DNA from: Pseudomonadota bacterium
Lineage (GTDB): Bacteria; Desulfobacterota; Desulfobulbia; Desulfobulbales; Desulfocapsaceae
Direction of reading: 5' to 3'
DNA: 64,000 bases
Assembly: GCA_018821985.1 (NCBI GenBank)
Contig: JAHJKP010000032.1
Location: 62,001-126,000, forward strand
The translations under genes and the position numbers were made by a program. This document shows positions 1 through 64,000 of this stretch, one piece after another. Within the stretch, counting starts at the first letter, position 1. Every line of letters starts with the position of its first letter. The notes beneath the pieces are model-generated. The model had not been told where the DNA came from, searched no databases, and was given only the letters and a program-made list of their open reading frames with translations.

Positions 1-1
1 G

Positions 2-2695
2 GCCACAGCGCCCGTTGTGGTGATTGGCGTCAGTTCCGATCTGCTCGCGCTGCCTGATATCCGCCAGCTTGCTGAAAACGAGCTGCGCCATGAGTTGCTC
101 AAGACGCCGGGCGTGGCCAATGTTGACATCTTCGGCAGCTATAAAAAAGAGGTGCAGATCATTATTGATAAGGCCAAATTGGATCAATATGGTCTGGGGC
201 TGGCAGCGGTACTGGCGACCTTGCAGAGTAATAATAAAGACTATGCCATTGGTTTCATCTCCAATGAAAAAAGCCGTTACCTCCTGAAGTCATCCGGCAA
301 AGAGGAGACGGTGCAGGGCCTGCGGGCTCTGCACCTGACCCCGGATGTGCGGCTGGCTGATGTGAGTGACATCTACTTCGGTCATTATGAAAACAGTTCG
401 GGCTATTACGGAAATGGCCGGGAATCCATCGCCATCTCGGTGCAGCGCGGGCTCGATGCCGATGTGCTGGGCACCATTACCCGGGTTGAGGAAAAATTAA
501 AGACATTCAAGAGCGCCTATCCACAGCTCCGCTTTGAGATAACAGACACCCAGAAGGACACCATCGTCCAGAGTACGGACAATATGTTCGAGTCCCTGCG
601 GGACGCCATCATCATGTCCACCATCGTGGTCTTCTTTTTTCTGGCCAGCTTCCGCCAGGTGCTGGTGGTCCTGGCCACTATTCCGGTGGTCTATGCCGCC
701 ACCATTGCCTTGATGTGGCTGGTGGGGATCGAATTCAATGTGGTGACCCTTACCGGTATTATCCTCGCCCTGGGCCTGCTGCTTGACGATACGGTGGTGG
801 TCATGGAAAATATTGAGCGCCATTATAAGGAGGGAGGGGAGGACATCAGAAAGTCGGTGATCTCCGGGACCAGGGAGATCATGTTTGCCGATCTCTCCGG
901 AACCCTCACCACCATGATTGCCCTGGCCCCCATCCTTTTTGTCGGCGGCTATCCCCAGACCGTATTCCGGCCCCTGGTGGGCACATTGCTCCTGGCACTC
1001 ATGGCCTCCTATGTTATTTCGATTACGGCCGTACCTTTGCTGTCGATGAAAATACTGACCATGGAGCCGCCCTGGCTGATGCGCATGGAGGATTTTTTCC
1101 AGCGCCTGACCGGCTTTGTCATGAATTATATCAACTCCTTTTTTAGTGGTGCCGTCAACCTGGCCCTGCAAAGGAAGGTTGTGGCACTGGCCTATTTTCT
1201 CGGTCTGGCCCTGCTCTTTGTCGTCAGTCTCCGGGGGGTGATGCCCACGGTGGGACAGGAGCTGATGCCCGCCATGGATACCGGCGGCGTCAAGGTCAAC
1301 ATTGTCACGGACCCTAATCTGCCCATCGAGGCCAGCCAGCGCATTGTTCTTGAGGCGAACACCCTGCTCGCTGACAATGGCCCCCTGCTGCGGCTCTCTT
1401 CAGCCATCGGCAGTGAGCCGGGGGTGCTGAGTATCGGCAGCGGCAGCGGCACGGATCGGATTGCCATTACCGCTACCTATGTAAATCGCTATGAGCGGGA
1501 TGAGTCCATCTGGGAGATCGAAAAACGGCTGCGCCCGCTCCTGGCCAGGATCGACCATGTCAAGCGGCTGGAGGTGGTGGATTTCGGGGCAACGGCCCTG
1601 GCAAGTATCCGGGCCAGTGTTGATGTGACGCTCTCCAGTGCCAGCTTTGACGATCTGGAAAAAGCTGGCGACCTGGTGGAAAAAGCCCTCTATAAAACCA
1701 GAGGGATCGTCTCGGTGGGGAGGAGCTGGGACAAGGATAAAAGCGTCTATAACCTTGAGATCGATCCGGCCAGGGCGGCCCTGTACGACCTTAAAAGCGG
1801 GGAGATTGCCAGGCAGCTGCAGACTGTTTTACGAGGAGCGCAGGTGGCCTCCTTTCCCCTGCAGAACGGTGTCGATTTCGGGGTCCGGGTCTGGCTTCCT
1901 GCCGGTCAACGGGATACCAGGGATATCCTGCAATCCACCTTGCTGGATACCCCGCAGGGCAAAATACCACTGGCCGCCATCGCCTCACTCAAGCGGGAGT
2001 TCGAGCCGGGGATCATCACCAGGGAAGGCTTGAACTACACCCTCAATGTCTATGGCTCCAGAGAGAAGGCCGCCATTTCCCATATCATGGCTGATTTCGG
2101 GCAGGCCTTTCAAGGGTCGAAACTGCCCCCGTCAGTGACCATGGAGCAGACCGGGGATATTCAACAATTTAAAAACTCAGCCGGGCGGATGGCTGCTGCC
2201 GCAGGCTTTGCGGTGATCTTCATCTTTATTACCCTGATTGCCCTCTTTAACAGTGTCAGGGTGGCTATCATGATCGTCCTTTCAATCCCGCTGACCATAA
2301 TCGGTGCTTCCTGGACGAACCTCCTCCTCGGCTATCATGTCTCCATGCCGGCAATGATGGGTTTTATCCTGCTCTCCGGCATCATCGTCAATAATGCCAT
2401 TCTCCTCATTCATTTTGCCCAGGAAAAGATGGCGGAAGGGATGTCCAAAAAAGAGGCCATGCTCGAATCGATCCAGATCCGTACCCGGCCGGTACTGATG
2501 ACGGCCTTTGCCGTGGCCGCCGGCATGCTGCCGGTCGCCCTCGGTTCGGCCATTGGCCTCGAGCGCCTCGCTCCCCTTGGCGCCGTGGCCATCGGGGGCC
2601 TCATTGTCGGCACTGTTTTGACCCTGCTCTTTATTCCTCTTATCTTCATCATGGTGGCAAAGGAGGGCGGAGAGGGCAGGGTGTTGGCTGAATGA
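2..2695 (+). CDS. RND-family efflux transporter, inner-membrane pump (5' truncated)
   Basis: This is the C-terminal ~897 residues of an AcrB/MexF/CzcA-type proton-driven efflux pump that works with a periplasmic adaptor and an outer-membrane channel. The reading frame is open to the first base, so the GTG at 17 is internal. RND pumps are usually about 1030-1050 residues, so roughly 140 are missing to the left. Two membrane blocks are visible: one around residues 195-350, with a polar run near LLLDDTVVVMEN typical of the TM4 proton-relay region, and one near the C terminus with SGIIVNNAILLIHFA. Large periplasmic porter loops lie between them. The protein ends in a short polar tail after a final hydrophobic helix. 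Adaptor and channel genes would be expected upstream, outside the window. The substrate cannot be deduced; the DD pair in TM4 is general for RND proteins. Confidence 0.93.
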   Translation, partial: ATAPVVVIGVSSDLLALPDIRQLAENELRHELLKTPGVANVDIFGSYKKEVQIIIDKAKLDQYGLGLAAVLATLQSNNKDYAIGFISNEKSRYLLKSSGKEETVQGLRALHLTPDVRLADVSDIYFGHYENSSGYYGNGRESIAISVQRGLDADVLGTITRVEEKLKTFKSAYPQLRFEITDTQKDTIVQSTDNMFESLRDAIIMSTIVVFFFLASFRQVLVVLATIPVVYAATIALMWLVGIEFNVVTLTGIILALGLLLDDTVVVMENIERHYKEGGEDIRKSVISGTREIMFADLSGTLTTMIALAPILFVGGYPQTVFRPLVGTLLLALMASYVISITAVPLLSMKILTMEPPWLMRMEDFFQRLTGFVMNYINSFFSGAVNLALQRKVVALAYFLGLALLFVVSLRGVMPTVGQELMPAMDTGGVKVNIVTDPNLPIEASQRIVLEANTLLADNGPLLRLSSAIGSEPGVLSIGSGSGTDRIAITATYVNRYERDESIWEIEKRLRPLLARIDHVKRLEVVDFGATALASIRASVDVTLSSASFDDLEKAGDLVEKALYKTRGIVSVGRSWDKDKSVYNLEIDPARAALYDLKSGEIARQLQTVLRGAQVASFPLQNGVDFGVRVWLPAGQRDTRDILQSTLLDTPQGKIPLAAIASLKREFEPGIITREGLNYTLNVYGSREKAAISHIMADFGQAFQGSKLPPSVTMEQTGDIQQFKNSAGRMAAAAGFAVIFIFITLIALFNSVRVAIMIVLSIPLTIIGASWTNLLLGYHVSMPAMMGFILLSGIIVNNAILLIHFAQEKMAEGMSKKEAMLESIQIRTRPVLMTAFAVAAGMLPVALGSAIGLERLAPLGAVAIGGLIVGTVLTLLFIPLIFIMVAKEGGEGRVLAE

Positions 2696-2767
2696 GCTGT
2701 GAAGGCTCAGCAAAAATAGTGTCTTGCAGGCAAGCGGCTCCGGATCAGGAAGCGAAGGAAATCGACA

Positions 2768-2792
2768 GTCCCGGCCATACAAGCGCCGGGAC
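2768..2792. terminator. GC-rich hairpin between convergent genes
   Basis: An 8-bp perfect stem (GTCCCGGC / GCCGGGAC) with a 9-nt loop sits between the convergent RND and IscA-like genes. It could end transcription from either side. No strong U-tract follows on either strand, so it is a weak terminator call. Confidence 0.4.
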
Positions 2793-2806
2793 CAAGTTGG
2801 CTGTGC

Positions 2807-3163
2807 TCAGATCTTGCACTTGCCTTCGGCGACTTTGGGGAAACCGCTCAGGTTGAAGCTCTGGCCGCAACCGCAGGTGGTTTTGGTGTTGGAATTGGTG
2901 AACTGCAGGCCGCCGTTGATCAGCTCGTCGGAGTAGTCGATGACCAGACCGTCCAGAAATTTGGCACTTGCTCCATCGCTAATAATAGTGATCGTCCCGG
3001 CCGTATGGATCACACTCTCGCCTTCCTTCATCTCGCTTACGAATGCAGCGTCGTAGGTCAGACCGGCACAGCCTCCTTCTTTTACGGCAACCCGCAGGAA
3101 CTGGCCCGGTGCCATCTTGCTGTTCAGCATCGCTGCTGCTTTTTCTTTAATGGTGATATTCAT
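2807..3163 (-). CDS. IscA/ErpA/HesB-family iron-sulfur cluster carrier
   Basis: This 118-residue A-type carrier is expected to bind an Fe-S cluster and pass it to apo-proteins in the cytoplasm. The three family cysteines are present: Cys32 in GGCAGLTY, and Cys97 and Cys99 in TTCGCGQSF. Length and the order of beta-strands are typical. The start is supported by GGGAGG five bases upstream of the ATG, and a good sigma70-like promoter lies further upstream. It is monocistronic here and not next to iscS or iscU. Two radical SAM enzymes and other Fe-S proteins are encoded nearby, but a direct link is inference. IscA, ErpA and HesB/SufA cannot be told apart from the sequence alone, so no symbol is given. 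Confidence 0.9.
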   Translation of the reverse strand: MNITIKEKAAAMLNSKMAPGQFLRVAVKEGGCAGLTYDAAFVSEMKEGESVIHTAGTITIISDGASAKFLDGLVIDYSDELINGGLQFTNSNTKTTCGCGQSFNLSGFPKVAEGKCKI

Positions 3164-3190
3164 GAAGACCTCCCTTGTTGATTTTTACTA

Positions 3191-3219
3191 AATATAGTCA
3201 GTAATGTCCGGTCAGGCAA
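3191..3219 (-). promoter_or_regulatory. Predicted sigma70 promoter of the IscA-like gene
   Basis: On the minus strand, TTGCCT (3214-3219) and TATATT (3191-3196) are separated by exactly 17 bases. The -10 box lies about 28 bases upstream of the ATG. The -10 box overlaps the imperfect palindrome TTACTGACTATATTTAGTAA, which could be a regulator site. No specific regulator is claimed. Confidence 0.5.
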
Positions 3220-3320
3220 GGGCAGGTGGCGGGTGGCGTCCGGTTCCACGAGTGACACCGGGCCATGCATGGCCTGGGTAAGGAAGGAGTTATAAAGAAC
3301 AGATCCCTTGGTGACGAGTC

Positions 3321-4622
3321 CTAGGCGTAACGGTACCGGAGATCCTGTTGCAGCATGGGCTCGAGGGTGGCGTCAAACAAGGCGCGCTGGCAGTCCACCT
3401 GCTTCATGTGGCCGTTACGCTGGAAGGCCATGGCGCGGCAACCGCCGAAGCAGAGGGGCAGGTAGATACAGTCGCGGCATTGCGGTTCGTCCTGCCAGTG
3501 ATCAAGGCACCAGGTCTCCTGCCAATCCTGACTTAACCCCTGCCGGATATCGCCGCAGGCAAGGTCCGGGTGGCCGATCAGGGTGACACACTTGTAGATG
3601 GTGCCGTCGTGGTCGACGGTGAAGGCATCGTCGAGGTCCACCATGCAGGGGCTGGGGGAGAGTTTGGGGAAGCTGTAGCCCCGTTGCAGGATCTCCTGGC
3701 GCAGGACAAGCGAGGTCGAATGCACCCAGGGCTCGTCGTTGGAGCAGCAGCCGCCGGTGAATTCGGGGTTGGCAAACTGGTCGTTGACCTGCATCACCGG
3801 ATAGAACTGGACGCTGCCGAAATCCTCAGCGGTAAAGCCCCTGTCGGCCAGGGAGTCAAGGAGATCTGGAAAAACCGGGTAATTGTCGGCGGTGTAGTTG
3901 CCGCTGAGGGTGATGACGCAGAGGCCCCGACAGGCCAGGAGGTTGTCGACGATGACTGACCAGCTTCCCTTCCCGTCCTTGAATGGCCGGAAACGGTCGT
4001 GATTGGCTGCCGTGCCGTCGATGGTGACCTTGACGCTGACCAGGCCGAGTGCAACCAACTCCTCAACCAGCACTGGGGCCAGCAGTGAACCGTTGGTGAC
4101 CAGGGTGAAGTCGAATCTGCCGCCCAGGGCCTCAATGGCGGGCTTGATCCGTTCGGCCAGATAGCGGATGCGCTGGCTATAGAGCAGCGGCTCGCCGCCG
4201 TAAAAGTCGAGGATGAGGCGTTTCTTGTTACCAGCGACAAACCGGGCCAGCAGAGAGGCCACCAGTTGATCGGCAGTGGCATCATTCATGGCGACCGCCC
4301 CCTTGAGGCTGCCCTCGTAGCAATAGACACAGGCGAAGTTGCAGGCCATGCCCAGGATCACCGAGACCCGCAGATTGGGGTTCAGGCGATTGATCTCCTG
4401 GCGGTAACCGCCCATCTCCCTCTGCTCATCGGCCGGGTCATCCACCACCATGGAGAGTTTGGCCAGGGAGGCGGTCAACTCGGGGCTGGCGCTGTTGTCC
4501 TGCAGGGCGGCCAGGGCCTCGGCGCCGACTATGGCCAGGGAGCAGGTCCGGGTAGAGAAGAGCAGCCGTCTGTCCGGCTGGCCGGGCAGGGGAAAAATCT
4601 TCAGGTAAGGGGAAAGGGGCAT
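3321..4622 (-). CDS. Radical SAM/SPASM peptide maturase (geopeptide-type)
   Basis: This 433-residue protein has the layout of RiPP-modifying radical SAM enzymes. An N-terminal ~85 residues may be a peptide-recognition region. The AdoMet [4Fe-4S] motif follows, CNFACVYC at Cys94, Cys98 and Cys101, then the glycine-rich FYGGEPLL. The C-terminal SPASM-type cysteine array includes GGCC, SPSPC, IYKC, DLACG and the closing CRDC, LCFGGC and DCQ, and should hold auxiliary Fe-S clusters. It lies 54 bases downstream of a 42-residue Cys-containing peptide gene, which is its probable substrate. The overall look, with an N-terminal region followed by NPNLRVSVILGMACNF, recalls the maturases paired with 'geopeptides' in Geobacter. 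That identification is from memory of the family and needs an HMM test. The chemistry performed is unknown. Confidence 0.88.
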   Translation of the reverse strand: MPLSPYLKIFPLPGQPDRRLLFSTRTCSLAIVGAEALAALQDNSASPELTASLAKLSMVVDDPADEQREMGGYRQEINRLNPNLRVSVILGMACNFACVYCYEGSLKGAVAMNDATADQLVASLLARFVAGNKKRLILDFYGGEPLLYSQRIRYLAERIKPAIEALGGRFDFTLVTNGSLLAPVLVEELVALGLVSVKVTIDGTAANHDRFRPFKDGKGSWSVIVDNLLACRGLCVITLSGNYTADNYPVFPDLLDSLADRGFTAEDFGSVQFYPVMQVNDQFANPEFTGGCCSNDEPWVHSTSLVLRQEILQRGYSFPKLSPSPCMVDLDDAFTVDHDGTIYKCVTLIGHPDLACGDIRQGLSQDWQETWCLDHWQDEPQCRDCIYLPLCFGGCRAMAFQRNGHMKQVDCQRALFDATLEPMLQQDLRYRYA

Positions 4623-4639
4623 GGCAGGGCTCAGGTAAG

Positions 4640-4667
4640 GGCCCTGGGGAGGATGATCCCCAGGGCC
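4640..4667 (-). terminator. Strong hairpin between peptide gene and maturase (attenuator or processing site)
   Basis: A perfect 11-bp stem (GGCCCTGGGGA / TCCCCAGGGCC) with a 6-nt loop lies just after the peptide stop codon and 17 bases before the maturase start. No U-run follows in the minus-strand direction, so full termination is unlikely. RiPP operons often have such an element so that the peptide message is more abundant than the enzyme message. That role is inferred here. Confidence 0.6.
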
Positions 4668-4676
4668 GTGTTTTTA

Positions 4677-4805
4677 TTAACGGTCCACAGAGGCAGACGA
4701 GGCCACGCTTGGCTTACCTTGACAACATGCAGCCTCGGCAGCCACCTCTGCAAGGTCCTTGCCGCAATCCAGAACAATCACCATTTCATTTTTTTCCACA
4801 TCCAT
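4677..4805 (-). CDS. Candidate RiPP precursor peptide, 42 residues
   Basis: This short gene encodes 42 residues, starting MDVEKNEMVIVLDCGKDL and ending ACCQGKPSVASSASVDR, followed by tandem TAA stops. It has the best ribosome-binding site in the window: AGGAGG eight bases before the ATG. The acidic N-terminal half would be the leader. The C-terminal half has an Ala/Glu-rich stretch, a Cys27-Cys28 pair and a Ser-rich tail and would be the core. A further Cys14 lies in the leader part. It sits between a TonB-dependent receptor and a radical SAM/SPASM enzyme on the same strand, with hairpins on both sides. These positional features are typical of RiPP precursors. No signal peptide is seen. Functional identity is inferred from context. 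A chance ORF is unlikely given the RBS, but no homologue could be searched. Confidence 0.8.
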   Translation of the reverse strand: MDVEKNEMVIVLDCGKDLAEVAAEAACCQGKPSVASSASVDR

Positions 4806-4813
4806 TATATATA

Positions 4814-4819
4814 CCTCCT
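4814..4819 (-). promoter_or_regulatory. Shine-Dalgarno site of the peptide gene
   Basis: AGGAGG followed by the 8-base spacer TATATATA and ATG. This is a full anti-16S match at ideal spacing. It is the main evidence that the 42-codon frame is translated and fixes its start. Confidence 0.8.
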
Positions 4820-4834
4820 GGGGTTGGGGTTGAT

Positions 4835-4857
4835 CTAGGGGCCACCATGGCCCCTAG
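4835..4857 (-). terminator. Hairpin between TonB-receptor gene and peptide gene
   Basis: A perfect 10-bp stem (CTAGGGGCCA / TGGCCCCTAG) with a 3-nt loop, 30 bases after the receptor stop and 15 bases before the peptide gene's Shine-Dalgarno site. There is no U-tract, so it may be a stabilising or processing structure that uncouples peptide from receptor expression rather than a terminator. Confidence 0.5.
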
Positions 4858-4887
4858 GAAAAGTCTGCATATTCACTGGTTCCTGGT

Positions 4888-6840
4888 TCAGAAGCTCATC
4901 CGCATGCCGGCCAGCAGCCAGCGGCCCGGCATGGGATAAAATGATGCATCACTAGTGGCGTTGCCATCAAGGAGGTTGTACACCTTGGCGTAGAGCTCAC
5001 AGGAAAGCCAGTCGGTGGAGTAGACGGTCCGGCCCAGGCTAATATTCCAGATCAGATCCGCCGCTTGCCCCCCCGTAGTCCCAATATTTTCCTGGTCCCA
5101 CCAGATGTAGTGGCCGGCCAACTCCCCTTTCCAGCCGACCGTGTCGCGGTAGCGCAGCATCAGGTTGGCGGCGGTGGAAGAAGAGGAAGCCTCCTGGATA
5201 GCTTCCGGGGTTACCAGGGTCCAGGTCCCATTGGCGGCCAGACTCAGGTCGTGCCAGGGACTGGTTTCCAGCCCCGCCTCGAACCCTTTGCGTTCACTGG
5301 ATCCGCCGTTCTTCCAGTTCCAATCCACGTCACTGTCATACCACCAAGTTTCTGTGACGTGGTGGAGGAAGGTGTCGACCTTGACGGACATGAAAGAGAG
5401 GCTGCGGTTCTCCATTCCCAGCTGGATTGAGGAGACCTCTTCCGGTTTGAGTTCCGAATTGGGATTGTCCCAGACACCACCGCCGGCGATGAAGGAGAGG
5501 ATGGGGTACTGGAAGCCGCGGGCGGCGGTGGCCCGCAGCAGGGTATCGGGCCGCAACAGGTAGGTTGCGCCCAGGGAGGGGCTGACCATGGAACCGCTGA
5601 TGCTGTGCTGGTCGTAGCGGATGCCGGGTGTCAGGGTGAGCTTACCCAGGCGCAGGGTGTCGTTGACAAAGACGCCCCATACCTCCTCAAAACCTGGACG
5701 GGACTCATCCTGGCTCGGAGCCCACCAGTTGCTCTGGGCCCAGGAACCGTAGTCGGTGACGGTGTCCATCTTGCTGCGGTTGATCTCGGCCCCGAGGGCC
5801 ACCTGCTGCCAGGAGTCGTGCCAGGTGAGCAGGCCGTTGGCCCCCTGACTCCGCTCGTGCCAGTTGGCATTCCAGAACAGGGAGCCGGGATCGCCCTCCG
5901 GGCTGGAGGCGAGGATGTCGCGGTTGTCGAGGAAGTTGCGTTCATAGTCACGGGCGCCGATATTGAGATGAAGCGACTCAGTCAGCACGGTATCGTAGTT
6001 GGCGGTGATAAAATAGCTGCGATCGCGGATATCCTCGCTGAAATAGGGGGCGGCATAGTCGAAATCGCCGGTCTTGTAGTGGGGATCGACCGCCATGCCG
6101 GAGAAGGTGAGCAGCCCCTGGTGCGGCAGGTCGACGGTGAGCTTGCCGTAGGCCCGGCCCGCGTCGTAAAAGCGGTTGTTCAGCAGGCCGTCGGACTCCT
6201 GTTGACCGGCGTAGAGGTAGTAGCCGACCCGGTCCACCTTGCCGGCAACATCCGCCTCGTAGGCCCCGACGCCGCGCTCACCCAATTCGCCGCCCACCGA
6301 ACCGCTCGGCCTGCTGCCAGTTCCCGGGGTCTTGGTGATGATGTTGATCACCCCGCCCTGGGAGGAGCCCCAGACCGCCGAACCCGGTCCCTTGACGATT
6401 TCGATCCGCTTGATGATGCGCAGGGGGATGTGGGAGAGATCGACAGCCCCGGACATGGCCGAGTTGAGACGGACGCCGTCGATGAGCACCAGCACATGCT
6501 CCTCCCGGCTGCCCTGAATATGGACCCACGAAGCCCCATTAAAATCGGGAGGAACCATGGCCAACGCCACCCCGGCCACCCGGTTCAGCACCTCGACAAG
6601 GCTCTGGGCGTGGATGGCCGTGATCTCCTCGTCGCTGATGATGGTGACGTTCTCGGCCACCTGGGTGAGAGGCTTGGCGGCGCGGGTGGCCACCTCCACC
6701 ATCTGGGAGTCGTCGAAGTACATGGCCAAGGGGTCGGCATCAGCAGCCTGGGCAGGCTGGGCGACAGGGAGGCAGCAAAGCAGGGCGGCGGTCAGGGGGG
6801 CCAGGTTACGAGGGTAACAGGGATGTTTGGCAGGGGACAT
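4888..6840 (-). CDS. TonB-dependent outer-membrane receptor
   Basis: This 650-residue outer-membrane active transporter is powered by TonB-ExbBD. A signal peptide covers residues 1-32, with cleavage likely after AQPAQA. A plug domain follows (about 45-165) with the family signature ENVTIISDEEI, VHIQGSREEHVLVLIDG and KGPGSAVWGSSQGGVINI. The rest is a 22-strand-type beta-barrel ending in GMRMSF, with the terminal Phe typical of outer-membrane proteins. I chose the ATG at 6840, preceded by AAGGAA, because an in-frame start 27 codons upstream would put a basic extension before the signal peptide. It appears to be the first gene of the operon with the peptide and its maturase. A natural guess is that it imports the matured peptide or a metal complex of it, but a cobalamin- or siderophore-type role is equally possible from sequence alone. 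Confidence 0.92.
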   Translation of the reverse strand: MSPAKHPCYPRNLAPLTAALLCCLPVAQPAQAADADPLAMYFDDSQMVEVATRAAKPLTQVAENVTIISDEEITAIHAQSLVEVLNRVAGVALAMVPPDFNGASWVHIQGSREEHVLVLIDGVRLNSAMSGAVDLSHIPLRIIKRIEIVKGPGSAVWGSSQGGVINIITKTPGTGSRPSGSVGGELGERGVGAYEADVAGKVDRVGYYLYAGQQESDGLLNNRFYDAGRAYGKLTVDLPHQGLLTFSGMAVDPHYKTGDFDYAAPYFSEDIRDRSYFITANYDTVLTESLHLNIGARDYERNFLDNRDILASSPEGDPGSLFWNANWHERSQGANGLLTWHDSWQQVALGAEINRSKMDTVTDYGSWAQSNWWAPSQDESRPGFEEVWGVFVNDTLRLGKLTLTPGIRYDQHSISGSMVSPSLGATYLLRPDTLLRATAARGFQYPILSFIAGGGVWDNPNSELKPEEVSSIQLGMENRSLSFMSVKVDTFLHHVTETWWYDSDVDWNWKNGGSSERKGFEAGLETSPWHDLSLAANGTWTLVTPEAIQEASSSSTAANLMLRYRDTVGWKGELAGHYIWWDQENIGTTGGQAADLIWNISLGRTVYSTDWLSCELYAKVYNLLDGNATSDASFYPMPGRWLLAGMRMSF

Positions 6841-6992
6841 AGGTCTTAAGTTCCTTTTCTTGGGGTGAATGAAAGGCCAGTAGCTCATGCGGAGGCTGTT
6901 TGGCGGAATTCGCTTGCGCAAAGGTGCAGTTTACTATTAGATAATAAAAAAGGCTGACAAATCGCCAACCTCCTCGACTCTCCGAACTTTTG

Positions 6993-7952
6993 ATGAGACA
7001 CGGACATCACACAACCGCCCGCATACTCTTCCTCCTGGTGCTGCTGGCCCTGCTGCCGGCTACAACGGCCTGGGGACAGGATTGCCTCCTGCTCCAGTCT
7101 TCGGCGTTGAAGCCCTACGAAGAGGCCCGCCGCGGTTTTGAACAGGCGTGGACGGGTGAGCAGCCCATCTCTGGGCCAAAAAGCATCACCATCGGTACCC
7201 TAACACTGGTCCTGCTCTCGGAGCAACCCGAGGAAACCATGAGTGCGCTAAAAAAACAACTCAAAAATGCGCAACTGGTGGTGGTAATCGGCGATCCGGC
7301 CCTCGATTTCGTCCGTGATCTGGAGCAGACTCCGGTTCTCTATCTCCTGGCCCCCTCGGCCGGTGAGCTCCCCGCCAACTTCACCGGCATTGACCTGCGC
7401 ATCCTCCCTTCCCAGCAACTGGAGGCGATGAGCCGACTCATGCCCAAGGTTCGCAGTATCGGTGCGCTCTACAATCCGGTCCGGAGCGGCAAGTGGGTCC
7501 AGGAGGCGCTCATGAGTCAGGTGAGCGCGGTGGAGACCCTGCTCTTCAAGAAGGTTGCTGCCCCATCTCTTGTGCCCGAGGCCCTGAAGAGCCTTGGAGA
7601 TAACATCATCGATGCCTACTGGCTGCTGCCGGACGAGCTGGTGACCAACCCACAGACCTTGGAGCACCTGCGAGAGTTCTCCATAGCCAATCGGGTGCCG
7701 ATTGTCAGTTTTTCAGACAAGTACCTCAAGGCCGGGGCCGCGGCGGCCATCACCTTCGACATGATTGACATGGGCAGCCAGGCAGGGGAGATGGCGGCCC
7801 GTATCCTCGCCGGTACCCAGCCAGGCAAAATCCCGGTGGAGCCGCCGCGCCGGCAGCGGGTGATCGTCAACACCAGTGTCTTTCGCAAGATGGGGGTGGT
7901 GATCAACGAGGCTGCGGTGGACGAAGTCTATTCTGGAGGAATGGAACAATGA
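6993..7952 (+). CDS. ABC-type substrate-binding protein (ABC_sub_bind/DUF534 type), likely periplasmic sensor
   Basis: This 319-residue protein has a signal peptide (residues 1-28, ending TAWGQ). The two-lobed periplasmic-binding fold resembles the uncharacterised ABC_sub_bind family (Pfam PF04392): LVVVIGDPALDFVRDL, PSAGELPANFTGIDL, IGALYNPVRSG and the terminal VINTSVFRKMGVVI. No ABC permease or ATPase follows. Instead the stop codon overlaps the start of a membrane histidine kinase (ATGA), and a response regulator is coupled the same way. This suggests the protein presents a ligand to the kinase rather than feeding a transporter; that role is inferred. The ATG at 6993 is preferred over the adjacent TTG. 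No clear Shine-Dalgarno site is visible. It is transcribed divergently from the TonB-receptor/peptide operon, from a 152-base intergenic region that should hold promoters for both. Confidence 0.85.
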   Translation: MRHGHHTTARILFLLVLLALLPATTAWGQDCLLLQSSALKPYEEARRGFEQAWTGEQPISGPKSITIGTLTLVLLSEQPEETMSALKKQLKNAQLVVVIGDPALDFVRDLEQTPVLYLLAPSAGELPANFTGIDLRILPSQQLEAMSRLMPKVRSIGALYNPVRSGKWVQEALMSQVSAVETLLFKKVAAPSLVPEALKSLGDNIIDAYWLLPDELVTNPQTLEHLREFSIANRVPIVSFSDKYLKAGAAAAITFDMIDMGSQAGEMAARILAGTQPGKIPVEPPRRQRVIVNTSVFRKMGVVINEAAVDEVYSGGMEQ

Positions 7953-9631
7953 AGTTTTTTCCTCGGCCTGTTTTGTGCAGAATGGGCTTTAACCTCAAAA
8001 TCCTATTGACCCTGTCTCTGATTCTGCTCGGTTTTGCCGTGGCTTCCGGGATGGCCTTCAATATGATCCAGCGCAAAGAGCTTAAGAACCATCTTGACCA
8101 CCAGGGGGAACTGATGGTCACCATGCTCTCCGGCTCCCTGCAGTCGGGGCTCTATTTCGAGGATCGTGCCAGCATTGACCAGGCGGTGAAGACCTTAGTC
8201 TCCCTGAATCTTCATCAGGATCTGGAGGCGGTTACGGTTTACGATGTTCATGACGGGGTGCTTTTGCGCCAGTTCCTCGCCAAAGCTGAGATCCCTGCAG
8301 GATTTCCGAGTATGGCCGGCCCTATGGCCACTGCCCTTAGCTCCTTCCACCAGGATACTGATCAGGGGAAGGTCTGGGAGGGTGACAATTTGATCATCTT
8401 CACGGCACCGGTTTCGGTGGCGGCCAAGCAGCAGAGCAACGAAAGCCTGTTCTTCGACACCAAGGACAATGTAAAGGCTCGTACCGTGATCGGCTACGCC
8501 CAGTTGGTTATGAGCAAGTCTCAATTCAACAAGACAGTAAGCAAGACAGTACTCCGAACGACGGTGCTGACTATCCTCTTCCTGCTCATCTCTCTGGCCG
8601 CCACCTATATGCTGACCCGGGAGACCATGGCACCGCTCAGGCGACTGATCGACACCATCCGCGAGCGGGCTGGTCAGAAAGAGGTGGGGGCGGACGAGGT
8701 GGGAATTTTGGGCGATACCTTTTCCCAGCTGGTAGATGACCTCGAACAGTCTTTCTCGACCATCCAGACCCTCAAGGAAGGTCTGGAGGAGACGGTGACG
8801 GAACGCACCGGGGAGTTGAGCCAGGCTCTGACCGAACTCAGAGAGACCCACATGCAGCTGGTTCAGTCGGAAAAAATGGTGGCCATCGGCCGGCTGGTGG
8901 CAGGCGTTGCCCACGAGATCAACAACACCACCAATTTCATCAGCGGGGCGCTGCCGCCGCTGCGCAAAAGGCTCAGCGAGATGGAAGGACTCCTCCATGT
9001 GCCGGCAGGAGAACGACCGGATCTTGAGCGGTGCCAGGCCATTTTTATGAATCTGACCCTGCTCCTGAACAATATCAGCGAGGGGGCGCGGCGGACCAAC
9101 AAGATCGTCGGCGACCTCAAAAACTTTTCGCGACCGGTCGATGAATTGCCGGGGCTGGTTGACATTAACCACTGCCTGCGCACCACCATCTCGCTGGCCT
9201 ATCCGGAGTACAAGCATCGCCTTGAATTGAACCTGGAGCTGGCCGAAGAGCTGCCTCTGGTTGAGGGTGTCCAGGGACAGCTCAATCAGGTGTTCATGAA
9301 CCTGCTGCTCAATGCGGTGCAGGCGCTCCCCATACAGGGAACCATCCTGATCCGCAGCTGGCTGGATGGGGAACAGGTGCACATCCTCTTTCATGACAAT
9401 GGTCCCGGTATCCCAGCCGGGGTGATCGACCAGATTTTCGAGCCCTTCTTTACCACCAAGGAGATGGGCAAGGGCACGGGGCTGGGACTTTCCATATCCT
9501 ACGGCATCATCAGGAAACATCAGGGGACGATTCTGGTCCGGAGCGAAGCGGGCGAGGGCGCCGAGTTTGAGATCATCTTGCCGCTCAGGCGGCAGAAAAC
9601 CATAGAAATCATCACTGAGGAGAGGCAATGA
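7949..9631 (+). CDS. Membrane histidine kinase of the binding-protein operon
   Basis: This 560-residue sensor kinase has TM1 at about residues 12-34, a periplasmic sensing region of about 165 residues, TM2 near 200-222 ([16 protein letters not shown]), a HAMP-like linker and a coiled coil. The HisKA domain follows with His322 in GVAHEINNT, then an HATPase_c domain with N-box NLLLNAV, G1 DNGPGIP, F-box FEPFFTTKE and G2 KGTGLGL. The kinase should autophosphorylate and pass phosphate to the next gene's regulator. It overlaps both neighbours by ATGA, which argues for a fixed 1:1:1 stoichiometry. The family 'HEINN-P' is replaced by 'HEINN-T'. The input could be direct, or through contact with the periplasmic binding protein encoded just upstream. 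Confidence 0.93.
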
Positions 9632-10359
9632 ATAGGGATCTGAGCAAGGTGCTCTATGTGGACGATGAAGAGATCAACCTGATCAACTTCCGAGAATCGC
9701 TCTGCGATAAGTTTGAGATCTTTACCGCCCTGTCCGGCGAAGAGGCGTTGGGGGTACTGGAGAAGGAAAAGGATATAGCCCTGGTGGTCAGCGATCAGCG
9801 GATGCCGGGGATGAAGGGTGTCGACCTGCTGGCCAGGGCCCGGGAAATGGCGCCCCATGCCGAGCGGATCATCATCACCGGCTACACCGATCCCCAGGAT
9901 ATCATCGCCGCCATCAATGAAGGCCATGTCTACCGCTACATCCTCAAACCCTGGACCGAGGAAGATCTGCAGGTCACGATCACCCATGCGGTGGAACGAC
10001 ATCATCTCAAGCAACATAATCGGGAGCTGCTGGAGGAGCTGAGCCGGAAAAATCTGGAGCTGGAGGACCGGGTCAGGGACCGCACTGCCCAACTGGCTAT
10101 GACCAACGAGACCTTGGCAGCCAAGGTGGAGGAGCTGGAGCGGACCAAATACGAACTGAAGACCCTGCAAGGCTTTCTTGCCATCTGCTCCTACTGTAAG
10201 AAAATAAGGGACACCGATGATGCCTGGATTCCCATAGAGGAATACCTGCACCGCCATGCCGACATCCTGCTCACCCATGGTATCTGTCACGATTGCCATG
10301 CGCAGGTGATGAAGGATCTGCCGGCCCAGGTAGAACAATTCCTGGGCAAATTGAAGTGA
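9628..10359 (+). CDS. Response regulator with coiled coil and C-terminal CxxC/CxxC domain
   Basis: This 243-residue regulator has an N-terminal receiver domain (about 5-125) with acidic pocket VDDEE and phospho-acceptor Asp56 in SDQRMPG. A coiled coil (about 130-180, rich in Leu/Glu/Arg) follows, then a small C-terminal module with Cys187-x2-Cys190 and Cys220-x2-Cys223. That module has the pattern ICSYCKKIRD...W...EEYL...HGICHDC, found at the end of many environmental PAS/receiver proteins, and it looks like a zinc- or metal-binding knuckle. There is no DNA-binding domain, so output is probably by protein contact. It is the last gene of the coupled trio. No good terminator hairpin follows, only a T-run at 10379. 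Confidence 0.9.
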   Translation: MNRDLSKVLYVDDEEINLINFRESLCDKFEIFTALSGEEALGVLEKEKDIALVVSDQRMPGMKGVDLLARAREMAPHAERIIITGYTDPQDIIAAINEGHVYRYILKPWTEEDLQVTITHAVERHHLKQHNRELLEELSRKNLELEDRVRDRTAQLAMTNETLAAKVEELERTKYELKTLQGFLAICSYCKKIRDTDDAWIPIEEYLHRHADILLTHGICHDCHAQVMKDLPAQVEQFLGKLK

Positions 10360-10497
10360 TCCAGGTGCAAGAACCGTTTTTTTTGGTAAGAGGTGTGCTC
10401 CAAAGCCACAGAAGGGGATAGGCCACTCGGCATTTTCCTAATAATACTTCACTGAATTATATATAGTATTTATGATGGCTGCGCTGACTGCCGGCTG

Positions 10498-12603
10498 TTA
10501 GTTCTTCCTGGCCGGGGTCTTGGCAGGACGCTCCACTTTTTCAACTTTTTTCTGCCGTTCGGCGGAGGGCAGGCGCAGGTCAATGGGTACCCCCTGGGTG
10601 GAGAGGATGAGCAGGCGCGGCTCGTCATCGATCCGGACCGGCTGCGGCAGGATATGCAGTTGCAACAGGGCCTGAATCTGCCGGGCAGAGAGTGCTACCC
10701 CTCTGCATTCAGGTTCCAGGACAAAGGGACAGCCATCTTTCCAGCCGGAGCAGCCGTAGGCCCTTTTCCCCTTGATAACCTCTTTGCCGCAGAGCGGACA
10801 ACTGCCCCAGCGCGCACCGTCTAATCGTCCGCTGGAGCTGTGCTCGATCAGGCTGCGAATGTAGCCGCTGATTCCGGCCATGAAGGTGTCGGGGTCAAGT
10901 TGGCTGCGCTCGATCTGTTTGAGCTTTTCCTCCCACTCACCTGTCATCTCCGGCGATTTGAGCAGGGGGTCCTGAATGAGGGCAATGAGGCAGCGCCCCA
11001 TATCGGTGCAGAGCAGCTGTTTTTTCTCGCGCCGGATATAGTTGCGGAGCAGCAGGGTCTCGATGATGGCCGCACGGGTGGCGGGCGTGCCGATGCCTCG
11101 TTCTTTGAGCGCCTCGCGCAGGGTATCGTCTTCGACAAATTTTCCGGCTGCCTCCATGGCACCGAGCAGCGAGTTTTCGGTGAAGTGACCGGGAGGTTTG
11201 GTCTTGCCCTCACGCAGGGAAGGCTCATGCGGGCCGGTTTCGCCTTTGACAAAGGCAGGCAGGGACTGGTCGTCGGCAGCGTCCTGGCTCATCTTCTTTT
11301 TCGGGAAGAGAATAGTCCAGCCGGGCTCGACGATCTGGGTCCCTTTGGCCTGAAATTTCACCTGGCTGGAGACACCGTTGACCGTGGTCACATTTTTGAT
11401 ACAGACCGGATAGAAGGCGGCGATAAACTGGGTGGTAATGGCCTCATAGACGAGCTGTTCATGAGCACTCATGGTGCGCGGCCTGACGCCGGTGGGGATG
11501 ATGGCGTGATGGTCGGTCACTTTCTTGTCATCGATGATCCGGGTGGTGAAGGGCAGCTTGGCGAGGTCGAGCGGCGCGATCTGTTCGGCCCGGATGGCCC
11601 TGAGCTGATCGAGTATCTTGGGAATGCGCGGCTTGAGGTCCTGGCTGAGGTAGCGTGAATCGGTTCGCGGATAGGTAACGAGTTTGGCCTCGTAGAGATT
11701 CTGGGTGGCGGTGAGGGTATCAGCTGCCGAGAGGCCGTGCGTCTTGTTGACCTCGCGCTGCAGGGTGGTGAGATCGAAGAGCTGCGGCGGCTGTTCCTTG
11801 TTCTCTTTGGCGCTGATGGTGGTGATGGCAAAGGGCTGGCCGCTTATTTTGTCGAGCAGGGCCTGCGCCTTTTCCGGTTGTTCGAAGCGCTCGCCGGTGT
11901 ACTTGAACACCACCTCGCGATAGCGGGTGGTGAGCTCCCAGAACGGCTGGGGGCGGAACTGGAGGATGGTGTCGTCACGTTCGACGATCATCGCCAGAAC
12001 CGGCGTCTGCACCCGGCCGATACTCCAGAGAACGCGATCGCCTCCGCCGCCGATCTGACCGTGGCGGACGGTGTAGTAGCGGGTGGCGTTGAGGCCGACA
12101 ATCCAGTCCGACTCACTGCGGCAGCGTGCGGCGGCATAGAGCGCATCGTAGTCGTGGCCGTCCTTGAGATCCTTGAATGCCGTTTGAATGGCGTCGGGGG
12201 TCAGCGAGTTGAGCCAGAGGCGGCGGATCGGCTTGTCCTCGCACTTGCACAGGGCCAGGATGTAGCGGAAGATCAGCTCTCCTTCCCGGCCGGCATCAGT
12301 TGCGCAGACAATTTCCTCGGCCTGTTCACACAAGGTCTTGATAATCTGGAACTGCTCCTCGATACCGTTGTTTTTGATCAGGGTGAGCTTGAATTCGTCC
12401 GGCACGAAGGGCAGGGTATCAAGCGACCAGCGCTTGAGCGCCGGATCGTATGCGCCCGGTTCCTGCAGGGTCACCAGATGGCCGAAGGCCCAGGTGACTG
12501 CGCAACCACGCCCCTCGATATACCCTTTCTTTTTGGTCGTGATATTGAGAACTTCTGCAATATCACGGGCCACGGAGGGCTTTTCGGCAATAACAACTTT
12601 CAT
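10498..12603 (-). CDS. topB: DNA topoisomerase III
   Basis: This 701-residue type IA topoisomerase relaxes negative supercoils and decatenates by single-strand passage. The Toprim domain starts at once (MKVVIAEKPSVARDIA) and carries the acidic metal site TDAGREGE at 102-109. The active-site tyrosine is Tyr311 in VTYPRTDSRYLS. Other conserved blocks are GRVQTPVLAMI and GIGTPATRAAIIETL. The C terminus has a zinc-ribbon-like segment, CPLC...GCSGWKDGCPF. Length fits bacterial TopB rather than the longer TopA. It is monocistronic. A short sequence just upstream of its start is repeated 1.1 kb away, on the other side of the radical SAM gene. Confidence 0.95.
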   Translation of the reverse strand: MKVVIAEKPSVARDIAEVLNITTKKKGYIEGRGCAVTWAFGHLVTLQEPGAYDPALKRWSLDTLPFVPDEFKLTLIKNNGIEEQFQIIKTLCEQAEEIVCATDAGREGELIFRYILALCKCEDKPIRRLWLNSLTPDAIQTAFKDLKDGHDYDALYAAARCRSESDWIVGLNATRYYTVRHGQIGGGGDRVLWSIGRVQTPVLAMIVERDDTILQFRPQPFWELTTRYREVVFKYTGERFEQPEKAQALLDKISGQPFAITTISAKENKEQPPQLFDLTTLQREVNKTHGLSAADTLTATQNLYEAKLVTYPRTDSRYLSQDLKPRIPKILDQLRAIRAEQIAPLDLAKLPFTTRIIDDKKVTDHHAIIPTGVRPRTMSAHEQLVYEAITTQFIAAFYPVCIKNVTTVNGVSSQVKFQAKGTQIVEPGWTILFPKKKMSQDAADDQSLPAFVKGETGPHEPSLREGKTKPPGHFTENSLLGAMEAAGKFVEDDTLREALKERGIGTPATRAAIIETLLLRNYIRREKKQLLCTDMGRCLIALIQDPLLKSPEMTGEWEEKLKQIERSQLDPDTFMAGISGYIRSLIEHSSSGRLDGARWGSCPLCGKEVIKGKRAYGCSGWKDGCPFVLEPECRGVALSARQIQALLQLHILPQPVRIDDEPRLLILSTQGVPIDLRLPSAERQKKVEKVERPAKTPARKN

Positions 12604-12610
12604 CGTAAAA

Positions 12611-12633
12611 TTTCTCGCGATCTTTGTTTCCTT
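12611..12633 (+). repeat. Short direct repeat, copy 1
   Basis: TTTCTCGCGATCTTTGTTTCC plus two bases; 21 of 23 bases match the copy at 13714-13736. The two copies bracket the radical SAM gene at 12754-13665. Confidence 0.6.
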
Positions 12634-12753
12634 CGATTATGAAGGGCACATCATAGACACATCATAATAACTGATCAATCCTCAACAAGAGTCTACAAAT
12701 AACAATAAATACAGGTCATAGGTAGCAAAAGTCTGCTGCAGGCGAACACGATT

Positions 12754-13665
12754 ATGAGAAAAATAGCTTTTGGATACTCAACACGGTGCAATGTCAGATG
12801 TGAACACTGTGTCGCGGCAGACGCCGTCCCCGAAAATTTAAAGATGGAGCTGCCTCGGGCCAGAGAGATCATTGCCGAGATGGCCGCAGCTCAGATCCAG
12901 GGCATAAGTTTCACTGCCGGCGAACCGCTGATCTACCTGGATGAAATTACCGAACTGGTCAAGCTCTGTCATCAGAAATATGGAATCTACACCCGGGTCG
13001 TCAGCAACTGCTTCTGGGCCAAGACCCCGGCGCTTGCTGACAGTTATATTGTCCAGCTCAAGGAAAACGGGCTGTCACAACTGCGTATGAGTTTCAGCCG
13101 CTGGCACCAGAAGAATATAGCCCGGAAGAATATTGTGAACGCCGCTCACAGTTGCCAGAAAAACGGGCTGGATTATTTCATCTCATTTGTAACCGATTTT
13201 TCAGAACAGGATGATGCCTGCGAAGACTATCTGCGGGAGCATGGTCTCAGATTTTTCGCGGAACCGGTAATCATTGCCGGCCGGGCAGGATCATTTGAGC
13301 GCCAGCCCATTCACACCGATTACCAGGCAAACTGCTGTCCGATGAACCCTTATCTTGCTCCCAGTCTGGACATGTATGCCTGCTGCGATGCCGGCAGCCA
13401 TTTTACCAACACCAATTTTTTCCACCTTGGGAATTTAGAGGACAGTACCGTTGAGCAGCTTCTCCAAAAAAGTGAAACGAATAGTTTGTATAATCACATT
13501 CGGACCATGGGTATAACAGCTATAGCATCTTTTGCCGGTTATAATGCAAGAGAAATCATACAGTACAGAAAATGTGAACTGTGCGAAAAATTGTTCAACT
13601 CCCCTGACATGCTGGCAATGTTGCAGCGGGAGGTTAATTCAGGGCTGAATTCCTGGTACAGGTAG
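12754..13665 (+). CDS. Radical SAM protein with C-terminal auxiliary-cluster cysteines
   Basis: This 303-residue enzyme carries the AdoMet-cluster motif CNVRCEHC at Cys12, Cys16 and Cys19, close to the N terminus, and a glycine-rich FTAGEPLI. The C-terminal third has a SPASM/twitch-like array: NCCPMNP, YACCDAG and KCELCEKLF. This points to one extra Fe-S cluster and to modification of a peptide or protein, but no precursor-like frame with a good RBS was found within 300 bases on either side. The N-terminal 'MRKIAFGYSTRCNVRCEHCV' suggests a compact barrel. It stands alone between topB and a DUF6178-like gene, and a short direct repeat flanks it, so it may have arrived as a cassette. The substrate is unknown. 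The start has only a weak RBS, though no upstream in-frame alternative looks better. Confidence 0.85.
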   Translation: MRKIAFGYSTRCNVRCEHCVAADAVPENLKMELPRAREIIAEMAAAQIQGISFTAGEPLIYLDEITELVKLCHQKYGIYTRVVSNCFWAKTPALADSYIVQLKENGLSQLRMSFSRWHQKNIARKNIVNAAHSCQKNGLDYFISFVTDFSEQDDACEDYLREHGLRFFAEPVIIAGRAGSFERQPIHTDYQANCCPMNPYLAPSLDMYACCDAGSHFTNTNFFHLGNLEDSTVEQLLQKSETNSLYNHIRTMGITAIASFAGYNAREIIQYRKCELCEKLFNSPDMLAMLQREVNSGLNSWYR

Positions 13666-13713
13666 GTGCGAAGCCGTTAAAACAGGTTGAATCACTCCGT
13701 TCCTTCGAACGAT

Positions 13714-13736
13714 TTTCTCGTGATCTTTATTTCCTT
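13714..13736 (+). repeat. Short direct repeat, copy 2
   Basis: TTTCTCGTGATCTTTATTTCC plus two bases; matches 12611-12633 at 21 of 23 positions. The copies lie upstream of divergently placed genes (topB and the DUF6178-like gene), so they might be a shared regulatory motif or the footprint of an insertion. Confidence 0.55.
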
Positions 13737-13793
13737 TTGTGCAAAAGAATACAGTATAATGACAGACGAAAGCCTTACTGTATATATACGGCG

Positions 13794-13898
13794 ATGCACC
13801 TCAACGTAACCGTCAAAACGCTGGACCTTTCCTGGATGGCCGTCCTCTGGCAGGACGAAACACCGTTACCAACGAAGATTCCCCGCAGCTTTCTGTGA
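13794..13898 (+). CDS. Possible small ORF, 34 residues (doubtful)
   Basis: An ATG-to-TGA frame, MHLNVTVKTLDLSWMAVLWQ and 14 more residues, lies just before the DUF6178-like gene. It has no Shine-Dalgarno match, and its composition looks protein-like but is not distinctive. It could be a leader peptide or chance. Confidence 0.2.
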   Translation: MHLNVTVKTLDLSWMAVLWQDETPLPTKIPRSFL

Positions 13899-13932
13899 GG
13901 AACTTTGATCACCTCCGACTGACAAGAGAAAC

Positions 13933-15270
13933 ATGACCGACAAGAATATTATAGAACTAACCCCGTTCCGCGCTGATCTGACTCGTGCCCTGACCCGCCG
14001 GGGAGAGCGAATCCTGGCCGCCAGCGATCTGGCCTCCGAGGTCGCAGCCCTGGAACCCCTTGAGGCCTACTATATCGTCAGGGAGATCGGCCTTGATCAG
14101 GCCCTGTCCATCCTCCTCGAGCTGAATCCGGAACAATTGGAGGCCTGTGTCGATCTGGACTGCTGGAACCGCTACGACTTTGCTCCCGACAGTCTTGATG
14201 AATGGCTGTCTGCTTTTGCGCTGGAGGACCCTGAGACCATGGCCAGGGCTTTTTCCTCCCTGGACTATGTAGTGCAGCTTCTCTTCCTGGCCCAGACCGT
14301 TACCGTCTATGATCCTGATACTGATCAGATTCCTCAACAAGAGGAGGGTAGCCAGCCCCGAGCCACGACCCCGGACGGCTTCTATCTTCTGGAGTTGAAA
14401 ACCGAACTGGCGCTGAAGACTGATCCCTTTACTGTCTTGGATGCCCTGTACCAATATGATCCTATAGCTGCCCACCGACTCCTGAGCGATGTCCGCGTGG
14501 ATCTGCCGACTCAGATTGAAGAAGAGGCTTTGCGTTTCCGTAACGGTCGCATGCAGGATATCGGCTTTGCGCCACCAGAGGAGGCTGCTGTTCTCTTTTC
14601 CCGGCCCGCCATTCGTCCGGCCTTGCCCAGGTCTCTGAAGCCGCTAGATAGTGCCCTTACCCGGATGCCGTCCGTCTATGCCGGCCCCTTGATTGAAACA
14701 ACCCTGTTGCAGCAGGCCCTGTCCCTGATTATTGACCGTGAGCGGTTGTTGAGCCTGGAGCAGGAAGTCGTCTGGGCCATCAACAGCGCGATCATCGCCT
14801 ATGGTGAAAAAACGCAGGATATCAAGCAGATAATTGATATTTCCGAGCGGGTACGGGACACCATTTCCTTAGGTCTTGAATCACTGCTGACAGAGCAAGA
14901 TCCTGACTTCCAGCTGGACGGTGCCGCCGCTGCGGCCAAGGCCTCCGACTTGCTCGATGTCTGGTGCCTGACCGATCTGTTTCGGCACGGTTTTGCCGCG
15001 ACCCTGGGGCTCCAGCAGGAAGCGCGGAAGGCCTTGCTTGATCCCCGATTTCGTGGCTGGTATGATCTGGCGGATACGCAACAGTCGGATGAGCCTGGCG
15101 ATCAGCTGGAGCGCGCCTTTGTGGCTGCACTGCTTGGCCGTCACCCCTTGCGCAGCGGTTTTGATCCGGCCAAACCCCTGGAGCTCAAGGCCTTTTCCTG
15201 CCTTGCCGATATTGCAGTAGCGCATCTCCGTCTGCAGCAACTTGTGGACCGGATTTGCAGCCAGTCATGA
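13933..15270 (+). CDS. Conserved hypothetical protein (DUF6178-like)
   Basis: This soluble, mostly alpha-helical protein of 445 residues has no signal peptide and no membrane segments. It is acidic and leucine-rich, with a charged segment near residues 130-150 (DTDQIPQQEEGSQ). I recognise the overall pattern, an opening 'LTPFRADLTRALTRRGERIL', 'LDCWNRYDFAPDSLDEWL' and 'DPRFRGWYDLADTQQ', as like the DUF6178 family known mainly from deltaproteobacteria. No enzyme motif is visible and no function is assigned. The start has a weak AAGAGA site upstream and no better alternative. It is followed by an unrelated kinase 221 bases later, so it is probably monocistronic. Confidence 0.75.
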   Translation: MTDKNIIELTPFRADLTRALTRRGERILAASDLASEVAALEPLEAYYIVREIGLDQALSILLELNPEQLEACVDLDCWNRYDFAPDSLDEWLSAFALEDPETMARAFSSLDYVVQLLFLAQTVTVYDPDTDQIPQQEEGSQPRATTPDGFYLLELKTELALKTDPFTVLDALYQYDPIAAHRLLSDVRVDLPTQIEEEALRFRNGRMQDIGFAPPEEAAVLFSRPAIRPALPRSLKPLDSALTRMPSVYAGPLIETTLLQQALSLIIDRERLLSLEQEVVWAINSAIIAYGEKTQDIKQIIDISERVRDTISLGLESLLTEQDPDFQLDGAAAAAKASDLLDVWCLTDLFRHGFAATLGLQQEARKALLDPRFRGWYDLADTQQSDEPGDQLERAFVAALLGRHPLRSGFDPAKPLELKAFSCLADIAVAHLRLQQLVDRICSQS

Positions 15271-15288
15271 TCTCCTGCAAGGATACAC

Positions 15289-15363
15289 ATGAACAATTCC
15301 GGGCGCATCAAGGAAAAACAGAGGATAGAGCTCTTTCATTCCCTGTTAAATGAGCTTATTTAA
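15289..15363 (+). CDS. Possible 24-residue peptide (leader or remnant)
   Basis: This frame starts MNNSGRIKEKQRIELFHSLL and has AAGGA five bases before its ATG. It lies in the 221-base gap before the heme-type hybrid kinase. The RBS is reasonable, but length and lack of context keep confidence low. It could equally be the decayed end of a former gene. Confidence 0.25.
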   Translation: MNNSGRIKEKQRIELFHSLLNELI

Positions 15364-15491
15364 AGGTTAGAAGCCGCTTGGATACCTGTTGGTTGTCAAG
15401 GCGGTATCTGCTTTGAACCACTGTTGGATAGCGGAAGAACAATGATGAGAGCAGCATTTTGTGGTCATTGCATGACATGAGGAGCTTTACT

Positions 15492-17849
15492 ATGTGTGCA
15501 GAAATTCTGTCCAGCCAGTTGGGCATCGTGAAACAACGAGCCCTTGGCCTCATTATTGCCGTCACCTTTATTATGATGGTGACGGCAGCTCTCTTGTATT
15601 GGATCTCTCATGCCTATGTCCTTGGGCAGGCAGAGGCAAATGTCACCAACCTCCTTCTGTCGCACAAAGGTATTCATCACTATGTGCAGAACACCATGCT
15701 GCCGGCCTACGCCAAGTATCAGGCCGAGGGTGAAATTCCAGCCACCTTCTATGCGCCCGAAATCCTTTCATCCTCTTATATTGTCAGAGTTCAGCATGCG
15801 TTCTATAACCAGGAGCGCAAGGCTGCCGGCCTCCCGGAAGTGTATTACAAACTGGCCGCGACCAGTCCTCGCAACCCCGTCAACAAGGCGGATGCCCTGG
15901 AAGAGAAGCTGATCAAGATATTCAACGAACATCGGGATGTCAAATCATATAAGGAGATTGTTGAGGTTGACGGCAAGAAAGTTCTCTATGTGGCTCTTCC
16001 CTTCCTGGAAAATCAACAGCGCTGTCTGCGCTGTCACGGCAAGCGGGAAGATTCCCCTGTTGAACTTCAGCAACTCTACCCGGGCCAGGGTGGATTTAAT
16101 GAAAAGATCGGCGAGATCCGAGCCATTACCTCGATCCGTTCGCCGCTGGAACACGAATATGCGCACATCTATCTCATCGGTTTAACCCTGCTTGTTGGCT
16201 TTATGGCCTTTGTCGGTCTCTTCCTCTTTAATATTCGGTTGCAAAGCCTGGTGCAGACAAGGACAAGCTCCCTGGAGGAAGAAATTGAAGAACGGAAACA
16301 AGCCGAAGAAACGTTGCGCTTGACTCGCATTAGTGTGGAAGCGGCATCCGACGCCCTCTTCTGGATGACAGCCGATGCCCGCATCATTGATGTCAATGAG
16401 GCGGCGTGCCGCTCGCTTGATTATACACGAGAAGAGCTACTCCAGTTGAAAGTTCCGGATGTTGATCCCCATTACGACCAAGAGGCATGGCAACGACATT
16501 TCCCTGAACTTCGGAAGAGCGGAACCTTAATGTTTGAAACCGAGCATCGTACCAAAGGTGGCAGGGTGTTCCCGGTGGAAATTGTTGCCAATTATGTTCA
16601 GCATGGAACTGAAGAATATAACTGTGCCTTTGTTCGTGATATCACCGAACGCAAACGGGCCGAAGAAGAGCGGGCAGAGATGGAAAAACGGCTGCGGCAG
16701 GCTCAGAAAATGGAGTCGATCGGCACGCTGGCCGGCGGCATTGCCCATGATTTTAATAATATGCTCGCTGCTATCTTGGGTTATACAGAACTTGCCATGA
16801 TGGAAAAAGATCCTGATAGACTTGCTCAAGATCTTGAGCAGGTGAAAATAGGGGGCGAAAGGGCCGCAAAACTTGTTAAGCAGATACTCACCTTCAGCCG
16901 CAAGACAGAGCAGGAGAAACAGCCATTGCAGGTCGCGCTGGTCATTAAAGAAGCCATGAAGATATTACGCTCCTCGATCCCGACGACCATTGAGATCAGA
17001 GAGGATCTAAGCTCCAGTGGTGTGGTGCTGGCGGACCCCACTCAGATCCATCAGATTATCATGAATCTCTGCACCAATGGCTATCAGGCCATGCGGGAAA
17101 CCGGCGGCATCCTGGCCGTTTCTTTAGGAGAAATTGAAATTCGAACGGAGGATGAGGGGTATGGCGAACTGGTTCCGGGAAAATACCTGAAGCTTGAGAT
17201 CAGCGACACAGGATCTGGTATCAGTCCGGAGATCCAGGATAAGATCTTCGAACCTTATTTTACCACCAAAAAAACAGGGGAAGGGACAGGTCTTGGTTTA
17301 GCGGTGGTGCACGGTATTGTTAAAAGTTGCAAAGGCCATATCACCGTCTACAGCGAGCCGGGAAAGGGAACAACCTTTCACGTTTATCTGCCGCTGGTTG
17401 CAGAGAAGGCTGTCGAGCTGCCAGGCAAGGAGGTCATTGCCGATCTCAGCGGCAAGGGTGAACGTATCCTCTTTGTCGATGACGAAGCCCAGATTCGTGA
17501 TTTTGCCGAGAGGCTCTTCTCCATGCACGGCTATAAGGTGACTACTTGCATCAATGGGGGAGTGGCCTTGGAGGAATTCCAGAACCGCCTCGGCCAATTC
17601 GACCTTGTCATAACTGATATGACCATGCCCTATATGACCGGCGCCGAGTTCGCCCAGAAGATCCTCGGCATCAGGCCTGATATCCCGATCATTCTCTGTA
17701 CGGGACAAAGTGAGCTTATTAATAGAGAAAAGGCTCTGGCCATGGGGGTTTGTGAGTACCTGAACAAACCGGTTCTCAAGCACGATTTTCTTGCTGCCAT
17801 CCACAGAGCCCTTGAGAAAAAGATACCATCCTCTGCTGAGTTACATTGA
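15492..17849 (+). CDS. Hybrid histidine kinase with periplasmic CxxCH (DUF3365-type) sensor
   Basis: The order in this 785-residue protein is TM1 (about 18-42), a periplasmic domain with one c-type heme motif CLRCH (Cys178, Cys181, His182) of the DUF3365/Tll0287-like family, TM2 (about 226-248) and a coiled coil. A PAS domain follows (about 275-390), then HisKA with His419 in GIAHDFNN, HATPase_c (DTGSGI, FEPYFTTKK, GTGLGL) and a C-terminal receiver with Asp709 in TDMTMP. The single CxxCH suggests redox, O2 or NO sensing at the membrane if a cytochrome c maturation system attaches heme. I chose the ATG at 15492, nine bases after GAGGAG; an upstream in-frame TTG lacks support. There is no partner gene next to it. 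The built-in receiver suggests a phosphorelay to a regulator elsewhere. Confidence 0.92.
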   Translation: MCAEILSSQLGIVKQRALGLIIAVTFIMMVTAALLYWISHAYVLGQAEANVTNLLLSHKGIHHYVQNTMLPAYAKYQAEGEIPATFYAPEILSSSYIVRVQHAFYNQERKAAGLPEVYYKLAATSPRNPVNKADALEEKLIKIFNEHRDVKSYKEIVEVDGKKVLYVALPFLENQQRCLRCHGKREDSPVELQQLYPGQGGFNEKIGEIRAITSIRSPLEHEYAHIYLIGLTLLVGFMAFVGLFLFNIRLQSLVQTRTSSLEEEIEERKQAEETLRLTRISVEAASDALFWMTADARIIDVNEAACRSLDYTREELLQLKVPDVDPHYDQEAWQRHFPELRKSGTLMFETEHRTKGGRVFPVEIVANYVQHGTEEYNCAFVRDITERKRAEEERAEMEKRLRQAQKMESIGTLAGGIAHDFNNMLAAILGYTELAMMEKDPDRLAQDLEQVKIGGERAAKLVKQILTFSRKTEQEKQPLQVALVIKEAMKILRSSIPTTIEIREDLSSSGVVLADPTQIHQIIMNLCTNGYQAMRETGGILAVSLGEIEIRTEDEGYGELVPGKYLKLEISDTGSGISPEIQDKIFEPYFTTKKTGEGTGLGLAVVHGIVKSCKGHITVYSEPGKGTTFHVYLPLVAEKAVELPGKEVIADLSGKGERILFVDDEAQIRDFAERLFSMHGYKVTTCINGGVALEEFQNRLGQFDLVITDMTMPYMTGAEFAQKILGIRPDIPIILCTGQSELINREKALAMGVCEYLNKPVLKHDFLAAIHRALEKKIPSSAELH

Positions 17850-18039
17850 CTTTAAAGGGGAGCTCATTATAAAGAGCACAGGCTTATCCGGGATGAAGGT
17901 GGACAATCTCTGCGTGAAAATTGTCATTGGTGTAAAAGGATGCGGTGTTTTTTCAGCTCTTGTGCATGCGCCTGCTGCAGAGCACCCTCTTTGCCAACTT
18001 GGAAGCATTACCATTAGACGTGAATCTTGAATACAGACC

Positions 18040-18519
18040 ATGAAGATACGTAAACTCACCCCGGAAGAGTATGCCAAGGCCTCTGCCTTGTTGCACCAGG
18101 CATTCCCCGGAAGCGCCTATGAAGTGCAATTGGTTGAAACCCTGCACCAGAAAGGCAAGACGATGCATGAGTGGGTATGTATCCATATCAATAAGGTCAT
18201 CGCCTATATTGCCTTTACCAATGCCTATCAAGGCTCAGTTGTCTGTGGTCTGCATCTGGCTCCCTTGGCGGTGAAACCGGAGTTTCAGAGGCAGGGGATA
18301 GGCTCTGAGCTGCTGCGCTTTGCCCTGCGGCAGGATGTTATCAAGGAGAGCACTATCTTTGTTGTGGGCAATCCCAGTTTTTATCAGAGGTTTGGATTTG
18401 AGCCGTGTGCCATGCCCCTTTGTCCCTTTGACAAAAACAATGCGCATTTCCTGAGTCTCCGCAACAGCACAGTGAGCCAGTTTACGGTGGGGTATGAACC
18501 GGAATTTAGGGGGCTTTAA
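18040..18519 (+). CDS. GNAT-family N-acetyltransferase (YhbS-like)
   Basis: This 159-residue acetyl-CoA-dependent transferase has the GNAT motif A, LAVKPEFQRQGIGSELLRFAL, giving the acetyl-CoA pyrophosphate loop (Q-R-Q-G-I-G). The later signature VVGNPSFYQRFGFEP is characteristic of the YhbS subgroup. The substrate is not known. It stands alone in a 1-kb stretch between the hybrid kinase and a CvfB-like gene, and its start lacks a strong RBS. Length is normal for the subgroup. Confidence 0.85.
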   Translation: MKIRKLTPEEYAKASALLHQAFPGSAYEVQLVETLHQKGKTMHEWVCIHINKVIAYIAFTNAYQGSVVCGLHLAPLAVKPEFQRQGIGSELLRFALRQDVIKESTIFVVGNPSFYQRFGFEPCAMPLCPFDKNNAHFLSLRNSTVSQFTVGYEPEFRGL

Positions 18520-18666
18520 GAAATGTCATGGTCTTTTATAACTATTTCTTGATGGTTCCTTGTGCCGTTTTGGTCATTTGCGTGGCCATTTTTTTGATAG
18601 CGGCTCAGAAGTAGGCATAGGGTATAACAGGGTGGGGCGGACCAGCAACTATATACAGGTGAGAAA

Positions 18667-19500
18667 ATGGCACATATCGGCAGGATGAATAAACTCAAGG
18701 TGAAAAGTACGCGGGACTACGGTGTCCACCTTGATGGGGGTGAGTTGGGGGATATTCTTCTGAAAACCAGGTTTGTCCCTGAGGATTGTAAGCCAGGTGA
18801 TGAGCTTGAGGTCTTTGTCTATGTCGACCGGGAAGATCATCTGCGGGCCACCACCCAGAAGCCCAAGGCCACAGTCGGTCAGTTTGTCTTGTTGCAGGTG
18901 GTTGAAAATTCAGCGTCGGGAGCCTACCTGGATTGGGGCCTGGAGCTTGATCTCTTTGTGCCCAAGAGTGAACAGCTGGAGAGAATGGAGGAGGGCCAAT
19001 CATATGTTGTCTATGTCGTCCTTGATGAAAAAAACAACCGCATCATGGCCTCATCCAAGGTTGATAAATTCCTCAGTCAGCAGCCCCCGGACTATGCAGA
19101 GGGCGAAGAGGTGGATCTGCTGATATTTGACAGGACAGACCTGGGATACAGGGCGGTTGTCAATCAGGTTCATGGGGGGATACTCTATGAAAACGAGGTG
19201 TTTCAGGAGCTTTTCTACGGCCAGCAGCTCAAAGGCTACATAAAAAAGATACGCGAAGACCTCAAGATTGACCTGAGCCTGCAAGCACCGGGATATCGAG
19301 GAGTTGATGATGTCTCTCAGGCCATTCTGCAGACCATAAAAGAGCATGGCGGCTCCATTGCAGTGAGCGATAAGAGCCAGCCGGAAGAGATCTATTCCCT
19401 GTTCGGGGTCAGTAAAAAAACCTTCAAAAAGGCAATAGGCGCCCTTTACAAGAAAAGGCTGATCACCATCGATGCCAGTGGTATCAAGATTGCCGGATGA
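18667..19500 (+). CDS. S1-domain RNA-binding protein (CvfB/YitL-like)
   Basis: This 277-residue protein resembles CvfB, a cytoplasmic RNA-binding protein built of successive S1-like OB folds and a C-terminal winged helix. Conserved stretches are GAYLDWGLELDLFVPKSEQ (S1 core), VDLLIFDRTDLGYRAVVN, GGILYENEVFQ and the winged-helix segment FGVSKKTFKKAIGALYKKR at the end. CvfB-family proteins affect virulence or stress gene expression in Gram-positives; in proteobacteria the role is undefined. The gene is preceded by AGGTGAGAAA before the ATG. It is convergent with a lipoprotein gene, with only 32 bases between stops. Confidence 0.88.
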   Translation: MAHIGRMNKLKVKSTRDYGVHLDGGELGDILLKTRFVPEDCKPGDELEVFVYVDREDHLRATTQKPKATVGQFVLLQVVENSASGAYLDWGLELDLFVPKSEQLERMEEGQSYVVYVVLDEKNNRIMASSKVDKFLSQQPPDYAEGEEVDLLIFDRTDLGYRAVVNQVHGGILYENEVFQELFYGQQLKGYIKKIREDLKIDLSLQAPGYRGVDDVSQAILQTIKEHGGSIAVSDKSQPEEIYSLFGVSKKTFKKAIGALYKKRLITIDASGIKIAG

Positions 19501-19532
19501 TGGGGAAAACCGGGTTGATCTGTTTAGTTTCG

Positions 19533-19985
19533 TTAAGGCCGTACTGCCCGGACCCGTCCACTCTTGCTCCGGAGGTATTTCAACTCCGAACCTCCGCAGA
19601 TCGGATAGGCTTCCCACTCCCCGGCATGGATCTCGCCATTGGTCGCCCAGTAGCTCCCTCTCAGCTTGATGGGGCAATTACCTCCAAGGTTCATCTCAAA
19701 GAGCTGGCAGAGCTCATAGAGCTCTAGCTTGCTGGGAAGACGCCAGTCGCCATGATTGCCAAGGGTGAGGTCCCGGACATAATCCAGGGCTTCTTGACCG
19801 CCGGACAATGTTTTTGTGCTCTCCACCTGCCACATCAGGCCATTGTTCTGCTGGCAGATGCCGTTACCCAGGTCAACAAGGGGTGCGTTACCCTGCTGCC
19901 CGCTCTCTGGTGAAGGCGGCGAAGCGCAGGACTGGCAGAGAAGAGAAAGCGCTCCGATAACAATAAGAAATTTCAAGATCTTCAT
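19533..19985 (-). CDS. Lipoprotein with DUF1566 (Lcl-type) domain
   Basis: This 150-residue predicted lipoprotein has a signal peptide, KILKFLIVIGALSLLCQSC, with a lipobox ending in Cys near residue 20. A DUF1566/Lcl C-terminal-type fold follows: LVDLGNGICQQNNGLMWQ, NHGDWRLPSKLELYELC and GSYWATNGEI ending SGRVRAVRP. Such domains have a lectin-like fold and occur in surface proteins of many deltaproteobacteria. The ATG at 19985 has GGGAGG six bases upstream, so 35 codons of upstream open frame are excluded. Function is unknown; the protein is probably anchored in the outer or inner membrane. Confidence 0.82.
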   Translation of the reverse strand: MKILKFLIVIGALSLLCQSCASPPSPESGQQGNAPLVDLGNGICQQNNGLMWQVESTKTLSGGQEALDYVRDLTLGNHGDWRLPSKLELYELCQLFEMNLGGNCPIKLRGSYWATNGEIHAGEWEAYPICGGSELKYLRSKSGRVRAVRP

Positions 19986-20270
19986 ACGAACCTCCCTTGT
20001 GCAGTTTGTCGATAGAGCTATCTCGGAAATCATTACCGATTGGCTCCCCATGAGAAAGAGATGGATTACAATTTCCTGACCGGGCCACACTGGACAATCT
20101 CGAACTAATATAGAAGAATTTCATTTCAAGTTTATCGCATCAAGAATGCTATTGCAAAGGGCCAAGCAATATTGGCAGGAAACTATGATTATGGAAAATT
20201 GTGTCACAATTTCTTTAAGCTGGATATGATAAAGGAAAAGTGGAGTAACCTTTACATTCATCATCGATAA

Positions 20271-21017
20271 ATGAACATTATTCTCTTAGAAAAACAGGAA
20301 CTCCAGGGTGGCAGGGTGTTGCTCACCGATCGGCGGGCCAAGCATCTGATCAAGGTGCTGCAGGTGCAACCTGGTGACTCTGTTCGAATGGGGATCATTG
20401 ACGGACCAAAGGGGCGCGGCAAGGTTGTGGAACTGTGTGGCAAGTATCCATTTCAGGTGGAGCTTGCAGTAGAGTTTGCTGAAGAGATGGCGGAAAAACC
20501 GTCCATTGACCTGCTCCTGGCCCTGCCCCGTCCCATCATGCTCAGGCGTATCTTCAGTCAGGCTGCGGCCCTGGGGGTGGGGAGTATTATTATCACCAAT
20601 GCCCAGCGCGTGGAGAAGAGCTTTTGGAACGCCACCTTGCTGAATGAAGAGGAATATCGTCCCCATCTGCTGCAGGGGCTGGAACAGGCCGTTGATACCA
20701 GGATGCCTGAAGTCTGTGTCTATGAGCGGTTCAAACCCTTTGTCGAGGATGTGCTTCCGGACAGGATAAAGAGGTACAGTCATCTGCTGATTGCCCATCC
20801 TGGCAGTGCCGATTGCCTGAAAAGCGTGATTGGTGAACGGCCGGGACGGATTCTTCTGGCCGTTGGTCCGGAGGGTGGCTGGATTGATTATGAAATTGAC
20901 AGGTTTGCTGAATGTGGTTTTAAATCATTTTCGATGGGAGAACGGATTCTAAAGGTGGATACGGCAGTGGTTGCTCTCCATGCGCGTTTGTCAGAGCGTC
21001 GAGAGAGCTTCTCTTGA
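20271..21017 (+). CDS. rsmE: 16S rRNA (uracil1498-N3)-methyltransferase
   Basis: This 248-residue SPOUT-class methyltransferase makes m3U1498 in 16S rRNA using AdoMet. The N-terminal PUA-like domain has the typical LTDRRAKHLIKVLQVQPGD. The SPOUT knot shows LLLALPRPIMLRRIFSQAAALGV, AVGPEGGW and the closing FSMGERILKVDTAVVALHA, with the deep trefoil knot and AdoMet site there. Length is normal. The only start-site candidate is the ATG at 20271, with a poor RBS. The family's usual neighbour, prmA, is absent; the gene converges on the azlCD pair. Confidence 0.95.
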   Translation: MNIILLEKQELQGGRVLLTDRRAKHLIKVLQVQPGDSVRMGIIDGPKGRGKVVELCGKYPFQVELAVEFAEEMAEKPSIDLLLALPRPIMLRRIFSQAAALGVGSIIITNAQRVEKSFWNATLLNEEEYRPHLLQGLEQAVDTRMPEVCVYERFKPFVEDVLPDRIKRYSHLLIAHPGSADCLKSVIGERPGRILLAVGPEGGWIDYEIDRFAECGFKSFSMGERILKVDTAVVALHARLSERRESFS

Positions 21018-21043
21018 GCTGTTCTTTTGGTAGTCAATGGGCT

Positions 21044-21367
21044 TTATAAAAATAAGCCTCCCAGCCAGTAAAGAAACATCCCCACCAGCACTGTTGCGCC
21101 CATGCTTCGGCTTTTCAGGGAAAAGATCAGGGTGGGGATGGCGACCAGCAGTTCCAGTTTGCCCCAATGCAGGCAGCGGGGATGAGCATCGCTAAAGAGG
21201 GAAGGGGCCAGCAGGGCGCTCAGGATCGCTACCGGAATCAGGCTCAGCCAGTCAATCAGCCATTGGGGAAGACGGCGGTGTGCCAGGTAAAAGAGGGGCA
21301 GCCAGCGGGGGAGATAGGTGACCAGTCCCATTCCGGAAAAAAGAAGTAGATAGTCGAAGAAGCTCAT
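21044..21367 (-). CDS. azlD: AzlD-like branched-chain amino acid exporter, small subunit
   Basis: This 107-residue membrane protein has about four hydrophobic segments and the AzlD hallmark YLPRWLPL near residue 18. It pairs with AzlC to export branched-chain amino acids or analogues. Its ATG overlaps the azlC stop (ATGA), giving translational coupling. A longer in-frame open stretch upstream is only the azlC shadow and is ignored. The C terminus ends in a hydrophobic helix, GATVLVGMFLYWLGGLF. Confidence 0.9.
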   Translation of the reverse strand: MSFFDYLLLFSGMGLVTYLPRWLPLFYLAHRRLPQWLIDWLSLIPVAILSALLAPSLFSDAHPRCLHWGKLELLVAIPTLIFSLKSRSMGATVLVGMFLYWLGGLFL

Positions 21368-22095
21368 GTCTTTTTTCTGCTTCGGCGTTTGATGATATAG
21401 CCAAGGGTGGCCCCGCCCACTGAGGCGATGATAATATAGGAGTCGCCAGGGATGAGCAGATAGGCGGCAATACTGATCAATCCGGCCATGAGTCCAGTGA
21501 GGATAAAGATCCGGTTCTGCAGTTGAAAGGTCAGGAGGCTGATAAACATCCCGGTCATGGCATAGTCCATGCCGAGTGCCCCTTCGGGTATCAGCTGTCC
21601 AACCAGAGCGCCGCAGGTGGTGGCCGTAACCCAGACGCTGTTGGAAAGGTGATTGACGGTGAGGGCCTGCCAGCGGTTCCACTCTCCAGTGCGGAACCGG
21701 GTCATGTTGACCGCAAAGCTCTCATCGGTGATGCCATAAGCAAACAGGGAGAGGAAGCAGCGGTTGACTCCTTGCAGGTAAATGGCCAGGGTTGAACTCA
21801 TCAGGGTGTGGCGCAGATTGACAATGAGCGTGGTCAGGATAATGGAGACGGGCGAGGCCCCTGAGGCCAGCATGGAGATAGCGATGAACTGGGCGCTGCC
21901 GGCAAACACCAGGATGGACATGAGTCCCACTGCCCAGAAGGGCAGGCCGGCCTGCTGGGCCAGGGCTCCACATGCCAGACCAACGGGTAGATAGCCTAGG
22001 CAGATGGGCCAGGCGGCAGCCGCTCCCTTGCGAAACCAGTGTTGAGGTCTGCTCTGTCCCTGTTGTGGATGGTATTGATGCTTGTCCTGCTGCAT
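21364..22095 (-). CDS. azlC: AzlC-like branched-chain amino acid exporter, large subunit
   Basis: This 243-residue inner-membrane permease has about seven to eight helices. Family features are the opening GYLPVGLACGALAQQAGLPF, FAGSAQFIAISML and NLRHTLMSS (the conserved N-x-R-H block), and FAYGITDESFAV. With the overlapping azlD it should form an exporter of branched-chain amino acids. The start at 22095 has only a weak RBS. The ~250-base region upstream, shared with divergent gpmI, is AT-rich and should hold both promoters. Confidence 0.92.
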   Translation of the reverse strand: MQQDKHQYHPQQGQSRPQHWFRKGAAAAWPICLGYLPVGLACGALAQQAGLPFWAVGLMSILVFAGSAQFIAISMLASGASPVSIILTTLIVNLRHTLMSSTLAIYLQGVNRCFLSLFAYGITDESFAVNMTRFRTGEWNRWQALTVNHLSNSVWVTATTCGALVGQLIPEGALGMDYAMTGMFISLLTFQLQNRIFILTGLMAGLISIAAYLLIPGDSYIIIASVGGATLGYIIKRRSRKKT

Positions 22096-22348
22096 GGAAA
22101 GAAGCGATCGGCTTGAGTTGAGTTTGATCTGCTGCCAGTACTATATTTGAGTAGACTGGGGCTGTCAATTGGGTAATAATGGTTCACATCTTATTAATTC
22201 CTAGATAAAGAGTCTATTTTGGTAGCTTGCTGCTTAAGTGCCGTTAAGAACTAACCATTACATTTTTATCTATTTCTTTGCTGCCCCTTGTGTTTGCTAT
22301 CTAATTATAATGTTGCATCTTTTTTAACAACGGCCTACAGGAGAAAAA

Positions 22349-23974
22349 ATGTCTGCATTGAGCCTTAAACCACTTGCCGGATTCAATCCTTTTCCAGGGC
22401 CGGTGGTCACGGTAATTATGGATGGAGTGGGAATCGGGCCCGAGACTGAGAGTAACGGGGTCTATATGGCCTATACTCCAGTGCTGGATGAGCTTCTGCA
22501 GGGCGAGCTGGTGACCCGTCTGAAGGCGCACGGTACCGCAGTGGGATTGCCATCCGATGGTGATATGGGCAACTCCGAAGTAGGACATAATGCCCTCGGG
22601 GCGGGCCGGGTTTTTGCCCAAGGCGCAAAGCTGGTTGGTGAGGCCTTGAAGAGTGGCGCGGCCTTTACCAGTAAAGCCTGGCAGGAGGTTCTTGGTCGTA
22701 CGTCAACAGGAGGCACCCTGCATCTGATCGGGCTGATTTCTGACGGGAATGTGCACAGTCATGTGGAGCATCTTTATGCCCTGCTTGATCAATGTGTCCG
22801 GAATAGTATCAAGCGGGTCAGGGTACATGGTCTGATTGATGGCCGGGATGTGGGTCCAAAAAGTGCGCTGGATTATTTTGCGCCCCTGGAACTGAGACTG
22901 CGGGAGCTGTCTGTGGATGGCCGCGACTACCGGATTGCCTCCGGCGGCGGCAGGATGATTACGACCATGGATCGTTATGGTGCTGACTGGTCAGTGGTTG
23001 AGCGGGGCTGGAAGGCGCATGTGCTGGGGGAAGGCAGGCCTTTTTCTTCTGCCTGTGACGCCATTCAGCACTACTATGACGAAGATTCTGCCATGACGGA
23101 TCAGTATATGGAGAGTTTTGTCGTCGTTGAAGATGCTAAGCCGGTAGGAGTTATGGAAGACGGCGACGCGGTTATTCTCTTTAATTTCCGGGGGGATAGG
23201 GCTATTGAGATCTCTCGTGCCTTTGATGAAGCGGATCTGGATGAATTTGACCGCAGGCGGGTGCCTGATCTTTTTTATGCCGGGATCATGCAGTATGATG
23301 GCGATGCCCATATCCCCGCTCATTATATAGTAGAGCCGCCCGTCATTGATCGTACACTTGGGGAATATCTCTGCGCGGCCGGAATTCCTTCCTATGCCAT
23401 TTCCGAGACCCAGAAATTTGGCCATGTGACCTATTTCTGGAATGGCAATAAATCAGGATATCTTGATGAAAAGCTTGAGACTTATGTGGAGATTTTATCA
23501 GATAAGGTGACCTTTGATCTGCGGCCCTGGATGAAGGCGGCAGAAATAACCGACAAGGTAGTCGCTGCCATAGAAAGTGGTAGGTACAAATTTATCCGTC
23601 TCAATCTCGCCAATGGGGATATGGTCGGGCATACTGGGGTACCTGTTTCGGTGCGAATCGCTGTGGAAACCGTGGATCTTTCATTGAAGAGGATCTTGTC
23701 TGCCCTTGAAAAGGTCGGTGGCATTGCCCTGATCACTGCAGACCATGGAAACGCCGACTGTATGTGGACAGAAAAGAATGGTAAACGTACAGCCATGGTG
23801 GCCCATACCAGGAATCCGGTACCGTTGATCATCAAGGATTATAATCGACGAAACCATTTTCATCTCAGCCCTCTTGAGCAGCCGGGGTTGTCCTATGTTG
23901 CCGCAACAATTTGTAATCTGCTGGGATTTGAGGCTCCGCAAGGCTATGACCCATCGTTGCTTGAATTGTCATAG
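22349..23974 (+). CDS. gpmI: 2,3-bisphosphoglycerate-independent phosphoglycerate mutase
   Basis: This 541-residue cytoplasmic, Mn-dependent enzyme interconverts 3- and 2-phosphoglycerate in glycolysis and gluconeogenesis. The alkaline-phosphatase-type metal sites are visible: IMDGVGIG (Asp25), the catalytic serine Ser76 in MGNSEVGHNALGAGR, GLIDGRDVGP, NFRGDRA, NLANGDMVGHTG and TADHGNAD. The length is slightly above the usual ~510. AGGAG lies nine bases before the ATG. It is monocistronic. A T-run follows the stop, but no clear hairpin. Confidence 0.96.
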   Translation: MSALSLKPLAGFNPFPGPVVTVIMDGVGIGPETESNGVYMAYTPVLDELLQGELVTRLKAHGTAVGLPSDGDMGNSEVGHNALGAGRVFAQGAKLVGEALKSGAAFTSKAWQEVLGRTSTGGTLHLIGLISDGNVHSHVEHLYALLDQCVRNSIKRVRVHGLIDGRDVGPKSALDYFAPLELRLRELSVDGRDYRIASGGGRMITTMDRYGADWSVVERGWKAHVLGEGRPFSSACDAIQHYYDEDSAMTDQYMESFVVVEDAKPVGVMEDGDAVILFNFRGDRAIEISRAFDEADLDEFDRRRVPDLFYAGIMQYDGDAHIPAHYIVEPPVIDRTLGEYLCAAGIPSYAISETQKFGHVTYFWNGNKSGYLDEKLETYVEILSDKVTFDLRPWMKAAEITDKVVAAIESGRYKFIRLNLANGDMVGHTGVPVSVRIAVETVDLSLKRILSALEKVGGIALITADHGNADCMWTEKNGKRTAMVAHTRNPVPLIIKDYNRRNHFHLSPLEQPGLSYVAATICNLLGFEAPQGYDPSLLELS

Positions 23975-24257
23975 CGTGGGATTTTTTTTATTTATTGGTT
24001 TGCATGTGACTTGTTTTGCGTAAATATTTAGCAATATTCACATGTTGCGAAATATAAGATTTTTTTATTTTTTTCTGGTTTTTCATAATGCAATTTGCTA
24101 TAAGAAAAATAGACGTATTAATTGTGTGGTGTATTGGATTAGCATTGGTGTGACCATATAAAAAAAATTATATTATGTGGATCATCTTCTTTGTTGGTTT
24201 GAATTGCTGCACAGCACAAAGGTAGTTTGATTACACTATTAGGAGTTAAAGGGTATC

Positions 24258-24458
24258 ATGTTAGAAGGCACAGTAAAGTGGTTTAATGAGTCCAAGGGTT
24301 TTGGTTTTATCGAGCAAGATGGTGGTAAGGATGTTTTCGTACACTACTCTGCAATTGCCTCCGAAGGCTTCAAGACCTTGAACGAAGGCGACAGGGTTCA
24401 GTTTGAAATTACAGAAGGCCCTAAAGGACCTGCTGCTGCCAACGTCCGTAAAATTTGA
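24258..24458 (+). CDS. Cold-shock protein (CspA family)
   Basis: This 66-residue single OB-fold nucleic-acid chaperone has both RNA-binding motifs intact: KGFGFIEQD (RNP1) and DVFVHYSAI (RNP2). Length and sequence are typical throughout. The ATG has AGGAG 13 bases upstream. The 283 bases before it (23975-24257) are very AT-rich and hold no gene. A long 5' leader is common for cold-shock genes and may fold as a temperature-responsive element, but this cannot be seen directly. A strong terminator follows at once. Confidence 0.96.
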
Positions 24459-24474
24459 TTTTGCTCAACTTTGA

Positions 24475-24523
24475 TCGTTAAGTTTACCTGAATGATTTCA
24501 GGTAAACTTAACGATTTTTTTTT
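24475..24523 (+). terminator. Strong intrinsic terminator of the csp gene
   Basis: A perfect 18-bp stem (TCGTTAAGTTTACCTGAA and its complement) with a 4-base loop is followed by nine T residues. It is 17 bases after the csp stop. The remaining sequence to 24751 is AT-rich and shows no gene. Confidence 0.93.
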
Positions 24524-24751
24524 GAATTTTTTCCTATTTTCTATCTCCTCGAGTACATTGTCCCTTCTTTCCCCTTTTTTATTCCATCTGCATTAAAAAT
24601 GTTTCAATTCCCTTTTAGCACAGGGAAAAGTATAAATTCACTTTTTGACAAAAGCGCCTAGGAGGAATTACCAGGCGATGATACATTATTTGAATCGGAT
24701 GCGACTTCTTAACCAGCCACTGTTGCGACAAAGAAAAAAATACACTTTCTC

Positions 24752-26245
24752 ATGACAACATTTATCCATACCGCAACGATCTTAATCGTTGAAGATGATC
24801 AATTTGTACGCCAGAGCATGGCCCTTTTTCTGGAGAAGTGCGGCTTTCATGTCCTGCAGGCCGCAAATGGCAGAGATGGTCTTGAGATCTTTATCCAGAA
24901 AGTTCCTGATCTCATTATCCTTGATCTGCAGATGCCCGAGATGAGTGGTCTTGAGCTCTTGGCGGCCATCAGAAATGATCTTGCTGTCATCCCGGCCATT
25001 GTGGTCTCTGGCACAGGAACCATGAACGTTGTCATAGAAACCCTGAGGTTTGGTGCCTGGGATTATTTGACCAAGCCCTTTGAGAGACTGGCTATCCTTG
25101 AACTTGCAGTGAACAAGGCCCTGGAAAAGGCCCGTCTGATCAAGGAGAACAGGCACTATCAGCTTCATCTAGAAGAAGAGGTCATCCAGAGGACAGCAGA
25201 ACTTCAGTTACGGGAACAAGAAGCTCAGCAGATTTTTGCCAGTGTCCACTTTGCCATCTGTTTTGTTGATACCGAGATGCGGGTTATACGGCTGAATCCA
25301 GCCATGGAAGCTCTGGTCGGATTCAAATCGGAGGAGGCCAGGGGGCATTATTGCTATGACTGCTGGGGGCAATATGCAGGGGATAAAATCAGGCAGGGGA
25401 GAGAGAAGATATGTGATACCTGTCAGGTTGCATCGACCTTGCGCAGTGGTGAAAAGTATTCGTATGAAAGAAAGATCGGAGATAAAATCGTTGAGATAAC
25501 CACCAATCCTGTCTGGGATATTAATGGCAAGATCATTGGAGCCATGGAGGTAGCGGATGATATTACCGAGAGGAAAAATAATGAGGTGATATTAGAACAG
25601 CACCGCCAGCAGTTACAGCGGCTTTCTTCACGCTTGATGGAGACGGAAGAAATTGAGCGCCGCCGTATTGCCAGTAAACTGCATGATCAAATAGGTCAGG
25701 AGCTTACCGCTCTGGGCCTTAACCTTCATATTATGGGGCAGAGTGTCCCGCCGGAGCAACGCAAGCGCATCGACGACTCCCTTGAGCTGATTGCTGCAAT
25801 GACGGGACAGGTTCGGGACATTATGGCGGATCTCAGGCCGCCGGTACTTGACGATTATGGCCTTGGTCCAGCCTTGCGTTGGTACGGTTCTGTTTTTTGC
25901 AAACGAACAGGGGTGGAGGTCATTGTTTATGCTGGGATTCCGCGTCTGCCGGCAAACCTTGAGATAGCCCTTTTTCGCATCATTCAGGAGGCATTGAACA
26001 ATGTAATCAAACATGCCCATGCAACCAAGGTGGAGGTCCATTGTTCCATGAATGACAATCAATTGTCTCTGGCAATAGAGGATAATGGCTGTGGTTTTCA
26101 GGGCATGGGCGAGGATGTATTGCCTGAATCGCAAACATGGGGGCTGCTTTCCATGCGGGAGAGAATTGAAACGTTTGGTGGCAAGCTGATCGTGGTGTCA
26201 AATCCGGGAAGCGGGACGGTCGTTACCGTTAAGGTGCAGATATGA
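24752..26245 (+). CDS. REC-PAS-HisKA_3 histidine kinase
   Basis: This soluble 497-residue kinase has an unusual order. The receiver domain comes first (about 8-125, Asp58 in ILDLQMPE), then a coiled coil, a PAS domain (about 160-280) and a NarL-type kinase core with HisKA_3 phospho-acceptor His311 in SKLHDQIGQELTALGLNL, and HATPase_c (NNVIKHA, DNGCGF). The PAS domain holds a cysteine cluster, HYCYDC...KICDTC, that could bind a metal or sense redox state. The next gene, a LuxR-type regulator, overlaps by ATGA and is the obvious partner. The N-terminal receiver suggests that another kinase gates this one. Confidence 0.92.
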   Translation: MTTFIHTATILIVEDDQFVRQSMALFLEKCGFHVLQAANGRDGLEIFIQKVPDLIILDLQMPEMSGLELLAAIRNDLAVIPAIVVSGTGTMNVVIETLRFGAWDYLTKPFERLAILELAVNKALEKARLIKENRHYQLHLEEEVIQRTAELQLREQEAQQIFASVHFAICFVDTEMRVIRLNPAMEALVGFKSEEARGHYCYDCWGQYAGDKIRQGREKICDTCQVASTLRSGEKYSYERKIGDKIVEITTNPVWDINGKIIGAMEVADDITERKNNEVILEQHRQQLQRLSSRLMETEEIERRRIASKLHDQIGQELTALGLNLHIMGQSVPPEQRKRIDDSLELIAAMTGQVRDIMADLRPPVLDDYGLGPALRWYGSVFCKRTGVEVIVYAGIPRLPANLEIALFRIIQEALNNVIKHAHATKVEVHCSMNDNQLSLAIEDNGCGFQGMGEDVLPESQTWGLLSMRERIETFGGKLIVVSNPGSGTVVTVKVQI

Positions 26246-26883
26246 GTGTGCGCCTGGCTTTGGTGGATGATCATGCCATAATCCGGGAAGGGCTTCGAGC
26301 TCTGCTCGAGCAGAAATCCTTTATTGAGGTCGTTGGTGAGGCGGCAACAGGCCGTGAATGTCTGGCCAAGATTGAAGAATGGCAGCCGGATGTAGTGATT
26401 ATGGATATCTCCATGCCCGACATCAATGGCATCGAGGCCACGCGGCTCATAAAAGAGCAGTGGCCACTGATCAAGGTTATTATCCTGTCGATGCACTCCA
26501 CCTCGGAATATCTCTACCGGGCCTTTGAGGCCGGCGCTTGTGGCTATGTGCTGAAAGATTCCGTTGGCGAGGAGCTTGTCAGTGCCATAAAGTCTGCCTT
26601 TTCCAACAAGCGTTATCTGAGCACGAGCCTACACGATGCCGATATTGAGAAGAAGATTCTGTCTGCTTGCACATTACCTCTTACTGGCTTGAGCAAGCGT
26701 GAACGGCAGGTGCTGCAGCTTGTGGTGGAGGGCAACACCAGCGCCTATATCGCTAAACAACTCGATCTTTCTCCCAAGACAGTGGAAACCTATAGAAGCC
26801 GGATCATGCAGAAGCTTGATCTGCGCGACATACCCTCCCTGGTGAAGTTTGCACTTCAGCACGGCCTGACCTCCCTTAAGTAA
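26242..26883 (+). CDS. NarL/FixJ-type response regulator
   Basis: This 213-residue DNA-binding regulator has a receiver domain (2-120) with phospho-acceptor Asp55 in IMDISMPD and conserved Lys in YVLKDS. The C-terminal LuxR-type HTH runs about 145-205: LSKRERQVLQLVVEG and SPKTVETYRSRIMQKL. It is translationally coupled to the HisKA_3 kinase. Phosphorylation should favour dimerisation and DNA binding. The next 288 bases to 27171 are AT-rich and show no gene. Confidence 0.95.
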   Translation: MSVRLALVDDHAIIREGLRALLEQKSFIEVVGEAATGRECLAKIEEWQPDVVIMDISMPDINGIEATRLIKEQWPLIKVIILSMHSTSEYLYRAFEAGACGYVLKDSVGEELVSAIKSAFSNKRYLSTSLHDADIEKKILSACTLPLTGLSKRERQVLQLVVEGNTSAYIAKQLDLSPKTVETYRSRIMQKLDLRDIPSLVKFALQHGLTSLK

Positions 26884-27171
26884 CTGTAATTGTAATTGAG
26901 CCGATAGTCGTTCATCACCTGACCAAGCTTTCCTCCCAAGTACAACGTTTAACTGATTGCAGTTGCGTGTTCTGTATTATTCTATTCTGGCCGCCAAACT
27001 TGTCAACAATTGCTAAAAAATTACTTTGTGATAAATCTGCCGACACAGAATGTGTGAGATTCTAATTATAACCACATGTCATGGTTTCCCGACAGACAAG
27101 GTCAACGATCTGTAATATTATTAAAAAATAAAAATGTTATTCCATTTTTCAATTAAGCTCTGGAGTTTAAA

Positions 27172-28716
27172 GTGATTATGGCTGAACAACTTTTTGCATC
27201 ATTTATTCTGGATCGAGACCAGGGACTTGAAATAGCCATTGACGCCGAGAGTGTCACCGAGGCGACACCCATCACCGGCAATATTCAACCATTGCCCGCT
27301 AGTGTCCCTTTCCTTGAGGGAATCATGCATCTTCGTGATTCAGTTATTCCGATAATCAACCTGAAAAAACGACTGGGACTGGGCGCAACCAAGTACGACC
27401 GGGATGCCAAGATTGCAGTAGTCATGCTCGCCAATCAGCGTTTCGGACTCCTCTTTGATGATATCAGAGAGGTTCTGCGAGTGGAGGAATCACTTATTCT
27501 TCCTGTTCAGGCAGCCCTGCAGTCCGCCGATTATATTATCTCCGACCTGATTACCCTGAAAAATGAACAACGTACTCTTGAAGTTCTTGATCTGAAAAAG
27601 CTTTTTTCTGATAACAGTCTGTTTGTCAGTCAGGCTGGCAGCTCCAAGATTCAGGCTGAGACCTCCCGGATTCGAACTTATTCCCGATATGTAATCTTTT
27701 CTGCAGATGGCCATGAATACGGGATTCCGGTTGAGAATTCCCGGGAAATTACCTTTCTTGCCGACATCGATACCGTGTTCAAAACTGGTTTTCTGGAAGG
27801 TGCCTTGCAATTGCGGGGTCATACCATTCCAGTTATGAGCGCCGGTGCCCTGCTTAATAGCGGTAAGGTTGTCGACAGCGAGAGTGAATTAAGCCGCATC
27901 CTGGTTATGTCCACGGATTCTATTATTTTTGGGATGATAATTGACGAGATACTTGAGATCCTCACAGTGGTCAATGAAGATATCTTCCCCATGCCGAAAA
28001 GGCTTGAGCAGTCCGTTGTCGGTATTTACGAGCCTGTTCCAGACCGGAATATCATGCTCCTTGACGTGGAAAATTTGATTGCTACTCAGAAGGAGCTGCT
28101 CAAATCCATGGCCCGAATCAATAGCGATGCCGAAGAGGATGAAAAGGCAGCGGTAGCCAAGGCAAGGCATCTGATCACAGAAAATTGTTATCTGATCTTT
28201 ACCATTGGTAAAAATTTTGCCATTGAACTCAAAAACGTACAGGAAATCATAGAGCGGAATATGCTCATGTCCATTCCAGCTGTAACGGGTTATGACTCCG
28301 CAGTTTTTAACTTGCGGGGTAAAATCATTCCTGTAATTAATCTTCGTCAATTCTATGGTTATCCCCAACAGGAAAATGAGGAAAATAACTTTAAACTCAT
28401 CATCTGCCGTGACGGTAAACAGGTTGTTGGACTGCAGGTGGATAGTATCGTTACTATTTATAAGCAGGAACAGTATTACCCAACACCATCATTAAACGCT
28501 CAGTTGCAATCGAAGAAAGACACTCTGGATCGTCTCATTGAATTTATTGGTGAAAAACAAATCACAGAACACGTCCTGGTTGTCAATACACATAACCTGA
28601 TCAACAATCACCTGCGACCGGATATATCATCCCCAAATCAAACCGTGAAAGACGAAGAGATTGATTTGGATGAAAAGTCATTTCATAAAACCGAACAAAA
28701 GGGGGCAAAATCATGA
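27172..28716 (+). CDS. Triple-CheW-domain coupling protein
   Basis: This 514-residue soluble protein consists of three successive CheW-like folds (about 3-150, 165-315 and 335-490). Each shows the pattern 'F.ID...V.E' then '[11 protein letters not shown]' ([47 protein letters not shown]). The last ~25 residues are a charged tail. CheW proteins bridge chemoreceptors and CheA, and the four-base overlap with the next gene, a soluble receptor, makes that its likely partner. No cheA is in the window. The GTG start at 27172 is six bases after GGAG; an ATG two codons later is possible. A single protein with three CheW folds could scaffold a differently shaped array; this is inference. Confidence 0.9.
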
Positions 28717-31700
28717 CCATCAGTGTTTCATCAAAAAACCCGGCAACAATCGAAGATTCCTCTTTTTCCTTGTTGACGGAACCCAGCTATCTTGTCAATA
28801 ACGATATGGTTATCATCTGGGCCAATGAGGGCTTTCTTAAAGAGTTTAATCTTAAAGCGAGCCAGATTGACGGGAAATTAACTTGCGAAGAGAGCTGTCC
28901 TTCACAGCTCTGCGGAACCAAAGACTGTCCAGTAAATAAGGCAAAGCGGCTGAAAAAGATGGCCGAGGGTGATGAGCTGTATACCAATAATGGGAAAGTC
29001 TCCTGGTACCATTCCAAAGCAACTCCAATGGCGGAAAAAGGTGGAACGCTGGTCACCATGCGTGACATCACGTCGACCAAAGAACTCCAGGCCAGGTTGC
29101 GTCAGATGGAGACCGATCTCAATGTCATTCCTACTCCCATCATGGAGATCGACGACAAGTTTACCATTACCTTCATGAACCCGGCAGGGGCAGCTGTGGT
29201 TGGAAAAACTCCGGACGAAGTCATGGGCAAGAAGTGTTACGACCTCTTCAAGACCCCCCATTGCAAGACAGAAAAGTGCGCCTGTGCAAGGGCCATGAAG
29301 ACCGACTCGGTGGTCACCGAACAGACCATTGCCCGGCCTGCTGACGGGGTGCTCATTCCCATTAGATATACCGGTGCTCCCATTAAGGATGCCAAAGGGA
29401 ATATCAAGGGAGCGCTGGAATATATCCTTGATATCACCGAAGAGGTGAAGCAGAAACAGGCATCGGATGAGAAGATCAACAATCTCAACACCATTCCCAC
29501 CCCAATTCTGGCCATTGATACCGATTTTACCATCACCTTCATGAATCCGGCAGGGGCAGCTGTGGCAGGGATGACCCCGGACGAGGTAGTGGGCAAGAAG
29601 TGTTACGACCTCTTCAAAACCCCCCATTGCAAGACGGAAAAGTGTGCCTGTGCCAGGGCAATGAAAACTGACTCGGTGGTTACCGAACAGACCATTGCCC
29701 GGCCTGCTGAAGGGGTGATTATCCCCATCAAGTACACCGGATCTCCCATCAAGGATGCCAAAGGCAATATCAAGGGAGCGCTGGAATATATCCTCGATAT
29801 CACCGATGAGGCGAAGCAGAAACAGGTGTCGGATGAGAAGATCAACAACCTCAATACCATTCCCACCCCGATTCTGGCCATTGACACCGAATTTACCATC
29901 ACCTTCATGAATCCGGCAGGGGCGGCTGTGGCCGGGATGACCCCGGATGAAGTAGTGGGCAAGAAGTGTTACGATCTCTTCAAGACTCCCCATTGCAAGA
30001 CGGAGAAGTGCGCCTGCGCCAGGGCCATGAAAACTGACTCGGTGGTCACCGAGCAGACCATTGCCCGTCCTGCTGAAGGGGTGATCATCCCCATCAGATA
30101 CACCGGATCTCCCATCAAGGATGCCAAGGGAAATATCAAGGGAGCCCTCGAATACATTCTTGATGTCACCGAAGAGGCGAAGCAGAAACAGGCATCTGAT
30201 GAGAAGATCAACAACCTTAATGTCATCCCTACGCCTATCATATCTATTGATACTGATTTCAACATTACCTTCATGAACCCGGCAGGGGCAGGGGTTGTTG
30301 GCCTCACCCCGGACGAGGCCATTGGTAAAAAATGCTACGATCTCTTCAAGACAGCCCATTGCCGCACAGAAAAATGTGCCGTAGGACGGGCAATGCGTGA
30401 AGACAGAGTCGTCAGCGAAGAGACTATTGCCAGACCCCAGGATGGGATGATCATCCCCATAAAGTACACCGGGGCTCCGATCAAGGATGCCAAGGGGAAT
30501 ATCAAAGGGGCGCTGGAATTTGTCCTCGATATTACGGTAGAGGCGAAACAAAAGCAGGAGGCCAAGGAGAAAATTGAGAACCTCAATGCCATCCCAACGC
30601 CTATCATGTCCGTTGATACTGAGTTCAACGTTACCTTCATGAACCCGGCAGGGGCAGGGGTTGTTGGCCTCACCCCGGACGAGGCCATTGGTAAAAAATG
30701 CTACGATCTCTTCAAAACAGCCCATTGCCGCACAGAAAAATGTGCCGTAGGACGGGCAATGCGTGAAGACAGAGTCGTCAGTGAAGAGACTATTGCCAGA
30801 CCCCAGGATGGGATGATCATCCCCATAAAGTATACCGGGGCTCCGATCAAGGATGCCAAGGGAAATATCAAAGGGGCGCTGGAATTTGTCCTCGATATCA
30901 CTGCCGAGGCCAGACAGCGGCAGGAGGCCAATGAGAAGATTGAAAACCTCAATGTCATCCCCAATCCCATTTATGCCGTGGACCTGAACCACACTGTGAC
31001 CTATATCAACCCTGCCGGTGCCGCTATGGCCGGGATGACCGTTGAGGAGGCCCTGGGGAAAAAGTGCTGGGACCTTTTCGGCACCGACCGTTGCAAAACC
31101 GAAAATTGCGGCATCCAGCGAGCCATCCGCGGCAACACCACGATCTCGGAACAGACCACCGCCCACATTAAGGGCAAGGTGATCCCGGTCAAGGTGACCA
31201 GTGTCTCCATTAAAGATGCCAAGGGGAATATAAAGGGTGGTTTGGAGTACATGGTGGACGTGACCTCGGAAGCAGCCGTGGGGCGGTTGATCAATGAGGC
31301 CTCATCAGAGGTTGAATCTCTGGTTTCCGACTCTCTGCTAAAAATGAGCGAGGCCAATCACTCCATTGAAACCATGAACCAGCTCATTGATCGGGAGGTC
31401 AATCTGCTGAGTGAGGCATCCTTCACGGTCGACGGTATGCTCAACTTTGCCAGGGAGATGGTGGAACTCACCACTCAATCCAGTGCGTTGGCATCCGGCG
31501 TTGCCGGAGATGCGGAGCAGGGGAAGAAGGCAGGAGCCGACGCCAGCAAAAAGATGCTGGCCATCAATGAATCCATAGGCAGCTCGAATCAGATGGTTGC
31601 CAACTTGGTAAGCCAGCTTGAGAAAATCGGCGGATTTGTCGATATCATTAAGGAGATTGCCTCCCAGACCAATCTTCTGGCCTTCAATGCCGCCATTGAA

Positions 31701-32156
31701 GCGGCTCGGGCAGGAGATGCCGGCCGGGGCTTTGCCGTGGTTGCCGATGAGGTTCGTAAACTTGCGGAAAAATCATCCAAATCAGCAGTGGATATTGCCA
31801 ATATCGTGAAAAAGGTGGAGTCCGAGTCCAAAGAGACCATTGTTGCCATGAAGGACGGCATGAAGATGCTGGGAGACGGCAGTGAAGTCATCAAGACAGC
31901 CCTTGATTCCATGGAAAAAATATCTACTGGCATTGTCACTATCTCCAGTTCTGTTGATGCACTGGACAAGAAGGCGGATATCCTCAGTGAAAATGGACAG
32001 GCCGTCAAGGTGCAACTCGGCAGTGTGGTCAGCTCCTCCCATGAAAATTTGGAATCTACCAAGGCTGTCAATTTCTCTATTGATGGTACCATCGAGGCAC
32101 TGAATAGGCTTAAGGCCTCCAGTACCGAGCTGAATAAGGCAGTCAGCGAAATGTGA
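28713..32156 (+). CDS. Soluble methyl-accepting chemotaxis protein with seven PAS-like domains
   Basis: This is a 1147-residue cytoplasmic receptor with no membrane helix and no HAMP domain. Residues about 15-130 form a divergent PAS with CEESC...LCGTKDC. Then come six homologous PAS units of 122 residues each (137-258, 259-380, 381-502, 503-624, 625-746, 747 to about 865). They share [30 protein letters not shown] and [13 protein letters not shown]. The signalling domain (about 880-1147) has the conserved hairpin tip [20 protein letters not shown] near residue 992. The conserved Cys trio in each PAS unit suggests a cofactor or redox sensor. It overlaps the triple-CheW gene by ATGA. Length is roughly double a usual receptor because of the tandem PAS expansion. 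Confidence 0.93.
29121..31274 (+). repeat. Six tandem 366-bp coding repeats (PAS units)
   Basis: The repeat period is exactly 366 bp: units begin at 29121, 29487, 29853, 30219, 30585 and 30951. Units 4 and 5 are nearly base-identical over ~240 bp, with only scattered changes. Units 1-3 resemble each other more than units 4-5, and unit 6 is the most diverged. This implies stepwise duplication with recent unit copying or gene conversion. Confidence 0.95.
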
Positions 32157-32268
32157 ACTGTCGTGTAAAGATAACTATAAAATTTGAATGTCGTAATCGG
32201 CATGTGGAGAAAGTTGTGGCGCCTGACCTCTTTGCCGGGTTTGGCGCCGCAACCAATTTTGAGAAAAT

Positions 32269-32835
32269 ATGAGTCTTTATGGTGACAGGCTGTTTACCAG
32301 CAGGCTGGTTTTGAGAAAAATCCAGGAAATTGATATTCCCCTTGTTGTCGCTTGGAGCCAATCTGAAACGGCCTGTGGTGCATATCTGAGTCCTGGAAAA
32401 CACGATGGGGAGCAGATGCGTCAGCAGATCCATTCCGGTGTATTCTGGAGTGACAGGGAAAAAATGTTTCTGGTGGAGTTAAAAGAAGATGGGCATCCCA
32501 TCGGTACGGCCCATTACTGGCACTCCCCAGGAAGACAAAACACCGTCTCCATGGCCCTGAAAGTGGCCATCCCCGATGAACGGGGTAAGGGGTATGGTAC
32601 TGAGATTCAGAAATTCCTCATTATGTATATCTTTGAACAGCTTCCGGTGGAGGCAGTTGAGATGCATACAGATATCAATAATTTAGCCCAGCAGCGCTGT
32701 CTGCGAAAACTTGGTTTTGAGCTCATTGAATCGCTGGTCTATGACGATCAACAGAAAAAGAGGACAGGACATCTCTGCCGACTGACCGCCGAGCAATACC
32801 ACTCACATTCCATCTATCAATTTCATTATGAATAG
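32269..32835 (+). CDS. GNAT-family N-acetyltransferase (RimJ/RimL-like)
   Basis: This 188-residue acetyltransferase opens with LFTSRLVLRKIQEID, typical of the RimJ/RimL/SpeG-type branch. The acetyl-CoA loop is AIPDERGKGYGTEIQ, and NNLAQQRCLRKLGFELIE is the usual beta-bulge block. The substrate is not evident. Its stop overlaps by eight bases the start of a deacetylase gene, so the two are translationally coupled and may act on the same acetylated molecule in opposite directions. This pairing is the main functional hint. Confidence 0.88.
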   Translation: MSLYGDRLFTSRLVLRKIQEIDIPLVVAWSQSETACGAYLSPGKHDGEQMRQQIHSGVFWSDREKMFLVELKEDGHPIGTAHYWHSPGRQNTVSMALKVAIPDERGKGYGTEIQKFLIMYIFEQLPVEAVEMHTDINNLAQQRCLRKLGFELIESLVYDDQQKKRTGHLCRLTAEQYHSHSIYQFHYE

Positions 32836-33856
32836 GCTCGGTCTGGTTTTTGACAGCAGGTATCTGCACCATGCGATTAGCAATCCCTCGCCGGAAAATC
32901 CTGACAGGTTGCGCAGTCTCTATCTGCACCTGCAGCAGGAAAAATACAACAAGAATACACGTCATATCTCGCCGCGGGAGGTAACCAGTGCTGAAATCTG
33001 TATGGTGCACTCATCGTTCTATGTGGAACAACTCCGCGAACATGCCGTAAAGGCTGATCCCTTCTCATACGACCGTGACACCTACCTGATGGACGACTCT
33101 CTTCCTACGGCCCGGCTGGCCGCAGGCGGCTGCCTTGCCCTGGCGGACCGGATCATGGCGGGAGAGATTGATTACGGTTTTTCGCTTATTCGCCCACCCG
33201 GTCATCATGCCTCCGCAGGGAGAGGGATGGGTTTTTGTATTTTTAACAATGTGGCGATTACCGCTGAATATCTCCGCCGTCAATATGGTCTGCGTCGCAT
33301 TCTCATTCTCGATTTTGATGTCCATCATGCCAATGGCACACAGGAAATATTTTATGACAGCAATGAGGTTTTGCTCCTCTCCATCCATCAGAAGGGAATT
33401 TTCCCCTTTACCGGTGACTCAGATGAGATAGGGATCGAGGGGGGAGCTGGATATACGGTAAACATCCCTGTCCATTCCCAGTTTGGTGACAGTGAATATA
33501 CCTACCTCCTCGGTCATTTACTTCAGGGTCTGGTAGAGCAATACCTGCCGCAGTTTATCCTGGTTTCCGCCGGTTATGATGGCCACAGGGATGATTCGAT
33601 CAGCGGCACACTCCTGAGCACTCAGTGGTTTGCCACGGTGACCCACCTCCTTCGGCGGCACGCCTTCGAGAGCTGCAACAACCGTCTGCTCTACGTACTG
33701 GAGGGAGGGTATAATTCTGCAGCCTTAGAGAAGTCAGTGTTAGCTACCATTGATGCTATGCTCGTTAAAAATTTTGAAAGGCCCGGCATCCTGTCTGTTC
33801 CACGAGCCGAGAAGCTTCTTGTTGATCATCCCTTACGACAATATTGGACCATTTGA
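32828..33856 (+). CDS. Histone-deacetylase-family zinc amidohydrolase
   Basis: This 342-residue arginase/deacetylase-fold enzyme has the full active-site set: RPPGHHA (His-His dyad), GFCIFNNVAI, the zinc ligands in LDFDVHHANGTQ, VSAGYDGHRDD and LEGGYN. Bacterial relatives (AcuC, acetylpolyamine amidohydrolase, HDAH) deacetylate polyamines, proteins or other amides. It begins inside the end of a GNAT gene. The final ~13 residues (DHPLRQYWTI region) are also found, as a tail without the enzyme, 4.5 kb downstream, just before an intact YkgJ-family gene. This shows that the locus has been rearranged. Confidence 0.92.
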   Translation: MNRLGLVFDSRYLHHAISNPSPENPDRLRSLYLHLQQEKYNKNTRHISPREVTSAEICMVHSSFYVEQLREHAVKADPFSYDRDTYLMDDSLPTARLAAGGCLALADRIMAGEIDYGFSLIRPPGHHASAGRGMGFCIFNNVAITAEYLRRQYGLRRILILDFDVHHANGTQEIFYDSNEVLLLSIHQKGIFPFTGDSDEIGIEGGAGYTVNIPVHSQFGDSEYTYLLGHLLQGLVEQYLPQFILVSAGYDGHRDDSISGTLLSTQWFATVTHLLRRHAFESCNNRLLYVLEGGYNSAALEKSVLATIDAMLVKNFERPGILSVPRAEKLLVDHPLRQYWTI

Positions 33857-33965
33857 TATCTTGCTTATTTGCAATAAGGCCTGAACGATCATGGACATAC
33901 CCAACCTTAACGATTCCATACTTAAAAGCATCCTGCATGAATGTCGTCAATGCGGCACCTTTTGC
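33824..33965 (+). repeat. Direct repeat copy A (deacetylase tail to YkgJ-family start)
   Basis: These 142 bp align without net gaps to 38341-38482. They include the deacetylase C-terminal codons and stop, then the first 25 codons of a YkgJ-type gene. The last 26 bases before the CGT(F/C)C codons (CATGAATGTCGTCAATGCGG onward) are identical; other parts differ at scattered positions. Confidence 0.85.
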
Positions 33966-34040
33966 ATACAGTATGAAAAAATTGGGTTTCAGCCCAGCTT
34001 CGCTAAAAAGCAAATTCTTATTTTTTATCGATCATTCTGA
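33891..34040 (+). pseudogene. Truncated YkgJ-family gene copy
   Basis: This 49-codon frame, MDIPNLNDSILKSILHECRQ followed by CGTFC, matches the start of the intact gene at 38408 (MNISNLDNATLKTILHECRQ, CGTCC). After this it diverges into an unrelated tail and stops seven bases before the large hybrid kinase gene. The CC pair of the family motif is broken to FC and all later cysteines are missing, so it cannot be functional as a YkgJ protein. It is best read as the left-hand remnant of a gene split or copied when the kinase was inserted. Confidence 0.8.
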
Positions 34041-34046
34041 GGCTCT

Positions 34047-37000
34047 ATGTCATTAATTCGTTCCGATATCCCTGTCCCCGCGTTGCTTAAACGCTTTGCC
34101 CTGATTTACCTGCCCATTGTGGCCGTTCTTTCACTTGCTCTGCTGTTAGTCATTCGACTCGACAAACAAAGGCGGGTGGAAGAAATAGAGTTGCAGGAAA
34201 AGAGCCACATCGAGGTTGGCAGGGGGGTGGTTATGGGAGATCTCTCGACGATTTCTACCAATCTGCGCGTCATCGCCAACATGCCCTTGCTGCACGAGTA
34301 TCTTGATAGCGGTAATCCGGCGCAGCAAGAGGAACTGGAAAATTTTTTCCTAGTGCTGGCACAGGAAACACAACGGTATGACCAGATCCGCTACCTTGAT
34401 GCCAGCGGTCAGGAAGTGATCCGCATTAATTACAACGACGGCAAACCGGCCATCATTCCTCGCGAGCAGTTGCAAAACAAAAGTGGGCGCTATTACTTCA
34501 GCGAGACGTTTAAACTCAACCAAAGTGAAATATTTGTTTCTCCGCTGGATCTCAATGTTGAGAATGAGCAACTGGAGATTCCCTATAAACCGATGATCCG
34601 TTTCGCCACCCCGGTCTTCAATAGTGCAGGACTCAAGAAAGGAATCCTCGTTTTCAATTATTTGGGGAATAAATTGATCCAGCGCTTTCGCATGGCGATG
34701 CAGGGACACGATTCGTCCGGCGGCTCCATGCTGCTCAATCACGACGGCTACTGGGTGAGTGGTCCCCAACCTCAAGATGAGTGGGGCTTCATGCTGGGTA
34801 GGAAAGAGCGCACCTTCGGCCACGATTTTCCCGAGGCGTGGCGTGCCATCTCTGCTGCCGAACAGGGATCCCTGCTGACAGATCAGGGACTCTTTGTCTA
34901 TAGCACGGTCTACCCGTTGCTGCCGGGACAACGCTCTGTCATAGTAGGATCCGCCCTGGAAAATGCGTCTAGCCGGCAGGAAGTGAAGGGCAAGGACTAC
35001 CAGTGGAAGATCGTCTCCTTTGTTCCCCCGGCCGTTCTGGCAGGCGCGGCCTTCTATAACCAGGCCAGAGGAAGGATAGGGATGGGCATTAGCTATCTGC
35101 TGCTGGCGCTTGGCGCCTGGATCATTGCTTTGCTTAGCTTAAAAGGCAAGCAGGCGGAGGCGGCGCAGCGTAAGAGCGAGCAGCGGCTGGCGTTTGCCCT
35201 GCAAGCGAGCCACCTGGGTGAATGGGATCTCGACCTGGTCGATCACACCTCATATCATACGCTGGAGCTCAACCGCATCTTCGGGTACGAAGCGCTCCTG
35301 CCGCAGTGGACCTACGAGATGTTCCTCGAGCACGTGCTTCCCGAAGATCGCCTCGAGGTGGATCGCACCTTCAAGCAAGCCGTCGCCACGCAGAGCGACT
35401 GGAACTTCGAATGCCGCATCCGCCGTGCCGATGGCGAGTTGCGCTGGGTCTGGGCAGCTGGCGGGCATCAACGCGACAGTCAGGGTGCGGTGCGGCGTAT
35501 GGCCGGAGTGGTGCAGGATATCACAGAGCGCAAACAGGCGAATGAATACCTACGTGTCTTTGCCGAGCTTATCGATATCGCTCCGGTATCCATTACTATC
35601 CATGACCCTGATGGCAAGTATCTCTATGTCAACCAGACGGCCTGCGACCTTCATGGCTATGCGAAGGAGGAACTCCTCGCCCTGAATATCCATGACCTTG
35701 ATATTCCTGAGGACGAACGACTGATTGCATCCCGGATGAAACAGATTCTGGAAACCGGCACGGGATCCTTTGAGATCAGCCACTATCGGAAAGACCGTTC
35801 AATAGTGCCGCTTCATCTTCTTGTGAAAACAACGGAATGGGATGAGAAAAAGGTGATTCTCAGCGTTGCCTCCGACATCACTGAGCGCAAAGGCGCTGAG
35901 GATGTGTTGCGGGAAAGCGAAGAACGGCTGAGATTGATTGCGGAGAACATCGCCGAGGTCTTCTGGATGTCCGATGTTGAGATCGACAAAATGTTTTATA
36001 TCAGCCCTGCCTATGAGCAGATCTGGGGACGGTCGCTGCAGAACCTCTACGAAAATCCGCGCTCTTTTATCGAGGCCATCCACCCGGTCGATAAAATGCG
36101 CGTGCTTGCCAATCTGGAAGTGCAAAAGAGTGGACAGCCCTTCGACCACGAATACCGGATCCGACGTCCTGATGGAACGATTCGCTGGATATGGGATCGC
36201 GGCTTCCCGATTCATGAGCCGACAGGAGAAGTGCTGCGCTATGTCGGCGTCGCTCAGGATATCACCGTGAGCAAGGAGGCTGAAGGAAAGATCAGCGAAT
36301 ATCAGCAGTTTCTGCAGCACTCCCTGGACGCCCTGACCCACCCCTTCTATGTCATCGATGCCAACGACTATACCATCAAACTGTCAAACAAGGCATCTCA
36401 TTTCGATGAATATCGGGAGGGGACAAAATGTTTCCAGTTGACCCATAACCGGATCGAACCATGCGCTGGGGATGAACATCCCTGCACACTGAGAGAGATC
36501 AAGAAGACGAGACAGCCGGTGGTGGTTGAACATATTCACACTGATCAGGCCGGAATGAAACAAAGTGTCGAGATTCATGCCTATCCAATCTTTGACAGTA
36601 ACAGCAATCTCAGTCAGGTTATTGAATATTGCCTGGATACCAGTGAACGCAAAAAAGGAGAGGAAGAACGCCGCCGTCTGGTAACCGCCATAGAACAAAG
36701 CGTGGACAGTGTTGTCATCACCGACAAAGACGGCATGATCCAGTATGTCAACCCAAGTTTTGAGAAGATCACCGGCTACTCCAGAGAGGAAGTGATCGGC
36801 AGGAACCCGAGAATCTTGCAAAGCGGCAGACATGATGCCCTCTTTTACCAGGAGATGTGGAGGACACTGACCAGTGGCAAGGCGTGGCAGGGGCACCTGA
36901 TTAACAGGAAAAAAGACGCCACCCTCTTTGAGGAAGAGGTCTCGATCACCCCGGTGCTCAATGAGGCTGGAGAGATTATCAATTATGTGGCGGTAAAACG

Positions 37001-38177
37001 TGATGTGACAGAGCAGATGCAACTTGAAGAACAACTCCAGCAGGCCCAGAAGATGGAGGCAATGGGTACCCTGGCCGGCGGTATTGCCCACGACTTCAAC
37101 AATATCCTGTCGGCCATCCTCGGTTATTCTGAATTTGTAAAAAAGGCACTGCCACCAGGAACAGCGGCGAGAGAGGATATCGACCAGGTCATAAACTCCG
37201 GAAAAAGGGCCACCGCCCTTGTGCAGCAGATTCTCGACTTCAGCCGCAAGACAGAACAGAAGCTGCAACCGCTGCGACCCCATCTGGTTTTGGAGGAGGT
37301 TTTGCAGATGCTGCGTTCCACCCTGCCGACCAGCATTGAAATCCAGGCAGATATCGATCCTGCCTGCGGAACAATCATGGCTGACCCGACCAAGCTCCAT
37401 CAGGTTATCCTGAACCTGTGCACCAATGGGTTCCATGCCATGAAGGATGAAAAGGGGATTCTGCGGATCACCCTTTCCCGTCAGGAAAGGAGAGCGAAAG
37501 AAGTAGAGAAAGACAAAGGGTCTCCACTTCCTTTTATTGCCCTCTCTGTCAGCGACACGGGTTACGGCATGAGCCCGGAAACAGCAGCCCATATCTTTGA
37601 CCCCTACTTTACCACCAAAGAAAAAGGAGACGGAACGGGGCTCGGCCTGGCGGTTGTCCATGGAATCATTGAAGGCTATAAAGGCTTTATCGAGGTGGAG
37701 AGCAAACTTGGATACGGTTCTACGTTCCGTGTCTTTATCCCGGCCCTGGAAAAAATCAGCGCAGTTTCCGAAAAACCAAAACGACAGGAAGCCCTGCCCC
37801 TCGGCACTGAGCGGATTCTTATCGTTGATGACGAGCCCCTGCTGGTCCTGATAAATAAGAGAATCCTTGAAGATTATGGCTATACGGTCACCGGAGTTAC
37901 AGACAGCCGCGAGGCCGTGGAAAAAGTACGGGCAGAGCCAAAGCAGTTTGACCTGATCGTGACCGATCAGACCATGCCGGGTCTTACCGGTTCTGATCTG
38001 GCCAGGGAAGTACTGGAGATCGCCCCGCTCATGCCGATTATCCTCTGTACAGGACACAGTGCGGTCACCTCAGCAGAAGAAGCTCTGGTCATGGGGATTA
38101 AGAAATATATCTACAAACCGGTTGATGGCGACGAACTTGTCAGAACAGTCAGGATGGTCTTGGATGAAAAAAAATAA
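34047..38177 (+). CDS. Large hybrid histidine kinase: Cache, five PAS, HisKA, HATPase, receiver
   Basis: This 1376-residue membrane kinase has TM1 (about 13-37), a periplasmic double-Cache-type sensor (about 40-330; [15 protein letters not shown]) and TM2 (about 340-363). Five PAS domains follow (about 382-500, 505-620, 630-750, 765-880, 890-1000), separated by the usual D-I-T-E-R-K endings. The core has His1015 in GGIAHDFNN, HATPase_c ([21 protein letters not shown]) and a C-terminal receiver with Asp1307 in TDQTMPG. PAS 4 carries a Cys/His set (Cys795, His800, Cys806, His811, Cys813), shared with the diguanylate cyclase at 57732. The gene sits exactly between two copies of a 142-bp repeat, with an ISL3 remnant at its 3' side, so it looks like an insertion. 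No dedicated regulator is adjacent. Confidence 0.93.
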
Positions 38178-38210
38178 AGTTCTGCAGATCAGCCTTGAAC
38201 TGCAGAACTT
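38177..38210. repeat. Perfect 11-bp inverted repeat at the kinase 3' end
   Basis: AAGTTCTGCAG and CTGCAGAACTT are separated by 12 bases and begin at the last base of the kinase stop codon. It could fold as a hairpin in the kinase mRNA. It overlaps the end of the ISL3 transposase remnant read on the other strand, so it may be a rearrangement scar. Confidence 0.55.
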
Positions 38211-38320
38211 CCTTGCGGCGGATATCGTTAATCGCCTCGTTAAACTTCCGCATGACGTGGAAACGATCAAAAACATTCAACGTCTGGGATGCCCACATAT
38301 CGCTGCAAACGAATTGGAAC
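38180..38320 (-). pseudogene. ISL3-family transposase remnant
   Basis: On the minus strand a frame without stops reads FQFVCSDMW, then ASQTLNVFDRFHVMRKFNEA and INDIRRKEVLQFKADLQN. 'DMW' followed by 'vFDRFHVmrkfNEAiddiRR' is the DDE catalytic-core signature of ISL3-type transposases. The spacing between DMW and FDRFH is shorter than in intact enzymes, which suggests an internal deletion. The start and the rest of the gene are missing, and no flanking terminal repeats are recognisable. It lies between the kinase and the second copy of the duplicated junction, implicating an IS in the rearrangement. Confidence 0.7.
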
Positions 38321-38340
38321 TTTGTACAACGCTCCTTGCT

Positions 38341-38482
38341 GATCATCCCTTGCGGAAATGCTGGACCATTTGATATCCTGAATTTACACAACAAAAAACA
38401 AATTAGCATGAACATATCCAACCTCGACAATGCTACCCTCAAGACCATTCTTCATGAATGTCGTCAATGCGGCACCTGTTGC
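38341..38482 (+). repeat. Direct repeat copy B (deacetylase tail to YkgJ-family start)
   Basis: Same 142-bp layout as 33824-33965. The deacetylase part here is only a tail (reading LLADHPLRKCWTI and a stop) with no enzyme before it; the YkgJ part continues into an intact gene. Confidence 0.85.
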
Positions 38483-38848
38483 AAACGATACAAGAAAGTA
38501 CTGCTCCATAGGGATGAGGTGGAATTTATAAAAAAGATGGGGGGCCATGTCGGAATTGATGCCACCCTGCGGCAACTTCGGGAAAAACCTCTGAGCCAGC
38601 TTGTCGAAGAAAACAAAGGAAAGGGCAAGGTCTACATGATTCATCCCGATGATAAGGGCTGCGTTTTTCTTCAGTGTCGTAACGGATTATCCTACTGCAT
38701 GATCTACCATTATCGTCCCCTTTCCTGCCGGGGGTTCCGCTGCAACCTGGCAGACAGCAGTTTCCTTGATCTCTTCGGCGGTGATGCCACTTGTCTTCTA
38801 GGTCTCAATAGCTTCGGCCTGGAGTTTGGGAAAAAGGTAGATCCGTAA
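38408..38848 (+). CDS. YkgJ-family cysteine cluster protein
   Basis: This 146-residue member of the YkgJ/CxxCxxCC family is thought to bind a metal or Fe-S cluster; no biochemical role is established. Cysteines are CRQCGTCC near residue 20, CVFLQC...LSYCMIY, and RPLSCRGFRC. The start at 38408 matches the truncated duplicate's start and follows an A-rich leader without a strong Shine-Dalgarno site. It was probably once directly downstream of the deacetylase gene, from which it is now separated by the hybrid kinase and an ISL3 fragment. Confidence 0.85.
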   Translation: MNISNLDNATLKTILHECRQCGTCCKRYKKVLLHRDEVEFIKKMGGHVGIDATLRQLREKPLSQLVEENKGKGKVYMIHPDDKGCVFLQCRNGLSYCMIYHYRPLSCRGFRCNLADSSFLDLFGGDATCLLGLNSFGLEFGKKVDP

Positions 38849-39066
38849 TCGATTCGCTGAGGTGGCTGTGTTGTTTCACCTTGGTTGCAAATGGATTTGT
38901 GGATAACCTGCCATCTCAAGGTTTTACCTTCCTGTCACAGCTATTCTCTTTTTTGTTATCAATCAGCTCTCTTGTTGCTTCTTCAAAGCTGATAGGGGTA
39001 TAGTGTCTTGTCTACCATTCTCCCTTATTCAGGGATTCCCTTTATCAAGGAAAAGAGGAGTGTCTC

Positions 39067-40773
39067 ATGGAGGATCTCACAAAATCACAAAAGGCCCGGC
39101 TTGCCATTCACACCTTTAAAACCCTGGCCGATGCCCTGACCTTGCGTGGCTATTATAAGCCTTCTGGAAAATCCGGGGAAAAACTGGCGGAATCATTGAA
39201 GCTGTTTTCTCCTGAGATCTATGGCTCCATGAGTGATTCCCGGGTGATGGAGCTGCAGGGGCTTGAGTATGTGATAGACAGGCTGCCAAAGGGAATTGAA
39301 AAATGCAACCGGATTATCCTGACGGGCCATGAGGATTTTCAGAATACCTCCTTTGAACAGGTTGTTCCCCTGAAACGCCGCCGTTTATCCTATGTGGTCT
39401 CTGAAAAGGAGATCTGCTTTGTCATCACCAAAGGTCTGTCCGAGGTGTATGACATCCTTACCCATATCACCTTCTTGAATATCGAGGCGCAGAAGATCCA
39501 GCAGCAGATCTGCGACAAAGAAGGAGGAACCTGTTCCGAATGGCATGAACTGGGCAAGGCGGCGCGCGGAGAACTGGTGCTTGAGGGTGCGGTTCTGGAT
39601 CAGGCTATCTGGAATCTCTCGATCATTCTGGGGCGCACCTATCAAGAGACGCGTACAACCTACGAAAACATGAATAAAACCCATCACGGCCAGCGATACA
39701 ATAATGGCTTGTTCTCCATTATCTACGAGATGGGGGAACGCATTATCAGTGAACATAAATCAATTGATGAGCAGCTGACTATCTATTTCACCCCCTCTCT
39801 GCAGGAGATGATCGGTCTTCACAAATATGCCACAGCCTGGGCGCATGCGGTGAAGAAACATCTCTATCAGCGGAACCTCCATGAGCGTCCTATCCATATT
39901 ATCAGTGCCAATATGCATTCTGTGAAAAATATCCTCTATGGTGCTGGGGCGTTGCAGAAAAGGGGAGAGAGTGTCCCGGTCGATCTCTATGATATGATCC
40001 CGGCCCTGAAGGGGAAAGAGGAAGAGGTGGATTCCTTCGCTCAGGAGTATGGATTATCCTTCCTTCCTGACCTGTCAGGATCGAATATTGATGTCATGGT
40101 CATTGATGCGGCAGAGGTTGATGGTGACAGCCTTCATCCTGAACTATCCATCGATCCTGCTTATATCCAGGGAAAGAGGCCGGTGATTGTGGTCATGGAT
40201 TATGCCTTTGGCACCCAGGCCTTTGAGGTCATGGATGAACTCCTGTGCCCCTGTCATTTTGAAGAGAAAACGATCACCTTTCGGATTGCCTCTATTTCCA
40301 TAATGGGTAAGGCGGGTATCTTGCCTGGGAAAAAGGGTGATATTATGCTGGCAACAGCCCATGTCATGGAGGGGACACCCCATAATTATATCGTGGCCAA
40401 TGATTTGAAGGTCGAGGATTTTGAAGGGAAGGCGGATGTGTATGTAGGCCCGATGGTGACCGTACTCGGCACCTCCCTGCAGAATCGTGATATCCTGGAG
40501 CGTTTTTATAGCTCCAGCTGGAAGGCGGTGGGTCTTGAGATGGAGGGTGGCCATTATCAGCGGGCCATCAATGCCGCAGTGATTCAAGGGCATCTCTCCT
40601 CCCAAGTACGGATTCGTTATGCCTATTATGCCTCAGATAACCCCCTGCGTGGGGGACAGACCCTGGCCGCTGGTTCAATGGGGCCGGAAGGGATCGTTCC
40701 CACTTATCTGATCACCAAGATCCTGGTGCAAAAAATTCTTAATCCACCAGCAGAACGAAGAAGCGATTTATGA
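39067..40773 (+). CDS. Conserved protein with nucleosidase-like C-terminal region (DUF6909-like)
   Basis: This 568-residue soluble protein has an N-terminal half that is helical and resembles no enzyme I know. The C-terminal third looks like the purine nucleoside phosphorylase/AMP nucleosidase fold: VYVGPMVTVLGTSLQNRDILE, then WKAVGLEMEGGHYQRAI (an 'E-M-E' ribose-binding-like motif) and YAYYASDNPLRGGQTLA. I recall this pattern as the DUF6909 family of deltaproteobacteria. The stop overlaps the start of a ZraS-like kinase (ATGA), so the pair is co-translated and the protein may supply or respond to the kinase signal. AGAGGAG lies ahead of the start. Confidence 0.75.
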   Translation: MEDLTKSQKARLAIHTFKTLADALTLRGYYKPSGKSGEKLAESLKLFSPEIYGSMSDSRVMELQGLEYVIDRLPKGIEKCNRIILTGHEDFQNTSFEQVVPLKRRRLSYVVSEKEICFVITKGLSEVYDILTHITFLNIEAQKIQQQICDKEGGTCSEWHELGKAARGELVLEGAVLDQAIWNLSIILGRTYQETRTTYENMNKTHHGQRYNNGLFSIIYEMGERIISEHKSIDEQLTIYFTPSLQEMIGLHKYATAWAHAVKKHLYQRNLHERPIHIISANMHSVKNILYGAGALQKRGESVPVDLYDMIPALKGKEEEVDSFAQEYGLSFLPDLSGSNIDVMVIDAAEVDGDSLHPELSIDPAYIQGKRPVIVVMDYAFGTQAFEVMDELLCPCHFEEKTITFRIASISIMGKAGILPGKKGDIMLATAHVMEGTPHNYIVANDLKVEDFEGKADVYVGPMVTVLGTSLQNRDILERFYSSSWKAVGLEMEGGHYQRAINAAVIQGHLSSQVRIRYAYYASDNPLRGGQTLAAGSMGPEGIVPTYLITKILVQKILNPPAERRSDL

Positions 40774-42590
40774 AAGAACAACGTCTTGCCCTGGTCTCAC
40801 CGTGGGTGCTGGCTGCGGCCTGTGCCCTTCTGGCATTGATCATCGGGGTGTTTGCCGTCAATAATTACCGGCGTGAGAAAAGCCTGATGACGGATGTCCT
40901 GCTTGAACGTGGGGCAACCCTTATCCGCTTTGTAACCTCAGGCGCCCGGGCCTCATTTCTTGATGGCGTGCGGAGAGGGCAGGCACCGGTGTGGCAATGG
41001 TCTGATCATGTGCAGGAAATCCTTGAACGTGGAGCTGAACATCCAGGAGTACACTTCCTGGCCCTGATGGACGGATCAGGGAAGATCCTTGCCAGTTCTG
41101 TACCTGAAGCAGCGGGTGGTCGTGTTGATGAAGAAACCCTTGCCTTTATTGGTTCCATTGACCGGGGAGATCATAACCGGGTCGATTTCCGATATCGTCT
41201 TGGCGGCGGAACTGATCATTCTCCTGCCTTTCAAGTAGCAACCCTTTTTGTTCCCCTTGGAAAAAGGCCGATTGAGCAACAGGGGCCGCGAGTGAATGGT
41301 CTGAATCGCAGAGGTGAAGGTGGCGGGAGGATGATGAGGCATTTGGCATGCCCTGCAGAATGGACTGATGAGCTCGAACGGGTGAATCAACAAAAATATA
41401 TTATCCTGGTGGAACTTGATCTGGCGGAATTGAATAAGGCAGTCAGGCAGCAGCTTCTCCAGATTGTGATCCTTTCGGTGGTCCTTTTGCTGGTTGGAGT
41501 CGGCGGCTGGCTGTCCCTGTTAACCCTTGAAGGGCTGAAGGGATCACAGAGTAGATTGAGCAGGATTAAGGCCTTTCGGGATATCCTCATTTCCTCTCTG
41601 CCGGTGGGGTTGATTGTTACTGATAGTGAAGGAAAAATTATTCTTTGCAATCAGTTTGCTGAGAAGATGGCTTCAGTGGTTGAGGTTGAGGTGGTGGGTT
41701 CTACCCCTGAGGATGTGCTGGCGCCTGATCTGGCGGTGGCCTTGAGTGCTCAGAGCAAGCAGTTTGCCAGCCCGGCTCCAAAGGAAATCCTTCTGGCCGA
41801 TGTCAAAGGCGAGGTACGAACTCTTCAGCTGCATAGCCGGTCTGTTGTTGATAGCGACGGTGCGCCAGCTGGCACCATGCTGCTCATTCAGGATCTGAGT
41901 CAGGTGAAATCCCTGCAAGAGGAGTTGCGCCGGAGTGAGCGGTTGGCTGCCTTGGGCAAGATGGCTGCTGGTGTTGCCCATGAACTGAGGAACCCATTGA
42001 GCTCCATCAAGGGGCTGGCTATTTTGCTGAAATCCAGATTTCAAGAAAAAAGCAGCGATCAGGAGACGGCTGACATCCTTGTGCAGGAGGTGGAGCGCTT
42101 GAACCGCAGTATTGGTGAATTGCTCGATTATGCCCGCCCCCAGAAATTAAACAAAGACAATATTCGCCCCGAAGAGGTGGTGCACAAAGCGGTGTCGCTT
42201 ATCCGCATGGATGCGGAATCAATGGGGGTGAGGGTGAACATCCGCATGGATGATGACTTGCCTTCGCTGCCAGCCGATCAGGATAAGCTCAATCAGGTTT
42301 TTCTCAATCTCTTTTTGAATTCCATCCAGGCTATGGAGCATGGGGGACAATTGGACATTCAGGTCACGGCCCAGGGTAGAAATGTTCTCTTTACAGTCGA
42401 AGATACAGGCTGCGGCGTGAGCAAGGAAGATCTCCCCCGCATCTTTGACCCTTATTTTACCACTAAACCGGAAGGCACGGGCTTAGGTCTTGCCATGTCC
42501 ATGAAGATCATCGAGGAACATGGCGGGACCATGACCTTCCAGAGTGAACCGGATGTGGGAACAATCGTTGTCGTCACTCTTCCCTGCTAG
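40770..42590 (+). CDS. Membrane histidine kinase (ZraS/NtrB-like)
   Basis: This 606-residue kinase has TM1 (about 10-32), a periplasmic domain with the ZraS-like opening LMTDVLLERGATLIRFVTSG and FLALMDGSGKILASS, and TM2 (about 226-248). A PAS domain follows (about 270-375), then HisKA with His404 in VAHELRNPLSSIKG and HATPase_c ([24 protein letters not shown]). ZraS-type kinases normally pair with an NtrC-type sigma54 activator, and none is present here, so the partner must lie elsewhere. It is co-translated with the DUF6909-like protein. Confidence 0.92.
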   Translation: MKEQRLALVSPWVLAAACALLALIIGVFAVNNYRREKSLMTDVLLERGATLIRFVTSGARASFLDGVRRGQAPVWQWSDHVQEILERGAEHPGVHFLALMDGSGKILASSVPEAAGGRVDEETLAFIGSIDRGDHNRVDFRYRLGGGTDHSPAFQVATLFVPLGKRPIEQQGPRVNGLNRRGEGGGRMMRHLACPAEWTDELERVNQQKYIILVELDLAELNKAVRQQLLQIVILSVVLLLVGVGGWLSLLTLEGLKGSQSRLSRIKAFRDILISSLPVGLIVTDSEGKIILCNQFAEKMASVVEVEVVGSTPEDVLAPDLAVALSAQSKQFASPAPKEILLADVKGEVRTLQLHSRSVVDSDGAPAGTMLLIQDLSQVKSLQEELRRSERLAALGKMAAGVAHELRNPLSSIKGLAILLKSRFQEKSSDQETADILVQEVERLNRSIGELLDYARPQKLNKDNIRPEEVVHKAVSLIRMDAESMGVRVNIRMDDDLPSLPADQDKLNQVFLNLFLNSIQAMEHGGQLDIQVTAQGRNVLFTVEDTGCGVSKEDLPRIFDPYFTTKPEGTGLGLAMSMKIIEEHGGTMTFQSEPDVGTIVVVTLPC

Positions 42591-42640
42591 CTGAAGTGAA
42601 TTGACTTTTTTAAAAATAGTCAGCATGGAGGACGGTTGGT

Positions 42641-43315
42641 TTATGGCTCACTTTGTGGTGGCTTTATTGGTAAATTTTCATCGGATGGCGGTGGCGTTGA
42701 TGGACTTGCTGGCGTTGTACAGCACTGTTTCAGCCTGATAAAAAGCGCTTTTATTCCCCGCCAAGCCTTAGGAAGTAACCAGATGGCCAGAAGAAGAAAT
42801 ATAATGAAAAGTCCAATAAAAATTATTGGATAGTGCAGAGCTGTCCAGAGTCCGGCGATAACGGCAATGTCTTCCAGTACGGATGCCGCCCAGTTGCTGA
42901 AGGGCTCAGGAGAGGTGTTAATCAGGATCCTAGAACCTGCCTTTAAGGAATGGGATGTCGCGGAGATAGTCCCACCCAGTATCCCGGCTACGATGACGAT
43001 GGCTGGATTCACCTCTCCCACGGCTCCGGCTGCCAACATGACTCCGGCAGGAATCCGGATAAAGGTATGAATGACGTCCCAGCCGGTATCAACTCCCGGG
43101 GTTTTGTCGGCAAAAAATTCCACTACATACATCAGGCCTGCGGCGCCAATCACTAAGGGATTCTGCAAAACGAGCAGCTGCTCCGGAAGGACAATGTTGC
43201 CGGTCAGTCCCAGGAAACCAAGAACTCCAATTGTGGCATAGAGATTGATTCCGGCGGCCCAGGTTGTACCCATGATCAGGGCAATGGTGGCGATGAGTTG
43301 ATGGTAGGCATCCAT
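42641..43315 (-). CDS. DUF4126-type membrane protein
   Basis: This 224-residue protein has about five membrane helices. It shows the DUF4126 pattern of a glycine/alanine-rich N-terminal half (WAAGINLYATIGVLGFLG; VVEFFADKTPGVDTGWD) and a duplicated hydrophobic core with GGTISATSHSLKAGSR. The C-terminal ~35 residues are Pro/Ser-rich and polar. It is the third gene in line after glgB and a 65-residue ORF (31-base gap), so an operon is likely. Function is unknown. Confidence 0.82.
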   Translation of the reverse strand: MDAYHQLIATIALIMGTTWAAGINLYATIGVLGFLGLTGNIVLPEQLLVLQNPLVIGAAGLMYVVEFFADKTPGVDTGWDVIHTFIRIPAGVMLAAGAVGEVNPAIVIVAGILGGTISATSHSLKAGSRILINTSPEPFSNWAASVLEDIAVIAGLWTALHYPIIFIGLFIIFLLLAIWLLPKAWRGIKALFIRLKQCCTTPASPSTPPPSDENLPIKPPQSEP

Positions 43316-43346
43316 TTTACTCTCCTTTGTCTTTCTTCACATAGGC

Positions 43347-43544
43347 TTATTCTTGATTCTGACATTCAGTCAGCTTGCTATTGAGAAATTCGCATTCTTT
43401 GGGTGAGAGATCAAATTGAATCTCGACCTGATGCAGCAGGGAGGTCCGACTTTTTTCGGGATGTTCCAGGATGAGTTCAGAAAAGGCGCAGATGGCTTTT
43501 TTCATTTTATCACCAGGACGCTGGGTAGGGGGATGGGCAGACAT
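43347..43544 (-). CDS. Small hypothetical protein, 65 residues
   Basis: This short, soluble, charged protein lies between glgB and the DUF4126 gene, 13 bases after the glgB stop. AGGAG precedes the ATG by about ten bases. It starts MSAHPPTQRPGDKMKKAICA and has three cysteines, one near the middle and two in the C-terminal third. I do not recognise a family. The RBS and tight spacing favour a real gene. Confidence 0.65.
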   Translation of the reverse strand: MSAHPPTQRPGDKMKKAICAFSELILEHPEKSRTSLLHQVEIQFDLSPKECEFLNSKLTECQNQE

Positions 43545-43557
43545 GATAAAGTATCTC

Positions 43558-45777
43558 CTAAGGATTGGGAACCGGTCGTAAAATCACGCCACCCAAGGGT
43601 GGTGCTGTGATTCGTGTGTGGAATGGTGCCTGGGCATATTGCTCGGCAATGGGCTGGCAACGTTTGTTGTTGCTGGCGTTGCTGCCACCATATTGGCTGT
43701 TGTCTGAGCAGAAAATCACTTCATACTCGCTGCCGGTTGGCAGCCCCAGTTTGTAATTATAGTGGGTCTGCGGGGTGTAGTTGAACAAACAGAGCAGATG
43801 GTCGGAACGGTCTTTGGCGTAACGGACATAGGAAATGATAGAATTCTGCCGGTCTTCCAGATCAAGCCATTGAAATCCTTCAGGACTGAAATCCAGTTGC
43901 CACAAACTGGGATTTTCCTTATAGAACCGGTTCAGTTCAGTTACAAAGGTCAGCATCTGAGAATGGAGTGGATTCTCGTCCAGAAGATGGAAATCCAGGC
44001 TCTTTTTACAGTTCCATTCCGCCCACTGTCCAAATTCACTGCCCATAAAGAGCAGTTTTTTTCCTGGATGCATCCACATGGTGAGCAGGAGCAGGCGCAG
44101 ATTGGCAAACTTCTGCCAAAGATCCCCCGGCATTTTATCTAGAAGCGAGCGTTTTCCATGCACTACTTCGTCATGGGACATGGGAAGAATGAAATTCTCA
44201 GAAAAAGCATAGATGATGGAGAAGGTGAGGCTGTTATGATGGAATTTTCGATACAGAGGGTCCTTGGCAAAATAACTTAGGATATCGTTCATCCAGCCCA
44301 TGTTCCACTTGAAGCCGAAACCAAGTCCACCGATATCCGCTGCCTTGGAGACCCCATAAAAACTGGTGGATTCTTCCGCTATCATCAGGGTATTGGGGTG
44401 GCGCTCATAAATGATGGAGTTGAGATGACGGATGAACTCAATGGCCTCCAGATTTTCTCTACCACCATAGACATTGGGAATCCATTCACCTTCTTTGCGT
44501 GAATAGTCGAGATAGAGCATGGAGGCCACGGCATCGACCCGAAGTCCGTCAATGTGGTATTTGTCCAACCAGAAGAGGGCATTGGCGATCAGAAAATTGC
44601 TCACCTCGCGGCGGCCATAGTTGTAGATGAAGGTTCCCCATTCCTGCTGTTCACCTTTTTTGGGGTCTTGGTGTTCAAACAGGGCGGTGCCGTCAAAGCG
44701 GCCCAGGCTATGTTCGTCTTTGGGAAAATGGGCAGGGACCCAGTCGAGGATAACCCCGATCTTGTTCTGGTGACACTGGTCAACAAAGTACATGAAATCT
44801 TCCGGGGTCCCGTACCGGCTGGTCATACTGAAGGGGCCTGTTACCTGATAGCCCCAGGATTCATCCAGCGGGTGTTCCATTACCGGCATCAGTTCAATAT
44901 GCGTGAACCCCAGCTTCTGGACATAGGGAATGAGCTTGTCGGCAAGTTCCCTGAAGGTGAGGAAGCGTTCAGGATCATCCGGGTCACGTTGCCAGGATCC
45001 TGGATGAGCCTCATAGATAGTCATGGGCTGGTCATAGGGTGAAGTGGCGTTTCTGTCCTGCTGCCATTGTTGGTCCTGCCATGGGTAGTGATTCAAGGGG
45101 CGGACAATGGAGGCGGTCTTAGGGCGCAGTTCGCCGTAGAATTGAAAAGGGTCGTTTTTTTCCAAGATTGCCCCTTGCTGGGTGCGAATCTCAAATTTAT
45201 AGAGTTCGTTTTCACCAATTCCTGGAAGAAAGAGCTCCCATATCCCGGAACCTCCCAGGCTGCGCATGGAATGTACCCGTCCGTCCCAGCCGTTAAAATT
45301 TCCCAGAACAGAGACGCGGGCGGCAGAAGGGGCCCAGACCCGAAAAATGGTGCCGGCAATCCCTGAACGACTGGTCAGGTGGGCGCCCATATGGTTATAG
45401 AGTTCATAATGGGTGCCGAAATTAAAGAGATAGCGGTCCTGCTCGTCGAGTGCCGGCAGGAAACGGTAGGGATCATTGACGGTGTGAACGGTTCCATCAA
45501 AATAGGTGATCTCGAACCGGTAATTGTAGGGATCAAGGTTGATGTCTTTAAAAGCGGCTCGTTCCATTTCCAGCTCATAGAGGCCTTCGTCGCAGGTCTT
45601 TTTCATGGGCAGGGTAAAGGTCTCGGTAAGCAGGGTAACGGAGGCGGCATGGGGTTGAAAGGTCCGAATGACAACTGTTTGTTCCTCGGTTCCTGAAAAG
45701 TGAACACCAAGAAACTGGAAAGGGTCATGATGGGTTGCGTGGATTATTTTATCCTGCTGTTCTTTTATCTCATTCAT
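43558..45777 (-). CDS. glgB: 1,4-alpha-glucan branching enzyme
   Basis: This 739-residue GH13 enzyme adds alpha-1,6 branches to glycogen. The order is an N-terminal CBM48-type module, a second CBM48 (about 130-230; FRVWAPSAARVSVLGNFNGW) and the (beta/alpha)8 barrel. The catalytic blocks are DGLRVDAVASMLY (nucleophile Asp), MIAEESTSF (acid/base Glu) and MSHDEVVHGKRSL. A C-terminal all-beta domain closes the protein. Length is the normal full-length type. It heads a probable three-gene operon with two unknown genes; no other glg genes are adjacent. The 275-base gap upstream (45778-46052) is AT-rich, is shared with divergent yqgE, and holds no gene. Confidence 0.96.
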   Translation of the reverse strand: MNEIKEQQDKIIHATHHDPFQFLGVHFSGTEEQTVVIRTFQPHAASVTLLTETFTLPMKKTCDEGLYELEMERAAFKDINLDPYNYRFEITYFDGTVHTVNDPYRFLPALDEQDRYLFNFGTHYELYNHMGAHLTSRSGIAGTIFRVWAPSAARVSVLGNFNGWDGRVHSMRSLGGSGIWELFLPGIGENELYKFEIRTQQGAILEKNDPFQFYGELRPKTASIVRPLNHYPWQDQQWQQDRNATSPYDQPMTIYEAHPGSWQRDPDDPERFLTFRELADKLIPYVQKLGFTHIELMPVMEHPLDESWGYQVTGPFSMTSRYGTPEDFMYFVDQCHQNKIGVILDWVPAHFPKDEHSLGRFDGTALFEHQDPKKGEQQEWGTFIYNYGRREVSNFLIANALFWLDKYHIDGLRVDAVASMLYLDYSRKEGEWIPNVYGGRENLEAIEFIRHLNSIIYERHPNTLMIAEESTSFYGVSKAADIGGLGFGFKWNMGWMNDILSYFAKDPLYRKFHHNSLTFSIIYAFSENFILPMSHDEVVHGKRSLLDKMPGDLWQKFANLRLLLLTMWMHPGKKLLFMGSEFGQWAEWNCKKSLDFHLLDENPLHSQMLTFVTELNRFYKENPSLWQLDFSPEGFQWLDLEDRQNSIISYVRYAKDRSDHLLCLFNYTPQTHYNYKLGLPTGSEYEVIFCSDNSQYGGSNASNNKRCQPIAEQYAQAPFHTRITAPPLGGVILRPVPNP

Positions 45778-46052
45778 GATAGATTTCTTTGGATGTCGGG
45801 TGTAATTGATTTAGATTTGGGGTAATGTGCAAGCGTTGTGGGGGTGTTGTGCAATAGTCTTTCTTGTTTCATCGAGGATGCTCCGACGAAAGCACCCTTG
45901 GAATGTCAAGAACGACCAGTTTCTTTTACCGTTTTTATACTATTTGAATAACGATATTGTTTTTATTCAATAATGCGTGGTTCTTTCAAAACAGCGCCTT
46001 ATTTTATTTGTTTTTTTTTTATAATACATCGGATGGGAAGAATTGAACAGTA

Positions 46053-46628
46053 ATGAATCCAGAGAATAAAACCATAATTGATACCTTGACCGGTTCGTTT
46101 CTAATATCCACTCCCCGGATGCCCGATCCGCGCTTCAGTGAGCAGGTCCTTTATATCTGTGCTCATAGTCATGAGGGGACAATGGCTTTGGTGATCAACC
46201 AGCCGAATCCCTTCCTGACCATGGACGAAATACTCATGGGCGCCAATCTGTCAGTGCCTGGGAAGAAATTGCCGCCAGTCTATAGTGGTGGACCGGTTGA
46301 GCCGATGACTGCCTGTATACTGTTTAGTTCTGACTATCAGGCGGAGCAGCAGCTAGCGGTCAGCTCAACGATTTCCCTGAGTCGTGAGGCCAGGCTTCTT
46401 GAAGATATTGCCAGGGATCAGGGGCCTGAGAAATATCTTTTTCTTTTAGGGTACGCCGGCTGGGGACCAGGTCAGTTGGAACAGGAATTGATGACAGAAG
46501 GTTGGTTGGTTGTTCCGGCGGATGATGCCATTGTCTTTGATATTCCAGACGATGAAAAATGGCAACGGGCGGCACTGTTGTACGGAATAGATATTTCCAC
46601 CTATGATGATGTGGTGGGGAATGCGTGA
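46053..46628 (+). CDS. YqgE/AlgH-family protein
   Basis: This 191-residue cytoplasmic protein is of the YqgE/AlgH fold (DUF179). Typical blocks are LTGSFLISTPRMPDPRF, SEQVLYICAHSHEGTMALV, GGPVEPMTACILF and LGYAGWGPGQLEQEL. Function is unproven; AlgH has been linked to alginate regulation in Pseudomonas. It is followed by a YkgJ-like gene after 65 bases and rlmH 22 bases later, which looks like a small operon. Confidence 0.93.
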   Translation: MNPENKTIIDTLTGSFLISTPRMPDPRFSEQVLYICAHSHEGTMALVINQPNPFLTMDEILMGANLSVPGKKLPPVYSGGPVEPMTACILFSSDYQAEQQLAVSSTISLSREARLLEDIARDQGPEKYLFLLGYAGWGPGQLEQELMTEGWLVVPADDAIVFDIPDDEKWQRAALLYGIDISTYDDVVGNA

Positions 46629-46693
46629 GGAAATCTTGATTTAACAAGTATGGCTTACAGATTGATGAGCCCAGAGGGGCAGCAGGATAAAAA

Positions 46694-47095
46694 ATGGATG
46701 AGATGAAACAGATATTTGAGTGTCAGCGCTGTGGCTATTGCTGTCAGGGCGAGACAACCGTCTCCCTTGACGAGAATGATCGGCAGCGCATGGTTCAGGC
46801 CCTGGGCTTAAGCGAAGACGAGGTGCGGGAAAAATTTTGGCGGGTGACTGGTAATGTCACCCAGATGAAAATTGTGGATGGTCATTGTATCTTCTATGAG
46901 AATGGCTGCACAGTCCATACCGGACGCCCCTGGCGTTGCGGACAGTGGCCGCTGCATCCCTCGCTGCTTACCGATGAAAACAATTTTGCAACCATCAAAG
47001 AATCCTGTCCAGGGATGAATCAACATATATCATATGTGGAATTCTGTCGAATTCTCAGAGCGATAACAGAAGCGCAGGGAACCGTTAAATGCTGA
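46694..47095 (+). CDS. YkgJ-family cysteine cluster protein
   Basis: This 133-residue small metal-binding-type protein has the N-terminal signature FECQRCGYCCQGETTVSL and later CIFYENGCTVHTGRPWRCGQWP plus a final Cys-containing end. This is a different subgroup from the copy at 38408 (46694 has C-Q-R-C-G-Y-C-C). Its role is unknown. It lies between yqgE and rlmH, and the tight spacing to rlmH implies co-transcription. Confidence 0.88.
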   Translation: MDEMKQIFECQRCGYCCQGETTVSLDENDRQRMVQALGLSEDEVREKFWRVTGNVTQMKIVDGHCIFYENGCTVHTGRPWRCGQWPLHPSLLTDENNFATIKESCPGMNQHISYVEFCRILRAITEAQGTVKC

Positions 47096-47117
47096 AAATA
47101 TGGGCTGAACGTGAGTC

Positions 47118-47585
47118 ATGAAACTTGAGCTGCTGCTTCTGGGGAAGACTAAGGATTCGTATCTGGCAGAGGGAATTGCCGAGTTTAGCAAACGGCTGCA
47201 ACACTATACAAAGGTCTCGGTAAAATGCGTCCACCACAAGAAGAAATCCCAATGGAATGAAGAACAGGAGAAGGAAGAGGATGGCCGCCTTCTCCTTAGT
47301 CATGTCCCTGCCGGGGCCTTGAAGGTGATTCTTGATTTTCGAGGACGCCAGTTTACCTCGGAAGGTCTGGCTGAGCAGATTGGCCAGTGGGAACAACAGG
47401 GGGTCAAACAGGTGAGTCTGCTTATTGGTGGGCCTCTTGGTCACTCCAGGGAACTGGTGGCCCAGGCTGATCTTTTGCTCTCCTTGTCAAAGATGACCTT
47501 TACCCATGACATGACACGGCTTTTTCTTCTGGAGCAGTTGTATCGCGCCTATACCATAAAGGCTGGAGAAAAGTATCATAAATGA
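47118..47585 (+). CDS. rlmH: 23S rRNA (pseudouridine1915-N3)-methyltransferase
   Basis: This 155-residue SPOUT enzyme methylates pseudouridine 1915 in 23S rRNA. The knot region is intact: LLIGGPLGHSRELVAQADLL and LSKMTFTHDMTRLFLLEQLY, ending RAYTIKAGEKYHK, which is the conserved C terminus. The start ATG is 22 bases past the previous gene's stop. The stop codon overlaps the first bases of a REP-like palindrome. Confidence 0.95.
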   Translation: MKLELLLLGKTKDSYLAEGIAEFSKRLQHYTKVSVKCVHHKKKSQWNEEQEKEEDGRLLLSHVPAGALKVILDFRGRQFTSEGLAEQIGQWEQQGVKQVSLLIGGPLGHSRELVAQADLLLSLSKMTFTHDMTRLFLLEQLYRAYTIKAGEKYHK

Positions 47586-47710
47586 TGGCGTTGCAAAAAG
47601 TCCCAAATACTGCGTTGCGCTACATCCTTCGTCACTGCGGCGTACCCAAAAGTACGCCTCATTCCTCAGAATTTGCGCGCCTTGTCTTTGAGCCTTTTTA
47701 CTTAGCCATC
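47584..47710. repeat. REP-like imperfect palindrome, 127 bp
   Basis: The element begins GATGGC and ends GCCATC, with TTGCAAAAAGTCCC near one end and GAGCCTTTTTACTTAGCC near the other. At the centre a perfect 7-bp stem, GGCGTAC/GTACGCC (47639-47658), has a 6-base loop. I recognise this pattern as a dispersed palindrome in Desulfobacterota genomes (memory, not checked). It lies between convergent rlmH and rsmJ and may act as a bidirectional terminator. Confidence 0.7.
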
Positions 47711-47774
47711 CCCATGATGACTTCTCATGAGAGTATCATATGAAAGCTGAAAGTAGGGCGGCAGGTTTCTTATA

Positions 47775-48608
47775 CTATTTGGAGAGTCCGGTCAGGTACA
47801 CATCAAAGCGGCTGTTTTTCATCTCCACGATGTGAGTTGGTCGTCTGGCGTTCAGCTCAGGAGCGCCTTTGGGGCGTTTGACCACCACCCGGTTGGTGGC
47901 AATCTGGAGTGCACTTTCCAAAAGGGCTGCAGCGTCCTGATCATCACCCACGAGTGCGCGGATGATCCGCATCTCCTTTTTATTGAGGGCTGATTTGTTG
48001 CTATGGGGGTACATCGGATCCAGGTAGATGGTGGCGGGTTGTTCGGGAAGAGTGGTGATGATTTCACGGGAGTTGCCGATGAGGAGTTGGAGGCGCTGGA
48101 TGACGATATCCTTTGTTGCCGGATGGGATGCGGCCCGTTGCAGTCCGTCGTTCAGCAGTGCCCCGATTACAGAAGATCGTTCGATCATGGTGACCTTGCA
48201 GCCAAGGCTGGCCAGGATAAAGCCGTCAATGCCGAGTCCGGCGGTGGCATCGACAATGCTTGGCCGAACACCTGATTTCAGGCCCGCGGCCCGGGCCAGA
48301 GGTTGATGGATGCCACCACCATGGAGACGGCGATATCCGGTGTTGCCATGCACAAAGTCTATGTACAGGGTTGTTGTATAGCGCTTTGTCTCGGGGTTGA
48401 GGGTTTGCAGCTCCAGGCCCTTTGCGGTATAGACCAGTAGAAAGTGATCGTTGCTGACGGCTGTGCTGGCCTCTTTAGGCTGCTTGCCGTTTGGGTAGAG
48501 GGATTCTGCCAGGGTTTGTGCCTTGAGCTGGAGTGCCTTGTCATTGTCAGGGGTACAGGTCACAGTCAGAGAAATGGTCATTCCTGTGGGGTGAAAGTGG
48601 TCAGTCAT
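47775..48608 (-). CDS. rsmJ: 16S rRNA (guanine1516-N2)-methyltransferase
   Basis: This 277-residue class I AdoMet methyltransferase has VDATAGLGIDGFILASLGCKV (motif I) and an acidic motif II, MIERSSV. YLDPMYPHSNKSAL is the catalytic DPMYP block typical of RsmJ, and the end is KRPKGAPELNARRPTHIVEMKNSRFDVY. The N-terminal ~80 residues vary. I used the ATG at 48608; an in-frame ATG eight codons later is also possible, and neither has a strong RBS. It is divergent from kdsB, 71 bases away. Confidence 0.9.
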   Translation of the reverse strand: MTDHFHPTGMTISLTVTCTPDNDKALQLKAQTLAESLYPNGKQPKEASTAVSNDHFLLVYTAKGLELQTLNPETKRYTTTLYIDFVHGNTGYRRLHGGGIHQPLARAAGLKSGVRPSIVDATAGLGIDGFILASLGCKVTMIERSSVIGALLNDGLQRAASHPATKDIVIQRLQLLIGNSREIITTLPEQPATIYLDPMYPHSNKSALNKKEMRIIRALVGDDQDAAALLESALQIATNRVVVKRPKGAPELNARRPTHIVEMKNSRFDVYLTGLSK

Positions 48609-48679
48609 GGGTACTCTGTTTGTGTGAGGATAAAATTCCGTAGTTAAGCCGTTTCCTAAAATATACACCAATTAAAGAT

Positions 48680-49459
48680 ATGGAACCTGTAAAAATTCAT
48701 ACCCCAGCGGTCGTGGCGATTATCCCGGCCCGCTATCTTTCCAATCGTTTTGAGGGAAAGCCCCTGGCCCTGATTGCCGGAAAGCCGATGATCCAGCATG
48801 TGGTGGAGCGGGCGCGGCAGGTTGAGATCCTGAGTAGGGTGGTGGTTGCCACTGATGACATGCGGATTGGTGAGTGCGTCGCCTCTTTTGGCGGTGAGTA
48901 TGTGCTGACCAGAAGTGATCATGTCTCAGGTTCCGACCGTCTGGCTGAGGCCGCAGAACTGCTCGAAATCTCTGAGCATGATGTGGTGGTCAATATCCAA
49001 GGGGACCAGCCGCTCTTCGATCCGGAAGTGGTGGCCCAGGTGGCCCAGCCCCTGTTGGATGATCCTACCCTGCCCATGTCCACGCTGATCTACAAGATTA
49101 TCAGGCCGGAGGAGATTAATGATCCGAACCATGTCAAGACTGTCTTTGATCATAACTATAACGCCCTCTATTTTTCCCGTGCCCCTGTCCCTTTCCAGCG
49201 GAATCCCGAGGAAGGGGTGTCGCCGACCTATTATAAACATCTGGGATTCTACGCCTATCGCAAGGGCTTTCTGCTGACCTTTGTCGCCCTGCCGGAAGGG
49301 GAATGGGAGCGTTTTGAAAAGCTGGAACAACTGAGGGCCCTCGAATATGGGTACAAGATCAGGGTGGTTCTGACCGAGCACGACTCCATTGAGGTGGATA
49401 CCCCCGAGGATCTGCAGAGGGTGGAAGAGTATATCCAAAAAATGAAAAGTGTAAGCTGA
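48680..49459 (+). CDS. kdsB: 3-deoxy-manno-octulosonate cytidylyltransferase
   Basis: This 259-residue enzyme activates KDO as CMP-KDO for lipopolysaccharide inner-core synthesis. Motifs are IPARYLSNRFEGKPLALIAGKPMI (nucleotide-binding loop), VATDDMRI, TRSDHVSGSDRLAEA, VNIQGDQP (metal-binding Asp) and HLGFYAYRKGFL. Length and motif order are normal. This indicates a Gram-negative cell envelope. The RBS is weak. Nothing else of the KDO pathway is adjacent. Confidence 0.96.
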   Translation: MEPVKIHTPAVVAIIPARYLSNRFEGKPLALIAGKPMIQHVVERARQVEILSRVVVATDDMRIGECVASFGGEYVLTRSDHVSGSDRLAEAAELLEISEHDVVVNIQGDQPLFDPEVVAQVAQPLLDDPTLPMSTLIYKIIRPEEINDPNHVKTVFDHNYNALYFSRAPVPFQRNPEEGVSPTYYKHLGFYAYRKGFLLTFVALPEGEWERFEKLEQLRALEYGYKIRVVLTEHDSIEVDTPEDLQRVEEYIQKMKSVS

Positions 49460-49527
49460 GAACGTAGATAGCGGAAAGTATGTTAGTGCTTCCTGAAGTT
49501 TTTACCATACAAAATATGGAGATATGA

Positions 49528-49902
49528 ATGTCAAATAAAACGCTTAAATATCTTGTCGCTACCGTCATTGTCATGCTTCTTGTTTTTCAGGTCGGGACGC
49601 TGATTGCAGGTTTTTTTGGTATTGTCTGGGGTGCATGTTCTGCTGCTGCTGTTATGGCAGTTTCATTTTTTTCGGCACGCTCTGCCAGGGCTGGTGGAAA
49701 AAACTCATTCTGGTTTCTCTTACCAACACTTCTTTTTATCGTATTGCCCATTTCCTTCAAAATATGGAAGATAATGTCCGAGGATATAAGCTGGCTTGAT
49801 CGACTAGTTAGGTTTGCCCCCTTTGTGATTGGTTTTGGTGTCCCCATTTGTTTATTATTGATTGTCTATTATGAACTCCGCAAGAAAACTATTGACGGCT
49901 GA
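49528..49902 (+). CDS. Small hypothetical membrane protein
   Basis: This 124-residue protein has three to four predicted membrane segments (about 8-30, 32-48, 64-82 and 98-117). A serine/arginine-rich loop (FFSARSARAGGKNSF) separates the middle two. GGAG lies in the leader, eight bases before the ATG. No family is recognised. The spacing to the downstream DedA-like gene (95 bases) makes co-transcription possible. Confidence 0.65.
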   Translation: MSNKTLKYLVATVIVMLLVFQVGTLIAGFFGIVWGACSAAAVMAVSFFSARSARAGGKNSFWFLLPTLLFIVLPISFKIWKIMSEDISWLDRLVRFAPFVIGFGVPICLLLIVYYELRKKTIDG

Positions 49903-49997
49903 CCATGTGATACAAATGGGACTGGTTTACAGCAGGTCTTATTCTCTGCATTCAATTCCTTGTTTTCTCTCCTGACTTCAAGTTGTAAGGACAACTC

Positions 49998-52109
49998 GTG
50001 GTAGCAGACTTCATTATTAATATACTCCCGGCAATCGAGCACTTTCGTGTCGGGGGCTATTGGCTGGCTTTTTTTGCTGCCCTCCTCGAGACAACGATCG
50101 GTATAGGCCTGATTTTACCTGGATCAACGATCATTCTTTTCCTCGGAGCGCTTTCTGCGCGAGGCTATCTTGACCTAGGTGATCTCATATGGTTTTCCGT
50201 TTTAGGAGCAATCCTAGGAGATAATGTAAACTACTATCTTGGGAGAAAGTATGGCGCCCAATGGTTGAAAGGTGGCTTCTGGTTCCTCAAGGCCAACCAT
50301 ATTGAAAAAGCAAAACATTTCCTGGAAATTCATGGTGCTAAAAGCATTTTTCTTGGCCGATTTATCCCGAGCGGCAAGGAGATTGTTCCCTTTATTGCCG
50401 GTAGCGTAAAGATGAACCAAAGGACATTCATGTTCTGGAATGTCCTCGGTGCTGTAGGCTGGGGCTTTGAATGGGTCCTTGCCGGTTACATCTTTGCACA
50501 ATCGCTTAACCTGGCGACACTGTGGTTATCGCGCGCTGGACTTTTTTTTGCTCTTTCCCTCATATTTGTCGGTATCCTTTACTGCTGCAAATGGTTGATT
50601 GTCAGAAGGGGAAAACAATTCTGGATCATTTGCACCTCTCTTGGCCAATCTATCAAAGAGGCAGTGATCAAAAATGAACACGTGTCTGTATGGCTGCAGG
50701 AACATCCGCGTAGTATCTCGTTTTTGAAGGCACGGTGCGACAGATCACTGTTTTCAGGATTACCCCTCTCCATATCCACGCTGGCATTTGTCTATGTCAT
50801 CGCCTTGTTTGGCGGGGTCGTAGAAGATCTGATAACATCTGATCCCATCATTGCCGCGGATATCCGTATAGCAAATCTTTTCATGGTGTTGCGCACGGAT
50901 GGTCTAACCAATTTTTTTACCTGGATAACCCTGCTTGGTAAAAGTCAGGTCATACTGGTCTTTATTTTTATCTCGGGGGCACTCCTTTGGTTGTGGCGGA
51001 AAAAGTATTGTATCTTTCCCCTTTATGTAGCTGTTGCGGGCAGTGGTCTATTTACCTATTTGGGTAAACTGGCTTTTCATCGTCCTCGTCCGGAGATGGC
51101 TGTTTATGCAGAACATTCTTTTTCTTTTCCAAGCGGGCATGCAACTGTCGCAGTCGCTTTCTACGGGTTTGTGGGCTACCTTCTTATGCGCTTTAGCCAA
51201 AGCTGGAACAGAAAGGTAAATATATTTTTCACAACACTTTTCATCATCATAGCGATTGGCTTTAGCCGGGTATATCTTGGCGAACATTATTTAAGCGACG
51301 TATGGAGCGGTTATCTTGTCGGAGCGATGTGGCTTATTCTCGCTGTTTCTTTTACCGAATGGTTGAGACATAAAGAAAAATGTGAGCAAGCCATATCTCT
51401 TGGCGGTGGCGTTCGTCCCATATCTTTCGTTCTCGTTTGTGTAGCTATCCTGATGTATGCCGGATTTGTGAAGACTTATCATCCTTTACTGGCATCAGTC
51501 CCATCAAAGAGCACAGTTGCCGTCTCGAACAGTACCGATATCTTCAGCGATGAGCAGATGAAATATACTGAGACGCTGACCGGTGACAAACAAGAGCCAA
51601 TAAACTATATTTTCCTGGCCAAAGATGATAGCCATCTGGTCGCAGCACTGCAGCAGGCAGGGTGGATTCTTACCGACAAGGCTGATATAACCTCATTTGT
51701 CAAAGCAGTTAAGGCCCTGATAGTAAAAACTCCACATCCTTCTGCACCGATTTCACCTTCTTTCTGGAATGCCAAAATGCAGGATCTTGCTTTTGCAAAA
51801 GTTCCCGGATCCAATTGGCTCAGCAATGCCCATCATGTGAAAGTATGGCGGACAAACTTTTCATTATACAGTGAGAATACTATCTATGTTGGCTTGGTTA
51901 ATGCCAATTTTGGCTTCAAATGGGGCATTATTCCGAAAATTTCTCCTGATTTAGACACGGAACGAGAGTTGTTGTATCTGGACCTTGAGCGTGCTGGGGA
52001 AATTGAAAGTCATTTGATGGCACAACTTGTAAAACCTCTTATTGGCAAAAACTTCATAGGAGATCAATTTTTCAGCGACGGAAAGGTTTATATAATTACA
52101 TTGCGATAA
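49998..52109 (+). CDS. DedA-PAP2-LssY fusion membrane protein
   Basis: This 703-residue inner-membrane protein is made of three parts. A DedA/SNARE-associated domain (about 15-190) has GRFIPSGKEIVPFIAGSVKM. A PAP2 phosphatase domain (about 255-465) holds all three acid-phosphatase motifs: KLAFHRPRP, PSGHAT and SRVYLGEHYLSDV. A C-terminal LssY-type domain (about 520-703) is mostly soluble. The combination suggests lipid translocation coupled to undecaprenyl or other lipid phosphate hydrolysis, which is inference. The start is GTG at 49998, with AAGGA seven bases upstream. Confidence 0.9.
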   Translation: MVADFIINILPAIEHFRVGGYWLAFFAALLETTIGIGLILPGSTIILFLGALSARGYLDLGDLIWFSVLGAILGDNVNYYLGRKYGAQWLKGGFWFLKANHIEKAKHFLEIHGAKSIFLGRFIPSGKEIVPFIAGSVKMNQRTFMFWNVLGAVGWGFEWVLAGYIFAQSLNLATLWLSRAGLFFALSLIFVGILYCCKWLIVRRGKQFWIICTSLGQSIKEAVIKNEHVSVWLQEHPRSISFLKARCDRSLFSGLPLSISTLAFVYVIALFGGVVEDLITSDPIIAADIRIANLFMVLRTDGLTNFFTWITLLGKSQVILVFIFISGALLWLWRKKYCIFPLYVAVAGSGLFTYLGKLAFHRPRPEMAVYAEHSFSFPSGHATVAVAFYGFVGYLLMRFSQSWNRKVNIFFTTLFIIIAIGFSRVYLGEHYLSDVWSGYLVGAMWLILAVSFTEWLRHKEKCEQAISLGGGVRPISFVLVCVAILMYAGFVKTYHPLLASVPSKSTVAVSNSTDIFSDEQMKYTETLTGDKQEPINYIFLAKDDSHLVAALQQAGWILTDKADITSFVKAVKALIVKTPHPSAPISPSFWNAKMQDLAFAKVPGSNWLSNAHHVKVWRTNFSLYSENTIYVGLVNANFGFKWGIIPKISPDLDTERELLYLDLERAGEIESHLMAQLVKPLIGKNFIGDQFFSDGKVYIITLR

Positions 52110-52298
52110 AGGTAGAGTTTGACCCCGATACTCTGCCCTTGATACTCTCTAATGGGGGATATGTCCTGAGGATGAGAGAAGGGTGGAGGGGCATGTAAAT
52201 AAGTTGAGTATGTGTTATGATAGATTTTGATTTGTTGAACCGTGGAATCATAATGATTGTTAAAAAAATATGAACTATCAACCAATAAGGAAGAAAAG

Positions 52299-53225
52299 AT
52301 GAGAAAGAAGATTGCAATTATCGGGGCAGGGAATGTTGGAGCAACAGCAGCGCACTGGGCGGCTGCGAAAAATCTTGGGGATGTGGTGCTCCTAGATGTG
52401 GCGGAGGGGATTCCTCAAGGCAAGGCCTTGGATCTGTTGCAATGCGGACCGGTTGAAGGGTTCAATTACCGGGTGACGGGGAGCAATGATTACAAGGATA
52501 CGGCCAATTCTGACGTGGTGATCATTGCCGCTGGCCTTGCCCGTAAGCCTGGGATGTCCCGTGATGATCTGCTTGCCATCAATGTCTCTATCGTCAAGGC
52601 CTGTGCCGAAGAGGCGGTTAAATATTCACCCGATTGTGTGCTGGTCGTGGTTACCAATCCTATTGACGCCATGGTGCATACGGCTTTCAAGGTGACCGAT
52701 CATCCTAAGAAGAAGGTTATCGGCATGGCCGGAGTGCTTGATTCCGCCCGCTACCGCACCTTTCTGGCCGAGGCCATAGGAGTTGCCCCCCGTGATGTGA
52801 ATGCTCTGGTCATGGGAATCCATGGTGATAACATGATGCCCCTTGTTCGTCTGGCCAATGTGGCAGGTGTTCCCATCACCGATCTCCTCTCTGCTGAAAA
52901 AATTGCTCAGATTGTCGATCGGACTCAGAAGGGTGGAATTGAAATCGTCAATCACCTGAAAACAGGTTCAGCCTTTTATACTCCCGGGCTGGCAGCGGTG
53001 GAGATGGCAGAGGCCGTGCTCATGGATTCACAACGGGTGCTGCCATGCGCGGCCTATCTGGAAGGTGAGTTCGGCATAAACGGCTATTTCCTCGGGGTAC
53101 CGGTGGTGATTGGTGCTGGCGGTGTGGAAAGAATCCTTGAGTTTGAGCTGACCAGTGATGAGAAGGCTGCTATGGCCCTGTCGGTGGCCGCAGTGCAGAA
53201 ACAGATGGAAGCGACAGGAATTTAG
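52299..53225 (+). CDS. mdh: Malate dehydrogenase (LDH-like type)
   Basis: This 308-residue NAD-dependent malate dehydrogenase of the lactate-dehydrogenase-like group has the Rossmann start [15 protein letters not shown] and [29 protein letters not shown] carries the substrate-selecting Arg pair, followed by [17 protein letters not shown] and the catalytic His in MGIHGDNM. I took the ATG at 52299 with AAGGAAG upstream rather than an upstream in-frame TTG. It interconverts malate and oxaloacetate in the TCA cycle. The next gene starts five bases after its stop. Confidence 0.95.
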
Positions 53226-53230
53226 TTTCC

Positions 53231-55654
53231 GTGTCACAATTATCTGAAGGGCACTCATTACATAATGGGGAGCAGGCCGCACTAGGACGAGCTCTGGAGC
53301 AACTGATGGCCAGGCAGTTGTCGGCGTTTGACCTGCTCCCCCATAGCGACCTACGTGAAAAGCTGGTGGAACTGGTTCTCTATGGAGAGCCATCGTCTCT
53401 AGATGTTGAAACTGCATGCCAGTTTCAGCATCTACGCGCTGCCCTTGAAGATAAGGTGGTTGAGGGAGTCCGGATTGTGGTCTTTGGCGGCGGCACCGGG
53501 CTCTCCAATCTTATTGGCGGCGACAGTCGCAGTGCCACCTGGGCCCGTAAGCCTTTTGTCGGCCTGAAAGAATTTTTCCCCCATACCCGCTCCATTGTCT
53601 GTGTGACAGACGATGGCGGTTCCACCGGCGAGCTGCAGAAAGACCTGCCCCTTATCGCCCTTGGAGATCTTCGCCATGTCCTCCTCTCTTCCATCCAGTC
53701 CGGCAGGCTCCAGTCCCTTTATGGCCTGACCTTGACCCGGGCTGTGGAGGTAGTCTCGCTGTTATCATTGCTGTTTAATCATCGATTTGAACAGAGGCCT
53801 GTTTCCGCTGCCCTGCTTGTGGCCCAGGCAGGTGTTGATCTTGCCTGTCTGCCGCCACCCATGGGAGAGGCGCTGGCAGGATTGATCGATCATTTGTTTT
53901 CCGATCCTCGTCTTGAGCCTAGTCTTGCCCGGCCCCACTGTCTGGGCAATCTTCTTCTGGCTTCAGCTATCTATGCCGAGATTCCGCCAGAAGTCAGCAA
54001 TGATGAACTCGTGCTCAGCCATGATCTGCTGGCGGCTCCTATGGCCCGCGGATTGGCGACTCTGACCGCCATGCTGGGAGCGGAGGAACAGGCTGTTCTG
54101 CCCTGTACATCCACCCAGGCCCAGTTAAGTGTGCTTTACAGTAACGGGGTGTTGGTTGCCGGTGAATACAAATCAGGCTATGCCCAGCGTGGTTATCCGG
54201 TTGAACGTGTTTTCATTGAGTTCTGCTCAAAACCTCATGTGTATTCTGATGTTTTGAGCATGGTTGCTCAGGCAGATATCCTGGTCATGGCGCCAGGCAG
54301 TCTCTACAGCTCATTGATTCCCATATTTCAGGTTCCAGGCCTTGCTCAGGCGGTTCGTGATAATACCACGGCATTAAAAATTCTGGTCTCTAATCTCTGG
54401 GTACAGGCAGGAGAGACGGATCGAAGCATAGGGGATGTCGAACGCAAGTTTCATGTTTCTGATCTGCTCAGGGCCTATGACCGTAATATCCCGGGAGGGA
54501 CAAAAGGGCTTTTTGATCAGGTGCTCTGTCTGTCGCTCAAGGATGTGCCTGCCTCTGTACTCCAGAACTATGCAGTGGAAGGAAAAATTCCCATCTATCT
54601 TGATCGGGATCAGGTCAAAGCTCAGGGTTTTATTCCCATCGAGTGTGGCATTTTTTCCAAGACGGCACTGGCCGAGCATGGATTCATTCAACACGGCCCA
54701 GTCCATCTAGCCAAGGTTATCAAGACCTTATGGGCTGTTTTTGATTATTTTAAGACCGTCGATAAAACCGTCGAAAAGGATGTTGCCCAACCGGAGGCAT
54801 CGGTATATGGAGCGGCCTTGGACCTTGGATTACCAGCAGTGCGCCCTTTTGCCCGGTATCGGCTGATAGAGCAGCGACTGGCTCAGCTGTCCATTGATGT
54901 TTCTGATGACTTGGCGATGGCACTTGATTCTTTCCCTGAAAAAACGACACATGGACGTCCCTGTCCAGCGGCATTAGAACTGAGTGACAGGATCCGGCGA
55001 ATGGTGCAAAATATCCTCTGGCGCCATCGGGATATTCCCTTGGCTCATCTTGATTATGTGCGGGGGATTGTCTGTGTTGATCAGGAGCTGTGGCGGCGCA
55101 GTCAGAAATGGGACAGCGTTTTTTCTTTTTATGATCCTGAAGATGGTCTGATCAAGATCAGACAGGATCAGCTGATGCAGGAGAAGACCTTTGAGGTGGC
55201 TTTTCTAGTGGCCCTTGGCCAGTCTCTGTTGGGGAATTATGCCCACCACAAGGAGATGCAGCCTCTGGTGATTGACAATGTCTTTCTAGGCAAGGTGTAT
55301 CATTTGCATCTGCTTCCGGCCCCGCAGCGAAGCTGCTGGTTCAGTGATGAGGAGCTGCGCTGCTATTTGGAACTGTCGCGGATGCTGCCGGCATCTAACG
55401 ATATTGCCCATTTTAGCCGACTGATCAATGGAGATGAAGGCTTTACTCCTCCGGGAATGCTCATGGGGCTTAACTATGCCTGGTATCTGGATAACCGTTT
55501 TGCAAGTCATGTGGAGTACAAGATGGCGGTGATGAAGATCGCTCCTTCCAACCTGATACCTGAGCAGGTGAAGATGCTGGGACGTCGGCAGCGATTGGTG
55601 AGTTTCTTTCGGGAAGTGGTCTTTCGGAAGAAATTTGTTGGCATAAAGCTGTAG
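53231..55654 (+). CDS. Long YvcK/CofD-like protein
   Basis: In this 807-residue soluble protein, residues about 80-430 resemble the YvcK/CofD fold. The phosphate-binding loop is IVVFGGGTGLSNLIGG (86-90 GGGTG), followed by VTDDGGSTGELQK, IALGDLRHVLLSS and MAPGSLYSSLIPIF. YvcK-type proteins bind UDP-sugars and affect carbon flux and the cell wall; CofD-type proteins transfer lactyl-phosphate to F420 precursors. The last ~370 residues have no recognised domain (WRHRDIPLAHLDYVRG; GFTPPGMLMGLNYAWYLD). The start is GTG, five bases after the mdh stop, so co-transcription with mdh is likely. Which of the two families it belongs to cannot be settled here. Confidence 0.85.
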   Translation: MSQLSEGHSLHNGEQAALGRALEQLMARQLSAFDLLPHSDLREKLVELVLYGEPSSLDVETACQFQHLRAALEDKVVEGVRIVVFGGGTGLSNLIGGDSRSATWARKPFVGLKEFFPHTRSIVCVTDDGGSTGELQKDLPLIALGDLRHVLLSSIQSGRLQSLYGLTLTRAVEVVSLLSLLFNHRFEQRPVSAALLVAQAGVDLACLPPPMGEALAGLIDHLFSDPRLEPSLARPHCLGNLLLASAIYAEIPPEVSNDELVLSHDLLAAPMARGLATLTAMLGAEEQAVLPCTSTQAQLSVLYSNGVLVAGEYKSGYAQRGYPVERVFIEFCSKPHVYSDVLSMVAQADILVMAPGSLYSSLIPIFQVPGLAQAVRDNTTALKILVSNLWVQAGETDRSIGDVERKFHVSDLLRAYDRNIPGGTKGLFDQVLCLSLKDVPASVLQNYAVEGKIPIYLDRDQVKAQGFIPIECGIFSKTALAEHGFIQHGPVHLAKVIKTLWAVFDYFKTVDKTVEKDVAQPEASVYGAALDLGLPAVRPFARYRLIEQRLAQLSIDVSDDLAMALDSFPEKTTHGRPCPAALELSDRIRRMVQNILWRHRDIPLAHLDYVRGIVCVDQELWRRSQKWDSVFSFYDPEDGLIKIRQDQLMQEKTFEVAFLVALGQSLLGNYAHHKEMQPLVIDNVFLGKVYHLHLLPAPQRSCWFSDEELRCYLELSRMLPASNDIAHFSRLINGDEGFTPPGMLMGLNYAWYLDNRFASHVEYKMAVMKIAPSNLIPEQVKMLGRRQRLVSFFREVVFRKKFVGIKL

Positions 55655-55842
55655 TTGTTCAGGCTTGTTCTGACACGATTAGGGAGAAAGATCCGAGCTG
55701 ATCTGACCCTTGTTTATTTGAGAATCAGGAAGTATCTAAAATTTCATTTTCCCTGCCGACAATTAACCTTCTCATGGGTTTTCTTTTGAAATGTTTCTTC
55801 AGAATTAATGTGAAGAAATTGTTATTTCCAAGAGGTCGAAAG

Positions 55843-57165
55843 ATGGTAAAGAGGAAAGAAAGAAGCTGTGGCCTGGGTCCGCAAGGTATTCTTCCAATTT
55901 GGTTCATCCCTGGTCTGCATATTGTTCTTACAGTGATACTCTCAGGACTATTGTTTACTCCTCAGGTCAGGGCTGCTGTCTTTACCGTGGGTTCGGTGGA
56001 AGACTTGCCGGATCTCGATCCCGGCAACGGCGTGTGTGTTGCCTATATCATATTCATTCCCCCTTTTTATGTCCTCCCTTTCTGTACCCTGCGGGCCGCT
56101 ATTCAGGAAACCAATGCTCTGGACGGCAGTGATGTGATTCAACTGCAGTCGGGTGAATACCTTTTAAATAAAGCTGGAGCAGGTGAGGATTTGGGGGCCA
56201 CTGGGGATCTTGACATAACCGGGCCGCTTTCCATCCTTGGATCCAAGGTTGGACAGACAGTGATCAACGGCAATGGGTTGGATCGCGTATTTGATATACA
56301 TACTGATGCGTCCACTGTGTTGCTCGCCAATCTCTCCATCACTGGTGGACGATCTGTTACTGGAAACGGGGATGTCACAGGCGGTGGTGGGGTGCGTAAC
56401 CGGGGTAGCCTCAGTCTTAGTGCTGTCAGTGTCCTGGGGAATTCGGCCAAAGCCTTCGGGCCTGATCAGGGTGGTGGTATTTACAATCAGGGAAAATGTA
56501 TTATGGATCAGAGTACGGTAAGCGGCAATGCAGCTCGCCTTGGGGGAGGGTTTTATAATGATGCTGGTGGTACTTTGACTCTGCGGGCAAGCACTATTGA
56601 CCATAACAGAGGTAATGACGGCGGTGGTCTATATAGCCGAGGTACTACAGATTTGATAAATGTAACGGTCAGTACTAACCGGGCCATCAGTGGGTTCGGT
56701 GGCGGAGTAAGGAACCAGGGGAATATGCGTCTGTTGCAGGTAACTGTCACCGACAATGTTGCCGCAGGAGGCGGGGCAGGAATTGATAACAATGGTGGTG
56801 TGAGCCTGTTTAACACCATTGTAGCGAAAAATTCGGGTGGGGAATGCAGCGGGCAGGCATTGCTTTCATCAGGCGGTAATCTTGTGGGGGAGGCCGGATG
56901 TTTAAATATAAATCGCCTTGTCTCTGATCTGGTGGGGGTAAATCCGCAGCTCGGAACTCTGGCCGACAACGGCGGCCCCACCCGCACCCATGCCATTTAT
57001 TATGCCAGCCCTGCCGTCAATCAAGGTATAGACAGGTCTTCGCTTGGCATCGTCACCGATCAGCGGGGTATGGGGCGTCCCATGGGGGGGCAGTATGACA
57101 TTGGTGCGTTCGAGGCATCCGTGCCTGTGCCCCCATTCATTACTCCGCTTTTGTTGTCTCAATAA
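55843..57165 (+). CDS. Secreted right-handed beta-helix protein (polymorphic-repeat type)
   Basis: This 440-residue exported protein has a signal peptide at about 1-44, with cleavage near QVRA-AVF. Next is a CSLREA-type block (here CTLRAAIQETNALDGSDVI). After that come repeats of short beta-helix turns with G-G-G-[VIL]-[RY]-N (GGGVRNRGSLSLS; GGGIYNQGKCIMDQST; GGGFYNDAGG; GGGLYSRGT; GGGVRNQGN). A 'choice-of-anchor Q'-like ending (TLADNGGPTRTHAIYYASPA...DQRG...YDIGAFEAS) closes the protein. GAGG lies ten bases before the chosen ATG; an earlier in-frame ATG lacks an RBS. It is probably surface or extracellular, with no enzymatic motif. Confidence 0.85.
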   Translation: MVKRKERSCGLGPQGILPIWFIPGLHIVLTVILSGLLFTPQVRAAVFTVGSVEDLPDLDPGNGVCVAYIIFIPPFYVLPFCTLRAAIQETNALDGSDVIQLQSGEYLLNKAGAGEDLGATGDLDITGPLSILGSKVGQTVINGNGLDRVFDIHTDASTVLLANLSITGGRSVTGNGDVTGGGGVRNRGSLSLSAVSVLGNSAKAFGPDQGGGIYNQGKCIMDQSTVSGNAARLGGGFYNDAGGTLTLRASTIDHNRGNDGGGLYSRGTTDLINVTVSTNRAISGFGGGVRNQGNMRLLQVTVTDNVAAGGGAGIDNNGGVSLFNTIVAKNSGGECSGQALLSSGGNLVGEAGCLNINRLVSDLVGVNPQLGTLADNGGPTRTHAIYYASPAVNQGIDRSSLGIVTDQRGMGRPMGGQYDIGAFEASVPVPPFITPLLLSQ

Positions 57166-57731
57166 ATAGTTTTATGTGGAGGTCCCGACATGTCTATGAC
57201 GGCAGGAGCAGAAACCGGCAGAAGGTGATTAACTTCCCCTGGTACCTGGGCAGTACCAGCGAGAGCCTTCTGGGGTACGCGACTGATTATGCGTCACTAC
57301 AGAATAATAAAAAAGCCAAGGAATCCAGGGAGTGCCCCTAGTTTTCAGTAGACATATCATAACTCTGGTAGAGCGAAACGATTTCAGGAATAAGGTATTG
57401 TTTTGTAAAATCTCCAAAACGATACCTTACTAAATCTCATCCCAATGAAATAACAGAAGGAGAAAAGTCTTTTCAGTCAAGCTTGACATCAGAGGAGGCA
57501 ACATTAAAGGCTGAAAAGGGCCAATGTTGAACGATGGTCAACACTAAATTCAGTGATCCTGGCCTCTGTATCTGATATATTCTCGCTTGATTATGACTTT
57601 TCAGGGTATATTTTTTTTGATAGAAAAAAGTTTTATTCAGTCTGTGATAGGGCTCAGTATTTCTTTGAAGCATCAGATCGGGCACCATTGAGCCTACTGT
57701 AAATTGAAACGAAACCTAATTGGGGTTCATT
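57166..57731. other. 566-base gene-poor intergenic region
   Basis: Between the beta-helix gene and a diguanylate cyclase I see no convincing gene; the open frames here lack RBS and family resemblance. The region is AT-rich in its right half and contains an inverted repeat at 57391-57429. I searched by eye for a c-di-GMP riboswitch core ahead of the diguanylate cyclase and did not see one. Confidence 0.6.
57391..57429. repeat. Near-perfect 15-bp inverted repeat
   Basis: The stem TAAGGTATTGTTTTG pairs with CAAAACGATACCTTA around a 9-base loop, with a single T:G position. No U-tract follows on either strand. It may be a scar, an operator or a weak hairpin. Confidence 0.5.
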
Positions 57732-58712
57732 ATGTCAAGAGATGATAAGGTTGCCCAACTCGAAAAAGAGATTGCTAAATACAAGGAAGAAGTCTCCAGC
57801 TTGGAGAAAGCAAGCGAGCATGTGTTAAAAAAATGCGGTGTTCTCGATACAATCCTTGAAGGTCTGCCTCATCCGTTTTTTATCTTTGATGCAAATACAC
57901 ATCTTGTCAAAGTTGCCAATCCGATAACACTTCAAGGCCGAACATTAGGAAATGTGACCTGTTACGAATTGACTCATCATTGTGAAAGCCCATGCAACGG
58001 CAAGGATCACCCATGCCCCCTCGAGATCATCAAAACAACAAAAAAATCTTGTATTGTCGAACATATCCATTTCGACCACACGGGGACTCCGCAACATGTA
58101 GAAGTCTTTGCATACCCTGTTTTTAACGCAAACGGAGATCTCACCGAGATCATTGAGTACTCAATAGATATTACCAAACGGAAAAAAGCGGAGCAGGAAC
58201 TTGCGCATATGGCAACTCACGATGCCTTAACAGATCTTCCAAACAGAACTCTTTTCCAGATACGTCTTGAGCAAGAGATATTACATGCCAGAAGAAGCAA
58301 AAATAAAATTGCCATAATGTTGATGGATCTTGATAGCTTTAAGGAGATTAATGACACTCTCGGGCATCTTGTTGGAGATTCCCTGTTGAAGATGCTAGCT
58401 TTTAGATTGACTAAACTGAAACGGGAAAGTGATACTGTTGCAAGGCTAGGTGGAGATGAGTTTATATTTATGCTGCCAAATCAGCATTCAGAGCATGATG
58501 CAGATCATACTGTCCGAAATCTTTTTCATCTGTTGGATAAACCTTTTGAGATTGATGGGCATCAAATACAGGTGAAGGCAAGTATTGGTATCGCCATATA
58601 TCCAGACGATTCCCAAGATATTGAATCATTGACACGGTATGCCGATATTGCCATGTATGATGCCAAGAGAACTATAGGATCATGTTACAGATATTACAAA
58701 AAAATAATTTGA
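57732..58712 (+). CDS. Cys-rich PAS diguanylate cyclase (GGDEF)
   Basis: This 326-residue soluble protein has an N-terminal coiled coil (8-32), a PAS domain (about 36-145) and a GGDEF domain (about 160-326). The active site RLGGDEF (240-244) is intact, and an upstream RESD (231-234) is five residues before it, the usual inhibitory I-site. So it should make c-di-GMP with product inhibition. The PAS carries Cys77, His82, Cys84, Cys88, His93 and Cys95, a pattern (TCYELTH...PCNGKDHPCPL) that also occurs in PAS 4 of the kinase at 34047. The ATG at 57732 is preferred over an upstream TTG. Confidence 0.92.
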   Translation: MSRDDKVAQLEKEIAKYKEEVSSLEKASEHVLKKCGVLDTILEGLPHPFFIFDANTHLVKVANPITLQGRTLGNVTCYELTHHCESPCNGKDHPCPLEIIKTTKKSCIVEHIHFDHTGTPQHVEVFAYPVFNANGDLTEIIEYSIDITKRKKAEQELAHMATHDALTDLPNRTLFQIRLEQEILHARRSKNKIAIMLMDLDSFKEINDTLGHLVGDSLLKMLAFRLTKLKRESDTVARLGGDEFIFMLPNQHSEHDADHTVRNLFHLLDKPFEIDGHQIQVKASIGIAIYPDDSQDIESLTRYADIAMYDAKRTIGSCYRYYKKII

Positions 58713-58736
58713 TGTATGATTTCATTTAGGTAAATT

Positions 58737-58751
58737 CCCGGCTTTGCCGGG
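58737..58751 (+). repeat. GC-rich hairpin at the left side of the IS200-like remnant
   Basis: CCCGGC-TTT-GCCGGG, a 6-bp stem. It lies 25 bases after the diguanylate cyclase stop and may serve as its terminator, or be the left-end hairpin of the IS remnant. Confidence 0.5.
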
Positions 58752-58786
58752 GGGCAATAAAAGTTTGACGGTTCCAGCAAAACAGA

Positions 58787-58835
58787 GAAGCCTCCAATCC
58801 CCTGAAGCGGTCAAAGTCACGGAAAGGGAGGCTTC
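58787..58835 (+). repeat. Inverted repeat just before the IS200-like transposase remnant
   Basis: GAAGCCTCC (58787-58795) and GGAGGCTTC (58827-58835) form a 9-bp stem ending at the transposase ATG. A structure that sequesters the transposase start is typical of IS200 elements. The same GGAG would serve as the RBS. Confidence 0.6.
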
Positions 58836-59122
58836 ATGAACGACATACAATGTTTAAGTCACACGAAATGGGAATGCAAGTACCATGTTGTGTGGATCCC
58901 GCCAAAATACTCAGTATCTCAAAAAAAAGTAGGGTATATAAAGGGTAAGAGCGCAATTCCTATAGCTAGGACTTACTTTGGGCAGAAGAAGAACTACACG
59001 GGTATGCATTTTTGCGCACGTGGGTATTTGTTTCAACAGTTGGTGCCGATGAGGAAGTTGTAAGGGCATATATTAAGGATCAGGAAAAAGAGGCTCACCG
59101 TGTGGAACAGTTGTATATATGA
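58836..59122 (+). pseudogene. IS200/IS605-type transposase remnant, deleted and frameshifted
   Basis: The frame opens MNDIQCLSHTKWECKYHVVW, the N-terminal signature of IS200 TnpA, then jumps to a later block, KKVGYIKGKSAIPIARTYFG, so the middle with the catalytic HUH motif is missing. At about 59030 the original frame is lost (LFQQLVPMRKL is out of frame). The true continuation, VSTVGADEEVVRAYIKDQEK and on to a TGA at 59122, resumes one frame over. It cannot encode an active transposase. A GGCGGCTTTCGCC hairpin after the stop may be the right end. Confidence 0.85.
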
Positions 59123-59314
59123 ATGTCAGATTAAGTGTGGCGGCTTTCGCCCTGGCTGTCAGATTTGATCTAAGCTTCTACACATAAAGCATATATTATA
59201 ATTGTTATGAGGCAGGCGGATGTTTGCAAGGAAAAACTGCGGAAATGATCGATGGGAAAACAGAGGCTATTGAAGCAATGGCAAGGGGGAATTGTGTAAT
59301 TCCCCCGGTCGATG

Positions 59315-62300
59315 TCAGCAATATTTGCACGTCTCCTGCCACTGCTTGCTAAGTTTTTTTGATGAGACCTGGATTCCTCCCTGGATTTCCGGGGAAAACA
59401 AGGTTATTCGGAACTGGTTAATCATCTCTTGGTATGTGTTCAATTCATGCAGGCATTCGGCAGAAAGATCTTTTTGTCTTTGGTGGAGGCTTTGCAGATT
59501 GCGCAGGTGGGGCTTGAGTTGCTCGGCCTTGATCATATCTTTTGCCGGATCCACATAGGCCCGTTCAATTCGAACCATGAGCGCCTTCATGTCCATAGTG
59601 CATCGTTGCACCTCTTTCAGCCCTTTATTCTCCAGGAAATCCAGGGGTAAAATTTCTTCCAACAGTCTTTCATATTCGTCGTATCGTTCCTGGACGAAAG
59701 AATGAGTCTTCCTGGCCAGATCAGCAAAGCGCAGGATATGGGCGCTGACCTCACTGCGTTGTCTGAGGGTGGCCATGATGGTGTCACAGATTATTCTGCC
59801 CGCACCATAAAAATCTTGTTTCTTTACACTGGCCACGGCTTCCAGGAAATCTTTCTTGTCAGGAATGATCCCGGGTGCAGTGTCAAAAAAAGAGCTCAGA
59901 ATAAATGAGAGAAGAGCTGTGAGCACTTGGGCTCGTTCTCCCAATCCCCGGATGAGCCAGGAGGATGAAGGGCCGGACAGACTGGAGGTGCAGTATTTTT
60001 TCAGGGCCTTGTACTGTTCTGCCACCTGGAGCTGATAGAGGAAGTTGAGGCCTTCCCTGTTCTGCAGGGCGGCCTGTTTCTGGCTGGTCATAAATTCTAT
60101 CACGACCCCGCCACGGTCCCTGACCGGCTTCAGGGCCGGGAAGAGAGAGCCGCACATCTCCTGCTGGGGACTCAGTAAAGGAAGCGAGAGCGGCAGGCCG
60201 GCAAAATCCCAGGTGGTGCAGAATCGTTCTTCCCACAGTTCTCTGGTCTTCTGGTCCTTATCGCTCAGGCGGGCCAGGGCAGTATTCGTCTGGGGCTGAT
60301 GGCGTCCCTCTCGCAGTGCGGAAAGAGATCTTCCCACGGCCACCACTTTTGCAGACTGGTCAAAGAGGAGAAAACGCATGCAAAGGTGAGGCGGCAGCTC
60401 GGTGGGCCAGTCGCTACGATTGATCGTTCTACGGAAAGATTTGAGGATGGAGCGCTCCAGGGCCTGATGGAGGGAGCCCTTGTACATATCCAGGTCGTCC
60501 AGTAACAAATCAACAGTGCCGCTTAAGGGGATCAGAAATTTACGGATATTTTTGGGCAGTCCCTTGAGCAGGAGGGTGATCTTTTCCTTGAGCAGTCCGG
60601 GTACCAGCCACTCAAAAAAAGGCTCCTGCAAGGTGTCGATCATATCCAGGGGGATCCGTACCGTCACGCCGTCATCTTCGCTCCCAGGCGCAAAATGATA
60701 TTCCAGCCTGAACTGCATGGAACCGACAGTGAGCAGGGGGGGAAAATCGCTGAGTTCCCGGTCTTCCGGCCGACGGTTCAGGATGTCAGCCTCGGTCATC
60801 ACCAGCAGCTGTTTGTCTTTTTGTCTCTGCATAAAACGGTTCAGGGTGAATCTGTCATAGACATGAGCTGGAATCCGTTGTTCATAAAATCCATAAAGCG
60901 CCCGGTCATCAACCATGATATCCCGTTTTCTCAATCGGTCCTCAGTGGCCTGCCATTCCTCAAGCAGATGCAGATTTTTCTGGAGGAAAGGAAAGGGACC
61001 ATCCAGCTCGCCCCCTATCAGGGCCGATTGGATGAAGATCTGCCGGGCCTCTTTCTGGTTCTTTGGATCTATCCTGCCGTAATTAATTTTGCGGCCTGCC
61101 ACAATGACCAGGCCAAAGAGGGTCACTTTCTCGTCGGCAATGACCTGCCCTGACTTTTTATGCCAGCGTGGAGTCGACCAGGAGCGTTTGCACAGAGTTC
61201 CCCCAAGGGATTCCAGCCAATCCTGGTCAATGGCGGCCACAGTCATGGCGTAGAGTCGGGTGGTCTCCATGAACGAGGCGGCCATGATCCATTGGCTGCT
61301 CTTGCCTTCCCTGTCTTCCGCGCCTTTCTGCCCTGCGTTTTTACTTCCCGCAATATTCGACTGTTCCTGCCTGCCACCTTTCTTTTGAAACAGGTGTGAT
61401 CCGGGAAAGATCATGACCTCGCTCCCCCCGCCTCCCAGATAGATCCTCTCTTTTTGTTTCGTCGCGATATTACGCAGAAAACCGGTGCAGAGAGACTGGT
61501 GGATGGCTGCATAGGAGGCGGGCGTGGTGTTGTCGTTGAATCCTGGGTGCCGCACAAGGATCCGCTCAAGTTGTTCATGGAGATCCAGCCATTCGCGCAT
61601 CCGCTGGAAGGAAAGGAAATGGCTGGCGCAGAATTTTTTCAGGCGACTCCAGGATTTGGTTTGGATCTGGACATCATGGAAGAGATCCCAGATATGCAGC
61701 AGAGAGAGAAAATCGGAATCGGCATGGGCAAAATGATGGTGAGCTGCATCAGCCTCCTGCTCTCGATCAGCAGGTCTGACCCGAGGGTCAGGAATGGCCA
61801 GGGCCGTGGCGATAGCCTTGATCTCCCGCAGGCAGTTGTTTTCCTGAGCTGCAAGAATGATCCGGGCAATGCAGGGGTCTATGGGCAGGGTGGCCATGAT
61901 CCGGCCATGGTCGGTCAATTTTCCTTTCTCATCGATGGCCCCGAGTTCGGTCAGGAGTTTATAGCCATCGCGGATGGCATTGCTGTGCGGGGGCTCCACA
62001 AAGGGAAAAGAATGGGGCGAACCAAGATTGAAGGCGATCATCTGGAGGATGACCTCGGCCAGATTGGCCCGTTTGATCTCCGGCAGGGTGAACTCCTCCC
62101 GGCTCAGGTAATCTTCTTCAGAAAAAAGACGGACGCAGATGCCGGGGCCAATTCGTCCGCATCTTCCCTTGCGCTGGTCGCAGCTTGCCCTTGATATCCT
62201 GGTGATGGGCAGGCTGATGGTCTTGGCCCGGACATTGTACTGAGAGACCCTGGCAAGTCCTGCATCTACCACGTAGCGGATTCCCGGCACGGTAATGGAG

Positions 62301-63169
62301 GTCTCGGCGACATTGGTGGCCACCACAATCTTGCACTGTCTGTACTGTTGGAAGATGCGGCGCTGATCCGTCCCCTGCAGGCGGCCAAACATGGGCAGGA
62401 TTACCGCGTCGGGAATCTTTTTGCCAAGAAGGGTGCAACAGGTGCGGATATCCCGCTCTGTCGGCAGAAAGATCAGAGTGTCGCGCGGCCCGTCGTGCAG
62501 ATGGAGTTCAAGCACAGTCTGCACGCAATGGTCGATATAGTCATCCTGGGCCTCTTTTACGGACAGGGGGGCATCTTCCAGGGGAGAATAACGGAGCTCA
62601 ACCGGGTAGGTTCTGCCGGCAATCGAAAGGACCGGGGCATGGCCAAAGTGTCGGGAAAAGACCTCAGTATCGATCGTGGCGCTGGTGATAATCAGTTTGA
62701 GATCGGGCCGTTTCGGCAGCAGATTTTTGAGAAAACCAAGGAGGAAGTCAATGTTCAGGCTCCGCTCATGGGCTTCATCAATGATAATCACCCCATATTT
62801 ACGGAGCAGCGGATCGTTTCTGGTTTCCGCCAGCAGCACCCCGTCGGTCATAAATTTGATCCGGGTGTCCGCGCTGGTCTGGTCGTGAAAGCGTATCTTG
62901 TAGCCAACAAGTCCGCCATTTTTACTGATTTCTTCCAACTCCTCACTGACCCGTTCCGCTACTGAAACGGCAGCCACCCGACGCGGTTGGGTACAACCGA
63001 TGAACTTTTTTCCTGCCGGGTCCAACTCCAGGCAGAACTGTGGAAGCTGGGTGGTTTTGCCGGAACCGGTATCACCGGCAATAATGATGGTCTGGTGGCC
63101 CTGCAAGGCCTCCTGTATCTCGATCTTGTGATTGAGGATGGGCAGGATATCCGAGGGATGAATTGTCAT
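59315..63169 (-). CDS. hrpA: ATP-dependent RNA helicase HrpA
   Basis: This 1284-residue DEAH/DExH-type helicase has two RecA-like domains: Walker A GDTGSGKTTQLPQF, DEAH box IIIDEAHERSLNIDF, SAT motif IITSATIDTEVF, TNVAETSITVPGIRYVVD and QRKGRCGRIGPG. The HA2 and OB-fold domains and a long C-terminal DUF3418-type region follow, typical of HrpA. In E. coli it processes fimbrial mRNA and rescues stalled ribosomes; the role here is assumed. A Lys/Gly-rich insertion (HLFQKKGGRQEQSNIAGS onward) lies near residue 600 in the C-terminal half. It is divergent from galU, 130 bases away. The RBS is weak. Confidence 0.95.
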   Translation of the reverse strand: MTIHPSDILPILNHKIEIQEALQGHQTIIIAGDTGSGKTTQLPQFCLELDPAGKKFIGCTQPRRVAAVSVAERVSEELEEISKNGGLVGYKIRFHDQTSADTRIKFMTDGVLLAETRNDPLLRKYGVIIIDEAHERSLNIDFLLGFLKNLLPKRPDLKLIITSATIDTEVFSRHFGHAPVLSIAGRTYPVELRYSPLEDAPLSVKEAQDDYIDHCVQTVLELHLHDGPRDTLIFLPTERDIRTCCTLLGKKIPDAVILPMFGRLQGTDQRRIFQQYRQCKIVVATNVAETSITVPGIRYVVDAGLARVSQYNVRAKTISLPITRISRASCDQRKGRCGRIGPGICVRLFSEEDYLSREEFTLPEIKRANLAEVILQMIAFNLGSPHSFPFVEPPHSNAIRDGYKLLTELGAIDEKGKLTDHGRIMATLPIDPCIARIILAAQENNCLREIKAIATALAIPDPRVRPADREQEADAAHHHFAHADSDFLSLLHIWDLFHDVQIQTKSWSRLKKFCASHFLSFQRMREWLDLHEQLERILVRHPGFNDNTTPASYAAIHQSLCTGFLRNIATKQKERIYLGGGGSEVMIFPGSHLFQKKGGRQEQSNIAGSKNAGQKGAEDREGKSSQWIMAASFMETTRLYAMTVAAIDQDWLESLGGTLCKRSWSTPRWHKKSGQVIADEKVTLFGLVIVAGRKINYGRIDPKNQKEARQIFIQSALIGGELDGPFPFLQKNLHLLEEWQATEDRLRKRDIMVDDRALYGFYEQRIPAHVYDRFTLNRFMQRQKDKQLLVMTEADILNRRPEDRELSDFPPLLTVGSMQFRLEYHFAPGSEDDGVTVRIPLDMIDTLQEPFFEWLVPGLLKEKITLLLKGLPKNIRKFLIPLSGTVDLLLDDLDMYKGSLHQALERSILKSFRRTINRSDWPTELPPHLCMRFLLFDQSAKVVAVGRSLSALREGRHQPQTNTALARLSDKDQKTRELWEERFCTTWDFAGLPLSLPLLSPQQEMCGSLFPALKPVRDRGGVVIEFMTSQKQAALQNREGLNFLYQLQVAEQYKALKKYCTSSLSGPSSSWLIRGLGERAQVLTALLSFILSSFFDTAPGIIPDKKDFLEAVASVKKQDFYGAGRIICDTIMATLRQRSEVSAHILRFADLARKTHSFVQERYDEYERLLEEILPLDFLENKGLKEVQRCTMDMKALMVRIERAYVDPAKDMIKAEQLKPHLRNLQSLHQRQKDLSAECLHELNTYQEMINQFRITLFSPEIQGGIQVSSKKLSKQWQETCKYC

Positions 63170-63299
63170 GGAAGGAATGGTTGATCTTTTGATTCTATGG
63201 TATATGGTAAATGATCAGCTGAATATCTATCTGCAGGCTGAATAACTTTACTAATTAATATAACATGTCATCTCTCACCCTGAAAGAGGAGAACGTCAT

Positions 63300-64000
63300 A
63301 TGAAGGTACGAAAGGCAGTGATTCCGGTGGCTGGTCTGGGAACCAGGTTCTTGCCCGCCACTAAGGCCATTCCCAAGGAGATGCTCACTATTGTCGATCG
63401 GCCGACCATCCAATATATTGTCGAGGAAGCCGTGGCCTCTGGTATCGAGCAGGTTATCTTTGTCACTAGTGCTGGAAAATCCGCCATTGAAAATCATTTT
63501 GATTATGACTTCCATCTTGATTGTGTACTCAAGGAAAAAAAGAAGATCGCCCTGGGAGAAGAGTTGAATAATATCTCTAATCTTATTGATCTGATATCCG
63601 TACGTCAGAAGAAGCCTCTGGGTCTTGGGCATGCCATCTGGACTGCCCGGCATGTGGTGGGCGACGAGCCGTTTATGGTCATGCTTGGCGACGATCTGGT
63701 TCTGAGCAAGACTCCCTGTGCCCGGCAGATGCTTGACCTTTTTGATGAGGTGCAGGAGTCCATTGTCGCCGTGCAGCGGGTACCTGAGGACCAGACCTTT
63801 CAGTATGGTATCGTCGAGGGTGAGGCCATCGAACGTGAACGGACCCACCGGGTCAAGAGGATGATTGAGAAGCCCGCCCCCGGAACTACTGATTCTGACA
63901 TGGCAATTATTGGCCGATATATCCTCATGCCCGAGATTTTTGATCTCCTGGAGAAGACTACGCCAGGACACGGTGGTGAGATTCAGTTGACCGATGCCTT
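63300..64000 (+). CDS. galU: UTP-glucose-1-phosphate uridylyltransferase (3' cut by window edge)
   Basis: The first 233 residues of GalU, which makes UDP-glucose for envelope polysaccharides, are present. The nucleotide-binding loop AGLGTRFLPATKAIPKEM and FVTSAGKSAIENHFDYDF are clear, as are LGLGHAIWTARH, MLGDDLV and IGRYILMPEIFDLL. The frame is open to the last base; GalU is usually about 290 residues, so ~60 are missing. GAGGAG stands eight bases before the ATG at 63300. The divergent region to hrpA (63170-63299) should hold promoters for both. Confidence 0.96.
   Translation, partial: MKVRKAVIPVAGLGTRFLPATKAIPKEMLTIVDRPTIQYIVEEAVASGIEQVIFVTSAGKSAIENHFDYDFHLDCVLKEKKKIALGEELNNISNLIDLISVRQKKPLGLGHAIWTARHVVGDEPFMVMLGDDLVLSKTPCARQMLDLFDEVQESIVAVQRVPEDQTFQYGIVEGEAIERERTHRVKRMIEKPAPGTTDSDMAIIGRYILMPEIFDLLEKTTPGHGGEIQLTDA

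Follow-up and report, generated by a model that had tools for sequence, protein, structure and literature searches.

Does a 42-codon open reading frame lying beside a radical SAM enzyme encode that enzyme's substrate and, if so, what would the finished peptide be for? The question is raised by a locus in a stretch of 64,000 nucleotides, the whole of which we refer to as the window, from a source genome of 3.3 Mb. A first-pass annotation had proposed that the frame at 4677-4805 specifies a cysteine-containing RiPP precursor modified by the product of 3321-4622. The features that enter the argument are the following.

3321-4622, minus strand: radical SAM/SPASM maturase (TIGR04280), 433 residues, with a predicted RRE-like N-terminal domain
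4640-4667, minus strand: 11-pair stem-loop between the precursor stop and the maturase start
4677-4805, minus strand: putative precursor peptide gene, 42 aa, with a leader-like VIVLDxG motif and conserved Cys27-Cys28
4814-4819, minus strand: ribosome-binding site AGGAGG, with an 8-base spacer to the ATG, as read from the sequence
4888-6840, minus strand: TonB-dependent receptor of the cassette subfamily; the frame is open to 6921 and its start is taken as the ATG at 6838-6840
6993-7952, plus strand: periplasmic substrate-binding protein (PF04392); the frame runs from TTG 6990, with an ATG at 6993
7949-9631, plus strand: membrane histidine kinase, with HATPase_c over its cut-off
9628-10359, plus strand: response regulator, a receiver domain followed by a C-terminal segment with Cys pairs

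Coding status of the short frame

On the minus strand, the frame opens with an ATG at 4803-4805, closes with a TAA at 4677-4679 that is followed by a second TAA at 4674-4676, and translates as MDVEKNEMVIVLDCGKDLAEVAAEAACCQGKPSVASSASVDR, 42 residues with cysteines at positions 14, 27 and 28; the bases between AGGAGG and the ATG are TATATATA (eight bases, 4806-4813, minus strand). The first-pass description is therefore an accurate reading of the sequence in its ribosome-binding site, 8-base spacer, start codon, tandem stops and 42 codons, in Cys14 and the Cys27-Cys28 pair, and in placing the frame between the TonB receptor ORF (4888-6921) and the SPASM enzyme (3321-4622), all on one strand.

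The peptide has zero matches in NCBIfam or Pfam, and the case for a gene comes from its relatives. A profile built from 19 of these, with the window row and its five closest excluded, placed the frame at the head of the window's 1898 (E 6.5e-12, against 0.083 for the runner-up). It was also at the top for a profile of 22 peptides, designated A4 and labelled by us 'Geobacter-type' after the presumed origin of the family name (E 3.5e-4; next 0.039), and the A3 profile, which has the window peptide among its rows, matched it at E 9.9e-18. Among six homologues, window included, differences at codon positions 1, 2 and 3 numbered 81, 80 and 203, with a pooled pN/pS of 0.24 calculated over the first 34 codons from pairs that are not independent and with two of the six sequences identical there; a second homologue group (n=4) yielded 44, 15 and 47 differences and a pN/pS of 0.32. 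The relatives' third-position bias, the pN/pS and the top profile rank together lead us to conclude that, by these comparisons, ORF 4677-4805 is a conserved coding gene. When the A3 profile was searched genome-wide against 93 family genomes, 12 contained matches. In 11 of these the peptide adjoins a receptor or a maturase, and the remaining match (G046, E 0.0079) is probably noise.

The cysteines that had been singled out fared differently. The Cys-Cys pair occurs in all 47 aligned peptides, although its conservation is partly a product of selection because the precursors were first gathered with a CC filter; the profile searches were unfiltered, but the profiles were built from filtered peptides. 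Cys14, in contrast, is a cysteine in 6 of 25 A3 rows and in 0 of 22 A4 rows, being limited to the window peptide and the five nearest to it, and it was rejected as a functional residue.

Pairing of the precursor with its maturase

The kind of enzyme encoded at 3321-4622 is already named, since NCBIfam TIGR04280, 'geopeptide radical SAM maturase', matches it at 490.1 bits, above a cut-off of 400, over residues 1-431 and model positions 1-428. The enzyme likewise exceeds the cut-off of SPASM TIGR04085 (53.6 bits versus 27) and remains below that of Pfam SPASM PF13186 (15.3 of 21.5 bits). An alignment of 15 sequences shows no variation at Cys 94, 98 and 101 of the radical SAM CX3CX2C motif at 94-101 or at seven SPASM cysteines (326, 345, 382, 385, 391, 395 and 411). 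For the AlphaFold2 model (mean pLDDT 86), the best solved match by fold, and also by sequence, is 5why (Z 27.4, model residues 4-429), which, like 5wgg, we take to be the SCIFF/ranthipeptide maturase CteB. As this alignment starts at residue 4, the N-terminal domain of the maturase lies inside the aligned range. RRE domains consist of three strands and helices; residues 7-80 of the whole-chain model form three strands and then helices, and this predicted RRE-like domain is a plausible docking site for the leader. The nearest named relative found, a Desulfobulbaceae metagenome assembly (L040), has a maturase 94% identical to that of the window. Weak TIGR04280 matches are found in 91 of the 93 family genomes and are taken for other radical SAM proteins.

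Three maturases elsewhere (L088:3628-5793, L090:5019-7100 and L091:9120-11300) are extended at the C-terminus by about 280 residues, among which are RYIDDFID-like and DYIRDFS-like motifs. A Pfam scan of the extension returned no family, and a convincing solved relative was not found; judged by eye, it might be an isoprenoid-synthase-like domain.

Among the fetched loci, 50 distinct maturases score at least 500 bits on our own maturase profile and are here termed strong. For 48 of them, the window included, a peptide lies within 2 kb, either strand being counted. The two exceptions (L098 and L099) are near contig ends with just 1.6 and 0.8 kb of upstream sequence, and their relative L096 has its peptide about 1.8 kb upstream; in L093 the peptide is on the opposite strand to the maturase. 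For 44 of the 50, the 400 nt upstream contain an ATG-initiated frame of 25-60 aa that has both a CC pair and a Shine-Dalgarno-like motif. Among the other ORFs of the fetched loci that reach 200 aa, 4 of 449 have such a frame, a background that excludes six ORF clusters (the maturase and five that are mostly antisense-looking). The search for close relatives that keep the maturase and lack the peptide thus favoured the pairing, both misses having short upstream sequence. With the TIGR04280 score, comparative genomics supports the proposal that the peptide is the substrate of the 3321-4622 maturase. That the frame is open by chance and the maturase acts on another substrate would be in keeping with its small size and its lack of NCBIfam and Pfam matches, and with nothing else that we found, and is already contradicted by the 48 of 50 pairings, the pN/pS and the first rank among 1898 frames, leaving it highly improbable.

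The geopeptide models, proposed earlier as a check on both partners, recognized the maturase but not the precursor, for which TIGR04229 gave no match at E <= 1 (curated cut-off 30 bits). When nine other peptides of the set were compared with this model, six matched at E <= 10, the best at 29.6 bits and all below the cut-off; two sister peptides scored 21.2 and 12.7 bits. The miss identifies the window peptide as a divergent branch of a known kind, and it also indicates that similar members escape the current precursor model. Overall, the genomic comparisons support ORF 4677-4805 as encoding a RiPP precursor of the geopeptide type that is coupled to its maturase.

The A-type Fe-S carrier just downstream of the maturase (TIGR00049, 2807-3163) was considered as a further partner and rejected, since on an ORF map of 62 regions L107 and L116 are the only ones in which its cluster, c54, adjoins the maturase. 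Two arrangements elsewhere are recorded here as observations: one genome (G190, locus L079) contains two tandem cassettes with different peptides, and L148 (G245:C22) has a receptor, a binding protein and a divergent peptide with CIC in place of CC and no maturase alongside.

The stem-loop between the two genes has a predicted stability of -25.8 kcal/mol (z -4.15), equalled by 0 of 200 shuffles. No T-run follows it on the minus strand, and in a scan of the plus strand it appears terminator-like. The equivalent intergenic regions of relatives reach z <= -2 in 33 of 43, in a set that relies on rule-based guesses for the maturase starts, omits six regions of under 15 nt and counts one contig twice (L046 and L152, neither of which reaches z -2). 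By our reading, the structure may set the output of more peptide than enzyme.

A conserved cassette and its distribution

Upstream of the precursor, the genes for the PF04392 protein, the kinase and the response regulator run divergently from the receptor gene. The best named model for the receptor is the B12 receptor, far below its cut-off (130 of 600 bits). The kinase has matches to sCache_4, CHASE8, HAMP and HisKA, each below its cut-off. A Pfam search of the response regulator at E <= 0.01 returned no DNA-binding domain; across loci, the response regulators as judged by eye are mixed, many being a receiver with or without a Cys-pair end and those of L091 and L094 having NarL-like ends. A riboswitch over the cassette was sought and rejected, as Rfam found no match in positions 1-20000 of the window and one match in eight relatives (L113), located immediately 5' of cobU and next to a maturase below the cut-off.

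Among the 38 strong maturases with at least 5 kb of upstream sequence, which form our well-sampled set, the peptide and a TonB-dependent receptor are present in all 38, a PF04392 protein in 36 and a kinase within 8 kb in 34, with all four components found together in 34. In 33 of the 38 the kinase gene comes immediately after that of the binding protein, an adjacency from which a physical interaction is predicted only. Of the five exceptions, L043 and L045 lack a recognized binding protein and kinase, L081 and L083 lack a recognized kinase, and in L089 the kinase is present but not behind the binding protein. These gene neighbourhoods show the precursor and maturase to be part of a conserved cassette that also comprises the receptor, binding protein and kinase. 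In L043 (718-2546), cobT and cobS stand beside the cassette receptor.

The association extends to whole genomes. A maturase over the TIGR04280 cut-off is present in 31 of 395 genomes of the phylum, and the receptor profile A2 at E <= 1e-100 is matched in all 31 and in 3 of the 364 others (34 genomes). Two of the three additional genomes, G188 and G255, carry sub-cut-off maturases; the third, G246, has no maturase among its listed matches at E <= 1e-60. Of the 31, 11 contributed no row to A2, and all 11 match. The Fisher p for this co-occurrence, 5e-43, is not to be taken literally, as the genomes are related, A2 was made from cassette receptors and only the best candidates were scored. More generally, because genomes are related, profiles were built from cassette members and the best three to five candidates per genome were scored in the phylum searches, the counts of co-occurrence are not independent of one another and not wholly exhaustive. 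The profile for the binding protein is the less selective of the two, matching 56 of the 395 genomes at E <= 1e-45, all 31 maturase genomes among them.

The 93 family genomes include 13 with cassette-type receptors and 15 with binding proteins of at least 195 bits. Maturase sequence is present in 14 of these 15, as nine enzymes over the cut-off, four fragments (G085, G008, G023 and G007) and one of 205 bits (G028); the fifteenth genome is G061. In G005 and G085, maturase sequence occurs with no receptor match at E <= 1e-100, and in both the maturase is near a contig end. Mirror trees of the 36 cassettes with all three proteins correlate the maturase with the receptor (r 0.65) and with the binding protein (r 0.59), values reached in 0 of 2000 permutations that shared ancestry alone can nevertheless yield. 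A weak test of swapped partners within genomes ranked the true pairing 1 of 16 for the binding protein and 4 of 16 for the receptor.

A few genomes retain the receiving part of the cassette in the absence of a complete maturase. In G061 the genes for the receptor, binding protein and kinase have no adjoining maturase fragment, and A3 matches no peptide anywhere in the genome, while G246 has the receiving part, no maturase listed at E <= 1e-60 and no peptide in the fetched stretch. G023 (two contigs, 100% complete) preserves only the last third of a maturase and has no A3 match. G007 has a peptide, a maturase-like start identified by eye and a short C-terminal remnant, from which its maturase seems to be internally deleted. 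The receptors are still constrained, with a pN/pS of 0.23 for G007 versus G023 and 0.27 for G008 and G019. This sequence-level pattern in G061, G246, G023 and G007 is suggestive and nothing more, as the losses may be recent.

We also examined nine loci with maturases below the cut-off, and four of these (L112, L115, L121 and L122, the last two from one genus) share a sister arrangement. Downstream of a distant maturase, and between it and an SBP_bac_5 protein that is followed by a kinase, is a peptide of 24-26 residues with an MKIIKKG-like start and a single core Cys; the Pfam scans covered three of the four binding proteins and one of the kinases. We found no existing name for this peptide family. 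The substitution of one binding-protein family for another at this position offers the best independent hint that the protein and its kinase are a functional unit. At a sub-cut-off locus, L113 (2961-9093), the maturase is accompanied by a CC peptide, an MFS transporter, cobalamin genes (cobU, cobT, cobS, FecCD and Peripla_BP_2) and a cobalamin riboswitch.

Possible function and comparison with known systems

That the precursor-maturase pair usually travels with its own receptor, binding protein and sensor kinase suggests that the peptide is released and its return then detected. We somewhat favour a reading in which a self-made peptide is modified, released, brought back through the receptor and sensed by the kinase. 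The steps that we infer, from leader docking and crosslinking through release and ligand identity to sensing, would run as follows. Docking of the N-terminal VIVLDxG strand at the maturase's RRE-like domain would be followed by a radical crosslink, probably a thioether, that the enzyme would make at the conserved Cys-Cys core. The trimmed product would exit the cell and could re-enter through its own TonB-dependent receptor, whereupon the PF04392 binding protein would capture it in the periplasm and the adjacent histidine kinase and response regulator would read it. Quorum sensing is listed as a function of SCIFF ranthipeptides, the products of the closest solved maturase type, in a review (PMC8326336). 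Against the sensing reading stands the response regulator, which here has no Pfam DNA-binding domain. The common cassette includes no exporter or protease, and none was seen adjoining it in the window. Near five strong maturases (L093, L098, L099, L100 and L119) there is a major-facilitator-like protein (cluster c6, identified by eye), a possible candidate exporter. More tentatively, the cassette may constitute a Gram-negative RiPP pheromone system with 'receiver-only' species, for which the sister peptides would have recruited a binding protein of another Pfam family to do the same job.

The main rival to sensing is use as a metallophore or cofactor carrier, in which the product would bind a metal or scarce nutrient, the receptor would take it up, and the binding protein and kinase would report supply; siderophore and methanobactin systems are the model, and the receptor alone fits both readings. 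The dedicated TonB-dependent receptor in all 38 well-sampled cassettes and the conserved vicinal Cys pair agree with this, as do genomes that have the receptor without a complete maturase and so resemble siderophore cheaters, the B12 receptor as best named model, the cobT and cobS genes by the receptor of L043, and the FecCD, Peripla_BP_2 and cobalamin riboswitch of L113. An inner-membrane importer, however, does not recur in the gene clusters common to the loci, which speaks for sensing (5 of the 62 regions have an ABC ATPase cluster, c7, at a distance of about 7 kb), and the binding protein is paired instead with a kinase. The cysteines, moreover, would not be free thiols if the enzyme crosslinks them. 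We therefore regard a metallophore or carrier as unlikely, if still worth serious attention.

Less probable again, in our judgement, is a bacteriocin-like or intracellular peptide whose receptor, binding protein and kinase serve release, immunity or feedback. TonB-dependent outer-membrane proteins near graspetide genes were predicted to act in export (PMC8939145), and a dedicated importer or exporter is not common to the loci overall. Nonetheless, genomes in which the maturase is broken or absent retain the receptor, binding protein and kinase, for which reception is the better fit, with immunity still possible.

If the favoured reading of release, return and sensing is true, the cassette would connect radical SAM peptide chemistry in Desulfobulbaceae and their relatives with two-component sensing as well as TonB-dependent uptake, and the receiver-only genomes would be natural examples that lack synthesis. 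NCBIfam already has families for the geopeptide precursor and maturase, reportedly founded in a paper by Haft and Basu in 2011, and what the cassette adds is a testable function through a candidate receptor, binding protein and kinase. Our literature search, with subscription papers mostly outside its scope, retrieved no paper with 'geopeptide' or 'TIGR04280', and the cassette is accordingly not claimable as unpublished.

The closest known counterpart is the geopeptide system itself (TIGR04229/TIGR04280), with which the locus shares a maturase over the cut-off, a short Cys-Cys peptide and a VLxxG strand before the core. It differs in that the window peptide is unmatched by TIGR04229 and in that the receptor, binding protein and kinase are outside both models. 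CteB (5why, 5wgg) is the best solved match by both sequence and fold over almost the whole chain, at about 20% identity; the SCIFF peptide core has six Cys, whereas two core Cys are conserved here, where the partners are of the TonB cell-envelope type. Methanobactin clusters similarly combine a Cys peptide with a TonB-dependent transporter and a periplasmic binding protein, and they use an SBP_bac_5 protein, as do the sister cassettes; they rely on the MbnB/MbnC pair, however, in contrast to the radical SAM maturase and kinase-tied binding protein found here. Finally, LuxP-LuxQ sensing resembles the present arrangement in that a binding protein gene adjoins a membrane histidine kinase gene, and here no ABC permease recurs. 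The cassette departs from it in employing another binding-protein family and in its proposed ligand, a peptide that would need an outer-membrane receptor.
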